Assembly (NCBI RefSeq): GCF_011305995.1
Contig: NZ_CP049910.1
Span: forward strand, 4,278,001-4,342,000
Direction: 5' to 3'
Origin: Diaphorobacter sp. HDW4A
GTDB taxonomy: Bacteria; Pseudomonadota; Gammaproteobacteria; Burkholderiales; Burkholderiaceae_C
DNA: 64,000 nt
Position numbers and translations under genes: made by a program. Positions 1-64,000 of this stretch are shown here, piece by piece (positions within the stretch are counted from its first letter, which is position 1; each line of letters begins with the position of its first letter). The notes beneath the pieces were generated by a model that was given only the letters and a program-made list of their open reading frames with translations, searched no databases and was not told the origin of the DNA.

Positions 1-1074
1 CCCATGGGCACGGACGGTTTCGAATTCATCGAATACGCCGCCCCCGATCCAACCGCCATGGGCAAGGCCTTCGAGGCCATGGGCTTCAAGCCGGTGGCGC
101 GCCATCGCCACAAGAATGTGCTGCTCTACCGTCAGGGCGAGATCAACTTCATCATCAACGCCGAGCCCGACAGCTTCGCCCAGCGCTTTGCGCGCCTGCA
201 CGGCCCCAGCGTCTGCGCCATCGCCTTCCGCGTGCACGACGCCAAGGCCGCCTACGAGCGCGCGCTCAACCTCGGCGCCTGGGGCTATGCGGGCACGTCA
301 GAGCCCGGCCAACTGAACATTCCTGCGATCAAGGGCGTGGGCGACAGCCTGATCTATTTCGTGGACCGCTGGCGCGGCAAGAACGGTGCGCGTCCCGGCG
401 ACATCGGCAACATCGGCTTTTTCGATGTGGATTTCGTGCCACTGCCTGGCATCAGTACCGAGGAGATGCTGCACCCCAAGGGCGCAGGGCTGACCTATGT
501 GGATCACCTCACGCACAACGTGCACCGAGGCCGCATGGTGGAGTGGGCGGATTTCTACGAGCGCCTGTTCAACTTCCGCGAGGTCAAGTACTTCGACATC
601 GAGGGCCAGGTCACCGGCGTCAAGAGCAAGGCCATGACCAGCCCCTGCGGCAAGATCCGCATTCCGATCAATGAAGAAGGCAAGGAAAAGCCGGGCCAGA
701 TTCAGGAATATCTGGACATGTACAAGGGCGAAGGTATCCAGCACATCGCCATGGGATCGGACGATCTGTACCAGACGGTCGACAAACTGCGTAGCAACGG
801 TGTGCGCCTGCTGGACACCATCGACACTTACTACGAGCTGGTCAACAAGCGCATTCCCGGCCACGGAGAGAGCGTGGAGGAGCTGCAAAAACGCAAGATC
901 CTCATTGACGGCAAGAAGGACGCTGTTCTGCTGCAGATCTTCAGCGAGAACCAGCTCGGTCCGATCTTCTTCGAATTCATCCAGCGCAAGGGCGACGATG
1001 GCTTCGGCAACGGCAACTTCAAGGCGCTGTTCGAAAGCATTGAGCTTGACCAGATGCGTCGCGGAGTTCTGTGA
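1..1074 (+). CDS. hppD: 4-hydroxyphenylpyruvate dioxygenase (5' end cut by window edge)
   Basis: Converts 4-hydroxyphenylpyruvate to homogentisate in tyrosine catabolism; a cytosolic Fe(II) enzyme with two vicinal-oxygen-chelate domains. Counting from the first ATG (base 4), the 2-His-1-Glu iron triad is visible as H168 (VDHLTHN), H247 (IQHIAM) and E324 (IFFEFIQ). The in-frame codon before that ATG encodes Pro. Family members begin with several residues followed by N-P-M-G, so the real start is probably upstream of the window and this entry is 5'-partial. The visible 356 residues cover the full catalytic core. The phenylalanine hydroxylase gene lies 1.1 kb downstream, which supports a Phe/Tyr degradation role. 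The family call is very secure; the start is unresolved. Confidence 0.96.
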   Translation, partial: PMGTDGFEFIEYAAPDPTAMGKAFEAMGFKPVARHRHKNVLLYRQGEINFIINAEPDSFAQRFARLHGPSVCAIAFRVHDAKAAYERALNLGAWGYAGTSEPGQLNIPAIKGVGDSLIYFVDRWRGKNGARPGDIGNIGFFDVDFVPLPGISTEEMLHPKGAGLTYVDHLTHNVHRGRMVEWADFYERLFNFREVKYFDIEGQVTGVKSKAMTSPCGKIRIPINEEGKEKPGQIQEYLDMYKGEGIQHIAMGSDDLYQTVDKLRSNGVRLLDTIDTYYELVNKRIPGHGESVEELQKRKILIDGKKDAVLLQIFSENQLGPIFFEFIQRKGDDGFGNGNFKALFESIELDQMRRGVL

Positions 1075-1084
1075 CCATCGCAGT

Positions 1085-1125
1085 TTGCGATTGCACGATC
1101 TCCGGTTAACAATGCTGCATCGCAA
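1085..1125. repeat. inverted repeat in the hppD / Bug-protein gap
   Basis: TTGCGATTGCA (1085-1095) and TGCATCGCAA (1116-1125) are complementary apart from one bulge and could form a ~10-bp stem with a 20-nt loop just after hppD. No T-run follows, so this may be an operator or a weak factor-dependent terminator. An AT-rich stretch (about 1126-1160) after it may hold the promoter for the next gene. Function is inferred only from position. Confidence 0.3.
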
Positions 1126-1173
1126 TAAATTGTAAATATACTGGGCCAATATTTACTTTTCAGAGGACCCGCC

Positions 1174-2142
1174 GTGCTCCGCGCTTCTTTTCTGCTCAGT
1201 GTCTTGCTCGCCTGCGTCCCCTTGGCCGCCACGGCCCAGAATGCCTCGGCGCCCATGACGCTGGTCGTCCCCTATCCGGCGGGCGGCCCGCTTGACACTT
1301 CCGCGCGCCTCATCGCGCAGGAGGCGAGCGGCCCGCTGGGCACCATCAAGGTCGAGAACAAGCCCGGCAAGGGTGGAGGAACAGGTGCGGAGTTGGTCGC
1401 CAAGGCACCGAAGTCGTCCAATATGGTGCTGATGGGTGCCGTGGCCACGCACGCGGTGAATCCGTGGCTGTACAAGAACTTCCCTTACGACCCGCTCAAG
1501 GACTTCAAGCCTCTGGTGCTGGTCGCCCGCACGCCCAATGTGCTGGTGATGAACGCCGAACTTGCGCAGGAACTCAACATCCAGTCCACGACGGATCTGG
1601 TGAAGTACCTCAAGGCGAATCCGGACAAGCTCAAGTACGGCTCGGGCGGCAACGGCAGCATCGGTCACATCGCGGCGGAGATGTTCAAGTCGCTGACCAA
1701 CACCCGCATGGCGCATGTGCCGTTCCAAGGCTCGAACCCGGCACTCAAGGCGCTCGAATCCAAGGAAGTCGGACTGGTGTTCGACAACCTCGCCTCCTCG
1801 CTGCCACGCATCCAGACCGGTCACCTGAAGGCGCTGGGCGTGACCTCGCTCGGTCGCGACGACTCGCTGCCCAAAGTGCCCAGCATCAATGACGAGGTGC
1901 CCGGCTTCAACGTGGTGACCTGGTTCGGCCTGTTCGCGCCCGCATCGCTGCCCGACAACGATGCGCGCCGCTACGCCGATGCCTTCCAGTCGGCCATGAA
2001 AGGCAGCCACGGCGCGGCAGGCTTGAAGAAGATGGGCATTTCGCCCGAGGACGTTCGTCTCTCGAGTTTTCAGGAGTTTGTGGAGTCGGAGAACAGCAAG
2101 TTCGGCTTTCTGATCAAGGCGGCCAAGATCCGCATCGAGTAA
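1174..2142 (+). CDS. Bug-family tripartite tricarboxylate transporter substrate-binding protein
   Basis: Periplasmic solute-binding protein of the TctC/Bug family, 322 aa, the usual length. It starts at GTG with AGAGGA seven bases upstream, and opens with a hydrophobic Sec signal ending near A-T-A-Q (about residue 20-22). The family hallmark V-V-P-Y-P-A-G-G-P-L-D lies at about residues 31-41, and the conserved middle segment Y-G-S-G-G-N-G-S-I-G-H at about 152-162. Bug proteins bind carboxylates, amino acids or aromatic acids. No TctA/TctB membrane subunits are next to it, as is common for orphan Bug proteins in this group. Its position between hppD and phhA makes an aromatic acid or amino acid a possible ligand, but that is inference. 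Confidence 0.88.
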   Translation: MLRASFLLSVLLACVPLAATAQNASAPMTLVVPYPAGGPLDTSARLIAQEASGPLGTIKVENKPGKGGGTGAELVAKAPKSSNMVLMGAVATHAVNPWLYKNFPYDPLKDFKPLVLVARTPNVLVMNAELAQELNIQSTTDLVKYLKANPDKLKYGSGGNGSIGHIAAEMFKSLTNTRMAHVPFQGSNPALKALESKEVGLVFDNLASSLPRIQTGHLKALGVTSLGRDDSLPKVPSINDEVPGFNVVTWFGLFAPASLPDNDARRYADAFQSAMKGSHGAAGLKKMGISPEDVRLSSFQEFVESENSKFGFLIKAAKIRIE

Positions 2143-2201
2143 ACAGCAGCCACACGAGGGGCTGACAGGCCCGGATTGGCTGCGATGAAAAGGAGCACAT
2201 C

Positions 2202-3041
2202 ATGGGACAAGCCCCTGTCGTCTACGGCCAATCGAGCCGTCCGCCGCGTGGAGACTACAGCCGCGCGCACGAGGACTTCACCTGCGTGCAGAACTTCGAC
2301 GCCTACACGGTGGCCGATCACGACACCTACCACCGGCTCTATGAACGCCAGTCCGCGCTGCTGCCGGGTCTGGCGAGCCAGGCTTTCATCGATGTGCTGC
2401 CCAGGCTCGGCGCCAAAGAGCGCATTCCGCGCTTTGACGACATCAACGAGCAGCTCTGGCGCGCCACGCGCTGGGAGATCGTCGCCGTGCCGGGGCTGAT
2501 TCCCGAGCGAGCGTTCTTCTCGCTGCTCGCCAATCGCCAGTTCCCGGTGACCGACTGGATCCGCAAGCCCGAGGAGTTCGAATACATCGTCGAGCCCGAC
2601 GTGTTCCACGACCTCTTCGGCCATGTGCCGCTACTCTTCAACCCGGTGATTGCCGACTACATCCAGCGCTACGGCCAGGGCGGCTTGAAGGCCGAAGATC
2701 TGGGAGCGGGCGAGATGCTCTCGCGCCTGTACTGGTACACCATCGAATTCGGCCTGATCCGCGAGCCCGATGGCCTGCGGGCCTATGGCGCCGGCATTCT
2801 GAGTTCAAGCGGCGAACTGCAGTACAGCGTGCAAAGCCCTGAGCCTCGGCGGCTGCCGCTGGAGCTGGCGCGCACCATGCGCACTCGTTACAAGATCGAC
2901 ACCTACCAGCAGACGTATTTTGTGATCGACAGCTTCGAGCAGCTGTTTGCGCTGACGGAGCCCGATTTCACCCACCTCTACGAAGAACTGCGTCTGCTGC
3001 CCGAATTTTCGGCCAACAGCGAACCACTGGTCAGCGCCTGA
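2202..3041 (+). CDS. phhA: phenylalanine 4-monooxygenase
   Basis: Pterin-dependent, non-heme iron hydroxylase that makes tyrosine from phenylalanine. The 279 aa match the short bacterial monodomain form with no regulatory ACT domain. Iron ligands are visible as H136 and H141 (FHDLFGH) and E182 (YTIEFGL), and the conserved motif around P-D-V-F-H-D is intact. AAGGAG lies 10 bases before the ATG. With hppD it forms the first and third enzymatic steps of Phe/Tyr degradation. The 3' end overlaps the convergent hydrolase gene by 11 bp. The enzyme needs a tetrahydropterin cofactor; a pteridine reductase-like SDR and folB lie about 22 kb away in this window. Confidence 0.96.
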   Translation: MGQAPVVYGQSSRPPRGDYSRAHEDFTCVQNFDAYTVADHDTYHRLYERQSALLPGLASQAFIDVLPRLGAKERIPRFDDINEQLWRATRWEIVAVPGLIPERAFFSLLANRQFPVTDWIRKPEEFEYIVEPDVFHDLFGHVPLLFNPVIADYIQRYGQGGLKAEDLGAGEMLSRLYWYTIEFGLIREPDGLRAYGAGILSSSGELQYSVQSPEPRRLPLELARTMRTRYKIDTYQQTYFVIDSFEQLFALTEPDFTHLYEELRLLPEFSANSEPLVSA

Positions 3042-3954
3042 CGGGCGCTGGAAGCTGCGACTCGATCAGCGCCCAGAGCTGCGGCGCAACCAGCATCTGC
3101 ACATGGGCGTATCCAGCGAGCAGATGCGTTTCAGCGTTCGCGAGCTGCGAGGTCGATTCCGGGAACACGACGTTGTCGCAATCCGAATAGACGCAATGCC
3201 AGCGCACGCGAGAAAACGCGCTTCCTCCCTCGGCCTCGTCGCTGCGCAACTGCGCAAGCCAGCGACTCCCCGGGCGCATCTCCTTGACGTTGGTCCCCAT
3301 CGCGCACATTGCCATCGGCGATCCGTGGTGCGGACTGCCAATCGTGATCACCACATGCGGCACCAGCTCGCCGGCGGGTGGCTGACTGCGCAGCCAGTCG
3401 CGCAGCACCAGCCCACCCATGCTGTGCCCGACCAGCAGCGGTGCCACGCCCGTCGCTGTATGCAGGTGGCGCACGGCAGCATCCAGGGTGAGACGCGCGG
3501 TCGCGATGCGGTGCAGCAGCATCGGCAGACTCACGGCGACATAGGGAATGTTCTGCGCGCGCAGTTGCAGCATCGTCTGCGTCCACACCGCTCGATTACA
3601 TAGCCAGCCATGCACCAGCACCACGCCGCGCCGGCCCTGTGCATTGGCCGGAAGATGGTCGGGCACCGCCCATTCGCGCCATGGAATCTGCCAGGCGAAC
3701 TGACGTGCGGACTCCTGCGTCTCAGCGTTCCATGCTTTGAGCACCGCGCCGCGCGCCGCCACCGACAAGCCCAAGCGCCGCTTGTAGGTCTGCATGATCC
3801 AGAACTGCAGTCCCAGCCACAGTCGCCCTGCCAACATGAACAGCGCGATGCCAGCGATCGCAAGCCATGCCGAACGCGGCCACGCCCAAGCGACCCACGC
3901 GACCACGCAGATCACATTGAAAACACTGACGGCACGCAGCCACCAAGCGACCAT
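3031..3954 (-). CDS. membrane-anchored alpha/beta hydrolase (triacylglycerol lipase-like)
   Basis: 307-aa alpha/beta hydrolase. Two N-terminal hydrophobic segments (about residues 8-24 and 30-50) suggest a membrane anchor. The catalytic core shows the oxyanion strand V-L-V-H-G-W (112-117), nucleophile S178 in G-H-S-M-G-G, a likely acid at D260 and H284 in A-G-Y-A-H-V. It resembles bacterial triacylglycerol lipases or permeases of the same fold; substrate unknown. The reading frame stays open far upstream (to about 4785) antisense to the next gene, but the hydrophobic start M-V-A-W-W at 3954 and the promoter-size gap to the divergent gene argue for this start. Convergent with phhA. Confidence 0.8.
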   Translation of the reverse strand: MVAWWLRAVSVFNVICVVAWVAWAWPRSAWLAIAGIALFMLAGRLWLGLQFWIMQTYKRRLGLSVAARGAVLKAWNAETQESARQFAWQIPWREWAVPDHLPANAQGRRGVVLVHGWLCNRAVWTQTMLQLRAQNIPYVAVSLPMLLHRIATARLTLDAAVRHLHTATGVAPLLVGHSMGGLVLRDWLRSQPPAGELVPHVVITIGSPHHGSPMAMCAMGTNVKEMRPGSRWLAQLRSDEAEGGSAFSRVRWHCVYSDCDNVVFPESTSQLANAETHLLAGYAHVQMLVAPQLWALIESQLPAPVRR

Positions 3955-4074
3955 GAATTCAGCCCTTTCTTCGGACAAGCAATCAGCACGCATTGTGCAT
4001 GGTGCGTCCCGATTTGTACCCTCGGGACAGGCACAATGCTTCGAGAGACAACGCCAGCCAAGAAACACCAACCC

Positions 4075-5001
4075 ATGACCCTCACCACGCCAGCCCTTCC
4101 CTCCGACATCACCGTGCTGGAGCGCGGCTGGCTGTCCGCAAACAATGTGCTGTTTCAGGGCGAACAAGGGACGGCACTGGTAGACAGCGGCTACTTCACC
4201 CATGCCGAGCAGACCGTCGAGCTGGTCGCCTTCACGCTGAGCGAAAGGCCACTTGACCTGCTGATAAACACCCATCTGCACAGCGATCACTGTGGTGGCA
4301 ATGCCGCCTTGCAGGCACGTTGGCCGCGACTGGAGACTCGCATCCCGCCGGGCCAACTCGAACAGGTCCGCCGCTGGGATCCGGTTGCACTGACCTATGA
4401 ACCCACGGGCCAGCACTGCCCGCCATTCCGCGCCGATGCGGTACTCACGCCCGGCGAACACATCCGTCTGGGCGACCGACCCTGGCAGATCCATGCCGCA
4501 CCCGGCCATGACGCACATGCGGTCGTGCTGTTCGAGCCAGTGTCTCGCGTGATGATCTCGGGCGACGCACTCTGGGAGAACGGCTTCGGAGTGGTGTTCC
4601 CCGAGCTCGAGGGCGAGGAAGGCTTTGCCGACGTGGGCACAACACTCGACCTCATCGAGCACCTCGCTCCAGAGACAGTGATCCCCGGCCACGGCCCGGT
4701 GTTCGGCGATGTACCCCGGGCGCTGGAAATCTCGCGCCGCCGCCTCGCGGGCTTTGTCGCTGATCCGCTCAAGCACGCGCGCCACGCTGCCAAGGTGCTA
4801 CTCAAGTACAAGCTGCTGGAATGGCAACGCATTCCCATGGCGGACGCACTGCGCTGGCTAGAGAACACACCGTATTTCCGTCTGCTGCATGAACGCCATT
4901 TCGCCGCGCTCGATCTGCACGACTGGGCCGCGGAACTGGTGCGTGACCTCGTCGCCAGCGGCGCTGCGGCACGTCAAGAAGCACTGCTACTCAACGCCTG
5001 A
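4075..5001 (+). CDS. MBL-fold metallo-hydrolase
   Basis: 308-aa metallo-beta-lactamase-fold hydrolase. The dinuclear metal motif H67-x-H69-x-D71-H72 (THLHSDH) is present, followed by a later P-G-H-D, the G-D-A-L-W-E segment carrying the bridging Asp, and a C-terminal P-G-H-G-P. This is the glyoxalase II-like/quinolone-signal-response-like branch; the substrate cannot be told from sequence. The start is chosen at the ATG preceding T-L-T-T-P-A-L-P-S-D; an in-frame ATG at 4036 is an alternative. Transcribed divergently from the lipase-like gene with a ~120-bp gap. Confidence 0.82.
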   Translation: MTLTTPALPSDITVLERGWLSANNVLFQGEQGTALVDSGYFTHAEQTVELVAFTLSERPLDLLINTHLHSDHCGGNAALQARWPRLETRIPPGQLEQVRRWDPVALTYEPTGQHCPPFRADAVLTPGEHIRLGDRPWQIHAAPGHDAHAVVLFEPVSRVMISGDALWENGFGVVFPELEGEEGFADVGTTLDLIEHLAPETVIPGHGPVFGDVPRALEISRRRLAGFVADPLKHARHAAKVLLKYKLLEWQRIPMADALRWLENTPYFRLLHERHFAALDLHDWAAELVRDLVASGAAARQEALLLNA

Positions 5002-5184
5002 TTTCGGGCGCTACCCGCCCTCGCCCGACAGGGTTTTGCGGCTTGCACATAGAACTCGCAAAAAGTTCCATCTGCATTCAAAACAATCATAGCAACGCGC
5101 AACAATCTGTTGCCAGCACGCCACAAAACACCCCATTTCCCGGCAGAAATAGGGAGAAATTCGAGTGGTCCGAGAAACAGGCAC

Positions 5185-5203
5185 GAGAACGAGAGTGATT
5201 CTC
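5185..5203. promoter_or_regulatory. candidate Fur box upstream of the TonB receptor
   Basis: GAGAACGAGAGTGATTCTC matches 13 of 19 positions of the Fur consensus GATAATGATAATCATTATC, counted by eye. A possible -10 (AATAAT, 5207-5212) follows directly, so bound Fur would block RNA polymerase. The downstream gene encodes a siderophore receptor, the expected Fur target. The rest of the 240-bp gap back to 5001 shows nothing else I can name. Confidence 0.65.
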
Positions 5204-5241
5204 AACAATAATCCACTCCAGTTAAACAGAGGGTATTTTTC

Positions 5242-7572
5242 ATGCAATCCAAACGTTCACACGTTAAAAAGCCACGCAGCCTGCGTCTGGCCGACAGCGT
5301 TGCAGCAGCCGTCGTTCTGCTGCCGCTGAGCGCCTTCGCTCAAACCACTGCAGCTCCCGCCACCGCCGCCGAAGCCCTGCCCACCGTGACGGTGAAGGAA
5401 CAGGCCATCGATCCCAACCCGAACGCTGAAGTCGGCGCGCCCTACAAGGCCAAGACTTCCGCGGACGTGCGCCACACACGTCCGCTGGCCGAGACGCCGC
5501 AGACCATCTCGGTGATCACCAAGTCCGCCATCGACGACTCCGGCGTGACCGATCTGAAGCAGATTCTTTCCGCACAGCCCGGCATCACTCTGGGCACCGG
5601 CGAAAACGGCAATGCCTTCGGCGACCGCTACATCATTCGCGGCCAAGAAGCCCGCTCCGACGTGTTTGTGGACGGTCTTCGTGACCCAGGTATGACAACA
5701 CGCGAAAGCTTCGCGGCCGAACAAGTGGAAATCACCAAGGGCCCGAACTCCACGTTCGCAGGTCGTGGTTCCGCTGGCGGCGCGGTGAACGTGATCACCA
5801 AGCAAGCCACGCTGGACTATGACTTCACCCGCCTGTCGGGCTCGGTCGGCACAGACAGCCACTACCGCCTGACGATGGACGCCAACAAGGCCATCAACGA
5901 CAAATTCGCGCTGCGCGTGAACGCGCTCGTGGGCGCCGAAGACGTGCCGGATCGCGGCCCGTCCGAGCGCAAGCGAAAGGGTCTGGCACTGTCCGGCCTG
6001 TGGGAAATCAACCCTGACCTGAACGTCACCGTCGACTACTACGGCTTCCGTGGCAAGGACAACCAGCCCGACCTCGGCGGCTACCTCGTGGGCACCGCTC
6101 CTGCCCGCTACCCAGCGAGCAACGTGCCCGTGTACGCCCAGTCCAACGACTTCCTGAAGTCGGACGTCGACACGCTGACCGCACGCGTCAACTACCGCCT
6201 CACGCCCGACGTCAAGCTCAACAGCCTGACGCGCTACGGCACCTCGAGCAACGGTTACGCCACCACCGGCGCATCGGCCCGCACGGCCTACAACGCCGAT
6301 GGTTCCACCTACGCAACCGCTGGCATCGACGGCGGTCACACCGGCTGGCAGGAAGTGCATTACTTCGCGCACCAGACCAATCTGCGCTGGGACACCCAGA
6401 TCGCGGGCATGAAGCACGAGTTCATCACCGGCTTCGAGTACACCGACCACATGGTCAAGTCCGGCAACTACACCGTCGGCAACACCGGCGCTTACAACTG
6501 CCGCACCAGCGCAACCGCCACTGCCAACAACGGCTGGTGCTTCACCAACGCCGCTGGTGCGAGCCTGGGCGACCCGACCACCATGGCCGGCCGCAGCTAC
6601 TCGCGCAACGGCTGGAACCGTGACTGGCAAGTGCGCACCTACGCCCTGTCGCTCATGGACACGGTGGACCTGACCGACAAGCTGACCGTATTCGGCGGCG
6701 TGCGCGCCGACCACTACAAGCTGTCCATGCTGACCCGCAACGCCGCCACTGGCGCGCAGACCGGTGACTACGGCTTCAGCGACACGCTGTTCAACGGCCA
6801 CTTGGGTGTGAGCTACAAGATCAACCCGCAAGGCATCGTCTACGCTGGCTACGGCACATCGCAGGACATCAACGGCGGCGAGCCCGATGCTGGCACCAGC
6901 AGCGGCTACGGTGGCCTCGTGATTTATAACGGCAGCGCCGCTGGCGCCAAGCCAGAGCGTTCGCAGAACTTCGAACTCGGCACCAAGTGGAACATTCTGG
7001 ACGACAAGCTGCTGGCGACTGCCGCTGTGTTCCAGACCACCAAGACCGACGTGATGGAAGGCGCGAACTACGACACGGCTGGCACGTTCAACACCGGCAA
7101 GAACCGCGTGCGCGGCGTCGAATTCGGTCTCGCTGGCAATGTGACCAAGGACTTCCAAGTACAAGCCGGCCTGGCCATCATGAAGTCCAAGGTGCTGCGC
7201 TCAGCGACCGAAGCCAACGTGGGCCGTCCGCTGTCCAACTTTGCTGACCGTTCGTTCGCTCTGCAAGGCAAGTACCAGTTGACCAAGGACCTCTCGATCG
7301 GCGCCATCGCCCGTCACGAGAGCGACCGTTGCGGCGGCCAGCCCGACACCGCTGCCGGCTTCACAGCCTCCGGCGTGTGCTCGCAAGCCGTGCCTTCGTT
7401 CACCGTGTATGACGCGTTCGCTTCGTATCGCATCAACAAGTACGCCGACGTGCGCCTGAACGTGCTGAACCTGACCAACAAGGACTACTACACTGCCGTG
7501 TACCGTTCGGGCGCGTTCCTGTACAAGGGCGACTCGCGCGCCGTGCGCCTGACGCTGAACCTGGACCTGTAA
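5242..7572 (+). CDS. TonB-dependent siderophore receptor (Fiu/PiuA-like)
   Basis: Outer-membrane ferric-siderophore receptor, 776 aa. A Sec signal precedes cleavage near A-F-A|Q (residue 34). The TonB-box-like segment L-P-T-V-T-V-K-E is at about 45-52, and the plug domain (about 75-190) contains R-P-L-A-E-T-P-Q-T-I-S-V and Y-I-I-R-G-Q. The remainder is the 22-strand barrel, ending in alternating hydrophobic residues with a final Leu instead of the usual aromatic residue. AGAGGG lies 9 bases upstream of the ATG. Followed by a PiuC-type dioxygenase, as in the E. coli fiu-ybiX arrangement, so a catecholate siderophore is likely (inference). Confidence 0.93.
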   Translation: MQSKRSHVKKPRSLRLADSVAAAVVLLPLSAFAQTTAAPATAAEALPTVTVKEQAIDPNPNAEVGAPYKAKTSADVRHTRPLAETPQTISVITKSAIDDSGVTDLKQILSAQPGITLGTGENGNAFGDRYIIRGQEARSDVFVDGLRDPGMTTRESFAAEQVEITKGPNSTFAGRGSAGGAVNVITKQATLDYDFTRLSGSVGTDSHYRLTMDANKAINDKFALRVNALVGAEDVPDRGPSERKRKGLALSGLWEINPDLNVTVDYYGFRGKDNQPDLGGYLVGTAPARYPASNVPVYAQSNDFLKSDVDTLTARVNYRLTPDVKLNSLTRYGTSSNGYATTGASARTAYNADGSTYATAGIDGGHTGWQEVHYFAHQTNLRWDTQIAGMKHEFITGFEYTDHMVKSGNYTVGNTGAYNCRTSATATANNGWCFTNAAGASLGDPTTMAGRSYSRNGWNRDWQVRTYALSLMDTVDLTDKLTVFGGVRADHYKLSMLTRNAATGAQTGDYGFSDTLFNGHLGVSYKINPQGIVYAGYGTSQDINGGEPDAGTSSGYGGLVIYNGSAAGAKPERSQNFELGTKWNILDDKLLATAAVFQTTKTDVMEGANYDTAGTFNTGKNRVRGVEFGLAGNVTKDFQVQAGLAIMKSKVLRSATEANVGRPLSNFADRSFALQGKYQLTKDLSIGAIARHESDRCGGQPDTAAGFTASGVCSQAVPSFTVYDAFASYRINKYADVRLNVLNLTNKDYYTAVYRSGAFLYKGDSRAVRLTLNLDL

Positions 7573-7589
7573 GGCAGGCCAGCGAACCC

Positions 7590-7632
7590 ATCCGCAGCGC
7601 CTGATGATTATTCTCTGACGCTGCGGATTTGT
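7590..7632 (+). terminator. hairpin terminator after the TonB receptor
   Basis: ATCCGCAGCG (7590-7599) pairs perfectly with CGCTGCGGAT (7619-7628) around a 19-nt loop and is followed by an imperfect T-rich tail (TTGTT). It lies 17 bp after the stop codon. Confidence 0.55.
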
Positions 7633-7666
7633 TCAGGTCTTGTGTGCCCCAAATCAGTGACCATCG

Positions 7667-7690
7667 ATGCCGGGCCCCTGCCCGGCATTT
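7667..7690 (+). terminator. second hairpin between receptor and piuC
   Basis: ATGCCGGGC / GCCCGGCAT forms a perfect 9-bp stem with a 4-nt loop, then TT and C. It could be a second terminator or an attenuator that sets lower expression of piuC than of the receptor. The T-run is short, so its role is uncertain. Confidence 0.4.
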
Positions 7691-7747
7691 CCGCTTGTGC
7701 TTATCGGTTATCTATCGATTTCCAAAACGGAACAGGGAACTCCAAAC

Positions 7748-8431
7748 ATGTTGATCACCATCGACAAGGTCCTGACCAAAGAGCAGGTCCTTCATTTCCG
7801 CCAGCAGCTCGATCAGGCCGACTGGAATGACGGCGCCGCCACCGCAGGCACGCTGGCCAAGAGCGTCAAGCGCAACCAGCAGCTCGACGACAATGGCGAG
7901 CTGTGCATCGCGCTCGGCAACCAGATCGTGCGCACGCTCTCGCAGACGCCGCTGTTCATCTCGGCCGCACTGCCGCGCATCATCTATCCACCCAAATTCA
8001 ACCGCTATGCCGACGGCGGCACCTACGGCGCGCATGTTGACAGCGCGCTCATGTTCCTGCCCGGCAGCAGCCAGCAGATGCGCACCGACCTGTCGGCCAC
8101 GCTGTTTCTCGCCGAGCCCGACGAATACGACGGCGGCGAACTCGAGATCGAGGGCCCGTTCGGCGTGCAATGCGTGAAGCTCGAAGCGGGCGACATGGTG
8201 CTCTATCCGTCAAGCAGCCTGCACCGCGTTACGCCCGTCACGCGCGGCGCACGCATGGCCTCATTCTTCTGGATCGAGAGCCTCGTGGCCGACGAGACCG
8301 AGCGCACGCTGCTGTTCGATCTGGACCAGTCGGTGCAGCACATCGCACCCTCTTTCGCGCCCGACGATCAACGACTCGTGCAGCTCACCGGCGTCTATCA
8401 CAACCTGTTGCGACGCTGGGCCAAGCCCTGA
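7748..8431 (+). CDS. piuC: Fe(II)/2-oxoglutarate dioxygenase, PKHD-type hydroxylase
   Basis: 227-aa cytosolic PKHD-type hydroxylase of the PiuC/YbiX family. Metal ligands are H96-x-D98 (GAHVDSA) and H159 (SSLHRVTP); R169 (TRGARM) is the expected 2-oxoglutarate-binding Arg. Members are consistently linked to TonB siderophore receptors and are iron-regulated, but the hydroxylated substrate is not established. The ATG fits the family start (M-L-I-T-I); an upstream in-frame extension to 7667 would run through the hairpin and was rejected. Part of the receptor-piuC-PepSY-cytochrome b561 cassette. Confidence 0.9.
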
Positions 8432-8486
8432 CATCCACGGGTTCGCAGAACGTTTTAAGATTCGATTTCCTCAAGGAGTGCACCTC

Positions 8487-8759
8487 ATGAAAACCATCAA
8501 AACCCTCTTGTGCGCCGCCATCCTGACCGTGGGCGCGAGCAGCGCCTTCGCTCACGGCAACGTGACCTGCAAGGAATATCCCAAGAACGAATGGCGCCCA
8601 CACACCGAGCTGCAGCAGAAGCTCGAGAAGGAAGGCTGGGTCATCCGCCGCATGGAAAAGACTGCCACCTGCTACGAGGTCTACGCCAAGGATCCCAAGG
8701 GCAAGCGCATCGAAGCGTTCTTCGACCCCAAGACCTTCGAACGCGTTGAAGAAGAATAA
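8487..8759 (+). CDS. PepSY domain-containing secreted protein
   Basis: 90-aa protein with a Sec signal (cleavage near A-F-A|H, about residue 20) and one PepSY domain, recognisable by E-G-W-V-I-R-R-M-E and the C-terminal stretch ending E-A-F-F-D-P-K-T-F-E. AAGGAG is 8 bases before this ATG; a GTG at 8478 overlaps that ribosome site and is rejected. The 3' end overlaps the cytochrome b561 gene, so the two are translationally linked. A role assisting the membrane cytochrome in electron transfer or iron reduction is inferred. Confidence 0.85.
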   Translation: MKTIKTLLCAAILTVGASSAFAHGNVTCKEYPKNEWRPHTELQQKLEKEGWVIRRMEKTATCYEVYAKDPKGKRIEAFFDPKTFERVEEE

Positions 8760-9321
8760 TCCGATTACCGAAAGCCAGACCGCACCAGTGAAGGTGCGCG
8801 TCTGGGACTGGCCCGTGCGCTTGCTGCACTGGGGTCTGGTGGTGTGCATCGCGCTGTCCTGGTGGAGCCGCGAAGACCTTGGACCTCTGCACGAGCGCAC
8901 GGGCTATGTCGTCATCGGCATCCTCGTGGCACGGCTGCTCTGGGGCTTCACCGGAACGCACTACGCACGCTTCGCGCAGTTCGTGCGCACGCCTCAGGCC
9001 ACTCTCGCCTACGCGCGCTCTGCGCTCCAAGGCAAGGCCCCGCGCTACATCGGCCACAACCCGCTGGGTGGCTGGATGGTGGTAGCGCTGCTCGCCTGCC
9101 TGAGCCTGCTCACCTTCACGGGCTGGCTCTACACCACCGACATGTTCTGGGGCTATGGCTGGCTGGCCGAGCTGCACAAGTATCTGGCCTGGATCCTGCT
9201 CGGCCTCGTCGCCCTGCACGTCGCAGGCATGCTATGGACCTGCTGGGAGCACCGCGAAAACCTGGTGCGCGCGATGTTCTCTGGAAAAAAAGCCACGCCA
9301 TCCAAAGACGACGTGGCTTGA
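8746..9321 (+). CDS. cytochrome b561 domain-containing protein
   Basis: Small diheme cytochrome b (b561/Ni-Fe-hydrogenase b-type) of about 191 aa with four predicted membrane helices. Candidate heme ligands are the His of L-L-H-W (helix 1), H-E-R near the helix 2 start, H-K-Y and A-L-H-V in the later helices. The start is uncertain: TTG at 8746 overlaps PepSY by 14 bp, and GTG at 8788 would give M-K-V-R-V-W-D-W-P, which resembles the usual family N-terminus. It probably carries electrons for ferric-siderophore reduction with the upstream genes (inference from context). Confidence 0.85.
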   Translation: MKKNNPITESQTAPVKVRVWDWPVRLLHWGLVVCIALSWWSREDLGPLHERTGYVVIGILVARLLWGFTGTHYARFAQFVRTPQATLAYARSALQGKAPRYIGHNPLGGWMVVALLACLSLLTFTGWLYTTDMFWGYGWLAELHKYLAWILLGLVALHVAGMLWTCWEHRENLVRAMFSGKKATPSKDDVA

Positions 9322-9335
9322 TCGTTAGTAACGCT

Positions 9336-9468
9336 CAAAACTGGCGCGTCCCAAGCGAGTGACAGCCGAGCAAGGGCCGCCCCGCAGCGACGGCTGTGTC
9401 CCCCTCCGCTGCGCAACGCGCAGCATCAGAGAGGGGGAAGGCGCGAAGCGACTCAGGGGGGCACGCCA
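9336..9468 (-). repeat. stop-abutting dispersed repeat, copy 1
   Basis: GC-rich repeat between two convergent genes. Read from the slt stop codon it begins after 7 nt with CCCCCTGAGTCGCTTCGCG, then a CCTTCCCCC tract. It extends to a conserved far segment (GCTGTC...CTCGCTTGGGACGCGCC on the minus strand) that also occurs in the 23.4-kb copy. It may act as a 3'-end or terminator structure; the function is inferred. Confidence 0.7.
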
Positions 9469-11451
9469 TTACGGCAGGTCTTTGTTCGGTTCGGGCTCAG
9501 CCGCATTGCGCGGGCCCACCGTTCCCAATCGCGACTTGATCGACTGTGGCTGCCCCGTAAGAATGGCCGCATAGTTGTTGGTGTTCGCCAGCACGTTCTT
9601 CACATAAGTGCGGGTCTCGGCGAAGGGTACGTTCTCTGCCCAGATCGCCGTATCGACCACCGGACCATTGCGCCAATTGCGCGGGCGGCCAGGCCCCGCG
9701 TTGTAGGCAGCAGCGGCCAGCGCCATCGAGCCGTCGAAATCATCAAGCGCCAGCTTCAGATACGCGGTGCCGATGGTGATGTTGGTCTCGCGGTCGTAGA
9801 TCATGTCGGGCGTGAAGTCGGTCATGCCGATCTTGCGGGCCGTCCATTTGGCGGTCGCAGGCATCACCTGCATCAGACCCGATGCGCCCACATGCGAGCG
9901 CGCGTCCATGATGAAACGGCTTTCCTGACGAATCAAGCCGTAGACATAAGCCGGATCGAGGCCAATGCTCTTGGAGTGATCCACCACCAAGCCGCGAAAT
10001 GGCATCGGATAGCGCTGAGTCGCGTCGATGAACGACTTGGTGCGCTCGCTGGTGTTGACGCAACGATCCCAGATCTCCTGCTTGCACGCCAAATCGGCGG
10101 CCGCCAACAGTTCGCGGTCACTCATACCGCCGGGGTTGTGCAGATTGGTCGCGTAGTTCCACTCGCGCACGCCTTCGCTGCGCAGGCCGAGCAAGATGGC
10201 ATAGAGCCCGCGATTGAGCCCCGGATTGGCACGCGCACCCGCGATTTCTTCGGCCGTGAGCGCTTGGGGCGCCGGTGGCATGGCCACCTTCTGGCCCAAC
10301 TCTTCGCGAGCAAGTTGCTCGTAGAAGTTGCTGGTGCCCGCAATCGACTCGAACAAGCGCTTGGCGTTCGCCTTGTCCTCATCACCCGGGCGATTCGATA
10401 GATAGGCCCGTCCGCGCCAGTAGACCCAGGTCGGATCGGTGCGGCCCGCAGCGCTCATCGCGTCGATGCTGCGCGAGACGACCTTCCACTGCCCCGCGCG
10501 CATCGCGGCGCGCACACGCCAGCCCAGCATGTCGTCATTCAAGTCGGCGTCGCGCGTCACGTTGTTGAAATAGCCCAGTGCATCGGGCGACAGCGAATTG
10601 GCCGCCTGCTTGCCGATCAGCCCCCAGAGCCAATTGCGCTCCTCGGCCGAAAGCTGCACGCCCCATTTGTTGTCAAGGATATTCGCAGCCTGCGCCGGAT
10701 CGCTCATGGCCATGCGGATCAGCGCCAGCACGATGAATTCCTGCTTCATCTTGCCGCGCGCCGTGGCCCGGCCGGTCAGGTATTTGGTGGGCGAATCGAT
10801 GGCCTCGCGCAGACCGCCCGCCGCCTCGGGAGCGACGATCTGCACGGCCTTCGCCACCGCCCGCAGGCGGTTGGCCTCGGCCGCGAGCCGCGCCTTGCGC
10901 CAGACATCGATGGCCTTGATCTTCTTGTTGCCGAACAGCTCGGACGCCGCATAGGCGCAGCCGTCGTCCAGTTCGCGCTGGCTGTACCAGTTGCGCAGAA
11001 TCAGGTCAGCACCTTCTTCCGTCGCCTTGCCCACCATCTGATCGACGTTGAGGGCGTAGCACTGCACCTCCTTGTCGTCACGCATGCGGAACTTGGCGTG
11101 CACATCCATGAACCGCTCCCAGTCACGCCGCTGGCCGAGCAACAGCAACCAGTCGTTGCGCAGACGGTCTTCCTGATAGCTTCCCGCGTAACGTTGCAAG
11201 AAAGCATCAACCTCGTCCTGCGTCGCCTCTTCGAGCCGCGCCTTCAGTTCCCAGTAGGCAGCCCAAGGTTCAAGCACGTGGCCCCGCGCGCCCGACAGGA
11301 GTGCGGAGAGCTTTTGTTTGTCTTTCTGCCTGAATGCTTTTTGCATTTCAAGCAGCACATCGTCGCCCCGGGTTTGTGCCGAAACGGGCGCAACCGTACT
11401 TGCCAGACTAGCCCCGAGCAGTAACGGTGTCAGAATCTTGAGCCATTGCAT
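9469..11451 (-). CDS. slt: soluble lytic murein transglycosylase
   Basis: 660-aa periplasmic peptidoglycan lyase of the Slt70 type (family 1A). It has an N-terminal Sec signal (about 1-26), a long alpha-superhelical U/L region (about 30-470), and a C-terminal lysozyme-like domain with catalytic E510 in I-R-Q-E-S-R-F. The family motifs G-A-S-G-L-M-Q-V-M-P-A-T-A and A-A-Y-N-A-G-P-G follow. The start is set at the Met preceding Q-W-L-K-I-L because that gives the clean signal peptide; a GTG at 11493 would overlap the divergent gene. Only 14 bp separate its start from that gene, and no clear ribosome site is visible. Confidence 0.93.
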   Translation of the reverse strand: MQWLKILTPLLLGASLASTVAPVSAQTRGDDVLLEMQKAFRQKDKQKLSALLSGARGHVLEPWAAYWELKARLEEATQDEVDAFLQRYAGSYQEDRLRNDWLLLLGQRRDWERFMDVHAKFRMRDDKEVQCYALNVDQMVGKATEEGADLILRNWYSQRELDDGCAYAASELFGNKKIKAIDVWRKARLAAEANRLRAVAKAVQIVAPEAAGGLREAIDSPTKYLTGRATARGKMKQEFIVLALIRMAMSDPAQAANILDNKWGVQLSAEERNWLWGLIGKQAANSLSPDALGYFNNVTRDADLNDDMLGWRVRAAMRAGQWKVVSRSIDAMSAAGRTDPTWVYWRGRAYLSNRPGDEDKANAKRLFESIAGTSNFYEQLAREELGQKVAMPPAPQALTAEEIAGARANPGLNRGLYAILLGLRSEGVREWNYATNLHNPGGMSDRELLAAADLACKQEIWDRCVNTSERTKSFIDATQRYPMPFRGLVVDHSKSIGLDPAYVYGLIRQESRFIMDARSHVGASGLMQVMPATAKWTARKIGMTDFTPDMIYDRETNITIGTAYLKLALDDFDGSMALAAAAYNAGPGRPRNWRNGPVVDTAIWAENVPFAETRTYVKNVLANTNNYAAILTGQPQSIKSRLGTVGPRNAAEPEPNKDLP

Positions 11452-11465
11452 TACTGGATTATGTG

Positions 11466-12041
11466 ATGGACAAAGCAGCCCTGCGTCGCGCACTGGTAGA
11501 ACAACGACTTAATTTGCCCGACAGGTTGGTTCGCGCCGACATGTTGCAGCGTGTCATGCGCATCTGGCTGGTCGACAGGCCCGACACCGTCATCGGTGCC
11601 TACTGGCCCATCAAGGGGGAATTTGACCCTCTGCCCGCCCTGCACCGCTGGAAGGAAGACGGCGAGTTGCTCGACGAGCCCAAGCGCCGCCGCATCGGCT
11701 TGCCGGTGGTGAACCGCGAGCACAAGACCCTCACCTTCCACGCCTGGTACCCCGGCTGTCCGATGGAAGAAGACGCCTACGGCATCCCCAAGCCCAAGGA
11801 CACCGAACTGATCGTGCCCACTCTGCTCTTCGTGCCCTGCGTGGGCTACAGCGCGGGCGGCTACCGCCTCGGCTACGGCGGCGGCTTCTACGACCGCACA
11901 CTGGCCGCACTCGAGCCGCGCCCGTTCACCGTGGGGCTGGGCTACACCAATGGCTATGTCGATGAATTCGAGCCCGAGGCACATGACCAGCCCTTGGACG
12001 CGATCCTGAACGACAACGGCGTCGTCTGGCCGAACTATTGA
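11466..12041 (+). CDS. 5-formyltetrahydrofolate cyclo-ligase
   Basis: Converts 5-formyl-THF plus ATP to 5,10-methenyl-THF; 191 aa, the usual size (the product may also be called YgfA or FAU1). The signature G-Y-R-L-G-Y-G-G-G-F-Y-D-R near residues 136-148 is the substrate/phosphate-binding loop, and the N-terminal K-A-A-L-R-R-A-L fits the family. A GTG three bases upstream is an equally possible start. No Shine-Dalgarno sequence is visible, and the start lies within 14 bp of the divergent slt start. Confidence 0.93.
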   Translation: MDKAALRRALVEQRLNLPDRLVRADMLQRVMRIWLVDRPDTVIGAYWPIKGEFDPLPALHRWKEDGELLDEPKRRRIGLPVVNREHKTLTFHAWYPGCPMEEDAYGIPKPKDTELIVPTLLFVPCVGYSAGGYRLGYGGGFYDRTLAALEPRPFTVGLGYTNGYVDEFEPEAHDQPLDAILNDNGVVWPNY

Positions 12042-12165
12042 CCTCCCCCTGAGGCGCTGCGCGCCTTCCCCCTGAGGGGGACACCGCCTTCGCCGCGAAG
12101 CGGCTCTTGCTCGGTGGTTGCTGGCATGGCCTGCTCCGCAGCCTTCTGACAGGTGAGGGCGCGCG
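12042..12165 (+). repeat. stop-abutting dispersed repeat, copy 2
   Basis: Begins directly after the cyclo-ligase stop codon with CTCCCCCTGAGGCGCTGCG, then a second CCCCCTGAGGGGG palindrome and a GCCTTCGCCGCGAAGCGGC hairpin. It lies between convergent genes. The same module ends the window at 63946. The remaining bases to queC (12166-12206) are AT-richer and unremarkable. Confidence 0.7.
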
Positions 12166-12206
12166 TCTTTCAGGAAATTTGCCTCGTTTACTTATTGAGA
12201 CAATTT

Positions 12207-12959
12207 TTATTGAGCCGCTTGGTGGTGCCACTGCGCCCAACCACGCGCGCGCAACTCGCACGCCGGACAGCCCCCGCAGCCGTATCCCCAATCCTGCAGG
12301 CTGTCGCGCACGCCCAGATAGCAGGTATGGGTGTCGCGCCGGATCAGCTCGACCAACTGCGCCCCGCCCAGCTCGAAGGCCAGCTGCCAGGTCTGCGCCT
12401 TGTCGATCCACATCAGCGGCGTCTCGATCAGCAGACGCCGCTCCAGTCCCAGATTGAGTGCCAACTGCATGGCCTTCATCGTGTCGTCGCGGCAATCGGG
12501 GTAGCCCGAAAAATCGGTCTCGCAGACGCCCGTCACGATCACGCTGATGCCCCGCCGGTAGGCCAGCGCCCCCGCCAGCGTCAGAAACAGCAGATTGCGC
12601 CCCGGCACAAAGGTGTTCGGCAGACCGTCTGCCTGCATCGCGAACGCCACATCCTCGGTCAGCGAAGAGCCCCCGATCTGCGCCAGCACATCGAGCGAAA
12701 GCACATGGTCCTCACCGAGTTTCGCGTCCCACTCTGGAAACGCCTCGCGCAGCGCCTGCAGGGCGGTCTGCCGCACCTGCATCTCGATGCTGTGCCGCTG
12801 GCCGTAGTCAAACCCCAGCGTCTCCACCCGTTCGTAACGCGACAACGCCTGCGCGAGACAGGTGGTGGAATCCTGGCCGCCGGAGAAGAGAACCAGAGCG
12901 GTCTTGTGGATGGCGTTGGGTGAATTCGAAAAGGACATAGCTGAAGGATGGGCGGACAT
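12207..12959 (-). CDS. queC: 7-cyano-7-deazaguanine synthase
   Basis: ATP-dependent conversion of 7-carboxy-7-deazaguanine to preQ0 in queuosine biosynthesis. 250 aa. The PP-loop S-G-G-Q-D-S is at residues 26-31, and the C-terminal zinc site shows C213 and C228-x2-C231-x2-C234 (G-C-G-G-C-P-A-C). The spacing between the first Cys and the CxxCxxC cluster is longer than in E. coli QueC, through a short insertion. An internal ATG at 12938 is an alternative start; neither has a strong ribosome site. No other que gene is in the window, so it stands alone here. Confidence 0.95.
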
Positions 12960-13040
12960 GGGCCAGAATTAGAACACCGCACGCGCCGCGCGCATGCGCA
13001 CCCGTCCTCCCATACCGCTCCAACGAACGAGGTTCTCACC

Positions 13041-13736
13041 ATGCTCCAACTCTTCATCGGCAACAAGAACTACTCCTCCTGGTCCATGCGCCCCTGGGTG
13101 CTACTCAAGCAGGCTGGCATCCCGTTCGAGGAAGTGCTGGTGCGCTTCGACAGCTTTTCCGAAGGCTCCAGGTTCAAGACCCAGATAGGTCAAGTTTCCC
13201 CCACCGGCAAGGTGCCCGCGCTGGTCGACGGCGAGCTCGCCATCTGGGATACCCTCGCCATCGCCGAATATCTCGCGGAGAAATTCCCCGAAAAACACCT
13301 CTGGCCAACGGAGGCCAAGGCCCGCGCCATCGCCCGCAGCGTCTGCGCCGAAATGCACAGCGGCTTCACCGCACTGCGCAGCAATTGCGGCATGAACATC
13401 GAAGCCAGCCTACCCGAGATCGGAGCCCTGATCTGGCGCGACAAGCCCGCCGTACAGGCCGATGTGAACCGCCTCGTGGAGATGTGGAGCAGCCTGCTCG
13501 ACACCCACAAGGGTCCGATGCTGTTCGGCGAATTCAGCATTGCCGATGCTTACTACGCTCCGGTCTGCTCGCGGATCACGACTTATACGCTGCCGGTGCC
13601 TGCCCACATCAAGGCTTATGTGGAGCGGGTGATGGCTCTGCCTGGCGTGCAGGCGTGGGTGAAGGATGCGCTCGCGGAGAATGACTTTGTTCCGTTTGAC
13701 GAGCCGTATCGGGTCAAGGGCAACGCCGCTTCATAA
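13041..13736 (+). CDS. glutathione S-transferase family protein
   Basis: 231-aa cytosolic GST. The N-terminal thioredoxin-like domain has N-Y-S-S-W-S-M-R-P-W (9-18), where the Ser residues are candidates for activating glutathione, and the cis-Pro G-K-V-P-A-L is at about 58. The helical C-terminal domain has the N-capping motif F-S-I-A-D-A-Y. The pattern is close to the zeta/YfcF-like bacterial GSTs. Substrate unknown. The ATG follows a GAGG-type site (AACGAGG) at good spacing. No operon partners. Confidence 0.88.
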   Translation: MLQLFIGNKNYSSWSMRPWVLLKQAGIPFEEVLVRFDSFSEGSRFKTQIGQVSPTGKVPALVDGELAIWDTLAIAEYLAEKFPEKHLWPTEAKARAIARSVCAEMHSGFTALRSNCGMNIEASLPEIGALIWRDKPAVQADVNRLVEMWSSLLDTHKGPMLFGEFSIADAYYAPVCSRITTYTLPVPAHIKAYVERVMALPGVQAWVKDALAENDFVPFDEPYRVKGNAAS

Positions 13737-13797
13737 CGGGATGAGCGCCGCTGCGTTAGGGTGATATTCGGCTTTTCGTTTCTGCTCTTGCCACTCG

Positions 13798-14294
13798 GTT
13801 TGAGGGCAGAGGCCCGGAGTTCCGCCCGGCGGCGGAGTTACCTTTTGCTTGCGCGCAAAAGGTAACCCAAAACGCGCTTTGAATACCCGCGGCAGAACTC
13901 GCTTTGCGCTTCGCGCGCCGCTCGGACAACCGCCGCAAGTCAGAGTTTTCAAAAGAGGAATGTTCGGCACGTCGCTTCGCTCGTGCCGTGCATCTCGCGA
14001 CTTCGCGAGATGTTGGTGCGCCAGCCTTGTGCATTTTTAGTTTGCTCGTTGGATCGACTTTCTTCAAAAGAACCGTGGGCATTTGCACCCCAACCCAGTT
14101 TTGCAAACGCCCCGGCACGAGCGAAGCGATGTGCCGCAAACACCTCTTTCCAAACTGATTTCCGGCGGTTGCCCGAGCAGAGTAACGAAGGAACGCCGCG
14201 AGTTCCGCCGGATGACTTCAAAGCGCATTTTTGGTGACTTTTTGGGCAAGACCAAAAAGTTACTCGCCCGCCGGGGCGAGACCCGGCCTCTGAA
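13798..14294. repeat. giant imperfect palindromic element, copy A
   Basis: This fills most of the 615-bp gap between the GST and cca genes. Left arm (about 13805-13995) and right arm (about 14100-14294) are imperfect reverse complements along nearly their whole length. For example, CGCGCTTTGAAT on the left mirrors CTTCAAAGCGCA on the right, and GGCACGTCGCTTCGCTCGTG mirrors ACGAGCGAAGCGATGTGCC. Each arm carries its own smaller hairpin (GTTACCTTTTG...CAAAAGGTAAC on the left; GACTTTTTGG...CCAAAAAGT on the right). Short reading frames on both strands are by-products of the symmetry and have no ribosome sites. Copy B at 16092 has the same arms with a different centre. Confidence 0.85.
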
Positions 14295-14351
14295 CCAACC
14301 CACCCAGCAGAAGCTGAATCAACCCACCCCCAACTGCCCTAAACTTCCAAT

Positions 14352-15608
14352 ATGAAAATCTATATGGTAGGCGGCGCAGTACGCGACCGCCTCATGGGCC
14401 AACCAGTGAACGACCGCGATTGGGTCGTTGTCGGCGCGCAGCCCGAAGAAATGACACAGCTCGGCTACACCGCCGTCGGCCGCGACTTTCCCGTGTTCCT
14501 GCATCCGCAGACGCACGAGGAATACGCCCTCGCGCGCACCGAACGCAAGAGCGGCCGAGGCTATCGCGGCTTCGTGGTGCAGACCTCGCCCGACGTCACG
14601 CTCGAAGAAGACCTCTCGCGCCGCGACCTCACGGTCAACGCAATGGCCGCGCCACTCGACTGGAACGGCAGCGCTGACGCCGTGGTTGACCCTTACGACG
14701 GCCAGAGGGATCTGCAAAGCAAGATCCTGCGCCACGTGACCAACGCCTTCCGCGAAGACCCTGTGCGCATCCTGCGCATCGCCCGCTTCGCCGCGCGCTT
14801 TGCCGATTTCAGCGTCGCGCCCGAGACCATCGCCCTCATGCGCGAGATGGTGGCCGAGGGCGAGGTCGATCACCTCGTGCCCGAACGCGTCTGGCAGGAA
14901 ATCTCGCGCGGCCTCATGGAGCCACGCCCCTCGCGCATGTTCGAGGTTCTGCGCGAATGCGGCGCGCTCACGGTGCTGCTACCCGAACTCGATGCACTCT
15001 GGGGCGTGCCGCAACGCGCCGAATACCACCCCGAAGTCGACACCGGCGTGCACGTGATGATGGTGGTGGACATGTCCGCCCAATTGCACACACCGCTGGG
15101 CGTGCGCGTTGCCAGCCTGATGCACGACCTCGGCAAGGGCACCACACCCGCCGACATCCTGCCGCGCCATATCGCACATGAGGAACGCAGTGTCGATCTG
15201 GTGAACTCCGTCTGCGACCGCTGGCGCGTGCCCAACGACCTGCACGAACTCGCCGTACTGGTCGCACGCGAACACGGCAACATCCATCGCAGCAAGGAGC
15301 TCAGCCCGGGCGCGTTGCTGCGCCTCTTCGAGCGCTGCGACGCCATCCGCAAACCCGCACGTTTTGAAGAAGCCCTGTTTGCCTGCGAATGCGATGCGCG
15401 CGGGCGACTGGGGTTCGAGAACAATCCCTATCCACAGCGCACGCGCCTGACCCATGCCCTGCAAGCCGTGCTCGATGTGAAAACCGGCCCCATCGCAGGA
15501 GCAGCCGCAAAACGTGGCCTCAAGGGCGAAGCCATTGGCGCGGCCGTCGCCGACGCAAGGCGAGAGGCATTGCGCATATGGCTGTCCAACGAAGCACCGA
15601 CACCATGA
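14352..15608 (+). CDS. cca: multifunctional CCA tRNA nucleotidyltransferase
   Basis: Adds and repairs the 3' CCA of tRNAs. 418 aa, close to E. coli Cca. Class II nucleotidyltransferase head: G-G-A-V-R-D (7-12), catalytic D21-x-D23 (DRD), E-R-K-S-G-R-G, and R-R-D-L-T-V-N-A-M-A for nucleotide selection. A C-terminal HD phosphohydrolase domain has L-M-H-D-L-G-K-G and a downstream H-I-A-H-E-E. The ATG has only a weak ribosome site. It overlaps the next gene by ATGA. The giant palindromes lie on both sides of the cca pair. Confidence 0.96.
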   Translation: MKIYMVGGAVRDRLMGQPVNDRDWVVVGAQPEEMTQLGYTAVGRDFPVFLHPQTHEEYALARTERKSGRGYRGFVVQTSPDVTLEEDLSRRDLTVNAMAAPLDWNGSADAVVDPYDGQRDLQSKILRHVTNAFREDPVRILRIARFAARFADFSVAPETIALMREMVAEGEVDHLVPERVWQEISRGLMEPRPSRMFEVLRECGALTVLLPELDALWGVPQRAEYHPEVDTGVHVMMVVDMSAQLHTPLGVRVASLMHDLGKGTTPADILPRHIAHEERSVDLVNSVCDRWRVPNDLHELAVLVAREHGNIHRSKELSPGALLRLFERCDAIRKPARFEEALFACECDARGRLGFENNPYPQRTRLTHALQAVLDVKTGPIAGAAAKRGLKGEAIGAAVADARREALRIWLSNEAPTP

Positions 15609-16012
15609 CAGAACCCCTATCGATCCGAACCACCGAACAACTGCGCGACTTGGCCGCACAAGGTCAGACTGGCGAAGGCTGCAACTGCCACCTGATCCAA
15701 TACCAAGGCTGGGACAGCATCACCGAGATGCGCTGGCCCGCCGCCCAGATGCAGCAGATCGCCGACCTGCGCGAACCTGGCGTGGACGAACCCACCTTTG
15801 AAGAATTCCACCCCGACCGCACCCGATACGAAAGCCCCGACGCGCCCATCGCGCTCGCCTACTTTCCGGTCAATCGCAGCACCATCTGGCGCTGCGGGAA
15901 ATGCGGCATTCAGGTGATGCGATATACGGAATTCGGTGGGTACTACGTGGATCAGCGCGTGCGGGTGCTGGATGCGACGCTTGTTGTGGATGCACCTGCG
16001 CCGACGGTCTGA
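15605..16012 (+). CDS. conserved hypothetical protein with four paired cysteines
   Basis: 135 aa, not assigned to a named family. C26-x-C28 with H29 near the N-terminus and C97-x2-C100 (C-G-K-C-G) in the C-terminal half look like a split zinc or iron site. The middle is acidic and rich in aromatic residues (P-T-F-E-E-F-H-P-D). No signal peptide or membrane segment. The start ATG overlaps the cca stop (ATGA), so it is very probably co-translated with cca; an in-frame ATG at 15587 is possible. A link to tRNA metabolism is suggested only by this coupling. Confidence 0.72.
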   Translation: MTEPLSIRTTEQLRDLAAQGQTGEGCNCHLIQYQGWDSITEMRWPAAQMQQIADLREPGVDEPTFEEFHPDRTRYESPDAPIALAYFPVNRSTIWRCGKCGIQVMRYTEFGGYYVDQRVRVLDATLVVDAPAPTV

Positions 16013-16091
16013 GAGATCCTCTGATCTGATGGTTGAGTGCCTTTCTCACTCGCCATGTTGGGAGGTTTTTTTCTGGCTTTTTGCTGTGTTG

Positions 16092-16532
16092 TTGAGGGCA
16101 GAGGCCGGGAGTTCCGCCCGGCGGCGGGGTTACCTTTTGCTTGCGCGCAAAAGGTAACCCAAAACGCGCTTTGAATACCCGCGGCAGAACTCGCTTTGCG
16201 CTTCGCGCGCCGCTCGAACAACCGCCGCGAGTCAGAGTTTTCAAAAGAGGAATGTTCGGCACGTCGCTTCGCTCGTGACGCGCAGTGAAATCATCCGGGC
16301 GTAAAAGAGCAGTGGGCATTTACCGCCCAACCCAGCTCCGCAAACGCCCCTGGCACGAGCGCAGCGACGTGCCGTAAACACCTCTTCCAAACTGATTTCC
16401 GGCGGTTGCCCGAGCAGAGTGACGAAGGAACGCCGCGAGTTCCGCTGGATGACTTCAAAGCGCATTTTGGGTGACTTTTTGGGCAAGACCAAAAAGTTAC
16501 TCGCCCGCCGGGGCGAGACCCGGCCTCTGAAC
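16092..16532. repeat. giant imperfect palindromic element, copy B
   Basis: Occupies most of the 546-bp gap between the hypothetical gene and trxC. The left arm (about 16092-16280) and right arm (about 16330-16532) are nearly identical in sequence to those of copy A, and in the same orientation. The central ~60-130 bp differ: copy B lacks the extra hairpin and about 55 bp found in the centre of copy A. Matching arms and a variable loop point to a structural element, not a decayed gene. Confidence 0.85.
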
Positions 16533-16558
16533 TTAAACACAAAGAACAGAAGAAAAAA

Positions 16559-16993
16559 TCAAAGCAAAGACTCCACCCACCGCACAATCTCCCCGGCAGG
16601 CAAGGCCCCGGAAATCCGCCCCAACTCCACCCCCTCCCGAAACACCGCCATCGTAGGAATGCTCCGAATCCCAAACGGAGCAGCCGTCTCCGGATGCGCC
16701 TGCGTATCCAACTTCGCAAACTGCGCACGGGTCTGCAAAACCTGAGCCGCCTGCGCATAAGCAGGCGCCATCATCCGACAAGGCCCACACCAAGGCGCCC
16801 AGAAATCCACCACCACCGGCAGCTGACTGCGCCCGACATGCTTAGCGAAACTCACCCCATCCAGATTCACCGGCTCGCCGGTCAACAGCGGCTGATGGCA
16901 ACTGCCGCAGTTGGCAGACGCGCTCAACTGATCGCGCGCAATGCGATTGGTCTTGTGGCAATGGGGACAGACAACGTGAAGCAGATCGGACAT
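16559..16993 (-). CDS. trxC: thioredoxin 2
   Basis: 144-aa cytosolic thioredoxin of the TrxC type. An N-terminal zinc ribbon shows C9-x2-C12 (CPHC) and C29-x2-C32 (CGSC). The thioredoxin domain has the redox-active W-C69-G-P-C72 and the cis-Pro in I-P-T-M. The zinc ribbon separates it from thioredoxin 1. In E. coli trxC responds to OxyR; no OxyR site is claimed here. Monocistronic, and its 3' end faces palindrome copy B. Confidence 0.95.
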   Translation of the reverse strand: MSDLLHVVCPHCHKTNRIARDQLSASANCGSCHQPLLTGEPVNLDGVSFAKHVGRSQLPVVVDFWAPWCGPCRMMAPAYAQAAQVLQTRAQFAKLDTQAHPETAAPFGIRSIPTMAVFREGVELGRISGALPAGEIVRWVESLL

Positions 16994-17139
16994 GGCAGAA
17001 CTCGTGAATAGCTAACAAAGAATGGCGTGCATCCCACGCCATCATGTGGCGATTCACCGCACATTTTCAAGCAGATGACAGCCCTGCGGCGTCATGACCT
17101 ACAAGCCCCGATAAGCGCAGCTTGTTAAGGTCAAAGGCA

Positions 17140-17892
17140 ATGCAAGGGTTTCCAAGACTGACTTCTGGTCACGCACTTTTTCTGGATTTCGACGGCACGC
17201 TGGTAGACATCGCACCTCAGCCGGATGCAGTGTGGGTGGAGGAAGGCGTCATCCCTGCACTGCAAACGCTCAGCACCTTATTGCAAGGCGCGCTCGCCAT
17301 CGTCACCGGGCGTGCGCTGTCCGATATCGATCACTACCTCGCGCCGCTGCAACTCAACGTGGCGAGTGAGCATGGCGCACGCATCCGTGTTGTGACAGGC
17401 GATGACGGCACCACTCAGAACAGCATCCAAGTCACCGCACCTGCGCATCTCGAAACGGCAATACAACGGCTCAAAGCTGCGCTGCAGCAATACCCGAGCC
17501 TGCTTTTGGAAACCAAGACCTCGGGCCTCGCACTCCACTACCGCAACGCGCCAGCGCTTGAGCCCACCTGCTCAAAACTGATGGACGAGATCGCAAACGA
17601 TATGCCCGGCATGGAGATGCTGCGCGGCAAGTGCGTGCTCGAACTCAAGCCTATGGGGCCAAGCAAAGGACGCGCCGTGCAGACCTTCATGCAACGGCCC
17701 GCCTTCGCAGGCCGCACGCCGGTCTTCGTTGGCGACGATGTCACAGATGAATCCGCCTTCATGGCCGTGCAATCGATGGGCGGGCTGGGCATCAAGGTGG
17801 GACAACAGGGAGCGAGCGTTGCAACTGCAAGGTGCGATTCAGCACAGGACGTGCGGGCATGGTTGCAGCAGTCCGCTTCAGGAACTTCATGA
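17140..17892 (+). CDS. otsB: trehalose-6-phosphate phosphatase
   Basis: Dephosphorylates trehalose-6-phosphate. 250-aa HAD-superfamily enzyme with motif I D16-F-D18-G-T, the conserved K in G-P-S-K-G-R, and motif IV G-D-D-V-T-D-E. An in-frame TTG at 17122 is less likely than this ATG, which follows TTAAGG at a reasonable distance. It is the first gene of a three-gene set: the stop overlaps the GH15 start (ATGA), and GH15 overlaps otsA, so all three are probably translated together. Confidence 0.94.
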   Translation: MQGFPRLTSGHALFLDFDGTLVDIAPQPDAVWVEEGVIPALQTLSTLLQGALAIVTGRALSDIDHYLAPLQLNVASEHGARIRVVTGDDGTTQNSIQVTAPAHLETAIQRLKAALQQYPSLLLETKTSGLALHYRNAPALEPTCSKLMDEIANDMPGMEMLRGKCVLELKPMGPSKGRAVQTFMQRPAFAGRTPVFVGDDVTDESAFMAVQSMGGLGIKVGQQGASVATARCDSAQDVRAWLQQSASGTS

Positions 17893-19721
17893 TGACGACC
17901 ACGGACACCAGCACGAACACCGCACGCTTCGGCACACCGGCCCAGCCCTCATTGAATCTGGGGGTGATCGGCAACTGCTCGATCAGTGCGCTGGTCGACA
18001 GCCAGGGCGACATCGTCTGGAGCTGCCTGCCGCGTTTCGATGGCGACCCCGTGTTCAACGCGCTGCTACAGCCCGGCGAAGCGGGCAGCCGTTTCGCCGT
18101 TGAACTTGAAGACCTCGTGAGCACGCGCCAGTCCTACGAACCCAACACCGCAGTCCTGCGCACCATACTCACCGACCGCAGCGGCAACAGCATCGAGATC
18201 ACCGATTTCGCACCGCGCTTTCACTCGCGCTCGCGACTCTTTCGCCCGGTCACGCTGGTGCGCAAGGTGCGCCCGCTGCATGGTGCGCCGCGCATCCGCG
18301 TGCGGCTCAAGCTCGCCTTCGATTGGGGAAAAACAGAGCCCATCGTCACGCGTGGCAGCAACCATGTGCGCTATGTCGGCACGCAAATGACGTTGCGTCT
18401 GAATACCGACGCGCCCGTGTCCTATGTGCTTGAGGAACAGCCATTTCTGCTCTCGAAGACGCAGCACTTTCTGCTGGGGGCAGACGAATCGCTGTCCACC
18501 GGCATTGCAGACACGGCGCTGCAGTTCGAGCGCGAAACCATCGCCTATTGGCGCAAGTGGAGCCAGGGTCTGTCGATTCCTCTCGAGTGGCAGGACGCGG
18601 TGATCCGCTCGGCCATCACGCTCAAGCTCTCGCTCTACGAAGAGACCGGTGCCATCGTCGCCGCGATGACCACGAGCATCCCTGAATCGCCACACAGTGG
18701 CCGCAACTGGGACTACCGCTACTGCTGGCTGCGCGATGCGTTCTTCGTGGTGCGCGCGCTCAACAGTCTCTCGGAAACCGGCACGATGGAGGACTATCTT
18801 CGCTGGCTCTCCAACGTGGTGATCGAGGCGACCACTGGTCACATTCAACCGCTCTACGGCATCGGCCTCGAAAGCCAGTTGCCCGAGTCCACGATGGACC
18901 ATTTCGCGGGCTACCGGGAGATGGGGCCGGTGCGCGTGGGCAATCAGGCGGCTGAGCATTTTCAGCACGATGTGTACGGCAACATCGTGCTCGGCGCGGC
19001 GCAAGCCTTTCATGATCGGCGCCTTCTGCATCCGGCCGGCGCGGCGGAGTTCCGCTACCTCGAGCGCATCGGCGAGCATGCCGTGCGCGTCTATGGCACG
19101 CCCGATGCGGGCATGTGGGAGCTGCGCACCCGCGCACGGGTACATACATCATCGGCACTGATGAGCTGGGCCGCCTGCGACCGGCTCGCCAAGATCGCCG
19201 AGCATCTGGGTTTCGCCGAGCGCGTGCATTACTGGAGCGCGCATGCTGGCCGGATGCGCGATGAGATCTTGGAGCGATCATGGAACCCGACGCGCAAGGC
19301 GTTCGCGGAGAGCTTCGGCGGCAGAGAGCTCGATGCAAGCGTGCTGCTGATGAGCGAGGTGGGCCTCGTCGATGCGAGCGACCCGCGCTTCGTGAGCACG
19401 GTGGACGCCATGGAGGCGAGCCTCTGCGACGGCCCGTTCATGCGCCGCTATGAGGCCGCCGATGACTTCGGCAAGCCCGAGACCTCGTTCAACATCTGCA
19501 CGTTCTGGCGCATCGATGCGCTCGCCCGCATCGGTCGCACGGAGCAGGCGCGCGAGATATTCGAGGCCATGCTGGCCGCGCGCAATCCGCTCGGCCTGCT
19601 GTCAGAAGACACGCATTCCGAGACGCGCGAGATGTGGGGCAACTTTCCCCAGACCTATTCGATGGTGGGCGTGATCAACGCCGCCATCGCCCTGTCCAAG
19701 CCCTGGAGGAGCGTGATCTGA
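17889..19721 (+). CDS. glycoside hydrolase family 15 protein (glucoamylase/trehalase type)
   Basis: 610 aa. The N-terminal beta-sandwich domain (about 15-230) opens with G-V-I-G-N-C-S-I-S-A-L-V, typical of bacterial GH15 proteins. The (alpha/alpha)6 catalytic domain has R-N-W-D-Y-R-Y-C-W-L-R-D, and near the C-terminus S-E-T-R-E-M-W-G-N-F-P-Q-T-Y, where the general acid and base are expected. Some family members hydrolyse trehalose and others alpha-glucans. Set between otsB and otsA, it is likely to turn over trehalose or a related glucan (inference). No signal peptide. A second ATG three bases downstream is equally possible. Confidence 0.92.
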   Translation: MMTTTDTSTNTARFGTPAQPSLNLGVIGNCSISALVDSQGDIVWSCLPRFDGDPVFNALLQPGEAGSRFAVELEDLVSTRQSYEPNTAVLRTILTDRSGNSIEITDFAPRFHSRSRLFRPVTLVRKVRPLHGAPRIRVRLKLAFDWGKTEPIVTRGSNHVRYVGTQMTLRLNTDAPVSYVLEEQPFLLSKTQHFLLGADESLSTGIADTALQFERETIAYWRKWSQGLSIPLEWQDAVIRSAITLKLSLYEETGAIVAAMTTSIPESPHSGRNWDYRYCWLRDAFFVVRALNSLSETGTMEDYLRWLSNVVIEATTGHIQPLYGIGLESQLPESTMDHFAGYREMGPVRVGNQAAEHFQHDVYGNIVLGAAQAFHDRRLLHPAGAAEFRYLERIGEHAVRVYGTPDAGMWELRTRARVHTSSALMSWAACDRLAKIAEHLGFAERVHYWSAHAGRMRDEILERSWNPTRKAFAESFGGRELDASVLLMSEVGLVDASDPRFVSTVDAMEASLCDGPFMRRYEAADDFGKPETSFNICTFWRIDALARIGRTEQAREIFEAMLAARNPLGLLSEDTHSETREMWGNFPQTYSMVGVINAAIALSKPWRSVI

Positions 19722-21115
19722 TGGGCCGACTCGTGGTCGTATCCAACCGCCTTGCAGACCCGCGTAAACCGGCAGCGGGAGGCTTGGCCGTAGCCCTCGG
19801 CGAATCGCTGCAGCGCACGGGCGGGCTGTGGTTTGGCTGGAGCGGCAATATCATCGACGAGCCCGGCGATGGCGAAAGCCGCCTGCACACGCGCAGCTCG
19901 GGCAAGGTGACGCTGGCCACAGTCGATCTGAATCGCAGCGACTACGAGTCCTACTACGAAGGCTACGCCAACAGTGTGCTGTGGCCGGTGTTTCATTACA
20001 GGCTCGATCTCGCGAACTTCAACACCCGCTACCTCGCCGGATATCGTCGCGTGAACCAGCTCTTCGCGCGCAAGCTCAAACCGCTCTTGCGCGACGACGA
20101 CATCATCTGGGTGCACGACTACCACCTCATCCCGCTAGCGGCCGAACTGCGCGCGCTAGGCTGCACGCAGCGCATTGGCTTCTTCCTGCACGTTCCACTG
20201 CCACCCTCGCTGCTGCTGGCCGCCATTCCGCAGCATGAATGGCTGATGCGCTCGCTGTTTTCCTACGACCTCGTCGGGCTGCAGAGCGAGGCAGACGTTG
20301 CACACTGCATCCGCTACATGACTACTGAATCGCAGGCGGTGTTGAAGGACGATCAGCGGCTCGAGGGTTTTGGTGCGAGCGTGCAGGTGAAGGCATTTCC
20401 CATCGGCATCGATGTCGAGGAGTTCCGGCATCTGGGCCAATCGCAGGATGCGGTAGACACTTTCGAGCGGGTACGCAGCGAATACTCGCGCCGCCAACTG
20501 CTGCTGGGCATCGACCGGCTCGACTACTCCAAGGGCATACCGCAGCGCGTGCGCGCGTTTCGCGAGCTGCTTGAGCGCTATCCCGACAACGAGCACAGCG
20601 CCACACTGCTGATGATCGCCTCGCCGAGCCGCGATGCCGTCAATGCCTACGCCGATCTGCGACAAGAGCTCGAGGGCCTGTGCGGCGCAATCAACGGCGA
20701 CTTCGGCGATCTCGACTGGATGCCCGTGCGTTACATCCACCGCACCGTTGCGCGCAAACGCGTTCCAGGGCTGTGCCGCGCATCGCGCGTAGGGCTCGTC
20801 ACACCGCTGCGCGACGGCATGAATCTGGTCGCCAAGGAGTACGTGGTGGCGCAGGACCCGGACGACCCCGGTGTGCTCGTGCTCTCGCGCTTTGCCGGTG
20901 CGGCGGAGCAACTCAAGGATGCGCTGCTGGTCAACCCCTACGACACCGAGGGCATGGCCGAGTGCATACAGAATGCCCTGCACATGCCGCTTCCCGAGCG
21001 CCAACGCAGGCACCGCGCGCTGCTGGAAAACATCACGCGCTACGACATCCACTGGTGGCGCGAATCGTTCCTGCAGACGCTTCAATCCTTATCGACGAGC
21101 GCCAGCGCAGCATAG
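19721..21115 (+). CDS. otsA: alpha,alpha-trehalose-phosphate synthase
   Basis: Makes trehalose-6-phosphate from UDP-glucose and glucose-6-phosphate; 464-aa GT20 enzyme. Visible signatures: V-V-S-N-R-L-A at the N-terminus, G-G-L-A-V-A-L glycine loop, [17 protein letters not shown] (phosphate-binding Arg and Lys), and D-G-M-N-L-V-A-K-E. The start overlaps the GH15 stop by one base (TGATG) with CTGGAGGA upstream. The last 34 bp overlap the convergent ROK kinase gene. An osmotic- or stress-protection role is standard for OtsAB. Confidence 0.96.
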
Positions 21116-22035
21116 TCACCTACCTTGTCGGCCAGCCCCGCGACGCACAATTCCACCCCTTGTGTGAGCGCCGGAAAATGCCGCTGCACCTCGCGCTCGA
21201 GTTGCGGCAGCAACAGCCCCGCGTGGTGAAGAAACACCGATCCGCCGAGGCTGATGCGCTGCAAATCAAGCGTGGCGATCAGGTTGTAGAGCATGCGGCC
21301 CATGACTTCGCAGAGCTGCTGCACGGTGCGTACAGCCCGCACGTCGCCTTGCGTTGCGGCGGTCATCAGTCGCTCGGCATCAGTGCCAATGCGCCCTTCG
21401 AGCGAGCCTCCTGCGATCATGGATTCCACATCGCCCCGGTTGCCGCAGCCGCAGAGCGCGGCCGCATCCCCATCGACCACAAAGCTGTGCCCCGCGTGAC
21501 CCGCGTTGCCGTTCTTGCCGCGCAGCACATGACCATCGACGCACAGTCCCGCACCCACGCCAGTGCTCCAGGTGACATAGGCGCAGTTTTCAGAACCGCG
21601 CAGTGCGCCCCAGCGCCGCTCTGCGACCAGTGCGGCGACGGCGTCGTTGGCGATGCGCACCGTGCCGAGTGCCTGTACTAGCGGCTCCTCGAGCGGTATG
21701 CGCGTCCACTCGTTACCTATGTCGCGCGGCGCACCGGCCAGGCCGCCGCAGATGTTGGGATTGGCCACCTCGATGCGGCCATCGACGAGCACGAACGGCC
21801 CGCAGGACGACACCCCCGTCGCAGTAATGTCCGCACGCGCGCACCCCACCTGCGCGCAGGCCGCATCGATGAGCGCGAGCACCTGCCGCGCCAATGCATC
21901 GACTGCGCCGGTCTTGACCGTGGGCTCGGCCACGCGCACCGCCATCGGAGCAGGTCGATCACTGCCGCTCGCATCTCGCACCAGACTCACGGCGACCTTG
22001 GTGCCGCCAATATCCACACAAGCTTTCATGCTCAT
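21082..22035 (-). CDS. ROK family sugar kinase (fructokinase/GlcNAc kinase-like)
   Basis: 317-aa cytosolic kinase. The N-terminal phosphate loop V-D-I-G-G-T-K (6-12) and sugar-site motifs N-D-A, G-A-G and G-H-A-G-H are present. The ROK zinc motif is altered: C-G-C-G-N-R-G-D-V-E has Asp where the third Cys of CxCGxxGCxE is expected. The start is taken at M-S-M-K-A-C-V; an upstream extension to 22104 adds an unlikely N-terminus. It is convergent with otsA and could phosphorylate glucose released from trehalose by the GH15 enzyme (inference). Confidence 0.88.
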   Translation of the reverse strand: MSMKACVDIGGTKVAVSLVRDASGSDRPAPMAVRVAEPTVKTGAVDALARQVLALIDAACAQVGCARADITATGVSSCGPFVLVDGRIEVANPNICGGLAGAPRDIGNEWTRIPLEEPLVQALGTVRIANDAVAALVAERRWGALRGSENCAYVTWSTGVGAGLCVDGHVLRGKNGNAGHAGHSFVVDGDAAALCGCGNRGDVESMIAGGSLEGRIGTDAERLMTAATQGDVRAVRTVQQLCEVMGRMLYNLIATLDLQRISLGGSVFLHHAGLLLPQLEREVQRHFPALTQGVELCVAGLADKVGDYAALALVDKD

Positions 22036-22125
22036 CCCAATCGTCTCGGAGATGCCCCATCTTGCCGCATGCGGATGTCGCGCACTGTAGGAGATGGCGG
22101 GCAATGCGTCCTTCAGACCCGTACG

Positions 22126-23268
22126 TCAGGCCAGCGCGCCGGGCTTCTCCCCGCGCTCGTAGACCACATGCGCACGCCCGACGATCAGGGGATCAAGCTT
22201 GCCCACCAGCTCCATGTCGCGGCGCGCGTAGGACAGCTTGTGCAGCACATAGCGCAGCGCATTGAGTCGCGCGCGTTTCTTGCAGTCGCTCTTGATCACC
22301 GTCCACGGAGAATCGGCCGTATCGGTCTCGAAGAACATTGCTTCCTTGGCGCGGGTGTAGTCGTCCCATTTATCGAGCGAGGCCATGTCGATGGGGCTCA
22401 GCTTCCACTGCTTGAGCGGATGCGCCTGGCGCTCCTTGAAGCGGCGGCGTTGCTCCTCGCGGCTCACGCTGAACCAGAACTTGATGAGATGCACGCCGCT
22501 GCGCACCAAGTGGCGCTCGAACTCCGGCGCCTGGCGCATGAACTCCGAATATTCTTCAGACGAGCAGAAGCCCATCACGCGCTCCACACCCGAGCGGTTG
22601 TACCAGCTGCGGTCGAGCAACACGATTTCGCCGCGCGTCGGCAGATGCTGCACATAGCGCTGAAAATACCACTGCCCCTGTTCGGTAGGCGAGGGTTTCT
22701 CGAGCGCCACCACACGCGCGCCGCGCGGATTCAGGTGCTCCATGAAGCGCTTGATCGTGCCGCCCTTGCCAGCGGCGTCACGCCCTTCGAAGACGATGAC
22801 CACGCGTTGCCCCGTCTCCTTCACCCAGGCCTGCAGCTTGAGCAGTTCCACCTGCAGGCGGAACTTCTCGCGCTCGTAGGCCGAGCGGCGCATGAGATGG
22901 CGATACGGATACGCGCCCTCACGCCAGCCCGGTGCCAGTTCCTCGTCGGGATTGCTGTCATCGCCCGCCGCCTTGCCGCTTCTGCCCCAGAGTGCCTGAC
23001 GCAGTGCGCGGCGATCATCTTCCGATGCGCCATCGAGCAGCGCACGCAACGCGGCGGCGCGCTCGTCAGTCGGCGTGTCGCCTTCGACGAGGCCGCGCGC
23101 CACCTCTGTGAACTCGGTCTGCCTGCCGCTCGCCGCCTCGCGGGCCACATGGCGCGCAAGCGCCTCGGGCTCCATCGAGGGAGCGATGTCGCCGCTCGAA
23201 ACGGCACGCGCTCGGCGACTTTGGAGGGAAGGCGAATTGGATGTGGAAGGCTTTGTGCGGCTGGCCAT
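22126..23268 (-). CDS. ppk2: polyphosphate kinase 2 family protein
   Basis: 380 aa. The PPK2 domain (about 115-370) has Walker A G-R-D-A-A-G-K-G-G-T (162-171), followed by the lid and Walker B segment L-L-D-R-S-W-Y-N-R-S-G. Such enzymes phosphorylate NDP or NMP using polyphosphate. A ~115-residue N-terminal extension, low-complexity then helical and acidic, precedes the core and is longer than in minimal PPK2s. The start with AAAGGA 7 bases upstream is well placed; an earlier ATG at 23289 is not supported. The ROK kinase gene follows after 90 bp. Confidence 0.93.
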   Translation of the reverse strand: MASRTKPSTSNSPSLQSRRARAVSSGDIAPSMEPEALARHVAREAASGRQTEFTEVARGLVEGDTPTDERAAALRALLDGASEDDRRALRQALWGRSGKAAGDDSNPDEELAPGWREGAYPYRHLMRRSAYEREKFRLQVELLKLQAWVKETGQRVVIVFEGRDAAGKGGTIKRFMEHLNPRGARVVALEKPSPTEQGQWYFQRYVQHLPTRGEIVLLDRSWYNRSGVERVMGFCSSEEYSEFMRQAPEFERHLVRSGVHLIKFWFSVSREEQRRRFKERQAHPLKQWKLSPIDMASLDKWDDYTRAKEAMFFETDTADSPWTVIKSDCKKRARLNALRYVLHKLSYARRDMELVGKLDPLIVGRAHVVYERGEKPGALA

Positions 23269-23364
23269 GGGAGATCCTTTCAAGTGCAAAGCCTTTCACT
23301 CTGCTACTTCGACAATCCCGACCGATTGAGATACCGCAATGGCCATTGGCAGCAAGTCTGCGGC

Positions 23365-23492
23365 ACCTGAAACTGGCACGCCCCAAGCGAGGGCAGCCAA
23401 GCAAGGGCAGCCAAGCAGCAAGTACTGCGCCCCCTGCCCGCGTTGCGCAGCAATGCGAGAGCGGGGGAAGGCGCGAAGCGCCTCAGGGGGAC
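23365..23492 (-). repeat. stop-abutting dispersed repeat, copy 3
   Basis: Read from the DUF2905 stop codon it starts within 2 nt: CCCCCTGAGGCGCTTCGCG, then CCTTCCCCC, and continues to the same far segment (CTCGCTTGGGGCGTGCC on the minus strand) seen in copy 1. It separates the DUF2905 gene from the start of ppk2. Confidence 0.7.
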
Positions 23493-23687
23493 TCAGATAT
23501 ACCGCGCAATCAGACTCAGCAATCCGCTGAGCACCAGTGTGCTTGCGAGCGGAATGAACCAGTCACGCCCGAACAGACGGAAATGGAAATCCCCCGGCAA
23601 CCGCCCAAGGCCGAGCTTGCGCAGCCACGGCGCGATGCCGTTGATGAGGATGAGCGCCAGAAAGACGACGACGACCCAGCGAATCAT
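23493..23687 (-). CDS. DUF2905 family membrane protein
   Basis: 64-aa inner-membrane protein with two hydrophobic helices (about 3-20 and 46-62) separated by the family signature L-G-R-L-P-G-D-F-H-F. Function unknown. It begins 12 bp after the MidA-like gene ends, on the same strand, so it is likely co-transcribed. The stop codon abuts the dispersed repeat. Confidence 0.85.
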   Translation of the reverse strand: MIRWVVVVFLALILINGIAPWLRKLGLGRLPGDFHFRLFGRDWFIPLASTLVLSGLLSLIARYI

Positions 23688-23699
23688 GACAAAACAGCC

Positions 23700-24815
23700 T
23701 CAGAGCCTGTGCGTGCGGTCCCCGTGCGAGAAACCCATGGGAATCCATGGCTCGCCAGCGCCCAGCATGATGACCTTGAACAACTCGCCCATCTCGTGCT
23801 CCATCACGAGCTTGGCGGCCTGCGAGCGCTGCTTTTGCTCGCGCGTTTCCATCTCTTTGGCGATGCCGCAGTTGAGCAGAAAGTGCGCCTGATTGGTGTA
23901 GCCAAGCACCTGCAGACCGGCATCCTGCGCGGCCAGCGCCGTGCCGGTGAAGTTCACGTGCGCGGTGATGTCCTTGAGGCCGACGTCAACGAGCGGATCG
24001 AAATCCACCTGATGCGCGCGATGGCATACCAGTGTGCCCATGTGGCGCTGCGGATGGAAGAACTCCGTCTCGGGAAAACCGTAGTCGATGAAGATCGCTA
24101 CGCCGCGCTTCAATCGATCACCGATGGTGCGGATGAAGGCCTCGCCCTGTGGCTGCAGTTCGGTCAGATAGTCCTGCGGACCCGACACGTCGGCGGGTGG
24201 ACGCAACTCGGTGGCGCGGTCGCTCCATGCAAAACTGCCGTCTTCTGCGATGACCACGCCGCGCTCGTTCCACACGCCGTCCTGCTCGCCACCCTTGCGA
24301 AAGACCAGCTTGACGGGCATGGCGTCCAGCACCTCGTTGCCGACGATCACGCCGTGGATGGCGTCGGGCAACTGGTCTGCCCAGACGACCTGATCGGCGA
24401 ACGGCGCAAGCGTCTGCTGCTGGCGCGCGCGCAAGCTGCCCGAAAGATCAACGATGGTATAGCGCTTGATGCGACTGCCCAGCGCCTCGAGCAGCTGCTT
24501 GGCCAACGCGCCCGTGCCCGCGCCGAATTCCCAGACCTCGTTCGTGTCCGAGGCATCCAGCGCCTCGCGCACCTGCTGCGCCAGCGCCCAGCCGAACAGC
24601 GGCGAAAGCTCGGGCGCGGTCACGAAGTCACTGCCCGACTGCGGCATGGTGCCGAACTTGGGCACGCCGTTGGCGTAATAGCCGAGGCCGGGCGTGTACA
24701 GCGCCAGCTCCATGAAGCGGTCAAACGCCAGCCAGCCACCTGCCGCGCGTATGGCCTCTTCGATGTGCTGCTTGAGCGCCGTCGTTAAACTTGAGGAATC
24801 TATTGATGTGTTCAC
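23700..24815 (-). CDS. SAM-dependent methyltransferase, MidA/NDUFAF7 family
   Basis: 371-aa class I methyltransferase of the DUF185 family. The mitochondrial homologue NDUFAF7 methylates an arginine of complex I; bacterial targets are not settled. Visible: Y-T-P-G-L-G-Y-Y (40-47), the SAM loop E-F-G-A-G-T-G-A-L, V-G-N-E-V-L-D-A-M-P-V, and D-Y-G-F-P near the C-terminal third. It starts at GTG only 18 bp from the divergent SDR start, so the two promoters must overlap the opposing genes or be very compact. Confidence 0.88.
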   Translation of the reverse strand: MNTSIDSSSLTTALKQHIEEAIRAAGGWLAFDRFMELALYTPGLGYYANGVPKFGTMPQSGSDFVTAPELSPLFGWALAQQVREALDASDTNEVWEFGAGTGALAKQLLEALGSRIKRYTIVDLSGSLRARQQQTLAPFADQVVWADQLPDAIHGVIVGNEVLDAMPVKLVFRKGGEQDGVWNERGVVIAEDGSFAWSDRATELRPPADVSGPQDYLTELQPQGEAFIRTIGDRLKRGVAIFIDYGFPETEFFHPQRHMGTLVCHRAHQVDFDPLVDVGLKDITAHVNFTGTALAAQDAGLQVLGYTNQAHFLLNCGIAKEMETREQKQRSQAAKLVMEHEMGELFKVIMLGAGEPWIPMGFSHGDRTHRL

Positions 24816-24833
24816 ACCCCCGATTGTCCCCCA

Positions 24834-25628
24834 ATGCCCCCAACCGCACGATCATCACGACCTCGCACCGTTCTCGTGACTGGCGCCGCCAAGCGCTTGG
24901 GGCGTGAAATCGCGCTCGCACTCGCGAGCGCAGGCTGGCGGGTGGCCGTGCACTACCGTTCCTCCGAGGGCGACGCAATGGACACCGAAGCCCGCTGCGC
25001 CGCGCTTTCGGGCGACAGCGCGCGCTTCGCCGCGAACTTCGACGACGAGGCCGACGTGCGTGCCCTGTTACCGCGCGTGGTGGCGCGGTTCGGCGCGGTG
25101 GACGCGGTGGTCAACAGTGCTGCCCTGTTCGAGCACGACGGCATCGACACCTTCAGCTACGCCACGCTCGGCGAGCATCTGCGCAGCAACACCGGCGCGC
25201 CCATCGTGCTCGCGCAGTGTCTGCATGCGCATCTCAAGCAGCGCACGGAAGCTGGCGAAGAGGATGTGCAGGGCGCCGTCGTGAATCTGCTCGACCAGAA
25301 GCTCTGGAACCAGAACCCCGATTTCCTGAGCTACACGCTATCCAAGGCCGCACTGGAAGCCGCGGGCACCATGCTCTCGCTCGCCCTCGCACCGCTGGTG
25401 CGCGTGGTGGGCGTAGCGCCAGGGCTCACCCTCACCAGCCACATGCTCGAGACCGAAAAGTTCGAGCAACTGCACCGCCTGAGCCCGCTCGGGCGCTCGT
25501 CCACCCCCGTCGATGTGGCGGCCACCGTGCAATTTGCGCTCACCAACCGCTCCATCACCGGCACCACCCTGCTGGTGGACGGCGGCCAGCACCTGATGCG
25601 CTTCGAGCGCGATTTTTCCCTGATGTGA
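24834..25628 (+). CDS. SDR-family oxidoreductase, pteridine reductase (FolM)-like
   Basis: 264-aa short-chain dehydrogenase. The NADP(H) motif T-G-A-A-K-R-L-G-R-E (residues 16-25) has the K-R-x-G pattern typical of FolM/PTR1 pteridine reductases instead of the usual GxxxGxG. N-S-A-A-L-F and catalytic Y-x3-K (Y-T-L-S-K) follow, and the C-terminal V-D-G-G-Q-H is normal. The dihydroneopterin aldolase gene starts 50 bp downstream, which strongly supports a role in reduced-pterin or folate metabolism. Such a pterin could feed the phenylalanine hydroxylase encoded in this window (inference). Confidence 0.85.
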   Translation: MPPTARSSRPRTVLVTGAAKRLGREIALALASAGWRVAVHYRSSEGDAMDTEARCAALSGDSARFAANFDDEADVRALLPRVVARFGAVDAVVNSAALFEHDGIDTFSYATLGEHLRSNTGAPIVLAQCLHAHLKQRTEAGEEDVQGAVVNLLDQKLWNQNPDFLSYTLSKAALEAAGTMLSLALAPLVRVVGVAPGLTLTSHMLETEKFEQLHRLSPLGRSSTPVDVAATVQFALTNRSITGTTLLVDGGQHLMRFERDFSLM

Positions 25629-25677
25629 GCGCCCGCGCGCTGGCATCACCCCTTTTTTCTCTTTTGCTTTTTCAGCC

Positions 25678-26049
25678 ATGCACAACGCCGCTGGTACCCA
25701 GATTCTGACGCTCACAGGTTTGCGCTTCGACGCGAACCTCGGCATCCTTGCCCACGAAAAAACCGCTCCGCAGCCCATCCAGGTGGACGCCGAACTCAAC
25801 CTCGGCACCCAGCCCCTGCGCCCGAGCGATGACGACATCCTGCATGTGCTCGACTATCGCAAGGTCCGCCAGATCATCATCGACGAGTGCCGCTCCGAGC
25901 ATGTGAACCTGCTCGAAAGCCTGATCGGCAAACTCGCCCAGCGCCTGATGCAACTGCCCGGCGTGCTCGGCGTGCGGGTGAAGATCGCCAAGCTGGAGAT
26001 TTTTGACGACTGCGAAGTGGCGATCCGGGTGGAAACGGGACAGTGGTAG
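25678..26049 (+). CDS. folB: dihydroneopterin aldolase
   Basis: 123-aa FolB/FolX-family enzyme that cleaves or epimerises dihydroneopterin in folate synthesis. Typical features: L-T-G-L-R-F-D-A-N-L-G at the N-terminus, a conserved L-D-Y-R-K-V segment in the middle, and V-N-L-L-E-S-L, where the substrate-binding Glu is expected. It follows the FolM-like SDR in the same direction. A FolX-type epimerase cannot be excluded by eye. Confidence 0.88.
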   Translation: MHNAAGTQILTLTGLRFDANLGILAHEKTAPQPIQVDAELNLGTQPLRPSDDDILHVLDYRKVRQIIIDECRSEHVNLLESLIGKLAQRLMQLPGVLGVRVKIAKLEIFDDCEVAIRVETGQW

Positions 26050-26089
26050 GCTCGCAGCAAAATTCATTTGCATCGAGGGAATTTTCCGC

Positions 26090-26479
26090 ATGAAACACGT
26101 CACGATCACCTGCTTGCTGACCCTGTGCTCCATGGGCTTCTCCGGGACCGCTACGGCCCAGTCGACTGCCGACAAGGAGTTCATGGGCCAACTCGCCGCG
26201 CTCTCGCTCAAGGGCCTGACCTTGACCCTGAAGGCCGACGAGGATGGCTTGAGCGCGCAACTCCCGCAATATGACCAGTTGCTGCAGACCAAGGGCATTT
26301 CCCCCGCGTGCATGGAGGCGGCACAGGCCAAGCGCAAGGCGGCGGTGGCCAATCTTGCCTACCTGAATGCAGATGAAGGCAGCCAGGATGAGGTCAAGGC
26401 GTTCGAAGCGCTGGCCCAGTACGGCAACGTGCACGACACCAAGCGCCTCGCCTGTCTGGGCAATCCGGCCAAATCCTGA
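26090..26479 (+). CDS. secreted hypothetical protein
   Basis: 129 aa with a clear Sec signal (cleavage near T-A-T-A-Q|S, about 24) and two Cys in the mature protein (A-C-M-E and L-A-C-L-G) that could form a disulfide. The mature part is predicted helical. No family recognised. The ATG follows CGAGGGA at suitable spacing. It comes 40 bp after folB and could be its operon tail. Confidence 0.7.
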   Translation: MKHVTITCLLTLCSMGFSGTATAQSTADKEFMGQLAALSLKGLTLTLKADEDGLSAQLPQYDQLLQTKGISPACMEAAQAKRKAAVANLAYLNADEGSQDEVKAFEALAQYGNVHDTKRLACLGNPAKS

Positions 26480-26712
26480 ATTTCCGCTCGCCTGAGCAGC
26501 CCCTGCGGAGCAGGCGAACGGCTTGCATGCGACAATTGCGGTTTGCCGCGTCCGCGTAACCTGTCACCGATTGCCCATCGGGACAACCTTCGCCTGACGC
26601 CGCTTGGCTGGCCTTGAGGCCAGTTGTACACAACCCCCGATTGACGACGGAAGCACGCGAAACAGCAAGGCAATGCAGATTTCGCGCGGCGACCGGACAG
26701 TGGTGAACCGCC
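26480..26712. other. 233-bp intergenic region before ttcA
   Basis: Holds two weak hairpins: TCGCCTG/CAGGCGA (26488-26517) and CTGGCC-TTGA-GGCCAG (26608-26623). Neither has a T-run. No open frame with a ribosome site and no clear -35/-10 pair could be assigned. Confidence 0.35.
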
Positions 26713-27675
26713 ATGAACGCTATTACTGACAACCCGTGGATCGCCGACGCTGCAGCCGATGAGGCCAGCGCCGAAGCCATTACCCAGCCCGGCAAGATCA
26801 AGATCGAACGCGAGCAGATCAAGCTCGAAAAGCGCCTGTGCCGCGAGGTCGGCCGTGCGATCACCGACTTCAACATGATCGAAGAGGGCGACCGCGTGAT
26901 GGTCTGCATGTCCGGCGGCAAGGACAGCTACACCATGCTCGACATCCTGCGCAAGCTGCAAAAGCGCGCGCCGGTGAAGTTCGAACTGGTGGCAGTCAAC
27001 CTTGACCAGAAGCAGCCGGGCTTCCCCGATCACATCCTGCCCGAATACTTCAAGAGCATCGGCGTGGAGTACCACATCGAGACGCAGGACACCTACAGCG
27101 TCGTCAAGCGCGTGATCCCCGAAGGCAAGACCACCTGCGGTCTGTGCTCGCGCCTGCGCCGTGCGATTCTCTACTCGGTGGCCGACAAGCTGGGTTGCAC
27201 CAAGCTGGCGCTCGGCCATCACCGTGACGACATCGTGCAGACGCTGATGCTCAACATGTTCTACGGCGGCCGCATGAAGGGCATGCCGCCAAAGCTGGTC
27301 TCCGACGACGGCAAACATGTGGTGATCCGCCCGATGGCCTATGTGCCGGAGAAGGACACGATTCGCTGGTCGCAGTACCAGCAGTTCCCGATCATCCCCT
27401 GCAACCTCTGCGGCAGCCAGGACGGCCTGCAGCGCGTGGCCGTGGGCGAGATGCTGCGCGAATGGGACAAGAAGTTTCCAGGCCGCATCGAGAGCATGTT
27501 CCGCGCCATGGGCAACATCGTAACCACCCACATGATGGATCCCGAGCTGCACGATTTCAAGGGTGCCAAGGCCACCGGCATTGCCGATCCGAACGGCGAC
27601 ATGGCCTTCGACCAAGAAGAACTGCCGACGACGCCCGTTTTGCCGGGCGGCGTGCAGGTTGTGCAGCTTTCCTGA
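26713..27675 (+). CDS. ttcA: tRNA 2-thiocytidine(32) synthetase
   Basis: Iron-sulfur ATP-pyrophosphatase that thiolates C32 of several tRNAs. 320 aa. PP-loop S-G-G-K-D-S (67-72); cluster cysteines C142-x2-C145 (T-C-G-L-C-S) and C230-x2-C233 (P-C-N-L-C-G); G-H-H-R-D-D in the core. Full length for the family with an ordinary N-terminal extension. Monocistronic by spacing. Confidence 0.96.
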
Positions 27676-27785
27676 GAACTTGACAGTTTTTTGGTTATCC
27701 AACAGTCTATGCATCGTTGCGATCCATTCTCAATTGAAGGTCGATTGAGAACGCAATATCCACTGGACTGTCTGGATGACCCGTC

Positions 27786-28511
27786 ATGACCTCTCTACTG
27801 CAACGTTTTCGCCTTTCGTTTGTTTTGGGCCTGTTCTCGGCCCTGCTGCTTGCCGGCTGTTCCACCACCCGCACGGTGGAGAGCAACGTCAACGCCTATT
27901 CCACACTGACGGCGCTGCCCGCACCGCCCACGTATCGCCTGGAGCGCCTGCCATCGCAGAACGCCAACGCGGTGCGCTTTGACGCCATCGAGTCCCAGGC
28001 CCAGCAGGCGCTGGCCAATGTCGGCCTGCAGCGTGACGACCGCAACGCGAGCCTCGTGCTGCAGCTCGGCGCCGAAGCGGGCTTTGTGCCCAATCCATAC
28101 TGGAACGCCTATGGTTATGGCTATGGCTATCCGGGCTTTGGCCCCTCGCCGTTCTACGGCAGCTTCGGGTTCGGCTTCGGTCGCGGCTGGGGCTTTGGCA
28201 TGGGTACGGGATGGATGATGGACAGGCCCACGCCGCTCCATCACCGCAAAGTCAGCCTGATACTGCGCGACGCCAAGTCGCAAAAGATCGTCTACGAAAC
28301 CTCTGCCGTCTTCGAAGATGTGTGGACGGACGATCCCGCGATCTACGGCGTGCTGTTCCGTCAGGCGCTCGCCGGATTTCCGACGCCGCCGCAGGGCACG
28401 CGCGTGGTGCGAACGCTGGTTGATCGCACCACCACCGTGCCGCTACCGGACTCCGCCACAGCCCCTGCTCCCGCCAAGGTTGAATCGGCACCTGCGCCTG
28501 CATCACGTTGA
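27786..28511 (+). CDS. DUF4136-type lipoprotein
   Basis: 241-aa lipoprotein: the lipobox L-L-A-G-C places the acylated Cys at residue 25, followed by S-T-T-R. The body matches the DUF4136 layout (R-x-D-A-I-E-S-Q-A-Q-Q-A-L-A-x-V-G-L), with a Gly/Tyr/Phe-rich loop in the middle (about 105-140) and a Pro/Ala-rich tail. Probably outer-membrane or periplasmic; function unknown. A TTGACA at 27680 may be part of its promoter, but I see no convincing -10 at the right distance. Confidence 0.82.
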   Translation: MTSLLQRFRLSFVLGLFSALLLAGCSTTRTVESNVNAYSTLTALPAPPTYRLERLPSQNANAVRFDAIESQAQQALANVGLQRDDRNASLVLQLGAEAGFVPNPYWNAYGYGYGYPGFGPSPFYGSFGFGFGRGWGFGMGTGWMMDRPTPLHHRKVSLILRDAKSQKIVYETSAVFEDVWTDDPAIYGVLFRQALAGFPTPPQGTRVVRTLVDRTTTVPLPDSATAPAPAKVESAPAPASR

Positions 28512-28693
28512 GCACGGCGGGATCACACATCCCGCTACACCTCGTGCACGGTGATTTTGCAAAGATCAACATTTGCGTGCAAATCATCGTGCTAAGGTCA
28601 AGACACAAAGACCGGCAAAGCTAGCAAGAGCAAATGCTCACTTACTCTCTTTTTCATAAACCACCGCTCCAACCGTTTCGAAAAGGATCCGAC

Positions 28694-29197
28694 ATGAAAT
28701 ACAACAAGAAAAACGTGAACCGCTTGGCCACCTCCTCGCTTCTGTGTGCGCTGCTCCTTGGCGGAGCTGTGAGCGCCCACGCAGCGGGTCTGGGCGACGC
28801 ACTGCGCGACAAGATGAGCGGCGGCAGCACAACAGAAAGCAGCGGCAGTGGCTCGATGCTCTCCGGCGCGCTCGGCGGCGGTGATTCGTCTTCCGCCGCA
28901 CTCTCAGCCATGGGCCTGTCGGGTTCCGGCACCGCCAGCAATGCGGCCGGCGTGATCACCTACTGCATGAAGAACAACTACCTCAACGCCGACAAGGCCG
29001 CAGCCGTCAAGGACCAACTCCTCGGCAAAGTAGGCCTCGGCCCCAAGGAAGAACCCAAGGACGAAGGTTTCCTCAGCGGCGCCACCGGCATGATCACCGG
29101 CAAAGACGGCAAGAGTTTCAGCCTCGACAAGGTCAAGGGCAGCATCAAGGAAAAGGCCTGCGATCTGGTGCTCGACAACGCCAAGTCGCTGCTCTGA
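28694..29197 (+). CDS. DUF2501 family secreted protein (YjjA-like)
   Basis: 167 aa. Sec signal ends near A-H-A|A (about 31). The mature part begins with a Gly/Ser-rich low-complexity stretch, then the conserved C-terminal region with V-I-T-Y-C-M-K-N-N-Y and K-E-K-A-C-D-L-V; the two Cys may pair. AAAAGGA lies 6 bases before the ATG; an upstream in-frame ATG (28634) is rejected because it would bury the signal peptide. Function unknown. Followed by a strong terminator. Confidence 0.82.
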   Translation: MKYNKKNVNRLATSSLLCALLLGGAVSAHAAGLGDALRDKMSGGSTTESSGSGSMLSGALGGGDSSSAALSAMGLSGSGTASNAAGVITYCMKNNYLNADKAAAVKDQLLGKVGLGPKEEPKDEGFLSGATGMITGKDGKSFSLDKVKGSIKEKACDLVLDNAKSLL

Positions 29198-29219
29198 GCA
29201 AAAATAGAAATCAAGCAAC

Positions 29220-29252
29220 GCCGATGTTCCCAAAGGTCCATCGGCTTTTTTT
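29220..29252 (+). terminator. rho-independent terminator after the DUF2501 gene
   Basis: GCCGATG (29220-29226) pairs with CATCGGC (29239-29245), with additional CC/GG pairs inside the loop, followed by seven T. It lies 22 bp after the stop codon: a textbook intrinsic terminator. Confidence 0.88.
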
Positions 29253-29486
29253 CGCTCCCCGCCCCCGCATCCATCAGCAAGCCAACGAAGCGGGCACGCA
29301 TCCTGAGCCACCACCCAAAAAGCAAAAGGCAAAAGGCAAACACCAAAGATGCAAATACCCGCTTTCTGGCGGAAGCCCTGATTGCGGGACAATCGAAAGG
29401 GCTGTGAAATACACGCATCTCCGCACACTATCCCAACACAACAGGTGGCGGCCTCTTCCTCGATCGATTCAAAGCTCCCTACCCGT

Positions 29487-30131
29487 ATGCACGTCACCCG
29501 CATCATTGCCATCCGCCACGGCGAAACCGCCTGGAACGTGGACACCCGCATTCAGGGCCACCTCGACATCCCCCTCAACGACATCGGCGAATGGCAGGCG
29601 CAGCAGGCCGCTGGCGCATTGGCGAACGAAAACATCGATGCGATCTACAGCAGCGACCTTCAGCGCGCCTTCGCCACCGCACAGGCCATCGCTCAAACCA
29701 CGGGCGCACCGCTGATCGCCAACCAGCAACTGCGCGAGCGCAGCTTCGGTGATTTTCAGGGCCGCACCTTTGCGCAGATCGAGGCCGAGTCACCTGAAGA
29801 CGCGATGCGTTGGCGCAAGCGCGACCCCGAGTTCGTGCCCGGTGGCGGCGGTGAGTCGCTGACCATGCTGCTGGCACGCATTGACCAGACAGTGAACGAC
29901 CTTGCCGCCCTGCACCCTGACGAACAGATCGTGCTTGTTGCGCATGGCGGCGTGATGGACGTGCTCTACCGCCTCGCGACCAAACTCGACCTGCAGGCCC
30001 CGCGCACCTGGCAGCTAACCAACGCGGCCATCAACCGCCTGCTCTGGACACCCGACAGCGGCCTCACGCTCGTCGGCTGGGCGGACACCGAACACCTGAA
30101 CCAGCAAAGCCGCGATGAAATTCATTCCTGA
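29487..30131 (+). CDS. histidine phosphatase family protein (phosphoglycerate mutase-like)
   Basis: 214 aa. Catalytic R-H-G-E-T-A-W-N at residues 9-16 with phospho-accepting His10, S-S-D-L-Q-R-A-F, the acid-donor region R-E-R-S-F-G-D-F, and the second catalytic His in V-A-H-G-G-V. This places it among the GpmB/CobC-like cofactor-independent phosphatases; the substrate cannot be predicted. The 3' end overlaps the next gene by 17 bp, so they form an operon. An upstream in-frame extension (to 29382) lacks family similarity. Confidence 0.87.
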   Translation: MHVTRIIAIRHGETAWNVDTRIQGHLDIPLNDIGEWQAQQAAGALANENIDAIYSSDLQRAFATAQAIAQTTGAPLIANQQLRERSFGDFQGRTFAQIEAESPEDAMRWRKRDPEFVPGGGGESLTMLLARIDQTVNDLAALHPDEQIVLVAHGGVMDVLYRLATKLDLQAPRTWQLTNAAINRLLWTPDSGLTLVGWADTEHLNQQSRDEIHS

Positions 30132-31299
30132 TCATCTGCTGCAACTGCAGGGCAAATCCGTAGACCAGATCGAGACGCCCGCGCTGGTCATCGACCTGGA
30201 CGCCCTGGACCGCAACATCCAGCGCATGGCGGACTTTACACGCAAGCACCGCGTGCGCTGGCGCCCGCATGCCAAGCTGCACAAGAGCGCCGACATCGCG
30301 CTGCTGCTCGAACAGGCTGGAGCCATCGGCCACTGCGTGCAGAAGCTCTCCGAGGCCGAAATCCTCGCCGCGCACGGCGTGAACAATCTCTACATCAGCA
30401 ACGAAATCATCGCGCCCACCAAGTTGCGGCGCGTGGCACAACTCGCGCAGGATCTCGATGCACGCGGCGGACGCCTTGCCATCGCTGTGGACTCGGAAGT
30501 CGGCATCGAACTGCTTGCACGTTCGCTGCGCGATGTGACGAGCCACGGCATCATCGACGTATTCGTCGAGATCGACGTTGGTCAGGGCCGCTGTGGCGTG
30601 CCGCCCGGTGAGTCCGCCGTCGCGCTGGCGCAGGCCATCGCCGAGCACCCACCGTTGCGCTTTGCGGGCCTGCAGGCCTACCATGGCCGCGCGCAGCACT
30701 TTCGTACCGGTGCCGAGCGCCGTCAGGCCATCGCGCAGGTCATCGAAGAGGTCGTGCACACGCGCGAACTGATCGTTGCCGCAGGTCTTGCGGTGCATCT
30801 CATCACCGGCTCAGGCACCGGCACGCTGATCCACGAGGCCGCGAGCGGCGTCTACGGCGAGCTACAGGCGGGCTCGTTCCTGTTCATGGATGCGGACTAT
30901 GCGCAAAACGAGCGCGACCCCGCCCAGCCCGCGTTCGAGCACGCGCTGTTCGTCAAATCACAAGTCATCTCGGCCGACGACAAGCACGCCGTCTGCGATG
31001 CGGGCCACAAGGCCCACGCCATCGAATCGGGCCTGCCGACGGTGCACAGTCTCAGCGATGAAGAAGAAGACGAAGAAAGCAAGCTGCGCTTCGCGAACGG
31101 CGGCGACGAGCACGGCATCCTGCACCCCGAAAGCACCAGTGGCTGGCTGCCCGCACTGGGCGCCACCGTCTGGCTGATCCCCGGGCACTGCGACCCCACC
31201 GTCAATCTGCACGACTACATGATCGGCGTGCGCGGCGGGCTCGAAGGCGGCACGGTAGAGAGCCTCGTGCGCGTGGATGCGCGCGGCGCACTGCGCTGA
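30115..31299 (+). CDS. D-threonine aldolase / D-serine dehydratase-like PLP enzyme (fold type III)
   Basis: 394-aa alanine-racemase-fold enzyme of the DSD1/DTA family. The PLP Lys lies in R-P-H-A-K-L-H-K (K54 is the likely Schiff base). T-P-A-L-V-I-D-L-D at about 21-29 is the family opening. The C-terminal metal site is visible as G-D-E-H-G and P-G-H-C-D-P. Such enzymes cleave D-threonine or related D-beta-hydroxy amino acids, or dehydrate D-serine. An acidic insert (E-E-E-D-E-E) lies before the metal site. Co-transcribed with the histidine phosphatase. Confidence 0.88.
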   Translation: MKFIPDHLLQLQGKSVDQIETPALVIDLDALDRNIQRMADFTRKHRVRWRPHAKLHKSADIALLLEQAGAIGHCVQKLSEAEILAAHGVNNLYISNEIIAPTKLRRVAQLAQDLDARGGRLAIAVDSEVGIELLARSLRDVTSHGIIDVFVEIDVGQGRCGVPPGESAVALAQAIAEHPPLRFAGLQAYHGRAQHFRTGAERRQAIAQVIEEVVHTRELIVAAGLAVHLITGSGTGTLIHEAASGVYGELQAGSFLFMDADYAQNERDPAQPAFEHALFVKSQVISADDKHAVCDAGHKAHAIESGLPTVHSLSDEEEDEESKLRFANGGDEHGILHPESTSGWLPALGATVWLIPGHCDPTVNLHDYMIGVRGGLEGGTVESLVRVDARGALR

Positions 31300-31320
31300 T
31301 CAGACTCCCATCTCGCACAT

Positions 31321-31351
31321 GAAATCGGCCCGCTGTCAGCGGGCCGATTTC
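31321..31351. terminator. bidirectional terminator between convergent genes
   Basis: GAAATCGGCCCGCT and AGCGGGCCGATTTC form a perfect 14-bp stem with a 3-nt loop. The AAA/TTT ends give U-tracts on both strands, so it serves both the aldolase gene and the convergent beta-helix protein gene. Confidence 0.85.
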
Positions 31352-31364
31352 ATTTCATCCACAT

Positions 31365-33677
31365 TCAACGCTGCTGCGGATGGCGCTCGCCCTTGGCAAC
31401 CACCATGCGCCTGCGACGCGCCAACACACCGCCCAGCCCACCCAGCAGCCCGGTGCCCAGCAACCACGCGGGCAAGCCCCACACCGGCACCGGCGTTGCC
31501 TGACCTGTTGGCGGTGTCACCACGGTGCCTGTCTGCAGCGCAATCGTCTGCGTCACCGAAGTGGCTGCGCTCCAGATCGAATCACCTGCCTGTGATGCGG
31601 TGATGCCGCAGTTGCCCGCAGCCAGCATCGTCACCATGGTGCCTGAGATGGTGCAGATGGCAGGTGTGGTCGATGCATAGCTCACCGCCAGACCGCTCGA
31701 CGCCGTGGCGGGCGAGGGCAATGCGAACGTGCCGCTCTGCGTGAAGTTCTGCGGCGGCTGCGCGCCGAAGGTGATGGTCTGCGCCTGCAAAGGCGCGTCC
31801 TTGGACTGCAGGTACCAGTTATTGCCCACCTGAGCGAGCGAGTAGAGGAAGTTACCTGCGCGCGGAGGGCTCTTGAGCACGAAGGCGCTTGCTGCCGAAG
31901 CGCCCGCCACGCTCACCACCTCGATGCCATTGCCCGTGGTGGCCGCACCTGCGCCGTTGATGTTGCGCACATCGATACTGGTCGGGCCGCTGCCCAGTAC
32001 AGAATCGCCCTGCACCACCAGCTTGTCGGTAGGCGCGCTGTCGTTGCCCAGCGCCGTTCCCAGCGTGAGTGTCCCGCCGTTGCTGGTGTAGTTACCTGCA
32101 GTCGTCATCACCACACCAGGCTGACCGGGTGCGGCCTTGAGGAGCGCCTTTCCGCCTACCGCAGACTTGGGCAACGCGGCCGTGTTCGGCAGATTGACGA
32201 TGCCGCCATTCACGAGGCTGGCGACGGTTTGATCGAACCCATTGGCATCCAGCGTTCCGCCGCCCGAGACCGTGTGGGCCGACATCGGGCTGAACGCGCT
32301 CACCACGCCCGCGACCAAGCGACCAGCGCTCACGAAGGTGGGGCCTTCGTAACCCTGTTCCTGCGTGAAGGTGGTGGCACCCGAGTTCATTTGCTTCACG
32401 GTGTGCGCGCCAAGCATGCGGGGCGGGAAACTGATGTCGTCGGTATGATTGAAATTCAGAAAGCCCAGGGTCGTGTTGGAGGCGATGAGATCGGCCGTCA
32501 ACGTGCCGGATTTTCCACCGGAACCCACATTGATCGTGACCGTGTTTTCGGGGCTGTTGGTCACTACGCCGCGCCCCATCAGAACGCGGCCCGCCACCGT
32601 CATCGTCGCACCATCGGCAACGCTCAGAACGGCGTTGGTGGGCAGATCCGTCCCGGAAAGGTTGGGATTGATATCGGCAGCACCGAACATTGCCATGAGC
32701 ACATTGCCGTTCACCGTGACGGATGTTCCGGGGCCCGTGACGTTCATCGTGCCGTCGGCATTGAACGGCATCGTCATGTTGTTGACGCCATTCAGATTGA
32801 ACGAGAAACCGCCAATGTTCAAGCCATTGCCTGCGTACACACCGAACGGAGTCTGAGAAGCCGGAGGCGTGGGCGCAAAAGTCGCGCTGGCGCCGCCGCT
32901 GACCGTCAAGACACCCTTGCCCTGCAGCCCGATGATCGAGTCACCTGCCATCAGCTGCGTGCCCGCGCCATCCACCGTCATCGCACCCGAACCATCAATC
33001 TGCAGAAGGCCGGTACCAGCCTGATTCTGCGTCGATCCAGAAAAGCCACCGACGACAAGAACACTGTCGGATGTGACCTTCGCTCCGGCCTTCACATCCA
33101 GCGTACCCGGTGCAATCCCGCCCACAGACAAAATGCCTGCCGTGAGCGAGCTTCCAGTATCAATGATCGTCGCGCTGCTTCCTGAACTGGCGGGAGTGGA
33201 CTCATTAGTGTTGCCATTGGCGATGGAGAATTGCCGAGCCTTGACTGAAGCACCTTTTTCCACCTGCACGCGGGCATTGCCCAGCCAGCCGACAGACACA
33301 TAAGAAAAAGACGGATCACTACCCACATCCAAGGAGCCTGCAGAGCCCGTCACGGTCAGGGCTCCTTGATCTCCCGCCTTCTGTGCCATCCCCAAGAGCA
33401 GCGCCTTCGCGGCACCCGTGACCATCACCGGGCCACTGCTGGTTTCAACGAACACAGGATCCTGATCACCCAGTTGCTGGGCAGGAGGATGCGCGCCGCC
33501 TGTCACGACTTCCCAATTACCGAGATCACTCCAGTTCTGCGAGACCGTGCCCTTCCAGAAAACATTGTCATAGGCCGCATGTGCCGAAAGCGGCACCGCC
33601 ACGCACAGCGCAACCCCGGACAGGGCTCGCACCAGCGGATGCACGGCAAACTCGAGGGAGGACTTCACTGGACGCAT
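31365..33677 (-). CDS. secreted beta-helix protein with C-terminal sorting signal (IPTL-CTERM-like)
   Basis: 770 aa. A Sec signal (to about A-H-A|A, residue 33-35) is followed by a long Gly/Thr/Val-rich repeat region like autotransporter passengers, including one autotransporter-associated beta-strand motif (G-A-T-T-F-T-Q...G-R-L-V-A-G). A Big/MBG-like segment comes next (I-T-F-G-A-Q-P-P ... T-C/N-C-G-I-T-A-S-Q-A-G). The C-terminus is P-V-P-V-W-G-L-P-A-W, then a ~20-residue hydrophobic helix and R-R-R-R: the tripartite layout of exosortase/archaeosortase-type signals. There is no beta-barrel translocator. The ATG is chosen at 33677 because AAGGA lies 8 bases upstream. Likely surface-exposed and processed; the sorting enzyme is not in this window. 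Confidence 0.78.
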   Translation of the reverse strand: MRPVKSSLEFAVHPLVRALSGVALCVAVPLSAHAAYDNVFWKGTVSQNWSDLGNWEVVTGGAHPPAQQLGDQDPVFVETSSGPVMVTGAAKALLLGMAQKAGDQGALTVTGSAGSLDVGSDPSFSYVSVGWLGNARVQVEKGASVKARQFSIANGNTNESTPASSGSSATIIDTGSSLTAGILSVGGIAPGTLDVKAGAKVTSDSVLVVGGFSGSTQNQAGTGLLQIDGSGAMTVDGAGTQLMAGDSIIGLQGKGVLTVSGGASATFAPTPPASQTPFGVYAGNGLNIGGFSFNLNGVNNMTMPFNADGTMNVTGPGTSVTVNGNVLMAMFGAADINPNLSGTDLPTNAVLSVADGATMTVAGRVLMGRGVVTNSPENTVTINVGSGGKSGTLTADLIASNTTLGFLNFNHTDDISFPPRMLGAHTVKQMNSGATTFTQEQGYEGPTFVSAGRLVAGVVSAFSPMSAHTVSGGGTLDANGFDQTVASLVNGGIVNLPNTAALPKSAVGGKALLKAAPGQPGVVMTTAGNYTSNGGTLTLGTALGNDSAPTDKLVVQGDSVLGSGPTSIDVRNINGAGAATTGNGIEVVSVAGASAASAFVLKSPPRAGNFLYSLAQVGNNWYLQSKDAPLQAQTITFGAQPPQNFTQSGTFALPSPATASSGLAVSYASTTPAICTISGTMVTMLAAGNCGITASQAGDSIWSAATSVTQTIALQTGTVVTPPTGQATPVPVWGLPAWLLGTGLLGGLGGVLARRRRMVVAKGERHPQQR

Positions 33678-33756
33678 GTTCATTCCTTGTAGGCGCGATC
33701 ACGGGGAGGGAGATGCAGAACCTCTGGTAGTGATACTGCATTAATGGGTATTTCCA

Positions 33757-33784
33757 ATAGTAACTTATCAATAGTTGATGTCAA
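33757..33784 (-). promoter_or_regulatory. promoter with palindromic operator in its spacer
   Basis: On the minus strand, TTGACA (33784-33779) and TACTAT (33762-33757) are 16 bp apart, 80 bp upstream of the beta-helix gene. The spacer contains the perfect palindrome ATCAA-TAG-TTGAT (33767-33779). A wider inverted repeat, AATGGGT (33743-33749) / ACCCATT (33793-33799), is centred on almost the same point. This suggests a repressor site. The surrounding ~290-bp gap is AT-rich, unlike its neighbours, and holds no convincing gene. Confidence 0.55.
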
Positions 33785-33968
33785 TCAAATTAACCCATTG
33801 ATATTTTGTGATTAAATGACAACAAAAAAATCCAAAGGAGCCCCGTGCTGCGACCGTTGGATTGGCGATACAGAAAAAAGAAGGAAGGGACCGCAAGAAC
33901 ATCCTGCGCATGGATGCACACGGCGCACTGCGCACTGCGTCAGCGCCCTCTTTCAGAGCCGCATCACA

Positions 33969-34484
33969 CTATGCGGCGGCGCACTTGCGCACGGTATCCA
34001 GTGTCCGTGTCGTGATCTGCTTGCCAAAGGTCTTCTCCAGCAAGGCCATGAACACCGGACCTTTCTCGTTGGGCACATAGGCGGAAAACACCTCCGTGCC
34101 CTCCAGCTTGAGAATGGCGGCCTGCGCCTGCTCCAGAGGCAGCGTGAGTGTCCCTTCGCAGGGCCGGAGCAGAAACGTCACGACCGGCTTGGCATTGGCA
34201 GCCAACGCAAACTCCGCGAACGGCGCACGCGCAACCAGCGACTGCAGAAATGCCGATGGCCGGACAATCGTCATGAACCGCTTTCCGAGATGCTTTTCCA
34301 TGGTTTCTTCCGCCATCCGCTCCAGCACGGGAACGACCTCCGGCCTGGCCGAAAAGGCCACATTGCCGCTGGACAAAAGCGTCTTCACGTCCACAAAACC
34401 CGCAGCCTCGAAGCAGCGCTTGAGTTCCGGCATCTTGCAGTTCATGGGGCTCACACCCCGCAGAAATGCCACATAGCGCTCCAT
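33969..34484 (-). CDS. DUF1697 domain-containing protein
   Basis: 171 aa; full-length DUF1697, recognised by the opening R-Y-V-A-F-L-R-G-V-S-P-M-N and L-S-S-G-N-V-A-F at about 37-44. No catalytic function is established for the family. The mostly Gram-positive and soil-bacterial distribution I associate with it suggests an accessory gene. It starts 68 bp after the VWA gene, on the same strand, and may be a loosely attached last gene of that operon or independent. Confidence 0.85.
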   Translation of the reverse strand: MERYVAFLRGVSPMNCKMPELKRCFEAAGFVDVKTLLSSGNVAFSARPEVVPVLERMAEETMEKHLGKRFMTIVRPSAFLQSLVARAPFAEFALAANAKPVVTFLLRPCEGTLTLPLEQAQAAILKLEGTEVFSAYVPNEKGPVFMALLEKTFGKQITTRTLDTVRKCAAA

Positions 34485-34552
34485 GAAAACTCCCGGTTGT
34501 CGGTCAGATCAACATATCCAACCTTTGTCCAAAAAAGAGCGCGGCGGCGTCC

Positions 34553-35782
34553 TCACCGACTCGTCTTCATCCCCTGCGCCGCCGCCCAGGCGCTGATGTC
34601 ATCACGCCGGATGGCAGCCGCCATGAGCTGCGGGAATGCGTCCGGCGTGCAGGCAAATGAAGGCACGCCGAGCGCGGCGAGCTTGCTCGCGAGTTGGGCG
34701 TCGTAGGCGGGGGCGCCTTCGTCGCTCAACGCGAGCAGCGTGATGAACTGCACGCCCGACTCCACCAACTCGTGCGCGCGGCGCAGCAGACCGGCCTCGA
34801 CGCCGCCCTCGTACAGGTCGGAGATCAGCACCAGAATTGTGTTGCGCGGCTCGCGGATGAGGCTCTGGCAGTAGCCGACGGCGCCGTTGATGTCGGTGCC
34901 GCCGCCAAGCTGCACACCGAACAGCACGTCGACCGGATCGTCGAGCTTCTCGGTCATGTCGACCACGGCGGTGTCGAACACCACCATCTTGGTGTCGACG
35001 GCAGGCAGGCTCGCCATCACCGCGCCGAAGATGCTCGAGTAGACGACAGAGTTCGCCATCGAGCCGCTCTGGTCGATGCACAGCACCACCTCGCGCTGCG
35101 GCTTGCGGGCCTTGCGTCCGTAGCCGATCAGCGTTTCGGGCACGATGGTGCGGTACTCGGGCTGCCAGTGGCGCAAATTGGCGCGGATGGTGCGGTGCCA
35201 GTCGATCTCGGCATGCTTGGGCCGGCGGTTGCGCTGGCTGCGGTCGAGCGCGCCGCTGATCGCGCCGCGCATCGGCTCTTCAAGCTTGCGCATGAGTTCA
35301 TCCACCACCTTCTGCACCACGGCGCGCGCGGTGGCCTTGGTGCTCTGCGGAATCACGCTGGAAAGCGAGATCAGATCAGCCACCAGATGCACGTCGGCCT
35401 GTACGCTTTCGAGCATCTCGGGCTGCAGCATGAGCTGGCGCAGGTTGAGCCGCTCCATCGCGTCGCGCTGCATGACCTGCACGACCGAGCTTGGGAAATA
35501 GCGGCGGATGTCGCCCAGCCAGCGCGAGACGTTGGGCGACGAGTTGCCGAGGCCGCCGCGGCGCGGACCATCGTCGCGCTTTTGCTGTTCGTAGAGCGCT
35601 GCCAATGCCTGATCGATCTCGCCGATGCCGCCCGACAGCGCGCCGCAGCTCGCGTCCGCAGGCTCGCCGAGCACCAGTCGCCAGCGCTGCAGGCGGTCGG
35701 TGGGCGGCAGGTCTTCAAGCGCGGTGGTGGGCGTTGCCGCAGCGGCGGCGTTCTGGTTCGGATTGTTCTTGGTACGTGCCAT
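34553..35782 (-). CDS. VWA domain-containing protein (CoxE/MoxR-partner type)
   Basis: 409 aa. An N-terminal helical region (about 1-225) with an Ala/Thr/Pro-rich start is followed by a C-terminal von Willebrand A domain with a complete metal-ion-dependent adhesion site: D237-x-S-x-S (D-Q-S-G-S), T296 in G-G-G-T-D-I, and D322 in I-S-D-L-Y-E-G-G. VWA proteins of this type are the usual partners of MoxR AAA+ ATPases, one of which is encoded 7 kb upstream in the same operon. Starts 14 bp after DUF5682. An open frame continues upstream to 36049, antisense-like within DUF5682, and is rejected. Confidence 0.88.
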   Translation of the reverse strand: MARTKNNPNQNAAAAATPTTALEDLPPTDRLQRWRLVLGEPADASCGALSGGIGEIDQALAALYEQQKRDDGPRRGGLGNSSPNVSRWLGDIRRYFPSSVVQVMQRDAMERLNLRQLMLQPEMLESVQADVHLVADLISLSSVIPQSTKATARAVVQKVVDELMRKLEEPMRGAISGALDRSQRNRRPKHAEIDWHRTIRANLRHWQPEYRTIVPETLIGYGRKARKPQREVVLCIDQSGSMANSVVYSSIFGAVMASLPAVDTKMVVFDTAVVDMTEKLDDPVDVLFGVQLGGGTDINGAVGYCQSLIREPRNTILVLISDLYEGGVEAGLLRRAHELVESGVQFITLLALSDEGAPAYDAQLASKLAALGVPSFACTPDAFPQLMAAAIRRDDISAWAAAQGMKTSR

Positions 35783-35796
35783 GTTTGTGTCTTCCC

Positions 35797-38244
35797 TCAG
35801 GCCTTCTCGTGACTTGGAGCCAGGCCCCAGAGCGTGCGCAGCGCGGGCAGCACCAGTGCGGCGCGTTCCACATCGAGATCGTCCGCCATTGCGGCCACGC
35901 CGGATTGCGCCGTCTGCGTGCCCTGCTTGGGCCCACGCACCGCGCGCGAGCCGAGCTGCTGGCGTTCCGCGCGGCTGAATTCCGCAAAGCTGCGGCGCAC
36001 CAGCGGAAGCACCTGGATGAACTGCGCCTCGCCCAATTGTGCAAGCCACGCATCGACCGCGCCCCAGATCGCATCGTCATGCAGCAGCACCAGCGCCTGG
36101 CCGTTGAGAAAGCCATCTAGCCACGCGGCCGCATCGACCGGCGCGACGCCGAGCGACAGGTTGTGCGCGAACTGCAGGCCGATCTTTTCCTCGTCCCAAA
36201 GCTTCGCGTCGAGCAGCAGCCGCGTCGCCATGCCGCGCAGCAGCGCCGCGCAGGTGTCTGCCTCGGCCATCACCACCAGCGCGCGGTGCCAGGCGTTGGT
36301 GGTCTCCTCGGCATCGCGCAGGCGGATCGCCTCATCGGCCAGCAGCGCGATGGTCTTCACGCCGCGCGCGGCATCCTCGTCGAGCGACAGGCAGGCGTTC
36401 GGCAGACCGATGGCCGCGCGCAGCACGAGCTGATCGATCACGCCCGCGAGCAGCTTGCTGTCTGTCTGGCGCACGCTGCCGTAGCGGTAGACATTGGCGA
36501 GCGCGGGCAAGGCGCGCAGCAGTTGCTGCACATCGCCGGTGATCGCCGCGCGCGCCGAAACCTCGTTCATCAGCCGCTCGACCAACTGCGGCAGTTGCGC
36601 GAGCAGCGCATCGTCGATGGCTTCGGCGATCTCGGGCAGCGCGGTTTGCGGCGTGAGCGTCTGCAGCACGCGCTTGGCGGTGGCGGTCTCCACGGTCGAT
36701 CCGAAACGGCTCGCCTCGATGAGCTTGACCACCAGTTCGGGCTGCCATTGCAGATCCCAGCTCTCGCGGAAGGTGCCGCGATTGCGCTGCTGGTCCGACG
36801 CACGGCGCCCCCAGTGGATGCCCAGCAGCCGCAAGCGGTGCAGCAGGTGGCTGCGCGCCAGATCGGTGTCCTTGCGCAGGTCGAGCGCGACGATCTTCGA
36901 GCCCGCCTCGGGCTTGAGACGCAGCGTCTTCTGCTGCTGCTCCAGATCGCGCTGCAGCGGCACCAGCGGCACATCGGCAGGCACGCTCCCGAGCACATCG
37001 CCCACCACCAGCGCATCGTGGATCAGCTTGAGCGGCGCGGATTCGCCCATGCAGACCACCGTGCGCACGGCCTCGTGCAGCTCGGGCAGGCCGGGCTCGG
37101 TCTGGCCGCGCAGCGCCGCAAGACCTTCGGCCAGGCGCGTGGCCTCGATGATGTGCGCGCTCGAACAATCGAGGTCATGGCCACGCAGCAACTGCGCCAC
37201 GCGCGAGAGCCAGCCCGCTGCGCGGCTCGGCTGGATGAAGCGCGGCGATGGTTCGTGAGCGGCGGTGTTGTTGTCCGCTGCCGCATCGGTGCGCCACAGG
37301 TGCGCATACCAGCCCGGCGCATCCACGCCCGCGCCATAGCCACTGCCGCTCGCGAGGTTGCGATGCGTCCACGGCGCCCAGGTCGCCTGCACTTTGATTT
37401 TCGGGAGGCCCTTGAGCGTCGCGGCATCGGCCTTGGCCGTCACCTTCGTCGTCGATATCGCCGTCAGCGCGGGCACGTGCCACGCACCGCAGATCACTGC
37501 AATGCGCTGATGCCCGGCCTTCTGCGCCTCGCGCATGGTCTGGCGCATCGTGGCCTCGCGGCGCTCCTCGCGCAGCGCATAGGCCTCGCCGCGCAAGCTG
37601 TTGGGCAGCTCTTCGCGCAGTGCGGTCATCGCCTCGGCCACCGCATCGAACACCGCGCTGTCGCCCCCGCGCTCCTCGACCAGCCGATTCCACCAGGTCT
37701 CGCCATCGGCATAACCTGCGGCCTCGGCGAGCGCATCGAGCGGATCGCGTGCAAAGCGCTGGTCGGGGTGCGGCTGTTCGATCTCGATCTCGGCATCGAT
37801 CACAACGGTCTCGTCATCCGCCGTTTCAGCGTCCTCATCGTCGCTCGATTCAGGCTCGCTCTCCGCCTGCTTCGCCAGTTCCTCGGCCTTGAGCTTGCGC
37901 GCCTCTTCGGCCTCCTTGTCGAGCGCCATTTCCGTGGCCTGCGGCAGGTCCATGAAGCGCACCGGCACGCCCTGCTTCACGGCCCATTGCAGGGCCACCC
38001 ATTCGGGCGAAAACTCGGCCAACGGAAAGAACGACGCACGGCTCGGCTCGTCCTGACCATAGACCAGCATGGCAACCGGCGGGCGCAGATCCTCGCTTGC
38101 GACGGCGGGCAACAGCGCCTCGCATTCGGCCGGGCCTTCGATCAGCACGGCGTCGGGCTGCAGCGCTTCAAGCGCCTTGAGCAGGCTGCGTGCGCTGCCC
38201 GGCCCGTGGTGGCGAACGCCAAAGAAGTGCAATGCTGAATCCAT
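35797..38244 (-). CDS. DUF5682 family protein
   Basis: 815-aa cytosolic protein. The N-terminus G-V-R-H-H-G-P-G-S-A-R-S and I-E-G-P-A-E-C place it in the DUF5682 family, whose fold is thought to resemble the TraB/ChaN-EreA hydrolase group; conserved His appear again in I-C-G-A-W-H-V-P-A-L. An acidic linker (about 128-150, rich in E and D) interrupts the N-terminal domain. The C-terminal half is helical. Function unknown, but the family repeatedly occurs with MoxR, VWA, SWIM and DUF5691 genes, as here. It lies 49 bp after the TPR gene. Confidence 0.82.
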   Translation of the reverse strand: MDSALHFFGVRHHGPGSARSLLKALEALQPDAVLIEGPAECEALLPAVASEDLRPPVAMLVYGQDEPSRASFFPLAEFSPEWVALQWAVKQGVPVRFMDLPQATEMALDKEAEEARKLKAEELAKQAESEPESSDDEDAETADDETVVIDAEIEIEQPHPDQRFARDPLDALAEAAGYADGETWWNRLVEERGGDSAVFDAVAEAMTALREELPNSLRGEAYALREERREATMRQTMREAQKAGHQRIAVICGAWHVPALTAISTTKVTAKADAATLKGLPKIKVQATWAPWTHRNLASGSGYGAGVDAPGWYAHLWRTDAAADNNTAAHEPSPRFIQPSRAAGWLSRVAQLLRGHDLDCSSAHIIEATRLAEGLAALRGQTEPGLPELHEAVRTVVCMGESAPLKLIHDALVVGDVLGSVPADVPLVPLQRDLEQQQKTLRLKPEAGSKIVALDLRKDTDLARSHLLHRLRLLGIHWGRRASDQQRNRGTFRESWDLQWQPELVVKLIEASRFGSTVETATAKRVLQTLTPQTALPEIAEAIDDALLAQLPQLVERLMNEVSARAAITGDVQQLLRALPALANVYRYGSVRQTDSKLLAGVIDQLVLRAAIGLPNACLSLDEDAARGVKTIALLADEAIRLRDAEETTNAWHRALVVMAEADTCAALLRGMATRLLLDAKLWDEEKIGLQFAHNLSLGVAPVDAAAWLDGFLNGQALVLLHDDAIWGAVDAWLAQLGEAQFIQVLPLVRRSFAEFSRAERQQLGSRAVRGPKQGTQTAQSGVAAMADDLDVERAALVLPALRTLWGLAPSHEKA

Positions 38245-38293
38245 GTTTCCCGTTCTTCTTCAATACATCAAATGGCGGATTGAACGCGACGAC

Positions 38294-40615
38294 TCAGAGT
38301 CCGTAACGCTCTTCCATCGCCTCATGCCGCTCGGTCGGTTCGCCCGCGTCGCGTGCGAGTTCGGTCCAGCACAGCACCATGCCCTTGGTGATCGCCGCGA
38401 GTTTCGCGGAGATCACGCGCGGCGGCACATCGGCCGGTGCCGTCACCGCGAGATAGATGCCTGGCAGGCCGGCATCTTCATCATCCTCGTCATCTTCATC
38501 CGACTCGTCTTGCGTTTCGGAATCCACCACGCGGTAGCCATCGCTGCTGTACTGCCAAGTGCTCCATCCCTCGGCTTCGAGCGCATCGCGGATCACGCGG
38601 ATCTGCTCCTCGCCCGGATGCACGCCATCCACCATGTAGCTCGGGCCGTGGCCGCCCTTTTCCAGCACATGCAGCGGTTCGCCATAAATGCGGACGTAGT
38701 GCTCCTGCTCGTCCTCGTTTTCCGGCGGTTGCTCGGCGAGGCTGGGCACAAACACCACCCAGTCATTCATGCCCTGATCCATGCCGCGCTGTGCGGGCTG
38801 CACGATGCGCGCCGTGGCGGGGCCTGTGCGGCGCGCCATCACGTCGCGCGTGCGGCCACTCTCGTCATGGCGCAGATAGATCAGGCCCCAGTCCTCTTCG
38901 AGCGGAGCATCCTCGGAATCGACGGCGTCGAGTTCCATCTCCAGCGCCATGGCCTGCTTGCGTACCTCGGCCCATTGCTGCGCGGCGGTCGCGGCGATCA
39001 GCAGGTCCCAGCGCTGACGTGCTTCGGGCTGCTCTTCGCTGTCCAGCACAACGCGGCGCTGCTCGACGGCCGTGTCGAAATCCTTGAGTTCCATCGCCGC
39101 ATCGGCCCACATCCCCCGCGTGGCAACGGCGGCGGGATCGTGTGCGAGCACCTGCTCAATGAGTGGCCCAATCTGCGCAAAACGCGATTCGCGAAACGCC
39201 ACGCGTGCGCGGTACCAGGCTGCCTGCGCGGGTAGCGTGGCCTCGATGCGCACGGCCTGTTCCTCTACCGCCGCATGATCCTCGGCCTTGAAGCACACCC
39301 CGAACCAGCGGTTCTGCAAGGCAATCGAATCCGGCGCGGCATCCACCATGGCGCGCAGACGGGCGCGCGCCAGATCGTGGCAGCCGAAGTTGGAGAGCGC
39401 TGTGGCCAGCGTCATCGCCACGTCTTCGTCCTGCGGCATCGCGCGGTGCGCCTGCTCCAGCCACTGGATCACGGCCTCGTTGTCGAGCCCGCTTGCCGCA
39501 TCAGAGCCCAGCCATTCGAGCAGCTCTTCGGGCGGGCATGGCGCGGCAATGTCGCTCGCCTGCGCCACTGCATCACTCGCCTTGTCGAGCTTGGCGGCGG
39601 CGCCAAGATCCAGACGCAGCATCGGCAGATGTTCGCGCACACGGGCCACCGCGTTTTCCGCGAGCCAAGGCACGCGGCGCGCGAGCGACAGATCGACCTG
39701 CGCGAGCGCCATGTCAACCAGCACGCGGTGATTGCCCACGGTGTGCAGGTGCTCGATGGTGCTCCAGATCGAGTGACCGAGTGAGGGCGTGTTGAAGTCC
39801 GGCTGCACGCGCGCAATCGCGAGCGCGGCGCGGCACCACATCAGATAGTCCTCCAGCTCGATGTCGTCGAAGCCGGGCAGCAGCTCGATGGCGGCAGCCG
39901 CATCGCCCGCCATCGCCGTTGCGCGGGTGCGCAGGAACAAACGCGTTGCCTGCTCGCGGCGGTCGTCGTCATCCGAGTCCTCCTCGGATTCTTCGAGCAG
40001 CTTGAGCGCGGTCTGCGGCTCGCCGAGCGCCAACCACTGATCGACCTCGGTGCTCACGAACAGCGTGGTCACTTCCTCGCCCGCACGGCGCTGCTCGTCA
40101 CGCTGCTGCTTCAGATAGAGCACGGCCTCGCGCGGCTGGCCCTGATCGTGCAGCGCGTTCGCGCGCTCAATGCTGATGCAGCCGAAGCATGACCAGCTCG
40201 GGTCGATGCGCGCCAGCGTCTCATCGCAGGCCGCGAGACGTTCCTCGGACCAGCCGGGGCCGTCAACATTCGCATAGGTCGCTACCAGATCCTGCGTGAT
40301 GCACACGCTCTGCGGGCAGGCGTGGGTGCGTTCCTGGTGCGCGCTTTCATACGATGCGACCACCTCGCCGAGCTGCGTCTCGCCATGGTGGCGCGCGATG
40401 CGCGAGGCGTTGAGCCAGTGCTTGAAATAGATGTCGAGCCACGGAATTTCAAAGCTGCGCGCGGCCGCCAGTGCCTCGGGCACCAGCGCCTCGACGAGCG
40501 CATGGTTGCCGCGATACTGCTGATACGGCACGTCGTGGATCAGATAGGCAAGGCGCTGCTGGCCCTGCTCCTCCAGCTGTTCGGCGAGATCGTTGACCCA
40601 GGCAAAACTGTCCAT
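38294..40615 (-). CDS. large tetratricopeptide-repeat protein
   Basis: 773 aa, no signal peptide. Much of the chain is helical repeats; the clearest TPR-like units lie between about residues 420 and 570 (A-L-S-N-F-G-C-H-D-L-A-R-A-R-L, then W-Y-R-A-R-V-A-F). Two strongly acidic runs occur (E-E-S-E-E-D-S-D-D-D-D at about 225; D-E-S-D-E-D-D-E-D-D-E-D at about 730). A C-terminal domain (about 600-773) has no recognised family. AGGAG is upstream of the chosen ATG. It sits directly after an HSP90-like gene, and TPR proteins are classic HSP90 partners. Confidence 0.75.
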   Translation of the reverse strand: MDSFAWVNDLAEQLEEQGQQRLAYLIHDVPYQQYRGNHALVEALVPEALAAARSFEIPWLDIYFKHWLNASRIARHHGETQLGEVVASYESAHQERTHACPQSVCITQDLVATYANVDGPGWSEERLAACDETLARIDPSWSCFGCISIERANALHDQGQPREAVLYLKQQRDEQRRAGEEVTTLFVSTEVDQWLALGEPQTALKLLEESEEDSDDDDRREQATRLFLRTRATAMAGDAAAAIELLPGFDDIELEDYLMWCRAALAIARVQPDFNTPSLGHSIWSTIEHLHTVGNHRVLVDMALAQVDLSLARRVPWLAENAVARVREHLPMLRLDLGAAAKLDKASDAVAQASDIAAPCPPEELLEWLGSDAASGLDNEAVIQWLEQAHRAMPQDEDVAMTLATALSNFGCHDLARARLRAMVDAAPDSIALQNRWFGVCFKAEDHAAVEEQAVRIEATLPAQAAWYRARVAFRESRFAQIGPLIEQVLAHDPAAVATRGMWADAAMELKDFDTAVEQRRVVLDSEEQPEARQRWDLLIAATAAQQWAEVRKQAMALEMELDAVDSEDAPLEEDWGLIYLRHDESGRTRDVMARRTGPATARIVQPAQRGMDQGMNDWVVFVPSLAEQPPENEDEQEHYVRIYGEPLHVLEKGGHGPSYMVDGVHPGEEQIRVIRDALEAEGWSTWQYSSDGYRVVDSETQDESDEDDEDDEDAGLPGIYLAVTAPADVPPRVISAKLAAITKGMVLCWTELARDAGEPTERHEAMEERYGL

Positions 40616-40668
40616 GTGGCTTGCTCCTGAAGGTGGCTTCTGGTTGGTTTGTCGCTGGTTTGCGAGGT

Positions 40669-42546
40669 TCAGTTCTGCGCGGTCGGCGCGCACAGCGCCG
40701 CCACCGCACCGTTGAAATCATTGAGCAGATCGACGAGCGGCGGCTGGCCTTCAAGTTCTTCGCCGCCGGGTGCCATGATGACCTTGAAGCTGCGCAGCAA
40801 CGCCACCGCATGCGCGGGCAAGACACGGCCCTCGCGATGGCTTTGCAGCAGTGCCTGAATGGCGGGGTTGTCGAGGTTGATGTAGAGCCGTGCGGCCACG
40901 CTCGCGTCGATGCGCTTGGTGAACGCGCGCGCCAGACTCAGCGCCGCGCCCGCCATGCGCTTGCTCGCGTCATCGGCCTCCAGCCGCGCCTTGAGCTGGG
41001 CCTCGCGGTCAGGCACGGCGATCAGCGGCAGTTCGGGCGAGACGAAGCGTGCGGGCACCACCAGCTCGCCCCAAGCCAGCTGCGTGCGCAGCCAGGCGAT
41101 CTCGCTCTTGGGCAGATCCGCCGCGCGGAACATGCGCGCATTGCCGGTGGCCGTGCCGATCTCCACCAGCAGCACGCCACGGTCGCGCACGTATTCGCGC
41201 AGAAAACCCGCCACCGCGTAGCGATCACCACGTGCGACCGGCACCTGCAGCGCGCGGAACAGCACGTCTTCGAAACCGCCGCTCTGCCCCAGGCTCAGGT
41301 GAATGCGCCCATCGCGGATCAGGCTGCGCACCGGCAGATCGCCCTGACTCGTGGAGATGCGCACGGCGTCCTGCAGCATCGCGAACAGCTCGTCCTCGCA
41401 GAGTGCCGCGCCGAGCAACGCCTCGTTGTGGCGCGTGAGCAGTCGGCTCCACGCGGGCGCCTGTTCCTGCGCAAGGCTCGCAAGCCCCTTGATCAACGCG
41501 CTCTTGAGATGCGCGCGCACCGCCGTGTAGGCGTCGTCGCGCTGCAAATCCTCGCGGCTTGCGGTGGGCGTGAGCGCGTTCGATTCGATCACGCCGCCGA
41601 TGAAGCCCGCCCACACGGGAATCAGGTCGCGCGCCTCGTCGTCGAGCAGCATGCCGCGCACGTAGACGCTCAGATGGCGGTTGTCGCTGGTGCCGTAGGT
41701 CGCACCGTCCTGCACCCACAGCAGGCCGCGCGCATCGCTGTCGCCCTCGGGCTCGATGGCGATCACGCAGATCGGCTCGAAGTGGCGCTCCATGCGCGTC
41801 GCAAACGCCATGCGCTGGCGCTGCAGCACGGCGGGGTGAACGACCACGCCGTCGTGCGTGGCGCGCCACGGCGGCGGCTCGGCGTTCACGCATTCATCGT
41901 CAAACCACAACGGCTCGCGCAGCAGCGCGCAGTAGCGCCCCAGCACCTTCTTAAGCACGCCGGCCGAGCACAGATGGTTGAAGTCGTTGCGCATCGCCAG
42001 ATGGATCTCGGTGCCAACCGGCCGCGCGTCAATCGGTTGCACGGCATAGCGCCGCCCGTCCGTCGAGAGATACCGCCAGCCTTCGCCGGTCGACTGGTAC
42101 GAGGTGGTGTTCACCAGCACCTGCTCGGCCACGACGAAGGCCGAGAGAAAGCCAAGGCCGAACAGCCCGATCAGCTCCTCGCTGCCTTCCTTGCCTGTCG
42201 CGCGCAACTGGCGCGTGTAGCCGTTGCCCAGCGTCGCGAGAAAGCGGTGCAGTTCCTGCTCGGTCAGGCCCGATCCGTTGTCGCGGATGATGAGGGTCTG
42301 CGCGGCATCGTCGGCGATCACATCGATGCGGCCCGGCTCGGTGAAGCCCGGGTCCTCGAGCCTGCGGCGCGAGATCGAATCGTGCGCGTTCTGGATCAGC
42401 TCGCGGATCGCGACGACCGGCGTCGAGTACAGGTGCTTGGCGAGCACGTCGAACAGGCCGTCCAGATGCACCTGCGTAGTCTGCAAGGCCGGGGCCGATG
42501 GTGGTGTCGCGTCGTCGCCGGGATCGCGGCTGCTGTGGTCGTTCAT
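40669..42546 (-). CDS. HSP90-family ATPase (HtpG-like paralogue)
   Basis: 625 aa, the size of HtpG. The GHKL ATP site is complete: E-L-I-Q-N-A-H-D-S (catalytic Glu and Mg-binding Asn), D-N-G-S-G-L-T, and L-F-G-L-G-F-L-S-A-F for the lid. Middle-domain (about 230-480) and C-terminal regions are present but diverge strongly from canonical HtpG, and no MEEVD-like tail exists (the end is A-P-T-A-Q-N). Genomes usually carry the standard htpG elsewhere. This copy, embedded in a MoxR/VWA operon, is probably specialised for that system (inference). Confidence 0.88.
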   Translation of the reverse strand: MNDHSSRDPGDDATPPSAPALQTTQVHLDGLFDVLAKHLYSTPVVAIRELIQNAHDSISRRRLEDPGFTEPGRIDVIADDAAQTLIIRDNGSGLTEQELHRFLATLGNGYTRQLRATGKEGSEELIGLFGLGFLSAFVVAEQVLVNTTSYQSTGEGWRYLSTDGRRYAVQPIDARPVGTEIHLAMRNDFNHLCSAGVLKKVLGRYCALLREPLWFDDECVNAEPPPWRATHDGVVVHPAVLQRQRMAFATRMERHFEPICVIAIEPEGDSDARGLLWVQDGATYGTSDNRHLSVYVRGMLLDDEARDLIPVWAGFIGGVIESNALTPTASREDLQRDDAYTAVRAHLKSALIKGLASLAQEQAPAWSRLLTRHNEALLGAALCEDELFAMLQDAVRISTSQGDLPVRSLIRDGRIHLSLGQSGGFEDVLFRALQVPVARGDRYAVAGFLREYVRDRGVLLVEIGTATGNARMFRAADLPKSEIAWLRTQLAWGELVVPARFVSPELPLIAVPDREAQLKARLEADDASKRMAGAALSLARAFTKRIDASVAARLYINLDNPAIQALLQSHREGRVLPAHAVALLRSFKVIMAPGGEELEGQPPLVDLLNDFNGAVAALCAPTAQN

Positions 42547-42560
42547 GCGGCTCTCACGTG

Positions 42561-43643
42561 TCAGATTTGCTCTCGGCAGGCGCGATAGAGGTCTTTCCAG
42601 TCCGTGCGCTCTTTCACCACGGTTTCAAGGTATTCCTTCCACACCACCGTGTCCTGCACCGGGTCCTTGATGACCGCGCCGAGCAGACTCGATGCCACGT
42701 CCGCCGCGCGCAGCACGCCGTCGCCGAAGTGCCCGGCCAGCGCCATGCCGCTGTTGATCACCGAGATCGCCTCGGCCGTGGACAGCGTGGACGTGGGCGA
42801 CTTGATGCGCACGCTCTTGCCGTCTTCGGTCTGGCCACTGCGCAGTTCGCGGAAGATCTGCACCACGCGCTTGATTTCCTCGAGCGCCGGTGGCTCGGCC
42901 GGCAGCGCCAGCGCACGGCCCATTTCGCCGACGCGCTTCATCACGATCTGCACCTCATCGGCCTCGCTCGACGGCACCGGCAGCACCACCGTGTTGAAGC
43001 GACGCTTGAGCGCGCTGGACAGCTCGTTCACGCCCTTGTCGCGGTTGTTGGCCGTGGCGATCACCGAGAAGCCCTGCACCGCCTGCACTTCGCTTTCAAG
43101 TTCGGGCACGGGCAGCGTCTTTTCGGAGAGCACGGTGATCAGCGTGTCCTGCACATCGGCGGGAATGCGGGTGAGTTCTTCGATACGCGCGATCTTGCCG
43201 CGCTTCATCGCGTTGACCATCGGGCTCGGAATCAGCGCCTTTTCCGAAGGGCCGTGCGCAAGCAACTGGGCGTAGTTCCAGCCATAACGCAGTTGCTCTT
43301 CGCTCGTGCCCGCCGTGCCCTGCACGAGCAGCGTGGAATCACCGCTCACGGCGGCGGCCAGATGCTCCGACACCCACGATTTCGCGGTACCCGGCACGCC
43401 GTAGAGCAGAAGCGCGCGGTCGGTCGCGAGCGTGGTCACCGCGATCTCCATGAGGCGCGCATTGCCGATGTACTTGGGCGAAATCTCCACCCCGTTCTTG
43501 AGCGTGCAGCCCATCAGGTACTGCAGCACCGCCCAGGGCGAGAGCTTCCAGTTGGGTGGACGCGCACGGTCATCGACCTGCGACAGCGCGTCCAGCTCGT
43601 GCGCGAATTGTTGCTCTGCATGTTGGCGAAGAACCTGGCTCAT
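42561..43643 (-). CDS. MoxR-family AAA+ ATPase
   Basis: 360 aa. Walker A G-V-P-G-T-A-K-S (82-89); a Walker B segment I-A-R-I-E-E-L (151-157) in which the usual DE is I-E-E; sensor 1 in V-I-A-T-A-N-N-R; and an arginine finger candidate in L-K-R-R-F. The C-terminal lid follows. MoxR ATPases remodel proteins together with VWA partners. The operon places it 37 bp after DUF5691 and 14 bp before the HSP90-like gene. An N-terminal extension to 43706 is rejected; this ATG gives a normal N-terminus. Confidence 0.92.
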   Translation of the reverse strand: MSQVLRQHAEQQFAHELDALSQVDDRARPPNWKLSPWAVLQYLMGCTLKNGVEISPKYIGNARLMEIAVTTLATDRALLLYGVPGTAKSWVSEHLAAAVSGDSTLLVQGTAGTSEEQLRYGWNYAQLLAHGPSEKALIPSPMVNAMKRGKIARIEELTRIPADVQDTLITVLSEKTLPVPELESEVQAVQGFSVIATANNRDKGVNELSSALKRRFNTVVLPVPSSEADEVQIVMKRVGEMGRALALPAEPPALEEIKRVVQIFRELRSGQTEDGKSVRIKSPTSTLSTAEAISVINSGMALAGHFGDGVLRAADVASSLLGAVIKDPVQDTVVWKEYLETVVKERTDWKDLYRACREQI

Positions 43644-43680
43644 GGTGTGAAGCTCTCTGTTGGCAAGAAGGAGGAAAAAA

Positions 43681-45288
43681 TCAGGATGACGCGGCCACGC
43701 TGGCACGCGCCAGCGTCTGGCGGATGTCCGCGATGCGGCGCACGTGCTGCCATTGCTCGTCGATGTTGTTCTGGTTGGCGTCCGCGCTGCTGACCTTGTC
43801 GATCACGGCCAGCAGCTCGGGCAGAGCCGCCGGGTCGAGCCACAGCGCCGCGCTCGCGAGCGCCTGCGACATGTCGTGGCGCACGCTCCAATTCGCACTC
43901 GCACTGTCCGCCGCCAGCGCCTGCTGCGACAGCGCAGCGACGATTTGCGCCGACAATTGCGGCGAGAGCTGCTCGCCGGGCTCCATCAGCTCGCCAATGC
44001 GGATCAGCACGATCACCAGCCTCGGCGCGGCTTTGACGCGGGTGCTCCAGTAGGCCTCGCGCTCGGACAACGGCATGGCGGTCAGCAGGGAATTGAGGCT
44101 CTGAAGCGCGAGGCGATTTTCCTGCATCGATGTCAAAAGCCCCAGCCACTCGCGGCTCGGCGCGCGCGCGGCAGCCTCTAGCAGGCCATCCCACAGCGAG
44201 CGCTTCCATTCGGTCTTGCCCGCCCACACGAACAGCGCCTCGGGCGTCATACCGAGATGCGCGAGCCACCACGCGGGCGGCGTCATGCGCACGAGCTGGT
44301 AGAGCCACCAGGCGCGCTCTCCGCCCTTGAAAAATCCATTCACCTTGATGGCGATGCCATCGCGCGGCCAGTCGGCGTTTTCCTTTTCGGGCGGCTCGAT
44401 GGTCCAGTTGCCACCATCTCCGTCGCGCTTGAGCAGCAGCGTGATCCACGCGATCACGCGCTGCGAATGTGCGCTTTCGGGCAACGTCGACAATAACTCT
44501 GCCGCGAGCTGTTTGACGTCGCCGCTGCGGTCGGTGAGCAGGCGCTCGAGCAACGGCTCGTCGTCCATGGAAAGCTTGGCGCTCAGCACCTCAAGCATCG
44601 CCAGACGCTCCTTGGCGTTGAGCTCTTTGATCGCGGCCTCGAAGCGCTCGCGTGCGGCGCGCGGATCGCTTTCGCGCTCGCTGCGCAGCACGGCCACACG
44701 CTGCTCGAAGCTGCCTTCGCTCCACAGCTGTTCGGCATCGGCCTGCTGATCGGTGCCCGCTGCATATTTCCATGCGGGATTGAGCTGCGCCAGCCACAGG
44801 CCGCACGCGCCCAGCACGCCGAGCAGATCGGCACGCAGCGCCGAGTTGCGAGCCCCTGCGTCAAGCGCCGTCGGCAGCGTCTGCTGCGGCAGCCGCATGC
44901 CAGCGCGCGCGAGCACATGCCAGCTCTGGCGGATCAGGCTTTCGGGCCCGTCTCGCAGCGCGGCGTTGAGCGCGCGGATCACGGCCTCGTCGCTCGGCAT
45001 GGTCTGTACATCGTCAGGCGCGGCGGACAGCGCCAGCGGCGGGTCGATGGCCGCAGGCACATGGCCCGCGCGCTGCCACAGAGCCGCAGCGCCCGCCGCT
45101 CGCAACACCTTGATCGAGCCCGCATGTGCGTCGTCCGCCAGCGGCAGCGTGGCATTCGCATCGCGCATCAACGCCTGCACCGCACTCGGCCATTGCGCAT
45201 CATCGAGCGCGTCCATGCGCTGGGTGCCAACCAGCGCCTGCTGCATCAGCCCCTGCCACACTGGAGAATTCATGAGACTGCCACTCAT
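43681..45288 (-). CDS. DUF5691 domain-containing protein
   Basis: 535 aa, all-helical, HEAT-like character. The family is recognised from V-G-T-Q-R near the N-terminus, L-L-L-K-R-D-G-D-G-G-N-W-T-I-E-P-P-E and W-W-L-Y-Q-L-V-R in the C-terminal half, together with the gene order. Function unknown. It overlaps the SWIM gene stop by ATGA; a second ATG 15 bases in (M-N-S-P-V-W) is possible. Not predicted to be enzymatic; it could be a scaffold for the MoxR complex (inference). Confidence 0.82.
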   Translation of the reverse strand: MSGSLMNSPVWQGLMQQALVGTQRMDALDDAQWPSAVQALMRDANATLPLADDAHAGSIKVLRAAGAAALWQRAGHVPAAIDPPLALSAAPDDVQTMPSDEAVIRALNAALRDGPESLIRQSWHVLARAGMRLPQQTLPTALDAGARNSALRADLLGVLGACGLWLAQLNPAWKYAAGTDQQADAEQLWSEGSFEQRVAVLRSERESDPRAARERFEAAIKELNAKERLAMLEVLSAKLSMDDEPLLERLLTDRSGDVKQLAAELLSTLPESAHSQRVIAWITLLLKRDGDGGNWTIEPPEKENADWPRDGIAIKVNGFFKGGERAWWLYQLVRMTPPAWWLAHLGMTPEALFVWAGKTEWKRSLWDGLLEAAARAPSREWLGLLTSMQENRLALQSLNSLLTAMPLSEREAYWSTRVKAAPRLVIVLIRIGELMEPGEQLSPQLSAQIVAALSQQALAADSASANWSVRHDMSQALASAALWLDPAALPELLAVIDKVSSADANQNNIDEQWQHVRRIADIRQTLARASVAASS

Positions 45289-46676
45289 TGCATCTCTCCC
45301 GACAGCGCCCAGATGGGCTGCACCTTATCGGTATCCGCCACATCCCACGCGCTGAGCAAACGCCAGCGCTCGTCGCTCCACTCGCCCATCGCCAGCACCG
45401 GATGACCACCGCTGGCCGCAAGCAGGCTCCACGCCTGCTCGTCGGGCAAAGCGAGCTGCAACACGCGCTGCGCATTGTCGTCGCCCTCCGTGATCACCGC
45501 CTGCCAGCCCGCGCCCTCGGCGCGATGCAGACGCACGCCCTGCAGCATCAACGGCTGCAGCGGTTGGAACGGATTGCCCGCCAGCCGCTCGGCAAGGTCT
45601 CGCCAACTCCGCTGCGCCTGGCTGTGCGCGAGCAGCGACGGCGAGGCGTCACTCTGCGGATCGAGCAGGCTGCTCGCATCCGCAGCGATGGCACGCATCG
45701 GCGCACCACCCGGATAGAAATGCAGATTCGCCGCGTAACTGCGCCCCACCAGCCATGCACGCTCGTAGCCACGGCCACCGTGCGCGTAGTCCTGCAGCAA
45801 GGCGATGCGCCGCGTCTGCTCGCCAAACAGCCACATGCGCCGCTCGACGAGTCGGCCCTGGCCCTCGATCTGGTAGCCGCCCAGCACCCGCCAGGTATCG
45901 GCCACGGCGGGCGAGGTGGCCAACATTTCGGCCTTGTCCTGATTGAAGCCGAGCGCGCCCATCACATCGCCCCGCATCGCGGGCGGCAGTTGCTCGCGGC
46001 GCGCGGCGGCGTCGAGCAGCAATTGCCATTGACCCAGATGCGCGAGCAGCACGGCCGGCCAATCGTCGCGCGCGCTCGCCACTTCGTGCAGCTGCGTGAC
46101 GCGTGCGGCCATGCCGGGCGCCTGCGCATCCACAAGTCGCGCGGCCATGTTCTGCCATGCCTGATGGGTGCTTGAATCATCGAGCTGCTGCGAGGCCAGG
46201 CCTTGGCGCAGCATGTCCTGCATCCACAGCGAGAGTTCGGCGAGGCCGCCTTCCACGCGGCTCCAGCGCTTGGACTCACGCTTGGCCGCAGCTTCGGGAT
46301 CGGGCGGTGCAGCGGCCACGGCGGCGGCCTTGGCTTCCTTCTTGTCAGCGCGGTCGCGGCGCGAGTCGATCCATTCGCTGACCCATGGCGGGCGCGCGTC
46401 TGCTACGGCCACCTGCCCCGCCGTGCGCAACAGGAGCAGCGCGAGACCATGCTTGCAGGGAAACTTGCGGCTCGGGCAACTGCATTTAAACGACGGGCCG
46501 CTCAGATCGACCTGCGTCTGATAGGGCTTGCTGCCGCTGCCTTGGCATTCACCCCAGACTGCAGCATCATCGCTGCCGAGGGTCGGCCATTTACCGGGAG
46601 ATTTCAGGCCCTGAGCAGCCTTGGTTGAGGAAGCGTCCGGGGAGAGCCCCAACACTTCTGCTTCGCTGGTTAGCAC
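45285..46676 (-). CDS. SWIM zinc-finger protein
   Basis: 463 aa. The SWIM motif is exact: C65-x-C67-x6-C74-x-H76 (K-C-S-C-P-S-R-K-F-P-C-K-H-G). The motif W-G-E-C-Q-G-S-G-S-K-P-Y-Q precedes it. The rest is helical with long Ala/Gln-rich segments and no nuclease or ATPase motif. The start is placed at GTG (M-L-T-S-E-A-E-V-L-G) because GGAGAAGG lies ~8 bases upstream and the family begins this way; the open frame to 46811 is rejected. SWIM domains bind DNA or protein, and this is the first gene of the seven-gene operon. Confidence 0.86.
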   Translation of the reverse strand: MLTSEAEVLGLSPDASSTKAAQGLKSPGKWPTLGSDDAAVWGECQGSGSKPYQTQVDLSGPSFKCSCPSRKFPCKHGLALLLLRTAGQVAVADARPPWVSEWIDSRRDRADKKEAKAAAVAAAPPDPEAAAKRESKRWSRVEGGLAELSLWMQDMLRQGLASQQLDDSSTHQAWQNMAARLVDAQAPGMAARVTQLHEVASARDDWPAVLLAHLGQWQLLLDAAARREQLPPAMRGDVMGALGFNQDKAEMLATSPAVADTWRVLGGYQIEGQGRLVERRMWLFGEQTRRIALLQDYAHGGRGYERAWLVGRSYAANLHFYPGGAPMRAIAADASSLLDPQSDASPSLLAHSQAQRSWRDLAERLAGNPFQPLQPLMLQGVRLHRAEGAGWQAVITEGDDNAQRVLQLALPDEQAWSLLAASGGHPVLAMGEWSDERWRLLSAWDVADTDKVQPIWALSGEMQ

Positions 46677-46862
46677 GTGCAGCCTTCTCCATCCCGCCAG
46701 TAATTGCGAGCAAATATTAGTCTTGCCGGATTTATACCAAAGTCCCGATGTCACTCTTGAGAAGCCTGCAGGCACTTTGTGAACATGTGCATCCATGGGG
46801 ACCGACTGCATTCAGGGAAGACGCCAGTAGCGCGCCAAGTGAGGCCGCAGACAATCACCGCC

Positions 46863-48626
46863 ATGCTCTCTCCCAGCCAAGTCATCGTCATCGCCACGCC
46901 GGTATTCTTTCTGTTGATCGCCATCGAATGGCTGGTCAGCATGCGCCGCAGGCAGTATCCTTACCGACTGGCCGATGCGTACAGCTCGATGAGCCTGGGA
47001 CTCCTGAGCCAGACCAGCGCGGTCTTCACCAAGCTGCTCACCGTGGGTATCTATACCGCCGTGTTCGAGCATGTGGCGCTGATGCGCAACGACGCCTTCT
47101 GGCTCAGCCTGCCCGGCTGGTTGATCGCGCTTGTGCTCTACGATTTTCTCTACTACTGGAACCACCGCATGGGCCACGAGGTGGGCGTGCTCTGGGCCGC
47201 GCATGTGGTGCATCACCAAAGCCAGCAGTACAACCTGTCCACCGCCCTGCGCCAGCCGAGCAGCTACGCACTGCTGTCGTGGCTGTTCTATCTGCCGATG
47301 GCCTTGCTCGGCGTGCCGCCGCTGGTGTTCGTCGTCGTGGGCCTCATCGATCTGCTCTACCAATTCTGGGTACATACCGAACAGGTGCGCCGCCTTGGCT
47401 GGTTCGACCGCTGGTTCTGTGCACCCAGCAACCATCGCGTGCACCATGCCGTCAATGACCAGTACATCGACAAAAACTACGGCGGCATCCTCATCATCTG
47501 GGACCGGCTCTTCGGCACCTTCAAGCAAGAAGACGACCGCGAGCCCTGCGTCTACGGCACGCGCGGCCTGCTCCGCAGTTGGGACCCACTCTGGGCCAAT
47601 GCCTCGGTCTACAGCCAGCTCGCGCAGGACAGCTGGCACGCACGCAGCTTCGGTGACAAGCTGCGCGTCTGGCTCAAGCCGCCGGGCTGGCGCCCTGCTG
47701 ATGTGGCTGCGCGCTTTCCCAAACCCGCCTTCGTGCTCGATGAGCACCGCGCGCTGTTCGAGCCGCCGCTCAGCGGCGCGGCCAAAGGCTTTTCCACACT
47801 GCAGTTCTTTGCGCTGATCGCCGGGGCCGCGTTGTTCCTCTGGAACGCCGATCAGGCTCCGCTCGCGCACAACCTCATCTGGTTCGCCACCATTGGCATC
47901 GCGCAGTGGGTACTCGGTGCCGTGCTGCAGGGCCGCATCAGCGTGTGGCTTGCGCTGATGCTCGATGCGGGCGTGCTCGCCGCAGCCACCGGCGCGCTCG
48001 GTCTCACCGAATGGCACATGGTCTTCAAGCCCACCGCCATGCTGCTGGCCTGTGGGCAAGTTCTCAGTGCTCAGCGCATCGCACCCGTGGACAAGGCGGG
48101 CAACACCCGCCCGTACTCGCTGCGCTGGCTGCTGGTGGCACTGCAATGGTCGTTCATTGGCGACGTGTGCCTGATGTTCAGTGCGCCCGCCATGTTCATG
48201 CCCGGCCTCGTGAGCTTTCTGCTCGCGCACCTGTGCTACATCGTAGTGATGAAACCTGGCATGCCCTGGTTCGCCGACCGCCGCGCGCTCGCCATCACGC
48301 TGCTGCTCGGCGCCGGCATGTATGCCGTCCTCTGGATGGGCGGACTGCCCGCCGAGCTGCGCATTCCCGTTGCCATCTATGTCAGCGTGATCGCCCTGAT
48401 GGCAGCGCAGGCATGGGGCCGCTGGCGGGTCATGCAGTCGTTCAACGCGTTGCTCGTGGCACTCGGCGCAAGCCTGTTCATGCTGAGCGACGCCATCCTC
48501 GCTCTGGACCGGTTCGTGCAGCCCGTGCCCTATGCGATCTTCTGGGTGCTGATGGCCTATTTCGGCGCGCAGGCGCTGATCGTCTGGGGCCTGACCGGAA
48601 AGCCGGCCTCAGTCCGTCAACCGTAG
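46863..48626 (+). CDS. fusion of AGMO-like sterol desaturase/fatty-acid hydroxylase and YhhN lysoplasmalogenase domains
   Basis: 587 aa, about 12 membrane helices. The N-terminal half (about 1-290) is a di-iron membrane hydroxylase: H101-R-M-G-H105, H114-V-V-H-H118, H171-T-E and H191-R-V-H-H195. It matches animal alkylglycerol monooxygenase signatures closely (Y-N-L-S-T-A-L-R-Q; L-L-Y-Q-F-W-V-H-T-E; D-K-N-Y-G-G-I-L-I-I-W-D). The C-terminal part (about 370-580) has the YhhN/TMEM86 pattern (K-P-T-A-M-L, W-S-F-I-G-D-V-C-L-M-F, F-L-L-A-H-L-C-Y, F-M-L-S-D-A-I-L-A). Both activities open ether lipids, so a bifunctional ether-lipid enzyme is likely (inference). It is divergent from the SWIM operon; an in-frame start at 46779 is weaker. 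Confidence 0.88.
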   Translation: MLSPSQVIVIATPVFFLLIAIEWLVSMRRRQYPYRLADAYSSMSLGLLSQTSAVFTKLLTVGIYTAVFEHVALMRNDAFWLSLPGWLIALVLYDFLYYWNHRMGHEVGVLWAAHVVHHQSQQYNLSTALRQPSSYALLSWLFYLPMALLGVPPLVFVVVGLIDLLYQFWVHTEQVRRLGWFDRWFCAPSNHRVHHAVNDQYIDKNYGGILIIWDRLFGTFKQEDDREPCVYGTRGLLRSWDPLWANASVYSQLAQDSWHARSFGDKLRVWLKPPGWRPADVAARFPKPAFVLDEHRALFEPPLSGAAKGFSTLQFFALIAGAALFLWNADQAPLAHNLIWFATIGIAQWVLGAVLQGRISVWLALMLDAGVLAAATGALGLTEWHMVFKPTAMLLACGQVLSAQRIAPVDKAGNTRPYSLRWLLVALQWSFIGDVCLMFSAPAMFMPGLVSFLLAHLCYIVVMKPGMPWFADRRALAITLLLGAGMYAVLWMGGLPAELRIPVAIYVSVIALMAAQAWGRWRVMQSFNALLVALGASLFMLSDAILALDRFVQPVPYAIFWVLMAYFGAQALIVWGLTGKPASVRQP

Positions 48627-48641
48627 AAACCCGGAAAAAGA

Positions 48642-48671
48642 TTGACCGATATATCACTGGCAGACGATAAT
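48642..48671 (+). promoter_or_regulatory. sigma70-type promoter of the magnesium locus
   Basis: TTGACC (48642-48647), 18-bp spacer, GATAAT (48666-48671): five of six matches in each box. It lies 15 bp after the sterol desaturase stop. All genes to MgtC run in this direction with no obvious terminator, so it may drive the whole Mg locus. No PhoP-like or Mg-sensor element was recognised. Confidence 0.6.
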
Positions 48672-48700
48672 GGAGGAATTGCAATTTCAGGAGTCCCCAC

Positions 48701-48931
48701 GTGGACAGTGCCAGTTCAACCAGTGATTTATCGCTCGCCGCAATGGCAGCGTTGCTGGCCGACTGACTGGACTCCCTGCTTGAACGGGAGCCGGTCATCG
48801 GCACCAGAACCGTTCATGCATTGCGGCGCGACGTGCGCACGCCTCGGGCTCGACATGCTTGTCGGCCTCTCCTGCGCTCACCTCATAGATCATTGAAACA
48901 CTTCGGAATCGATCGACGCCGGAGCGTTTGA
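48701..48931 (+). pseudogene. leader gene interrupted by an in-frame TGA
   Basis: GTG start with CAGGAG 8 bases upstream, 30 bp after the promoter. The frame encodes 21 residues (M-D-S-A-S-S-T-S-D-L-S-L-A-A-M-A-A-L-L-A-D), then TGA at 48764, and stays open in the same frame to TGA at 48929 (L-D-S-L-L-E-R-E-P-V-I-G-T-R-T...). It may be a broken small gene, or a genuine 21-codon leader peptide whose downstream frame is chance. No family recognised; a sequencing error cannot be excluded. Confidence 0.4.
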
Positions 48932-48980
48932 CGCGTACCGTTTCTGCGTGGCCACTCTTGCTTCACCGAAGGAGAACGCC

Positions 48981-49178
48981 ATGAAGACCTTTTTCTTTCG
49001 CTCCGCTCGCATGACGCCTCGGAGCCGCAACTGCGCCGCTGAGGTGAGCAGCGCTGCTGCATCGACCGCATCGCCCAAGCCGCTGCAGGAGCAACTGCGC
49101 GAGCTCGACACGCTTACCGGTTGGCCCACGCACCGCATCCGCAGCTTCCTTGTGACGCAGTCGCGCGGCGCACGCTGA
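48981..49178 (+). CDS. small hypothetical protein in the mgt leader region
   Basis: 65 aa, basic, with a short hydrophobic/aromatic start (M-K-T-F-F-F-R) and a conserved-looking C-terminal part (L-Q-E-Q-L-R-E-L-D-T-L-T-G-W-P-T-H-R). GAAGGAGA lies 6-12 bases before the ATG, one of the better ribosome sites in the window. No domain recognised. Its position between the promoter and the Mg P-type ATPase suggests a role in Mg-stress regulation (inference only). Confidence 0.6.
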   Translation: MKTFFFRSARMTPRSRNCAAEVSSAAASTASPKPLQEQLRELDTLTGWPTHRIRSFLVTQSRGAR

Positions 49179-49233
49179 CGCGGCGACGCTTCACGGCAAG
49201 CCCTCCCATCCCCCCATTCCACAAGGAGCAGAT

Positions 49234-49410
49234 ATGGACCCCGACCCGTCCCGATCTTGCAGCGCCGGCATGACCCATTCACGGGTGATGCTGGCCGGCA
49301 CGGCTTGCTGCTCCACCGTGGTGTTTGTCCCGGCAGTGCAGCGCCGCGCCTTTGTCGATCCCCTTGTTGATCACAGAATCCGCACCGAATTCAAGGCGGC
49401 GCCTGCGTAG
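49234..49410 (+). CDS. 58-aa hypothetical protein
   Basis: Small reading frame with AAGGAG five bases before ATG. The product (M-D-P-D-P-S-R-S-C-S-A-G ... F-K-A-A-P-A) has one modestly hydrophobic stretch (V-M-L-A-G-T-A-C-C-S-T-V-V-F-V), so a single-pass small membrane protein is possible, and three Cys. Spacing (55 bp after the previous small gene, 56 bp before the next) and strand fit an operon. No relative known to me. Confidence 0.5.
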   Translation: MDPDPSRSCSAGMTHSRVMLAGTACCSTVVFVPAVQRRAFVDPLVDHRIRTEFKAAPA

Positions 49411-49466
49411 TTGAATGACGCGCGGCGCGGCTCCTTTCATTCAGTGCGGATCGAAAGGAGCCTCCC

Positions 49467-49871
49467 ATGCAACGCCAGAACACCTTGCGCGTGGATGATC
49501 ACGCGACCACGACCACCACCGCACGCACCGAACGCATCGTCACCATGCGCGCCCGCGCCTTGTTTGCAGCGCTCAGCAACCAGCGCCCCGATCTGCTGCA
49601 GCAACTGCTTGCGCATCTGGGCAACAGAACATTTGCCGAAACCCTTGGTACGCTGTCCGCACAGGAGCAGGTCGCTGCGCTGCGGATGCTCAGCTCTGAA
49701 CGCCGCGCAGCCGTCTTTCGCGAGCTCTCGCAGCCCCAACGCGAAATCTGGCACCAAGCCAGCCAGCGCGAGATGCGCGCCAGCCGCTCGCTGCTGGTTC
49801 GCTGCAGGCAACTGCTGCGTGCGCCGCTAACCGCTATCGCCGCCATGGCAAGCAAGACCAAGAACGCCTGA
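49467..49871 (+). CDS. soluble MgtE_N-like protein
   Basis: 134 aa. AAAGGAG precedes the ATG by 6 bases. The middle (about 38-95) shows the repeated pattern of the cytosolic N-domain of MgtE Mg channels: L-L-Q-Q-L-L-A-H-L, A-E-T-L-G-T-L-S-A-Q-E-Q-V-A-A-L-R-M-L, and R-A-A-V-F-R-E-L. The MgtE membrane and CBS parts are absent. The termini are basic and low-complexity. Immediately upstream of an MgtA-type ATPase, so it may be a free Mg sensor or regulator; the homology is by eye and tentative. Confidence 0.65.
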   Translation: MQRQNTLRVDDHATTTTTARTERIVTMRARALFAALSNQRPDLLQQLLAHLGNRTFAETLGTLSAQEQVAALRMLSSERRAAVFRELSQPQREIWHQASQREMRASRSLLVRCRQLLRAPLTAIAAMASKTKNA

Positions 49872-49889
49872 ACGGTACGGGAGCAAGAC

Positions 49890-52631
49890 ATGCAGATCCT
49901 CAACAATCTGTTTCGCGCCTTCGTGCGCCGTCGCCGCTTGGGCGGCCTTTTTCGTCGCCGCGCCATCCCCACGGGCCACAGCGCAAATCAGGCCCGCTCG
50001 GTGCCACCCGAGCTCACGCGCAATCTGTTGCTGGCCTCGCGTAACGATGCGCGGGCCACGCTCGCGCGGCTGAACTCCAGCGAGGACGGCCTCTACGACG
50101 AGGGTGCCGAGGCGCTGCTCGCCCAACTCGGCCCCAACGAGGTCGAGCACGAACAGCCGTTGTCACCGCTGCAGCATCTGTGGCAGTGCTACAAGAACCC
50201 ATTCAACCTGCTGCTCACGCTGCTGGCGGTGGTGTCCTACGTCACCGAAGACGTGAAGGCCACCATCGTCATCGGCAGCATGGTGGTGCTTTCCACGCTG
50301 TTGCGGTTCGTGCAAGAAGGCCGCTCCAACCGCGCCGCCGCGCGTCTGCAGGCGCTGGTGAGCAACAAGGCGACCGTGCTGCGACGCGTGGATGGCGTTC
50401 ATGAGGAGCGGCAAAGCAGCGGCTTCGGCGCACATGCCCAGCAGCGCGAAGTACCGCTGCGCGAACTGATGCCCGGAGACATCATCATGCTGTCGGCGGG
50501 TGACATGATTCCCGCCGATTGCCGCGTGCTCAGCGCCAAGGACCTGTTCGTGAGCCAGGCCGCGATGACCGGCGAATCGCTGCCCGTCGAAAAGCAGCCA
50601 GAAGCGGCCACGTCCGTCGATGCAGGCTCGGTACTGGATGCGACCAACCTGCTGTTCATGGGCACCAACGTGGTGTCCGGCTCGGCGCTGGCCGCCGTGC
50701 TGGCTACTGGCAATCGCACCTACTTCGGCACCATCGCCACGCGCGTGACAAGCACCGACCGCGCACCCACAGCGTTTGAAAATGGCGTGAACAGCGTGAG
50801 CTGGTTGCTGATCCGCTTTGCCGCGATCATGGTGCCCATTGTGTTGCTGCTCAACGGCTTCACCAAAGGCGACTGGACCGAGGCATTTCTGTTCGCCCTC
50901 TCTGTAGCGGTTGGCCTCACGCCCGAGATGCTGCCGATGATCGTGACCTCCACGCTCGCCAAGGGCGCGGTGTCGCTCTCGCGCCAAAAAGTGGTGGTCA
51001 AGCGACTCGATGCGATCCAGAACTTCGGCGCAATGGATGTGCTGTGCACCGACAAGACCGGCACGCTCACGCAGGACAGAATTGCGCTGGAACGCCACAC
51101 CGACGTGATGGGCCACGACAGCGACGAGGTGCTGCAGTTCGCCTACCTGAACAGCTACTACCAGACCGGCCTGAAGAACCTGCTCGACCGCGCTGTGCTC
51201 GAACATGTGGAGCTGCACACCGCCATGCGAGTGACCGAGGACTATCGCAAGGTCGACGAGATTCCGTTTGATTTTCAGCGCCGCCGCATGTCCGTCGTGG
51301 TAGCCGAGCGCGATCATCACCACGAACTCATCTGCAAGGGCGCGCTTGAGGAAATTTTGCAATGCTGCACGCAGATGCGTGACGGCGATGCGCTGCTGCC
51401 GCTCACGCCCGAGCGCATCACGCAGGTGCTCGAAGTCACGCAACAACTCAACGCCGAAGGCCTGCGCGTGGTGGCCGTGGCGATGAAGGAGGTGCCACCT
51501 GGCAAGACACAGTACGGCATTCCCGATGAATGCGATCTCACGCTGATAGGCTATGTGGCGTTTCTCGATCCGCCGAAGGAGACGGCCGCTAGCGCCATCA
51601 AGGCGCTGCACGAGCATGGCGTGGTGGTGAAGGTGCTCACCGGCGACAGTGAACTCGTCGCGCGCAAGGTCTGCCGCGACGTGGGTCTGTCGGTGGATCA
51701 GGTGCTGCTCGGCAACGATGTCGAGGCCATGGACGAGCCCACACTGCGCGACGCCGTGGAACGCTACACGCTGTTCGCCAAGCTCGCGCCTCTGCACAAG
51801 GAGCGCATCGTGCGCGCGCTGCGTGCCAACGGCCACATCACCGGCTTCATGGGCGACGGCATCAACGACGCCCCGGCGCTGCGCGCCGCCGATATCGGCA
51901 TCAGCGTGGACAGCGCGGTCGACATCGCCAAGGAAGCCGCCGACATCATCCTGCTAGAGAAGAGCCTGATGGTGCTGGAGCAAGGCGTGGTCGAAGGCCG
52001 CCGCACGTTCAGCAACATGCTGAAGTACATCCGCATGACCGCCAGCTCCAACTTCGGCAACGTGTTCTCGGTGCTGATCGCCTCGGCGTTCATCCCATTT
52101 TTGCCGATGCTGCCCATGCAGCTCTTGATGCAAAACCTGCTCTACGACATCTCGCAGATCGCCATCCCGTTCGACAACGTGGACGACGAACTCGTGAAGA
52201 AACCGCTGCGCTGGAACCCTCAGGATATCGGCCGCTTCATGGTGTTCTTCGGCCCGATCAGTTCGCTGTTCGACGTGATCACCTTCGTGCTGATGTGGTT
52301 CGTCTTTCACGCCAACACACCCGATAAGCAAGCGCTGTTCCAGTCCGGCTGGTTCGTCGTCGGTCTGCTCACTCAGACGCTGATCGTCCACATGATCCGC
52401 ACGCCGAAGATCCCGTTCATCCAGAGCCGCGCCTCCTGGCCACTCTTGCTGATGACGGGCGTCGTGATGGCGGCTGGCATCTTTCTGCCCATGGGACCGC
52501 TGGCCAGCTACTTCAAGATGCAGGCACTGCCCGCCAGCTACTTCCCTTGGCTCGTTGTCATATTGCTCTGTTACGCTGTCGTGACGACACTGCTCAAGCG
52601 CGTGTACATCCGGCGCTACGGCTGGCAATAA
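49890..52631 (+). CDS. mgtA: magnesium-translocating P-type ATPase
   Basis: 913 aa, P-type IIIB ATPase that imports Mg2+. T227-G-E-S (actuator), phosphorylated D388 in D-K-T-G-T-L-T, and M-G-D-G-I-N-D-A-P (654-662) are all intact, and ten membrane helices are expected. The N-terminus is basic (R-R-R-R-L-G-G-L-F-R-R-R), as in MgtA/MgtB. It follows the MgtE_N-like gene by 18 bp and precedes mgtC by 40 bp, reproducing the mgtC/mgtB pairing known from enterobacteria with the order reversed. Could equally be named mgtB. Confidence 0.95.
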   Translation: MQILNNLFRAFVRRRRLGGLFRRRAIPTGHSANQARSVPPELTRNLLLASRNDARATLARLNSSEDGLYDEGAEALLAQLGPNEVEHEQPLSPLQHLWQCYKNPFNLLLTLLAVVSYVTEDVKATIVIGSMVVLSTLLRFVQEGRSNRAAARLQALVSNKATVLRRVDGVHEERQSSGFGAHAQQREVPLRELMPGDIIMLSAGDMIPADCRVLSAKDLFVSQAAMTGESLPVEKQPEAATSVDAGSVLDATNLLFMGTNVVSGSALAAVLATGNRTYFGTIATRVTSTDRAPTAFENGVNSVSWLLIRFAAIMVPIVLLLNGFTKGDWTEAFLFALSVAVGLTPEMLPMIVTSTLAKGAVSLSRQKVVVKRLDAIQNFGAMDVLCTDKTGTLTQDRIALERHTDVMGHDSDEVLQFAYLNSYYQTGLKNLLDRAVLEHVELHTAMRVTEDYRKVDEIPFDFQRRRMSVVVAERDHHHELICKGALEEILQCCTQMRDGDALLPLTPERITQVLEVTQQLNAEGLRVVAVAMKEVPPGKTQYGIPDECDLTLIGYVAFLDPPKETAASAIKALHEHGVVVKVLTGDSELVARKVCRDVGLSVDQVLLGNDVEAMDEPTLRDAVERYTLFAKLAPLHKERIVRALRANGHITGFMGDGINDAPALRAADIGISVDSAVDIAKEAADIILLEKSLMVLEQGVVEGRRTFSNMLKYIRMTASSNFGNVFSVLIASAFIPFLPMLPMQLLMQNLLYDISQIAIPFDNVDDELVKKPLRWNPQDIGRFMVFFGPISSLFDVITFVLMWFVFHANTPDKQALFQSGWFVVGLLTQTLIVHMIRTPKIPFIQSRASWPLLLMTGVVMAAGIFLPMGPLASYFKMQALPASYFPWLVVILLCYAVVTTLLKRVYIRRYGWQ

Positions 52632-52671
52632 CGGCGACAACGACTACAACAACACCAGGACCGCGCATCGC

Positions 52672-53388
52672 ATGCAAGCCCTCCACAACCTCAACGCGGA
52701 AGCGGCGCTCAACACGCTGGTCAGCCTGTTCTTCGCCTTCGTCTTCGGCAGCGCCATCGGCCTCGAACGCCAGATCCGACAACGCACGGCGGGCCTGCGC
52801 ACCAACACGCTGGTGGCAGTCGGTGCGGCCGTGTTCGTCGACTTGGCGATGCGCCTTGGCGGCGCAGACGGCGCCACCCGCGTGATCGCCTACGTGGTCT
52901 CCGGCGTGGGCTTTCTCGGCGCCGGATCGATCATGAAAGAAGGCGCCAACGTCACCGGCCTGAACACCGCAGCCACGCTCTGGGGCTCGGCCGCAGTGGG
53001 TGCCTGCTGCGGCTCGAGCATGATCCTCGAAGCCTTCATGGCGACCTTGTTCGTGCTCGCCTCCAACACACTGCTGCGCCCGGTGGTCAACACCATCAAC
53101 CGCCGACCGGTGAACGAGGAAGCGGGCGAGGCGATCTACTACGTCTATGCGATCTGCAGCAGCAGCGTGCAGGCGGCGGTGCGCGAACGGATGCTCGCGC
53201 TGCTCGATGCTGCGAACTACCCGGCGCGCTCGGTGGAGAAGCATGCGTTCGGCCCGAACGATACGGAGATCGAGATCGTGCTGCATGCCACTTCGGTGGA
53301 TGCGGATGAGCTGGATGGGGTGGTCAAGCAGATTGAGGCGTTGCCTGGAGTTTTGCAGGCGTTCTGGAATTCCAGTACGGAGAAGTAG
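52672..53388 (+). CDS. mgtC: MgtC/SapB family membrane protein
   Basis: 238 aa. The N-terminal half has four to five hydrophobic helices with the family motifs G-S-A-I-G-L-E-R and G-V-G-F-L-G-A-G-S-I. The C-terminal half (about 150-238) is a soluble ACT-like domain as in full-length MgtC. In pathogens MgtC is needed for growth in low Mg and inside macrophages, and it modulates F1Fo-ATPase; here only the family assignment is seen. It is the last gene of the Mg locus. Its 3' side faces the mini-palindrome. Confidence 0.9.
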   Translation: MQALHNLNAEAALNTLVSLFFAFVFGSAIGLERQIRQRTAGLRTNTLVAVGAAVFVDLAMRLGGADGATRVIAYVVSGVGFLGAGSIMKEGANVTGLNTAATLWGSAAVGACCGSSMILEAFMATLFVLASNTLLRPVVNTINRRPVNEEAGEAIYYVYAICSSSVQAAVRERMLALLDAANYPARSVEKHAFGPNDTEIEIVLHATSVDADELDGVVKQIEALPGVLQAFWNSSTEK

Positions 53389-53458
53389 GGTTCGGCGGCC
53401 TCTGTTGCGGCTCGCCGGTCTTTTCCGTTTATTTCTTTGGCGCCTGTCGGGGTGCTGC

Positions 53459-53553
53459 TTACGGAGGCCGGGACTGCCCCCGGCGGGGCAATCACTTTTT
53501 GCTTGCGCGCAAAAGGTAACTCCGCCGCCGGGCGGAACTCCCGGCCTCCGTAA
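53459..53553. repeat. mini-palindrome related to the giant elements (copy C)
   Basis: Fifteen-base perfect terminal inverted repeats, TTACGGAGGCCGGGA and TCCCGGCCTCCGTAA, enclose GCCCCCGGCGGGGC and the hairpin ACTTTTTGC-TTGCGC-GCAAAAGGT. The right half, read on the minus strand, matches the first ~50 bp of copies A and B. It lies between convergent mgtC and ruvB. The flanking ACCCAGCAGAAG is shared with the right side of copy A. Confidence 0.8.
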
Positions 53554-53609
53554 ACAACCACCCAGCAGAAGCAAAAGAATCCAAAGAAAACCCCGAGGCT
53601 CTCAGAGCC

Positions 53610-54665
53610 TCAAAACAACCCACCCACCCCACTGGGCGCCGCAACCCCCAGATGCCGAAACGCCGCAGCCGTAGCCACCCGCCCGCGCGGCGTCCTCTGC
53701 AGATACCCCTGCTGAATCAGATAAGGCTCGATCACATCCTCGATCGTCCCACTCTCCTCGCCGATGCTCGCGGCAATATTGTCCAGCCCCACAGGCCCGC
53801 CATCAAAGCGATGAATCACCGCTTCCAGCAGCTTCCTGTCCATCACATCGAAGCCTTGCGGATCGACGTCGAGCATGGTCAGCGCGCGCTGTGCGATGTC
53901 CAGCGTGATGCGGCCGTCGCCCTTCACGTCCGCGTAGTCGCGCACACGGCGCAGCAAACGGTTGGCGATGCGGGGGGTGCCGCGCGAGCGACGGGCGATT
54001 TCAAAACCGCCTTGCTCGTCAATCGGCACGTCCAGCAAACCGGCGCTGCGGCGCACGATCAGTGCCAGCTCTTCCGGCGTGTAGAACTCCAGGCGTGCGA
54101 CGATGCCGAAGCGGTCGCGCAGCGGGTTGGTCAGCATGCCTGCGCGCGTGGTGGCGCCGACCAGCGTGAAGGGTTGCAGATCGAGCTTGATCGAGCGGGC
54201 CGCCGGGCCTTCGCCGATCATGATGTCGATCTGGTAATCCTCGAGCGCGGGGTACAGAATTTCCTCGACGACCGGCGACAGGCGGTGGATTTCGTCGATG
54301 AAGAGCACGTCGTTGCGTTCCAGATTGGTCAGCAGCGCGGCGAGGTCCTTGGGTTTTTCGAGCACCGGGCCCGAGGTCTGGCGCAGGTTCACGCCGAGCT
54401 CGGCAGCGATGATGTGGGAAAGCGTCGTCTTGCCCAGACCCGGCGGGCCGAACAGCAGCACATGGTCTAGCGCTTCCGAGCGCTTTCGGGCCGCGCCGAT
54501 GAAGATTTCGAGCTGCTCGCGCGCCTTGGCCTGGCCGACGTATTCTTGCAGCAGCTTCGGGCGCAGCGCGCGTTCAAGGGCATCTTCCTGCGGGGATGCG
54601 GGCGCGGCGGAAACCACGCGCTGCTGGGGTGGAATGGGAGCGAAATCGTCGGTGTGGATGGTCAT
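53610..54665 (-). CDS. ruvB: Holliday junction branch migration helicase RuvB
   Basis: 351-aa AAA+ motor that drives RuvA-directed branch migration. Walker A G-P-P-G-L-G-K-T (73-80), Walker B D-E-I-H-R-L, sensor 1 G-A-T-T-R, and the C-terminal winged helix ending R-T-P-R-G-R-V-A. Full length. No ruvA or ruvC adjoins it here. Confidence 0.97.
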
Positions 54666-54719
54666 GCGGGCATCAGGAAAAACGGCCTCGGCGCAAAGTT
54701 CGCGAAGCCGTGACTCACA

Positions 54720-55436
54720 TTATCCCTTGATGCCCTTTTCCGCCAATCGGCGCGCATAGGCCGCGAGGATCAATCGTTCGGAGTGCACCAGATAGTTGTT
54801 GAGCGACTGCGACGCCTCCACGGGTTTGCCGGACTCGAACAGCGCAAGAATCTGCTGGTTCATGTCCACATAGGGGGCATGCAGAAAGTGCGGGTCCTGC
54901 ATCAGGCCAAAGGCCACGCGCAGTTCAGCGAGCAGGTGCGAGAACATCACGTTCAGACGCTCGCTGTCGGCCAACTCGACCACCGCCTTGTGAAACGCCA
55001 TGTTGGCCGTGCCCACACCCAGCCAGTCTTCTTCAGCTCGACTGGCCTGGGCCTTCTGCACGGCCTCACGCATGTGCTCGCGCGCCGGGTGCATGGGATA
55101 GCCCTGGGCCAGTGCCTGACACTCGATCATGCGGCGCACACGGTAGATATCGATGATCGACGCCATGCTCGGCACCACGACCGAGACGCCTTTGTTCGGC
55201 TCGTGCGACAGCAAGCCTTCCTTGGTCAGCACACGAAACGCCTCGCGCACCGTGCTGCGGGAGATCTCGAGGCTCTCGCACAACGCAGCCTCCGAGAGGC
55301 GCTGGCCCGGCGCCCACTCCCCCAGGATGAGCCGCTCGCGCAACAGCTCTGCGATGCGATCGGTGAGGTTCTGAGCGTCTGTGGTGCGGGACATGTCCTG
55401 AGGCTTCTTGTTCAGTGATTTCCGCAGTGTATCCAT
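54720..55436 (-). CDS. GntR-family regulator with FCD domain
   Basis: 238 aa. The N-terminal winged helix (about 15-85) has L-S-E-A-A-L-C-E-S-L-E-I-S-R-S-T-V-R-E-A, the GntR recognition helix. The C-terminal all-helical FCD ligand domain (about 95-225) has metal-site His candidates in F-H-K-A-V and N-Y-L-V-H. AAGGGAG precedes the chosen ATG; a start at 55394 is possible. It is divergent from the 5-oxoproline operon with two operator-like palindromes between them, so it probably regulates that operon in response to 5-oxoproline or a related acid (inference). Confidence 0.9.
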   Translation of the reverse strand: MDTLRKSLNKKPQDMSRTTDAQNLTDRIAELLRERLILGEWAPGQRLSEAALCESLEISRSTVREAFRVLTKEGLLSHEPNKGVSVVVPSMASIIDIYRVRRMIECQALAQGYPMHPAREHMREAVQKAQASRAEEDWLGVGTANMAFHKAVVELADSERLNVMFSHLLAELRVAFGLMQDPHFLHAPYVDMNQQILALFESGKPVEASQSLNNYLVHSERLILAAYARRLAEKGIKG

Positions 55437-55568
55437 GCCACTCCCTTCACATAGTGATCCCACGGGAAAGCCAAAAAAGCGACGTACCTCGGGAAGAACC
55501 CGCTCGAAGTTACAAATAGTAGGGGTTTCACCTATGCCGATTGGTGCATTGTCTTATGAAAATACTGC

Positions 55569-55581
55569 ATTGTCAGACAAT
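55569..55581. promoter_or_regulatory. candidate GntR operator O1
   Basis: ATTGTC-A-GACAAT is a perfect palindrome with the TTGT-n3-ACAA core expected for FCD-type GntR regulators. It lies in the 315-bp gap between the regulator gene and DUF969. That gap otherwise holds AT-rich sequence that should contain both promoters. Confidence 0.6.
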
Positions 55582-55591
55582 TGATTTTTGC

Positions 55592-55602
55592 TTGTAAAAC
55601 AA
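55592..55602. promoter_or_regulatory. candidate GntR operator O2
   Basis: TTGT-AAA-ACAA repeats the TTGT-n3-ACAA pattern of O1 with its centre 22 bp away, about two helical turns. This would put two dimers on the same face of the DNA. Confidence 0.5.
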
Positions 55603-55751
55603 AGCTCATGAAAACGACTGTCATTGCAGACTGAATTTCCGGGTTTTCTCTCCGTACCACCTGACAAACAGCCCGAAACCCCTTTCTACCATCCGTGGTT
55701 CCGGCTCGATTCAGCCCATTTCACCCGTCGCCGTCATTAGAAGGAAACAAC

Positions 55752-56471
55752 ATGCCAACCGACGTCAATCTCTGGCCGCTCATAGGCGTGGCCATCATCA
55801 TTGCGGGCTTCGTGCTGCGCTTCAATCCGATGCTGGTCGTGATCGTCACCGCCATCGGAACAGCGCTCGCCGCAGGCTTTCCGATCGAAAAGGTGCTGAC
55901 CACCATTGGCACCGGCTTCGTGAAGACCCGCAATCTGCCACTCATCATCCTGTTGCCGCTGGCCATCATCGGCCTGCTCGAGCGCCACGGCCTGCGCCAA
56001 CATGCGCAGCGCTGGATCTCCAACATCAAGTCAGCCACCGCCGGGCGCTTGTTCATCGTCTATCTGGCCGCTCGCCAGTTGACCGCCGCCGTCGGCCTGA
56101 CCAGCCTCGGCGGTCATCCACAGATGGTGCGTCCGCTGCTCGCCCCGATGGCGGAAGGCGCCACCGAAAACCGCTACGGCAAGCTCTCGCAGAAGGTGCG
56201 CGACAAGCTGCGCGCATTCTCGGCCGCCACGGACAACGTGGGTCTGTTCTTCGGTGAAGACATCTTCGTGGCGTTCGGCGCCATCGTGCTGATGGCCACC
56301 TTCCTCAAGGAAGCAGGCATCGACGTCGAGCCGATCCACATCGCACTCTGGGGCATTCCCACCGCCATCTGCGCCTTCCTGATCCACGCAATCCGCCTGT
56401 ACCGCCTCGACCATTCCCTGGCCAAGGAAATCGCCGCTGAATCTGCAGCTTCGTCCAACCCAGCCAAGTGA
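55752..56471 (+). CDS. DUF969 family membrane protein (putative permease subunit)
   Basis: 239 aa, six to seven hydrophobic helices. The family is recognised from N-L-W-P-L-I-G-V-A at the start, L-I-G/P-L-L-E-R-H-G-L-R and T-S-L-G-G-H-P-Q-M-V-R-P. It always pairs with DUF979 and is often beside pcp or pxp genes; together they are thought to form a transporter. GAAGGA is upstream of the ATG. First gene of the operon after the GntR operators; the likely substrate is 5-oxoproline or pyroglutamyl peptides (inference). Confidence 0.88.
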   Translation: MPTDVNLWPLIGVAIIIAGFVLRFNPMLVVIVTAIGTALAAGFPIEKVLTTIGTGFVKTRNLPLIILLPLAIIGLLERHGLRQHAQRWISNIKSATAGRLFIVYLAARQLTAAVGLTSLGGHPQMVRPLLAPMAEGATENRYGKLSQKVRDKLRAFSAATDNVGLFFGEDIFVAFGAIVLMATFLKEAGIDVEPIHIALWGIPTAICAFLIHAIRLYRLDHSLAKEIAAESAASSNPAK

Positions 56472-57433
56472 GCACGAACATGACGCTGACGATTCAACAC
56501 CTCTACTACCTGATCGGCTTCATCCTGGCCGTCACGGCGCTGCTCACGGTTCGCGATGCGACCAATCCGCGCCGCTTCTCCAGCGCCGCTTTCTGGGCGA
56601 TCTATGCAGTCGTGTTCCTCGCGGGCGACGTGATTCCGCCCATGTGGATTGGCCTGATGGCCGTGATCATGGCCGTGATCGCGGGCTTTGGCGGCGTCGC
56701 AGGTGGCAAACACCAGCCGCGCACTGATGCGCAATATCTGGAAAGCGCCAAGCGCCTAGGCAACAAACTCTTCGTGCCAGCCCTCGCGATTCCGCTGATC
56801 ACCATGATCGGTACGCTGTCGGCCAAACACCTCATCATCGGCGGCACACCGCTGCTCGACCCCAAGAACACCACGCTGGTGAGCCTGGGCGTAGGCTGCG
56901 TGGTGGCACTGGCTCTGGCCTGCTGGATGACACGCGAAACGCCCGTGCAGGGCATGCGCGAATCCTGGCGCCTCACCGACGCGCTCGGCTGGGCGCTGGT
57001 ATTGCCGCAGATGCTGGGCATGCTCGGCCTCGTGTTCTCGGACGCGGGCGTGGGCAAGGCCGTGGCCTATGTGACGACCACCTACATCAACATGGACATC
57101 AGGTTCATCGCCGTCGCGGTCTATGTCATCGGCATGGCGCTGTTCACCGTCATCATGGGCAATGGCTTCGCCGCTTTCCCGGTGATGACCGGTGGCGTGG
57201 GCGTGCCGGTGCTGGTGCACCACTTCGGTGGCGACCCGGCCGTGATGGCCGCCGTGGGCATGCTCTCGGGCTACTGCGGCACACTGATGACGCCGATGGC
57301 CGCGAACTTCAACCTCGTGCCCGCAGCGCTGCTGGAAATCGACAAGAACGCGGTGATCAAGGCGCAGATTCCCACAGCGCTCTTGCTTCTGGCCGCCAAT
57401 GTGTTCATCCTGTATTTCCTGATGTTCCGCTGA
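56468..57433 (+). CDS. DUF979 family membrane protein (putative permease subunit)
   Basis: 321 aa, about ten hydrophobic helices, partner of DUF969. Conserved segments: Y-Y-L-I-G-F-I-L at the start, M-G-N-G-F-A-A-F-P-V-M-T-G-G, and Y-C-G-T-L-M-T-P-M-A-A-N-F-N near the C-terminus, which look like transport loops. The GTG start overlaps the DUF969 stop by 4 bp; an ATG at 56480 is the alternative. Confidence 0.88.
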   Translation: MSTNMTLTIQHLYYLIGFILAVTALLTVRDATNPRRFSSAAFWAIYAVVFLAGDVIPPMWIGLMAVIMAVIAGFGGVAGGKHQPRTDAQYLESAKRLGNKLFVPALAIPLITMIGTLSAKHLIIGGTPLLDPKNTTLVSLGVGCVVALALACWMTRETPVQGMRESWRLTDALGWALVLPQMLGMLGLVFSDAGVGKAVAYVTTTYINMDIRFIAVAVYVIGMALFTVIMGNGFAAFPVMTGGVGVPVLVHHFGGDPAVMAAVGMLSGYCGTLMTPMAANFNLVPAALLEIDKNAVIKAQIPTALLLLAANVFILYFLMFR

Positions 57434-57459
57434 ACGTTAGATAGAGAGAGGACCCACGC

Positions 57460-58125
57460 ATGGCAACCCGCAAACGCCGCATTCTGTTGACCGGCTTCGA
57501 ACCCTTCGGCGAGGACGCCGTCAATCCGTCATGGGAAATCGCCCGCGCGCTGGATGGCGAAGTCATCGAAGGTGCCACCGTGCACGGCGTGCAGTTGCCC
57601 TGCGTGTTCGGCGCCTCGATCGAGGTACTCGACAGGGCGATTGCCGAGTTCAAGCCGGTGCTCGTCATCAGCCTCGGCTACGCAGCCAACCGCTCGGACA
57701 TCACGCCAGAGCGCGTGGGCATCAACATCGACGATGCCCGCATCCCCGACAACGCGGGCCAGCGTCCCATCGACGCACCCGTGGTGGCAGGCGGCCCGCC
57801 CGCCTATTTCTGCAGCCTGCCCATCAAAGCCATGACCAAGGCCATGCGCGATGCGGGCGTGGCGGCAACGGTCTCCAACACCGCCGGCACCTTCGTGTGC
57901 AACCACATCTGCTACGCAGTGATGGACCGCCTCACCAAGGGCGCGGCGCCCAAGGGCACGCGCGGCGGCTTCATCCACGTGCCTCCGCTGCCCGAGCAGA
58001 AAAGCCGCACCGAAGGCACGCGCGCCATGGAACTGGCAGAGCAGGTCCGGGGCATCCGCATCGCCATCGCCGCCGCCATGACCACCAAAGAAGACCTGCA
58101 CCTGAGCGCAGGCCAGATCTCCTGA
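57460..58125 (+). CDS. pcp: pyroglutamyl-peptidase I
   Basis: 221-aa cytosolic cysteine peptidase that removes N-terminal pyroglutamate from peptides. The catalytic triad is visible: E84 (T-P-E-R-V), C147 in T-A-G-T-F-V-C-N, and H173 in F-I-H-V-P. The N-terminal T-G-F-E-P-F-G is the oxyanion loop. It supplies free 5-oxoproline to the PxpABC enzymes encoded next, which explains the operon. Confidence 0.95.
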
Positions 58126-58153
58126 TCGCCACACCAAAGAACTGGACACCATC

Positions 58154-58915
58154 ATGATGAAAATGGACCTCAACAGCGACCTCGGCGAGAGCTTCGGCGC
58201 ATGGAGCATGGGCGACGACGCCGCGATGCTCGACATCGTGAGCAGCGCCAACGTAGCCTGTGGTTTTCACGCGGGCGACCCGGCCGGCATCCTCAAGACA
58301 CTCCAAGCCGCGACGGCGCGCAACGTCACAGTCGGCGCGCATGTGGCCTACCCCGATCTGGTCGGCTTCGGCCGCCGCAACATGGACATCGCGAGCAGCG
58401 ACCTGACCGCCAGCGTGATCTACCAGATCGGCGCTCTGCAGGGCCTCGCGCAGGCTGCGGGCACGACCGTGAAATATGTGAAACCGCACGGCGCGCTGTA
58501 CAACAAGATCGCCCAGGACAAGCGCCAGGCGAGCGATGTGATCAAGGCGCTGCTGGAACTCGACAAGTCACTGGTGCTGGTCGCGCTCGCGGGCGCGCCG
58601 CTGATCCAGTGGGCGCGCGAAGCGGGTCTCACCGTCGTCGCCGAAGCCTTTGCCGACCGCGCCTACACGCCGGGAGGCGAACTGGTTTCGCGCACCCTGC
58701 CGGGTGCCGTGCTGCACGACGAGGCCGACATCACCGAACGCATGGTCAAGCTGGTGCGCGAAGGCGCGGTGACCGCCATTGACGGCAGCACCGTGCGCAT
58801 CGAGGCGGACTCGATCTGCGTACACGGCGACAGCCCCGGCGCCGTCTCCATCGCGCGCAATCTGCGCGAGCGCTTCACGCGCGAGGGCATCGCGATCGCC
58901 TCGTTCGTGCAATGA
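58154..58915 (+). CDS. pxpA: 5-oxoprolinase subunit PxpA (LamB/YcsF family)
   Basis: 253 aa. Family signatures: [29 protein letters not shown] and V-K-P-H-G-A-L-Y-N. PxpA with PxpB and PxpC cleaves 5-oxoproline to glutamate using ATP. It starts 28 bp after pcp and is followed by the fused pxpBC gene after 19 bp. Two tandem ATGs make the exact start uncertain by two codons. Confidence 0.95.
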
Positions 58916-58934
58916 AGAATCCGGAAAGCGCACG

Positions 58935-60557
58935 ATGAACGTTGCAAAGAACACCATGCGATTCCTGCCCGTCAACCGCAATGCGTTGATGGTGGAACTC
59001 GCAGATCTGGACGACACGCTGGCGCTCTTGGCATCGCTGCAGCGCACGCCGGTGCACGGCGTGCAAGAGCTGGTTCCGGCCGCCAAGACCATTCTTGTGT
59101 ACTTCCGCGCGTCAGCCACCACGGCCGCGCAGGTGGTGAATGAGATCGCATTGCGCAAACTTGATGCCCGCGCCGAGCGCAGCGACGTGCTCGTGGAAAT
59201 CCCTGTGCACTACAACGGCGAGGACCTGGCCGATGTGGCGCAGATCCTCGGCATCAGCCAGGAAGAGGTCATCGCCCGCCACACCGGCAGCGAATACACC
59301 GTGGCCTTCACCGGCTTCGCGCCGGGCTTTGGCTACCTGAGCGGCGGCGACCCGATCTTCAACGTACCGCGCCGCAGCTCGCCGCGCACCAAGGTGCCTG
59401 CGGGTTCCGTCGCGCTCGCGGGCACTTTCAGCGCAGTCTACCCACAGGCCAGCCCCGGCGGCTGGCAGTTGCTCGGCGTGACCGAAACACCGATGTGGGA
59501 CCTCTCGCGCCCCCTGCCCGCGCTACTGCAGCCGGGCTACCGCGTGAAGTTCGTGGACGCAGCCAAGCTTCCCGCTGCTGCGGACAACACCGCCACCAAG
59601 TTTGCAGAAGCACCCGCAGCTCCTGCCACCAGCCATGCGCTCGTGGTGCGCGCGACCGGCCTGCTCACCCTGTTCCAGGACACCGGCCGCCATGGCCAGG
59701 CGGGTCAGGGCGTATCGGCTTCGGGGGCAATGGACCAGGTCGCGCTCAAGACCGCCAACCGCCTCGTCGGCAACGCCAGCCATGTCGCGGCGCTCGAGAC
59801 CGTGGGCGGCGGCCTGCAGCTCAAGAGCCGTGGCGACAACGTGGTTGCGGTGACGGGTGCGGATGCGCCCCTCATGATCACCACTGCCGACGGCCAGCGC
59901 TGGAATGCCTCGCGCTATACCCCCATTTCGATGGCCGACGGCGACACACTCGCCATCGCCCAGCCGGTGACGGGCGCACGCTGCTATGTGGCGGTGCGCG
60001 GCGGCTTCGACGTGACGCCCATCCTCGACAGCTGCGCCACCGACACCCTTGCCAACGTGGGTCCCGCGCCCCTCAAGGCGGGCGATGTGCTGGGTGTTCA
60101 CAGCGCTGCCGGCCAGATCGTCGGCGACACCGCACTGCCGCCCGATGACCTGCCCACACTCGACAACGACGTAGTGCTCGACATCGAGTTCGGCCCGCGC
60201 ACCGACTGGTTCACGCCCGAGGCCGTGGAGCTGCTGTGCACGCAGCGGTGGCAGGTCACGCCGCAGTCCAACCGCGTGGGCCTGCGCGTTGCGGGCGACG
60301 TGCCACTCACGCGCACCATCACCGCCGAGCTGCCCAGCGAAGGCACGCCGCTCGGCGCGCTGCAGGTGCCCGCCAACGGCCAGCCGGTGCTGTTCCTTGC
60401 CGACCATCCGCTGACCGGCGGCTACCCCGTGATCGCCTGTGTCGCCCCGCACCACCTCGACCGCGCGGGCCAGATCCCCGTGGGCGCGTGGCTGCGCTTC
60501 AACCCCATTCGCCGGTTCAGCGAGCTGACTCCCGCTGCATCCGCCACCAACACCTGA
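58935..60557 (+). CDS. pxpBC: fused 5-oxoprolinase subunits PxpB-PxpC
   Basis: 540 aa. The N-terminal part (about 1-215) is PxpB/KipI (AHS1), with [10 protein letters not shown] and P-R-x4-P-R-T-x-V-P-A-G-S-V. The C-terminal part (about 225-530) is PxpC/KipA (AHS2), with L-F-Q-D-T-G-R-H-G and G-A-M-D. In most bacteria these are two genes; the fusion mirrors the carboxyltransferase portion of urea carboxylase, which is also AHS1-AHS2. The start at 58935 lacks a strong ribosome site but matches the KipI N-terminus (M-R-F-L-P-V-N); the Met eight codons in is an alternative. Confidence 0.93.
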
Positions 60558-60570
60558 AGAGAACATCACC

Positions 60571-62295
60571 ATGAAAAAAGTACTGATTGCCAACCGTGGT
60601 GAGATCGCCGTCCGGGTGGTCCGCGCCTGCGCCGACTACGGTGTGAAATCCGTCGCCATCTATGCCGATTCCGACATCGACGCGCAGCATGTGCGCATGG
60701 CTGACGAGGCCTATGGCCTGGCGGGCGAACGCCCTGCGGACAGTTATCTGAACATCGCCAAGATCATCGACATCGCCAAGAAAAGCGGCGCCGATGCGGT
60801 GCACCCCGGCTACGGTTTTCTGTCGGAAAGCGAAGCCTTTGCGCGTTCCGTTCTCGATGCGGGCCTGATCTGGATCGGCCCCAAGCCCGAGACCATCGCC
60901 CTGCTCGGCGACAAGGTCAGCGCGCGCAAGGTGGCGCTTGACGTCGGCGCACCGCTGGTCGCGGGCACCAAGGACCCGGTGAAGGACGCGAGCGACGTGC
61001 TGGCATTTGCCGAAGAGCACGGCCTGCCCATCATCATCAAGGCTGCGTTCGGCGGCGGTGGTCGCGGCATGAAGATCGCGTGGCGCATGGACGAGGTCGA
61101 AGAATTGTTCGCCTCCGCCACGCGCGAGGCCATCACCGCCTTCGGTCGCGGCGAGTGCTTCGTCGAGCAGTTCCTCGACAAGCCGCGCCACATCGAAGCC
61201 CAGGTGATCGCCGACACGCACGGCAACGTGGTGGTGCTCGGCACGCGCGACTGCTCGCTGCAGCGCCGCAACCAGAAGCTGGTCGAAGAAGCGCCCGCGC
61301 CCTTCATCAGCGACGAACAGCGCGAGCGCATCCACCAATCCGCACGCGCCATCTGCGCCAAGGCCGGCTATGTGAGCGCGGGCACGGTGGAATATCTGTT
61401 GAGCCAGAGCGGCGCGATCTCGTTCCTCGAAGTCAACACCCGCCTGCAGGTCGAGCACCCAGTGACCGAGCAGACCACCGGCGTCGACCTCGTCGTCGAG
61501 CAGCTGCGCGTGGCCGACGGCCTGCCGCTGTCAATCACCGAAACGCCGAAGCCCACCAGCCACTCCTTCGAATTCCGCATCAACGCAGAAGACGTGGGTC
61601 GCGGCTTTCTGCCCACGCCCGGCAAGATCACCCGCTTCGACGCCCCGAGCGGCCCCGGCGTGCGTGTCGATTCAGGCGTGCAGACCGGCTCGGTGATCTC
61701 GGGCTCGTTCGACTCGATGATGGCCAAGCTCATCGTCACCGGCGCGACCCGTGAACAGGCCCTCGTGCGCGCGCGCCGCGCATTGAAGGAATTCCAGATC
61801 GAAGGCGTGGCCTCGGTCCTGCCGTTCCACCGCGCCGTGGTGAATCAGGCCGACTTCGTGGGCGCAGACGGCTTCAAGGTCCACACCCGCTGGATCGAAA
61901 CCGAGTTTACGGAACCTTTGGCCGCCGCTGTGCGCGCCGAGCCCCTTGCGGACATCACACTTACCCGCACCGCCATCGAGATCGACGGCAAGCGCGTCTG
62001 CCTCGGCCTGCCCGCCGTGCTGCTGCAAGGACTTGCCGCCGCGCCCGGCGTACCCAACCAGGCCGCACCGGCCCCGGCCGTCGATCCGAACACCGTCGAA
62101 TCCCCCATCGCTGGCAACCTGCACGCCTGGAAGGTGCAGGACGGCGACACCGTGAACGAAGGCGACGTGATTGCGGTGATGGAAGCGATGAAGATGGAAA
62201 TGCAGGTGACCGCGCACCGCAGCGGAAAGATCACGCTGCTGGCAAACGCCGGTACGGCGCAGACGCTAGGGGCGGCGCTGGCGCGGATTGACTGA
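60571..62295 (+). CDS. biotin carboxylase with C-terminal biotinyl domain
   Basis: 574 aa. Biotin carboxylase (about 1-445): [13 protein letters not shown]-grasp glycine loop F-G-G-G-G-R-G-M-K, and [10 protein letters not shown] catalytic segment. An Ala/Pro linker leads to a BCCP domain (about 505-574) with the biotin-accepting K541 in E-A-M-K-M-E. No acyl-CoA carboxyltransferase subunit is nearby. Instead it directly follows pxpBC (13-bp gap), so BC, BCCP and an AHS1/AHS2 carboxyltransferase-like protein are all encoded together, as in urea carboxylase. Annotation pipelines would likely call it accC or acetyl/propionyl-CoA carboxylase alpha subunit; the context argues for a 5-oxoproline-linked role. 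Confidence 0.93.
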
Positions 62296-62438
62296 GAGGA
62301 TCCACCGAGTCTGAGGGGCCAGGTCGGCGGCAAGGACTGAGAGCAAAATTGCGGGCGTGACATTGGCAGCCACTCTGGCCGAGACTGATGTCCACACACA
62401 CTTTGCATTGGACGCACTCACAGTCGAAAGGAGCCCCC

Positions 62439-63098
62439 ATGCCCCTCGCCCTCTATGGCCACCCCTTCTCCTCCTACACCCAGAAGGCCCTGATCGCGCT
62501 CTACGAAAACCGGACGCCGTTCGAGTTCCGGTGCATCGGCCCTGAATATCCCGAGCACATCATCGACTGGTCCGCACGCTGGCCGCTGCGCAAATTTCCG
62601 GTGCTGGTGGACGACGGCCGCACGGTGGCCGAGAGCAGCATCGTCATCGAACATCTGCAGCTGCACCACCCCGGCCCGGTGCGCCTGATTCCCGCCGACG
62701 CCGACGCGGCGCTCGAAGTGCGCTTCATGGACCGCTTTTTCGACCTGCATGTGATGGCCCCGATGCAGGCCGCCGTGTTCGGCGCGCTTTCGGGCGACGA
62801 GGCGAAGCGCCGCGACGGCATGGCGCAGGCTGAGGACAAGCTCGCCATCGCCTACCGCTGGCTTGAGGAAACGCTGGTCGGACGCCCCTGGGCCGCGGGC
62901 AACGATTTCAGCATGGCCGACTGCGCGGCCGCGCCTTCGCTGTTCTATGCGGACTGGACGGTGGCGATTCCGGATGATCATCCCCACCTCAAGGCCTACC
63001 GAGCCCGGCTGCTCGCACGCCCGTCCTTCGCCCGTGCGGTGGACGAGGGACGACCGTTCCGGCACTTCTTTCCGCTGGGTGCGCCGAATCGGGATTGA
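62439..63098 (+). CDS. glutathione S-transferase family protein
   Basis: 219-aa GST. N-terminal domain: L-Y-G-H-P-F-S-S-Y-T-Q-K at 4-15, with Ser residues as candidates for thiolate activation, the cis-Pro in K-F-P-V-L, and E-S-S-I-V-I-E for glutathione. The C-terminal helical domain has F-S-M-A-D-C-A, the usual N-cap. AAAGGAG lies 5 bases upstream of the ATG. Different from the 13-kb GST in sequence. Substrate unknown; no operon partners. Confidence 0.88.
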   Translation: MPLALYGHPFSSYTQKALIALYENRTPFEFRCIGPEYPEHIIDWSARWPLRKFPVLVDDGRTVAESSIVIEHLQLHHPGPVRLIPADADAALEVRFMDRFFDLHVMAPMQAAVFGALSGDEAKRRDGMAQAEDKLAIAYRWLEETLVGRPWAAGNDFSMADCAAAPSLFYADWTVAIPDDHPHLKAYRARLLARPSFARAVDEGRPFRHFFPLGAPNRD

Positions 63099-63312
63099 AC
63101 CGCCTCGCTCCATTGCGAAGCCCCGCGACAACACTAGGGTAGAGTGCTTTCGGTAACATTGCACCCCTCGCGTGCGCGCGTGCACGCCCCTTTTCCGCTT
63201 TTCTTTTCTTGCGATTTGGCCTTTCGCGCGCAAACGACCTATTTGCTTTTCTCTCTGCTCCTGCGCATCGCTCAGCAGAGATTCAACCCGGACTCACTTC
63301 GGGACCCACGAT

Positions 63313-63945
63313 ATGACCCAACAGAATCCCCCCTCGTTTTTCAGTCGCATCGCGATTGCCATCGGCAGTTTTTTTGCCATTCTGGGCAATGCGCGTCTGG
63401 CTGGCGACGTCACCCGTCTGCGCGGCGGCGAAGCGCTGGCCGCCGATGTGCCCACACCCGAGCCCCGGGAAGTGCGCATCGAAGTGCCGGTTGAAAAGAT
63501 CGTCGAGACCCGCGTGGAAGTACCCGTCGAGAAGATCATCGAGCGCACGGTGCAGATCCGCGTGCCCACCGACACGGCCGCACTGCAGGTGCTCGGCCTG
63601 ATGCAGCGCGAGGCGCGCTTCGTGGACTTCATTCAGGAAGACGTGAAGAACTACACCGACGCCGAGATCGGCGCGGCCGCACGCGTGGTGCATGAAGGCT
63701 GCCGCAAGGTGCTCAAGGAACACTTCACGCTCGTGCCGGTGCAGAGCGAAGCCGAAGGCAGCCGCATCGCTGTGGCACCCGGTTTCGACACCACCGCGAT
63801 CCGCCTGACCGGCAATGTCGTGGGGCAGGCCCCCTTCACCGGCACGCTCACGCACCGAGGCTGGAAGGTGGTGCAGATGCAGTTGCCGCAGTTGACCGAT
63901 GAAAAGGCCGCCGAAATCGTGGCTCAGGCCGAAGTGGAGTTGTGA
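63313..63945 (+). CDS. DUF2760 domain-containing protein
   Basis: 210 aa. One hydrophobic N-terminal helix (about 11-25), then repeated V-E-x2-V/I-E-x-R-V-E-V/I-P-V units (about 55-85) suggesting a coiled or extended stalk, and a C-terminal domain (about 100-210) characteristic of DUF2760. In related genomes this gene commonly precedes an Hsp70-like gene; whether it does here cannot be seen because the window ends 55 bp later. The ATG is chosen over a long upstream extension that lacks a ribosome site. Confidence 0.82.
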   Translation: MTQQNPPSFFSRIAIAIGSFFAILGNARLAGDVTRLRGGEALAADVPTPEPREVRIEVPVEKIVETRVEVPVEKIIERTVQIRVPTDTAALQVLGLMQREARFVDFIQEDVKNYTDAEIGAAARVVHEGCRKVLKEHFTLVPVQSEAEGSRIAVAPGFDTTAIRLTGNVVGQAPFTGTLTHRGWKVVQMQLPQLTDEKAAEIVAQAEVEL

Positions 63946-64000
63946 CTCCCCCTGAGTCGCTTCGCGCCGTCCTCCTGACGGGGACGACGCCTTCGCCGCG
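63946..64000 (+). repeat. stop-abutting dispersed repeat, copy 4 (cut by window end)
   Basis: Begins immediately after the DUF2760 stop codon: CTCCCCCTGAGTCGCTTCG, then CTGACGGGGACG and GCCTTCGCCGCG, matching the start of copy 2. It continues past the window. Confidence 0.68.

Follow-up and report, generated by a model that had tools for sequence, protein, structure and literature searches.

Why should an operon built around a MoxR ATPase and a VWA protein carry a second, Hsp90-like ATPase in its middle? This question is raised by a seven-gene locus of Diaphorobacter sp. HDW4A, found in a window of 64,000 nucleotides (the whole stretch of DNA analysed here) that is surrounded by a genome of 6.76 Mb. 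In other MoxR-VWA pairs, the ATPase is known as a motor and the VWA protein as its adaptor. The first-pass annotation of the locus had proposed a single multi-component machine with two different ATPases, perhaps a stress chaperone or a defence/dormancy system. We give a little better than an even chance to the reading that the locus represents the YehL MoxR-VWA system in a variant of DUF5691 type, with an Hsp90/TPR chaperone cassette in it. Such an insert hints at a possible union of two different types of protein-remodelling machine.

The locus consists of seven open reading frames, all on the minus strand, in the order SWIM, DUF5691, MoxR, HSP90-like, TPR, DUF5682 and VWA, with successive junctions of -4, 37, 14, 53, 49 and 14 bp (Table 1). 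Reading frames and Pfam agree with the genes, junctions and families given by the first-pass annotation, and the intact MIDAS that it had noted in the VWA protein can be read from the sequence as DQSGS, GGT and D. The DxSxS part of this site is retained in all 41 type A loci (defined below) that have a VWA match, the window counted. The same seven-gene order recurs in D. caeni, a third Diaphorobacter, Delftia tsuruhatensis and four Variovorax, so it is not due to chance. Its members change at different rates: between genera, SWIM is only 48-57% identical against 87-91% for MoxR, which marks it as fast-evolving, and SWIM and DUF5691 taken together range over 37-57% against 79-91% for MoxR, VWA and HSP90. 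A sigma-70 consensus scan gave one site against 1.0 expected, and the conserved element TTGGTATAAA upstream of the operon was absent from its list. Internal promoters and terminators in the operon showed no excess over shuffled sequences.

Table 1. Coordinates, in the window, of the seven genes, the insert and the upstream element.
Feature	Position	Strand	Details
SWIM zinc-finger protein, operon's first gene	45285..46676	-	463 aa, GTG start; Pfam PF04434 E 1.2e-5
DUF5691 protein	43681..45288	-	535 aa; PF18944 E 1.3e-106; 4-bp overlap with SWIM stop
MoxR AAA+ ATPase, YehL type	42561..43643	-	360 aa; AAA_5 E 2.3e-37; P-loop GVPGTAKS
HSP90-like ATPase, insert's first half	40669..42546	-	625 aa; PF00183 E 2.7e-10, PF13589 HATPase_c_3 E 2.4e-8
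TPR protein, insert's second half	38294..40615	-	773 aa; TPR_19 E 8.7e-6
DUF5682 protein	35797..38244	-	815 aa; PF18934 E 2.3e-254
VWA_CoxE protein, operon's last gene	34553..35782	-	409 aa; PF05762 E 1.4e-50; MIDAS intact
HSP90-TPR insert, MoxR stop to DUF5682 start	38245..42560	-	slot lengths from tblastn match ends; junction sequences
Extended -10-like element TTGGTATAAA, upstream of SWIM start	46731..46740	-	invariant in 4/4 aligned Diaphorobacter upstream regions

Without its insert, the operon resembles a known system. E. coli K-12 MG1655 has a gene run of yehF, yehH (a pseudogene), yehI, yehK, yehL, yehM, yehP and yehQ, and in yehL-yehM-yehP-yehQ the MoxR, DUF5682 (YehM) and VWA (YehP) genes stand in the same order as in the window, again together with a SWIM protein. 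The window's MoxR is 39% identical to YehL, its DUF5682 protein 25% to its counterpart and its VWA protein 36% to YehP, and no BLAST match was found between YehQ and the window's SWIM protein. The two arrangements also differ, since the E. coli type has yehF/yehI (DUF4132) with SWIM last, whereas the window type has DUF5691, SWIM first and HSP90-TPR inserted, with no YehI (DUF4132) gene alongside. We take yehF to encode a WGR protein. To our knowledge, the YehL-type MoxR-VWA system is still without a known function in E. coli. RavA-ViaA, CbbQ-CbbO and NorQ-NorD likewise co-encode MoxR and a VWA partner, and the window's MoxR has NorQ among its weak matches to solved structures (E 3e-5); we know of no DUF5682, SWIM, DUF5691 or HSP90 partners in these three. 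In the window, a YehL-related MoxR is clustered with VWA and DUF5682 lies between them, which places the locus in the YehL type by sequence identity. PMC3893208 lists YehL among seven MoxR subfamilies.

How constant is this core? A DUF5682 search in 200 genomes of the order gave matches in eight, the window's genome counted. Nine further DUF5682 loci from these genomes all hold MoxR and VWA, seven of the nine also hold SWIM and DUF5691, and HSP90 and TPR were found in none of the nine. Of 66 fetched loci, 65 have MoxR next to DUF5682 and 63 have VWA; three of the four absences fall on cut contigs, and the fourth (L234) does not. When the loci are split by MoxR identity to the window, at a threshold of 55% chosen here, two branches appear: type A (61-100% identity; 44 loci, near-duplicates counted) and type B (38-47%; 21 loci), with L188 left out of the branch counts as its MoxR lies off the contig. 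Type A loci are accompanied by SWIM (40/44), DUF5691 (42/44) and VWA (41/44). A YehI-like gene is found near 15 of the 21 type B loci against none of the 44 in type A, and a YehQ-like gene near 12 (5 of these 12 weak, 40-43 bits), again against 0/44. Type B corresponds to the E. coli yeh system, and the two types can coexist in one genome (G888, loci L237 and L247). YehL-type MoxR-VWA loci were seen in both Pseudomonadota and Actinomycetota. These counts show that MoxR, DUF5682 and VWA form a near-constant trio, which SWIM and DUF5691 accompany in one of two branches; they bear out the MoxR-VWA pairing and the conserved multi-gene unit of the first-pass annotation. The YehL-type system is thereby split into two branches with different accessory genes. 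The names DUF5682 and DUF5691 were not found in the literature searched. An origin from plasmids was rejected: a set of 72,556 plasmid records had DUF5682 in 36 and the TPR gene in 3.

The HSP90-TPR insert occupies one position in this framework. Only 9-206 bp separate MoxR from DUF5682 in 35 of the 44 type A loci (L244 has 405 bp), and five loci have the HSP90-TPR pair here, namely those of the window, of two other Diaphorobacter, of Delftia tsuruhatensis and of Variovorax sp. OK212. Three more Variovorax, found via the TPR gene, have the seven-gene order (a fourth locus fetched in this way was that of OK212 once more), and all eight readable carriers in Comamonadaceae, from three genera, share the same slot, order and orientation. 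Slot length is 4279-4320 bp in five carriers (by tblastn match ends), and 71, 64, 87 and 26 bp without the cassette in D. aerolatus, two Delftia/Comamonas genomes and one Variovorax. Other genes can also be found there: a DUF4241 gene (by Pfam) in two loci, with a third locus whose gap equals one of these, and a methyltransferase-like reading frame (by eye) in one fragmented genome. Among six Diaphorobacter genomes, three have the seven-gene order, one has the five-gene order beside the same upstream gene, one lacks both DUF5682 and TPR, and the last is G202, a fragmented genome in which the pair occupies a contig of 3.4 kb with unreadable context. Carriers make up 1 of 53 genomes in the Delftia/Comamonas genus and 4 of 100 in Variovorax, counted over all genomes, core-bearing or not. 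The chaperone cassette is thus a sporadic occupant of one slot of a known system. The neighbourhood search proposed in the first-pass annotation finds the seven genes together in three genera, but none was seen beyond one family.

What does the cassette encode? Aligned with TRAP1, the HSP90-like protein keeps the GHKL Glu/Asn/Asp, DxGxG, GxxGxxSAF-type and SRE arginine positions, which presumably serve as the ATP site and the middle-domain arginine. As to the C-terminal dimerisation domain, the best TRAP1 match spans residues 25-369, and NF010683 aligns over 22-571 (E 3.5e-81), below the model's cut-off. The genome has a second, HtpG-like gene (G000:C1:4374894-4375973), whose product is only 29% identical to the operon's HSP90-like protein, and the two are distinct. 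In the TPR protein, the end is conserved and four cysteines (C100, C105, C143 and C146, as CPQ...C and CxxC) are invariant in 54 sequences, which suggests that it binds zinc.

The same pair also occurs alone. A search of GTDB species genomes with a TPR alignment gave 181 relatives, the best 80 of which were examined, and an HSP90-like gene lies directly upstream on the same strand in all 80. The surrounding DNA examined (several contigs are short) holds no core gene in 77 of them; of the remaining three, Variovorax sp. OK212 and D. caeni have the seven-gene order and one lies on an uninformative 3.4 kb contig. HSP90-TPR is therefore a self-standing two-gene module, separate from the core, with the same two families, order and adjacency as in the operon but without linkage to MoxR, DUF5682 or VWA. 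The proposal of one machine with two ATPases holds within Comamonadaceae, where HSP90-TPR is a patchy, optional insert, and fails elsewhere, where the pair is independent. Hosts of the pair include Xanthomonas, Stenotrophomonas, Pseudomonas, Escherichia, Streptomyces/Kitasatospora and a Chloroflexi MAG. A conserved third partner was sought and rejected: among the 40 largest flanking-ORF clusters, five cover at least three groups, and these are HSP90, TPR, an antisense shadow over both, and two broad families whose positions are scattered or remote. A phage origin of TPR was likewise rejected (no relative in IMG/VR; nine pattern stretches, none confirmed). The pair of E. coli E69 has a close copy in 245 of 5,426 complete E. 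coli genomes.

Expression data are available for what is very probably a free pair, P. aeruginosa PA1068-PA1069, an identification based on neighbourhood and locus numbering. PMC4053335 describes PA1069 as apparently in an operon with an Hsp90 gene and as induced, in earlier work, by calcium and/or biofilm growth, and on heat shock PA1069 went down about four-fold while htpG went up (PMC4957987); "PA1068" in PMC9995270 is a strain name. The fall of PA1069 makes it unlikely that the free pair is a plain heat-shock unit, and, to the extent that the inferred homology holds, speaks against a heat-stress chaperone in the case of this pair.

The history of the cassette was approached with a core tree of 15 rows from MoxR, DUF5682 and VWA. 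Carriers and non-carriers are intermixed in it, and a topology in which all carriers are grouped is rejected (p-AU 1.2e-50). Against proteins from genera with free pairs, the resident HSP90 and TPR proteins fall into a single clade (100/100), which also takes in metagenomic relatives of unknown context, and the window's TPR is 30-38% identical to the free TPR proteins in the list. Delftia offers a closer view. On the MoxR side, a carrier and a non-carrier are 93-99% identical across the ten final full bins of 100 columns, and past the DUF5682 leader they are 87-97% identical across the first five bins of 60 columns. Between these flanks, the carrier's DUF5682 begins with MDSALHFF, as in Diaphorobacter carriers, and the non-carrier's with MATSANPLHFF. 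The MDSALHFF leader is found in 3 of 120 listed DUF5682 relatives (one leader unparsed): that of D. caeni, a protein from a contig exactly as long as that of a TPR relative, and a protein whose context is unknown. Since carriers are sporadic and scattered in the core tree, the cassette was probably gained more than once, and we read the data as transfer between operons of one family, with an old gain and frequent loss as the less probable course. The fullest form of the latter, in which an ancestral Comamonadaceae operon already had all seven genes and lost HSP90-TPR many times independently, would be compatible with our preferred reading of the locus, although we consider it rather improbable. 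HSP90 has diverged between genera (82-87%) roughly like MoxR, the starred branches of the core tree force at least three changes that one gain and two losses would fit, and the Variovorax carrier and non-carrier show no leader switch (MGSPLHY and MASPLHY). However, the rarity of carriers among all genomes of the Delftia/Comamonas genus and of Variovorax, and the Delftia leader between near-identical flanks, as a recombined cassette would give, speak against it.

Could the cassette then be a mere passenger, recombined into a tolerated intergenic point and functionally unrelated to the core operon? The free loci, the unrelated genes in the same slot and the scatter of carriers on the core tree would all fit, but we judge this quite unlikely. 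Among 399 family genomes, the TPR gene occurs five times, four in the slot and one on the unreadable contig of G202; no free copy was seen, although the G202 contig cannot tell. The shared slot, order and orientation of all readable carriers and the separate clade of the resident copies also count against it. Such slot fidelity suggests that HSP90-TPR may be an optional chaperone of the assembly, optional as core-only operons persist in sister species.

In the DUF5691-type YehL variant that we prefer, the large DUF5682 protein would be the object of this machinery. Its predicted layout is a TraB/Tiki-like alpha/beta domain from residue 1 to about 300 and a helical solenoid at about 500-770. 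The TraB/Tiki/ChaN superfamily is defined by two GX2H-type motifs plus a conserved Glu and Arg, and in DUF5682 R11-H12-H13, E36, R229 and G253xxH256 are invariant in 31 sequences. However, the Gly of the first motif is replaced by Pro in eight type B rows, and Pfam ChaN matches one of four scanned N-terminal domains at E 0.17. No meaningful sequence relatives were found in the PDB for the DUF5682 or the VWA protein. On these motifs and models, part of which are contrary, DUF5682 may be a TraB/Tiki-type enzyme fused to a helical solenoid, a possible enzyme fold for this family. The near-constant trio points to DUF5682 as a client or effector of MoxR-VWA. We propose that a MoxR ring, with the VWA protein as its MIDAS adaptor, remodels or activates this putative enzyme with its solenoid arm, that SWIM and DUF5691, whose divergence is measured, would be adaptor or regulatory parts, and that Hsp90, guided by its dedicated TPR partner, would hold or fold large or fast-changing components. 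A bolder and rather doubtful version is that a mobile HSP90-TPR cassette, in one precise slot, couples an Hsp90/co-chaperone cycle to the MoxR-VWA motor and so matures or controls a TraB-like hydrolase, DUF5682. No description of such a two-motor remodelling machine was found in the literature searched. Sister operons that differ by the cassette in one slot are a natural experiment, through which one can test directly what a bacterial Hsp90 contributes when it has a TPR partner of its own.

The same parts might instead serve in conflict, against phages or directed at the cell itself, with MoxR-VWA restraining the activity of a hydrolase-like DUF5682 until an invader is detected, SWIM and DUF5691 as fast-evolving sensors and the Hsp90 pair stabilising the sensor. 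Hsp90 is known to stabilise eukaryotic immune receptors. The faster divergence of SWIM and DUF5691 and a patchy spread (DUF5682 above cut-off in 12 of 369 genomes of the class and in 44 of 399 of the family) would suit this function, which we nevertheless hold to be unlikely. The MoxR-vWA-centric ternary conflict systems described in PMC7159879 share the MoxR plus vWA core, and that paper reports the P-loop GXXXTAKS in the MoxR of both the FtsH and the beta-propeller classes; TAKS is present in 41 of 44 type A and 18 of 21 type B loci. Unlike in those systems, the third component here is DUF5682 and not a VMAP, iSTAND, FtsH or beta-propeller protein. None of these, nor effector domains, gave a Pfam model above cut-off in the seven proteins, MoxR having sub-cut-off matches to VMAP-M0 (E 0.0083) and bpMoxR (E 1.4e-4), and SWIM, HSP90 and YehL are unnamed in the main text of PMC7159879. 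PADLOC on nine proteins returned shared ATPase folds only (TmtA at E 2.1e-8, REase_II and CARF on HSP90; IetA at E 0.001 on MoxR), and Pfam named no defence family in eight neighbouring proteins, so the defence/dormancy suggestion of the first-pass annotation found no support in these scans. Against conflict also stand the upstream neighbour gene, which is the same in four Diaphorobacter, and the free pair's surroundings in the records opened, fdhD on one side and yiiG on the other in E. coli and liv genes in P. aeruginosa. DUF5682 was found in 1 of 50,697 phage records, on which its phage origin was rejected as well. We therefore favour remodelling of DUF5682 over a function in defence.

Co-occurrence at the level of whole genomes was also tabulated. 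Of 37 genomes with HSP90-TPR, drawn from 38 of the 80 loci, 12 have DUF5682 above cut-off, namely two operon carriers, four actinobacteria, three Escherichia, a Lysobacter, a Duganella and a Zoogloeaceae MAG. Run on the class sample, the TPR profile gave matches at E <= 0.001 in 285 of the 369 genomes, almost always through generic TPR repeats, and the gene was counted as present only at E under 1e-80, in five genomes. Three of these have DUF5682: the window's and two of one genus, there on a separate contig. We counted linkage in neither set. In Lysobacter sp. yr284, a single contig has both DUF5682 and HSP90-TPR, with roughly 37 kb between them if the numbering agrees.

In the window operon the HSP90-TPR pair fills the gap between the MoxR and DUF5682 genes. 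Related Burkholderiales loci carry a DUF4241 gene at this position; Pfam identifies it in two of them, and in a third it is assigned from a gap of the same length. One fragmented genome has a methyltransferase-like ORF there instead. The slot may serve more generally as a site where accessory genes are inserted.

The HSP90-TPR pair is also found in other settings. Of 5,426 complete E. coli genomes, 245 carry a close copy, and the one in FDAARGOS_144 is annotated simply as an ATP-binding protein and a hypothetical protein. On the Xanthomonas vasicola plasmid pXVH29, STAS/anti-sigma and response-regulator genes adjoin the pair, possibly forming a stress-signalling neighbourhood. In Lysobacter sp. 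yr284, one 395,622-base contig carries both a free pair, located away from the core genes, and a five-gene type A (DUF5691-type) operon, about 37 kb apart if both records number the contig alike; this proximity could reflect either chance or a step towards linkage. Delftia tsuruhatensis combines a seven-gene type A system and a yeh-like type B DUF5682 system within the same genome.

Across 54 aligned TPR-family sequences, all four cysteines of the pattern CPQxxC ... CxxC are invariant, which suggests a structural zinc site. Downstream of the operon, a DUF1697 gene separates it from an autotransporter-like gene.

Coordinates of the features discussed (loci other than the window by within-locus position)
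Feature	Location	Position	Remarks
Autotransporter-like protein	window	31365-33683 (-)	Pfam AC_1, T5SS/PEP-CTERM repeats
DUF1697 gene	window	33969-34484	
TPR protein	window	38294-40615	four-Cys region, residues 100-146
HSP90-TPR	L254, pXVH29	7102-11325	29-kb plasmid
HSP90-TPR	L253, FDAARGOS_144	8015-12158	flanked by fdhD and yiiG
Other slot gene, Burkholderiales	L016	7551-8282	between MoxR and DUF5682
Other slot gene, Burkholderiales	L017	11118-11897	between MoxR and DUF5682
Other slot gene, Burkholderiales	L240		between MoxR and DUF5682
Lysobacter sp. yr284 loci	L057, L174		
Delftia tsuruhatensis loci	L237, L247
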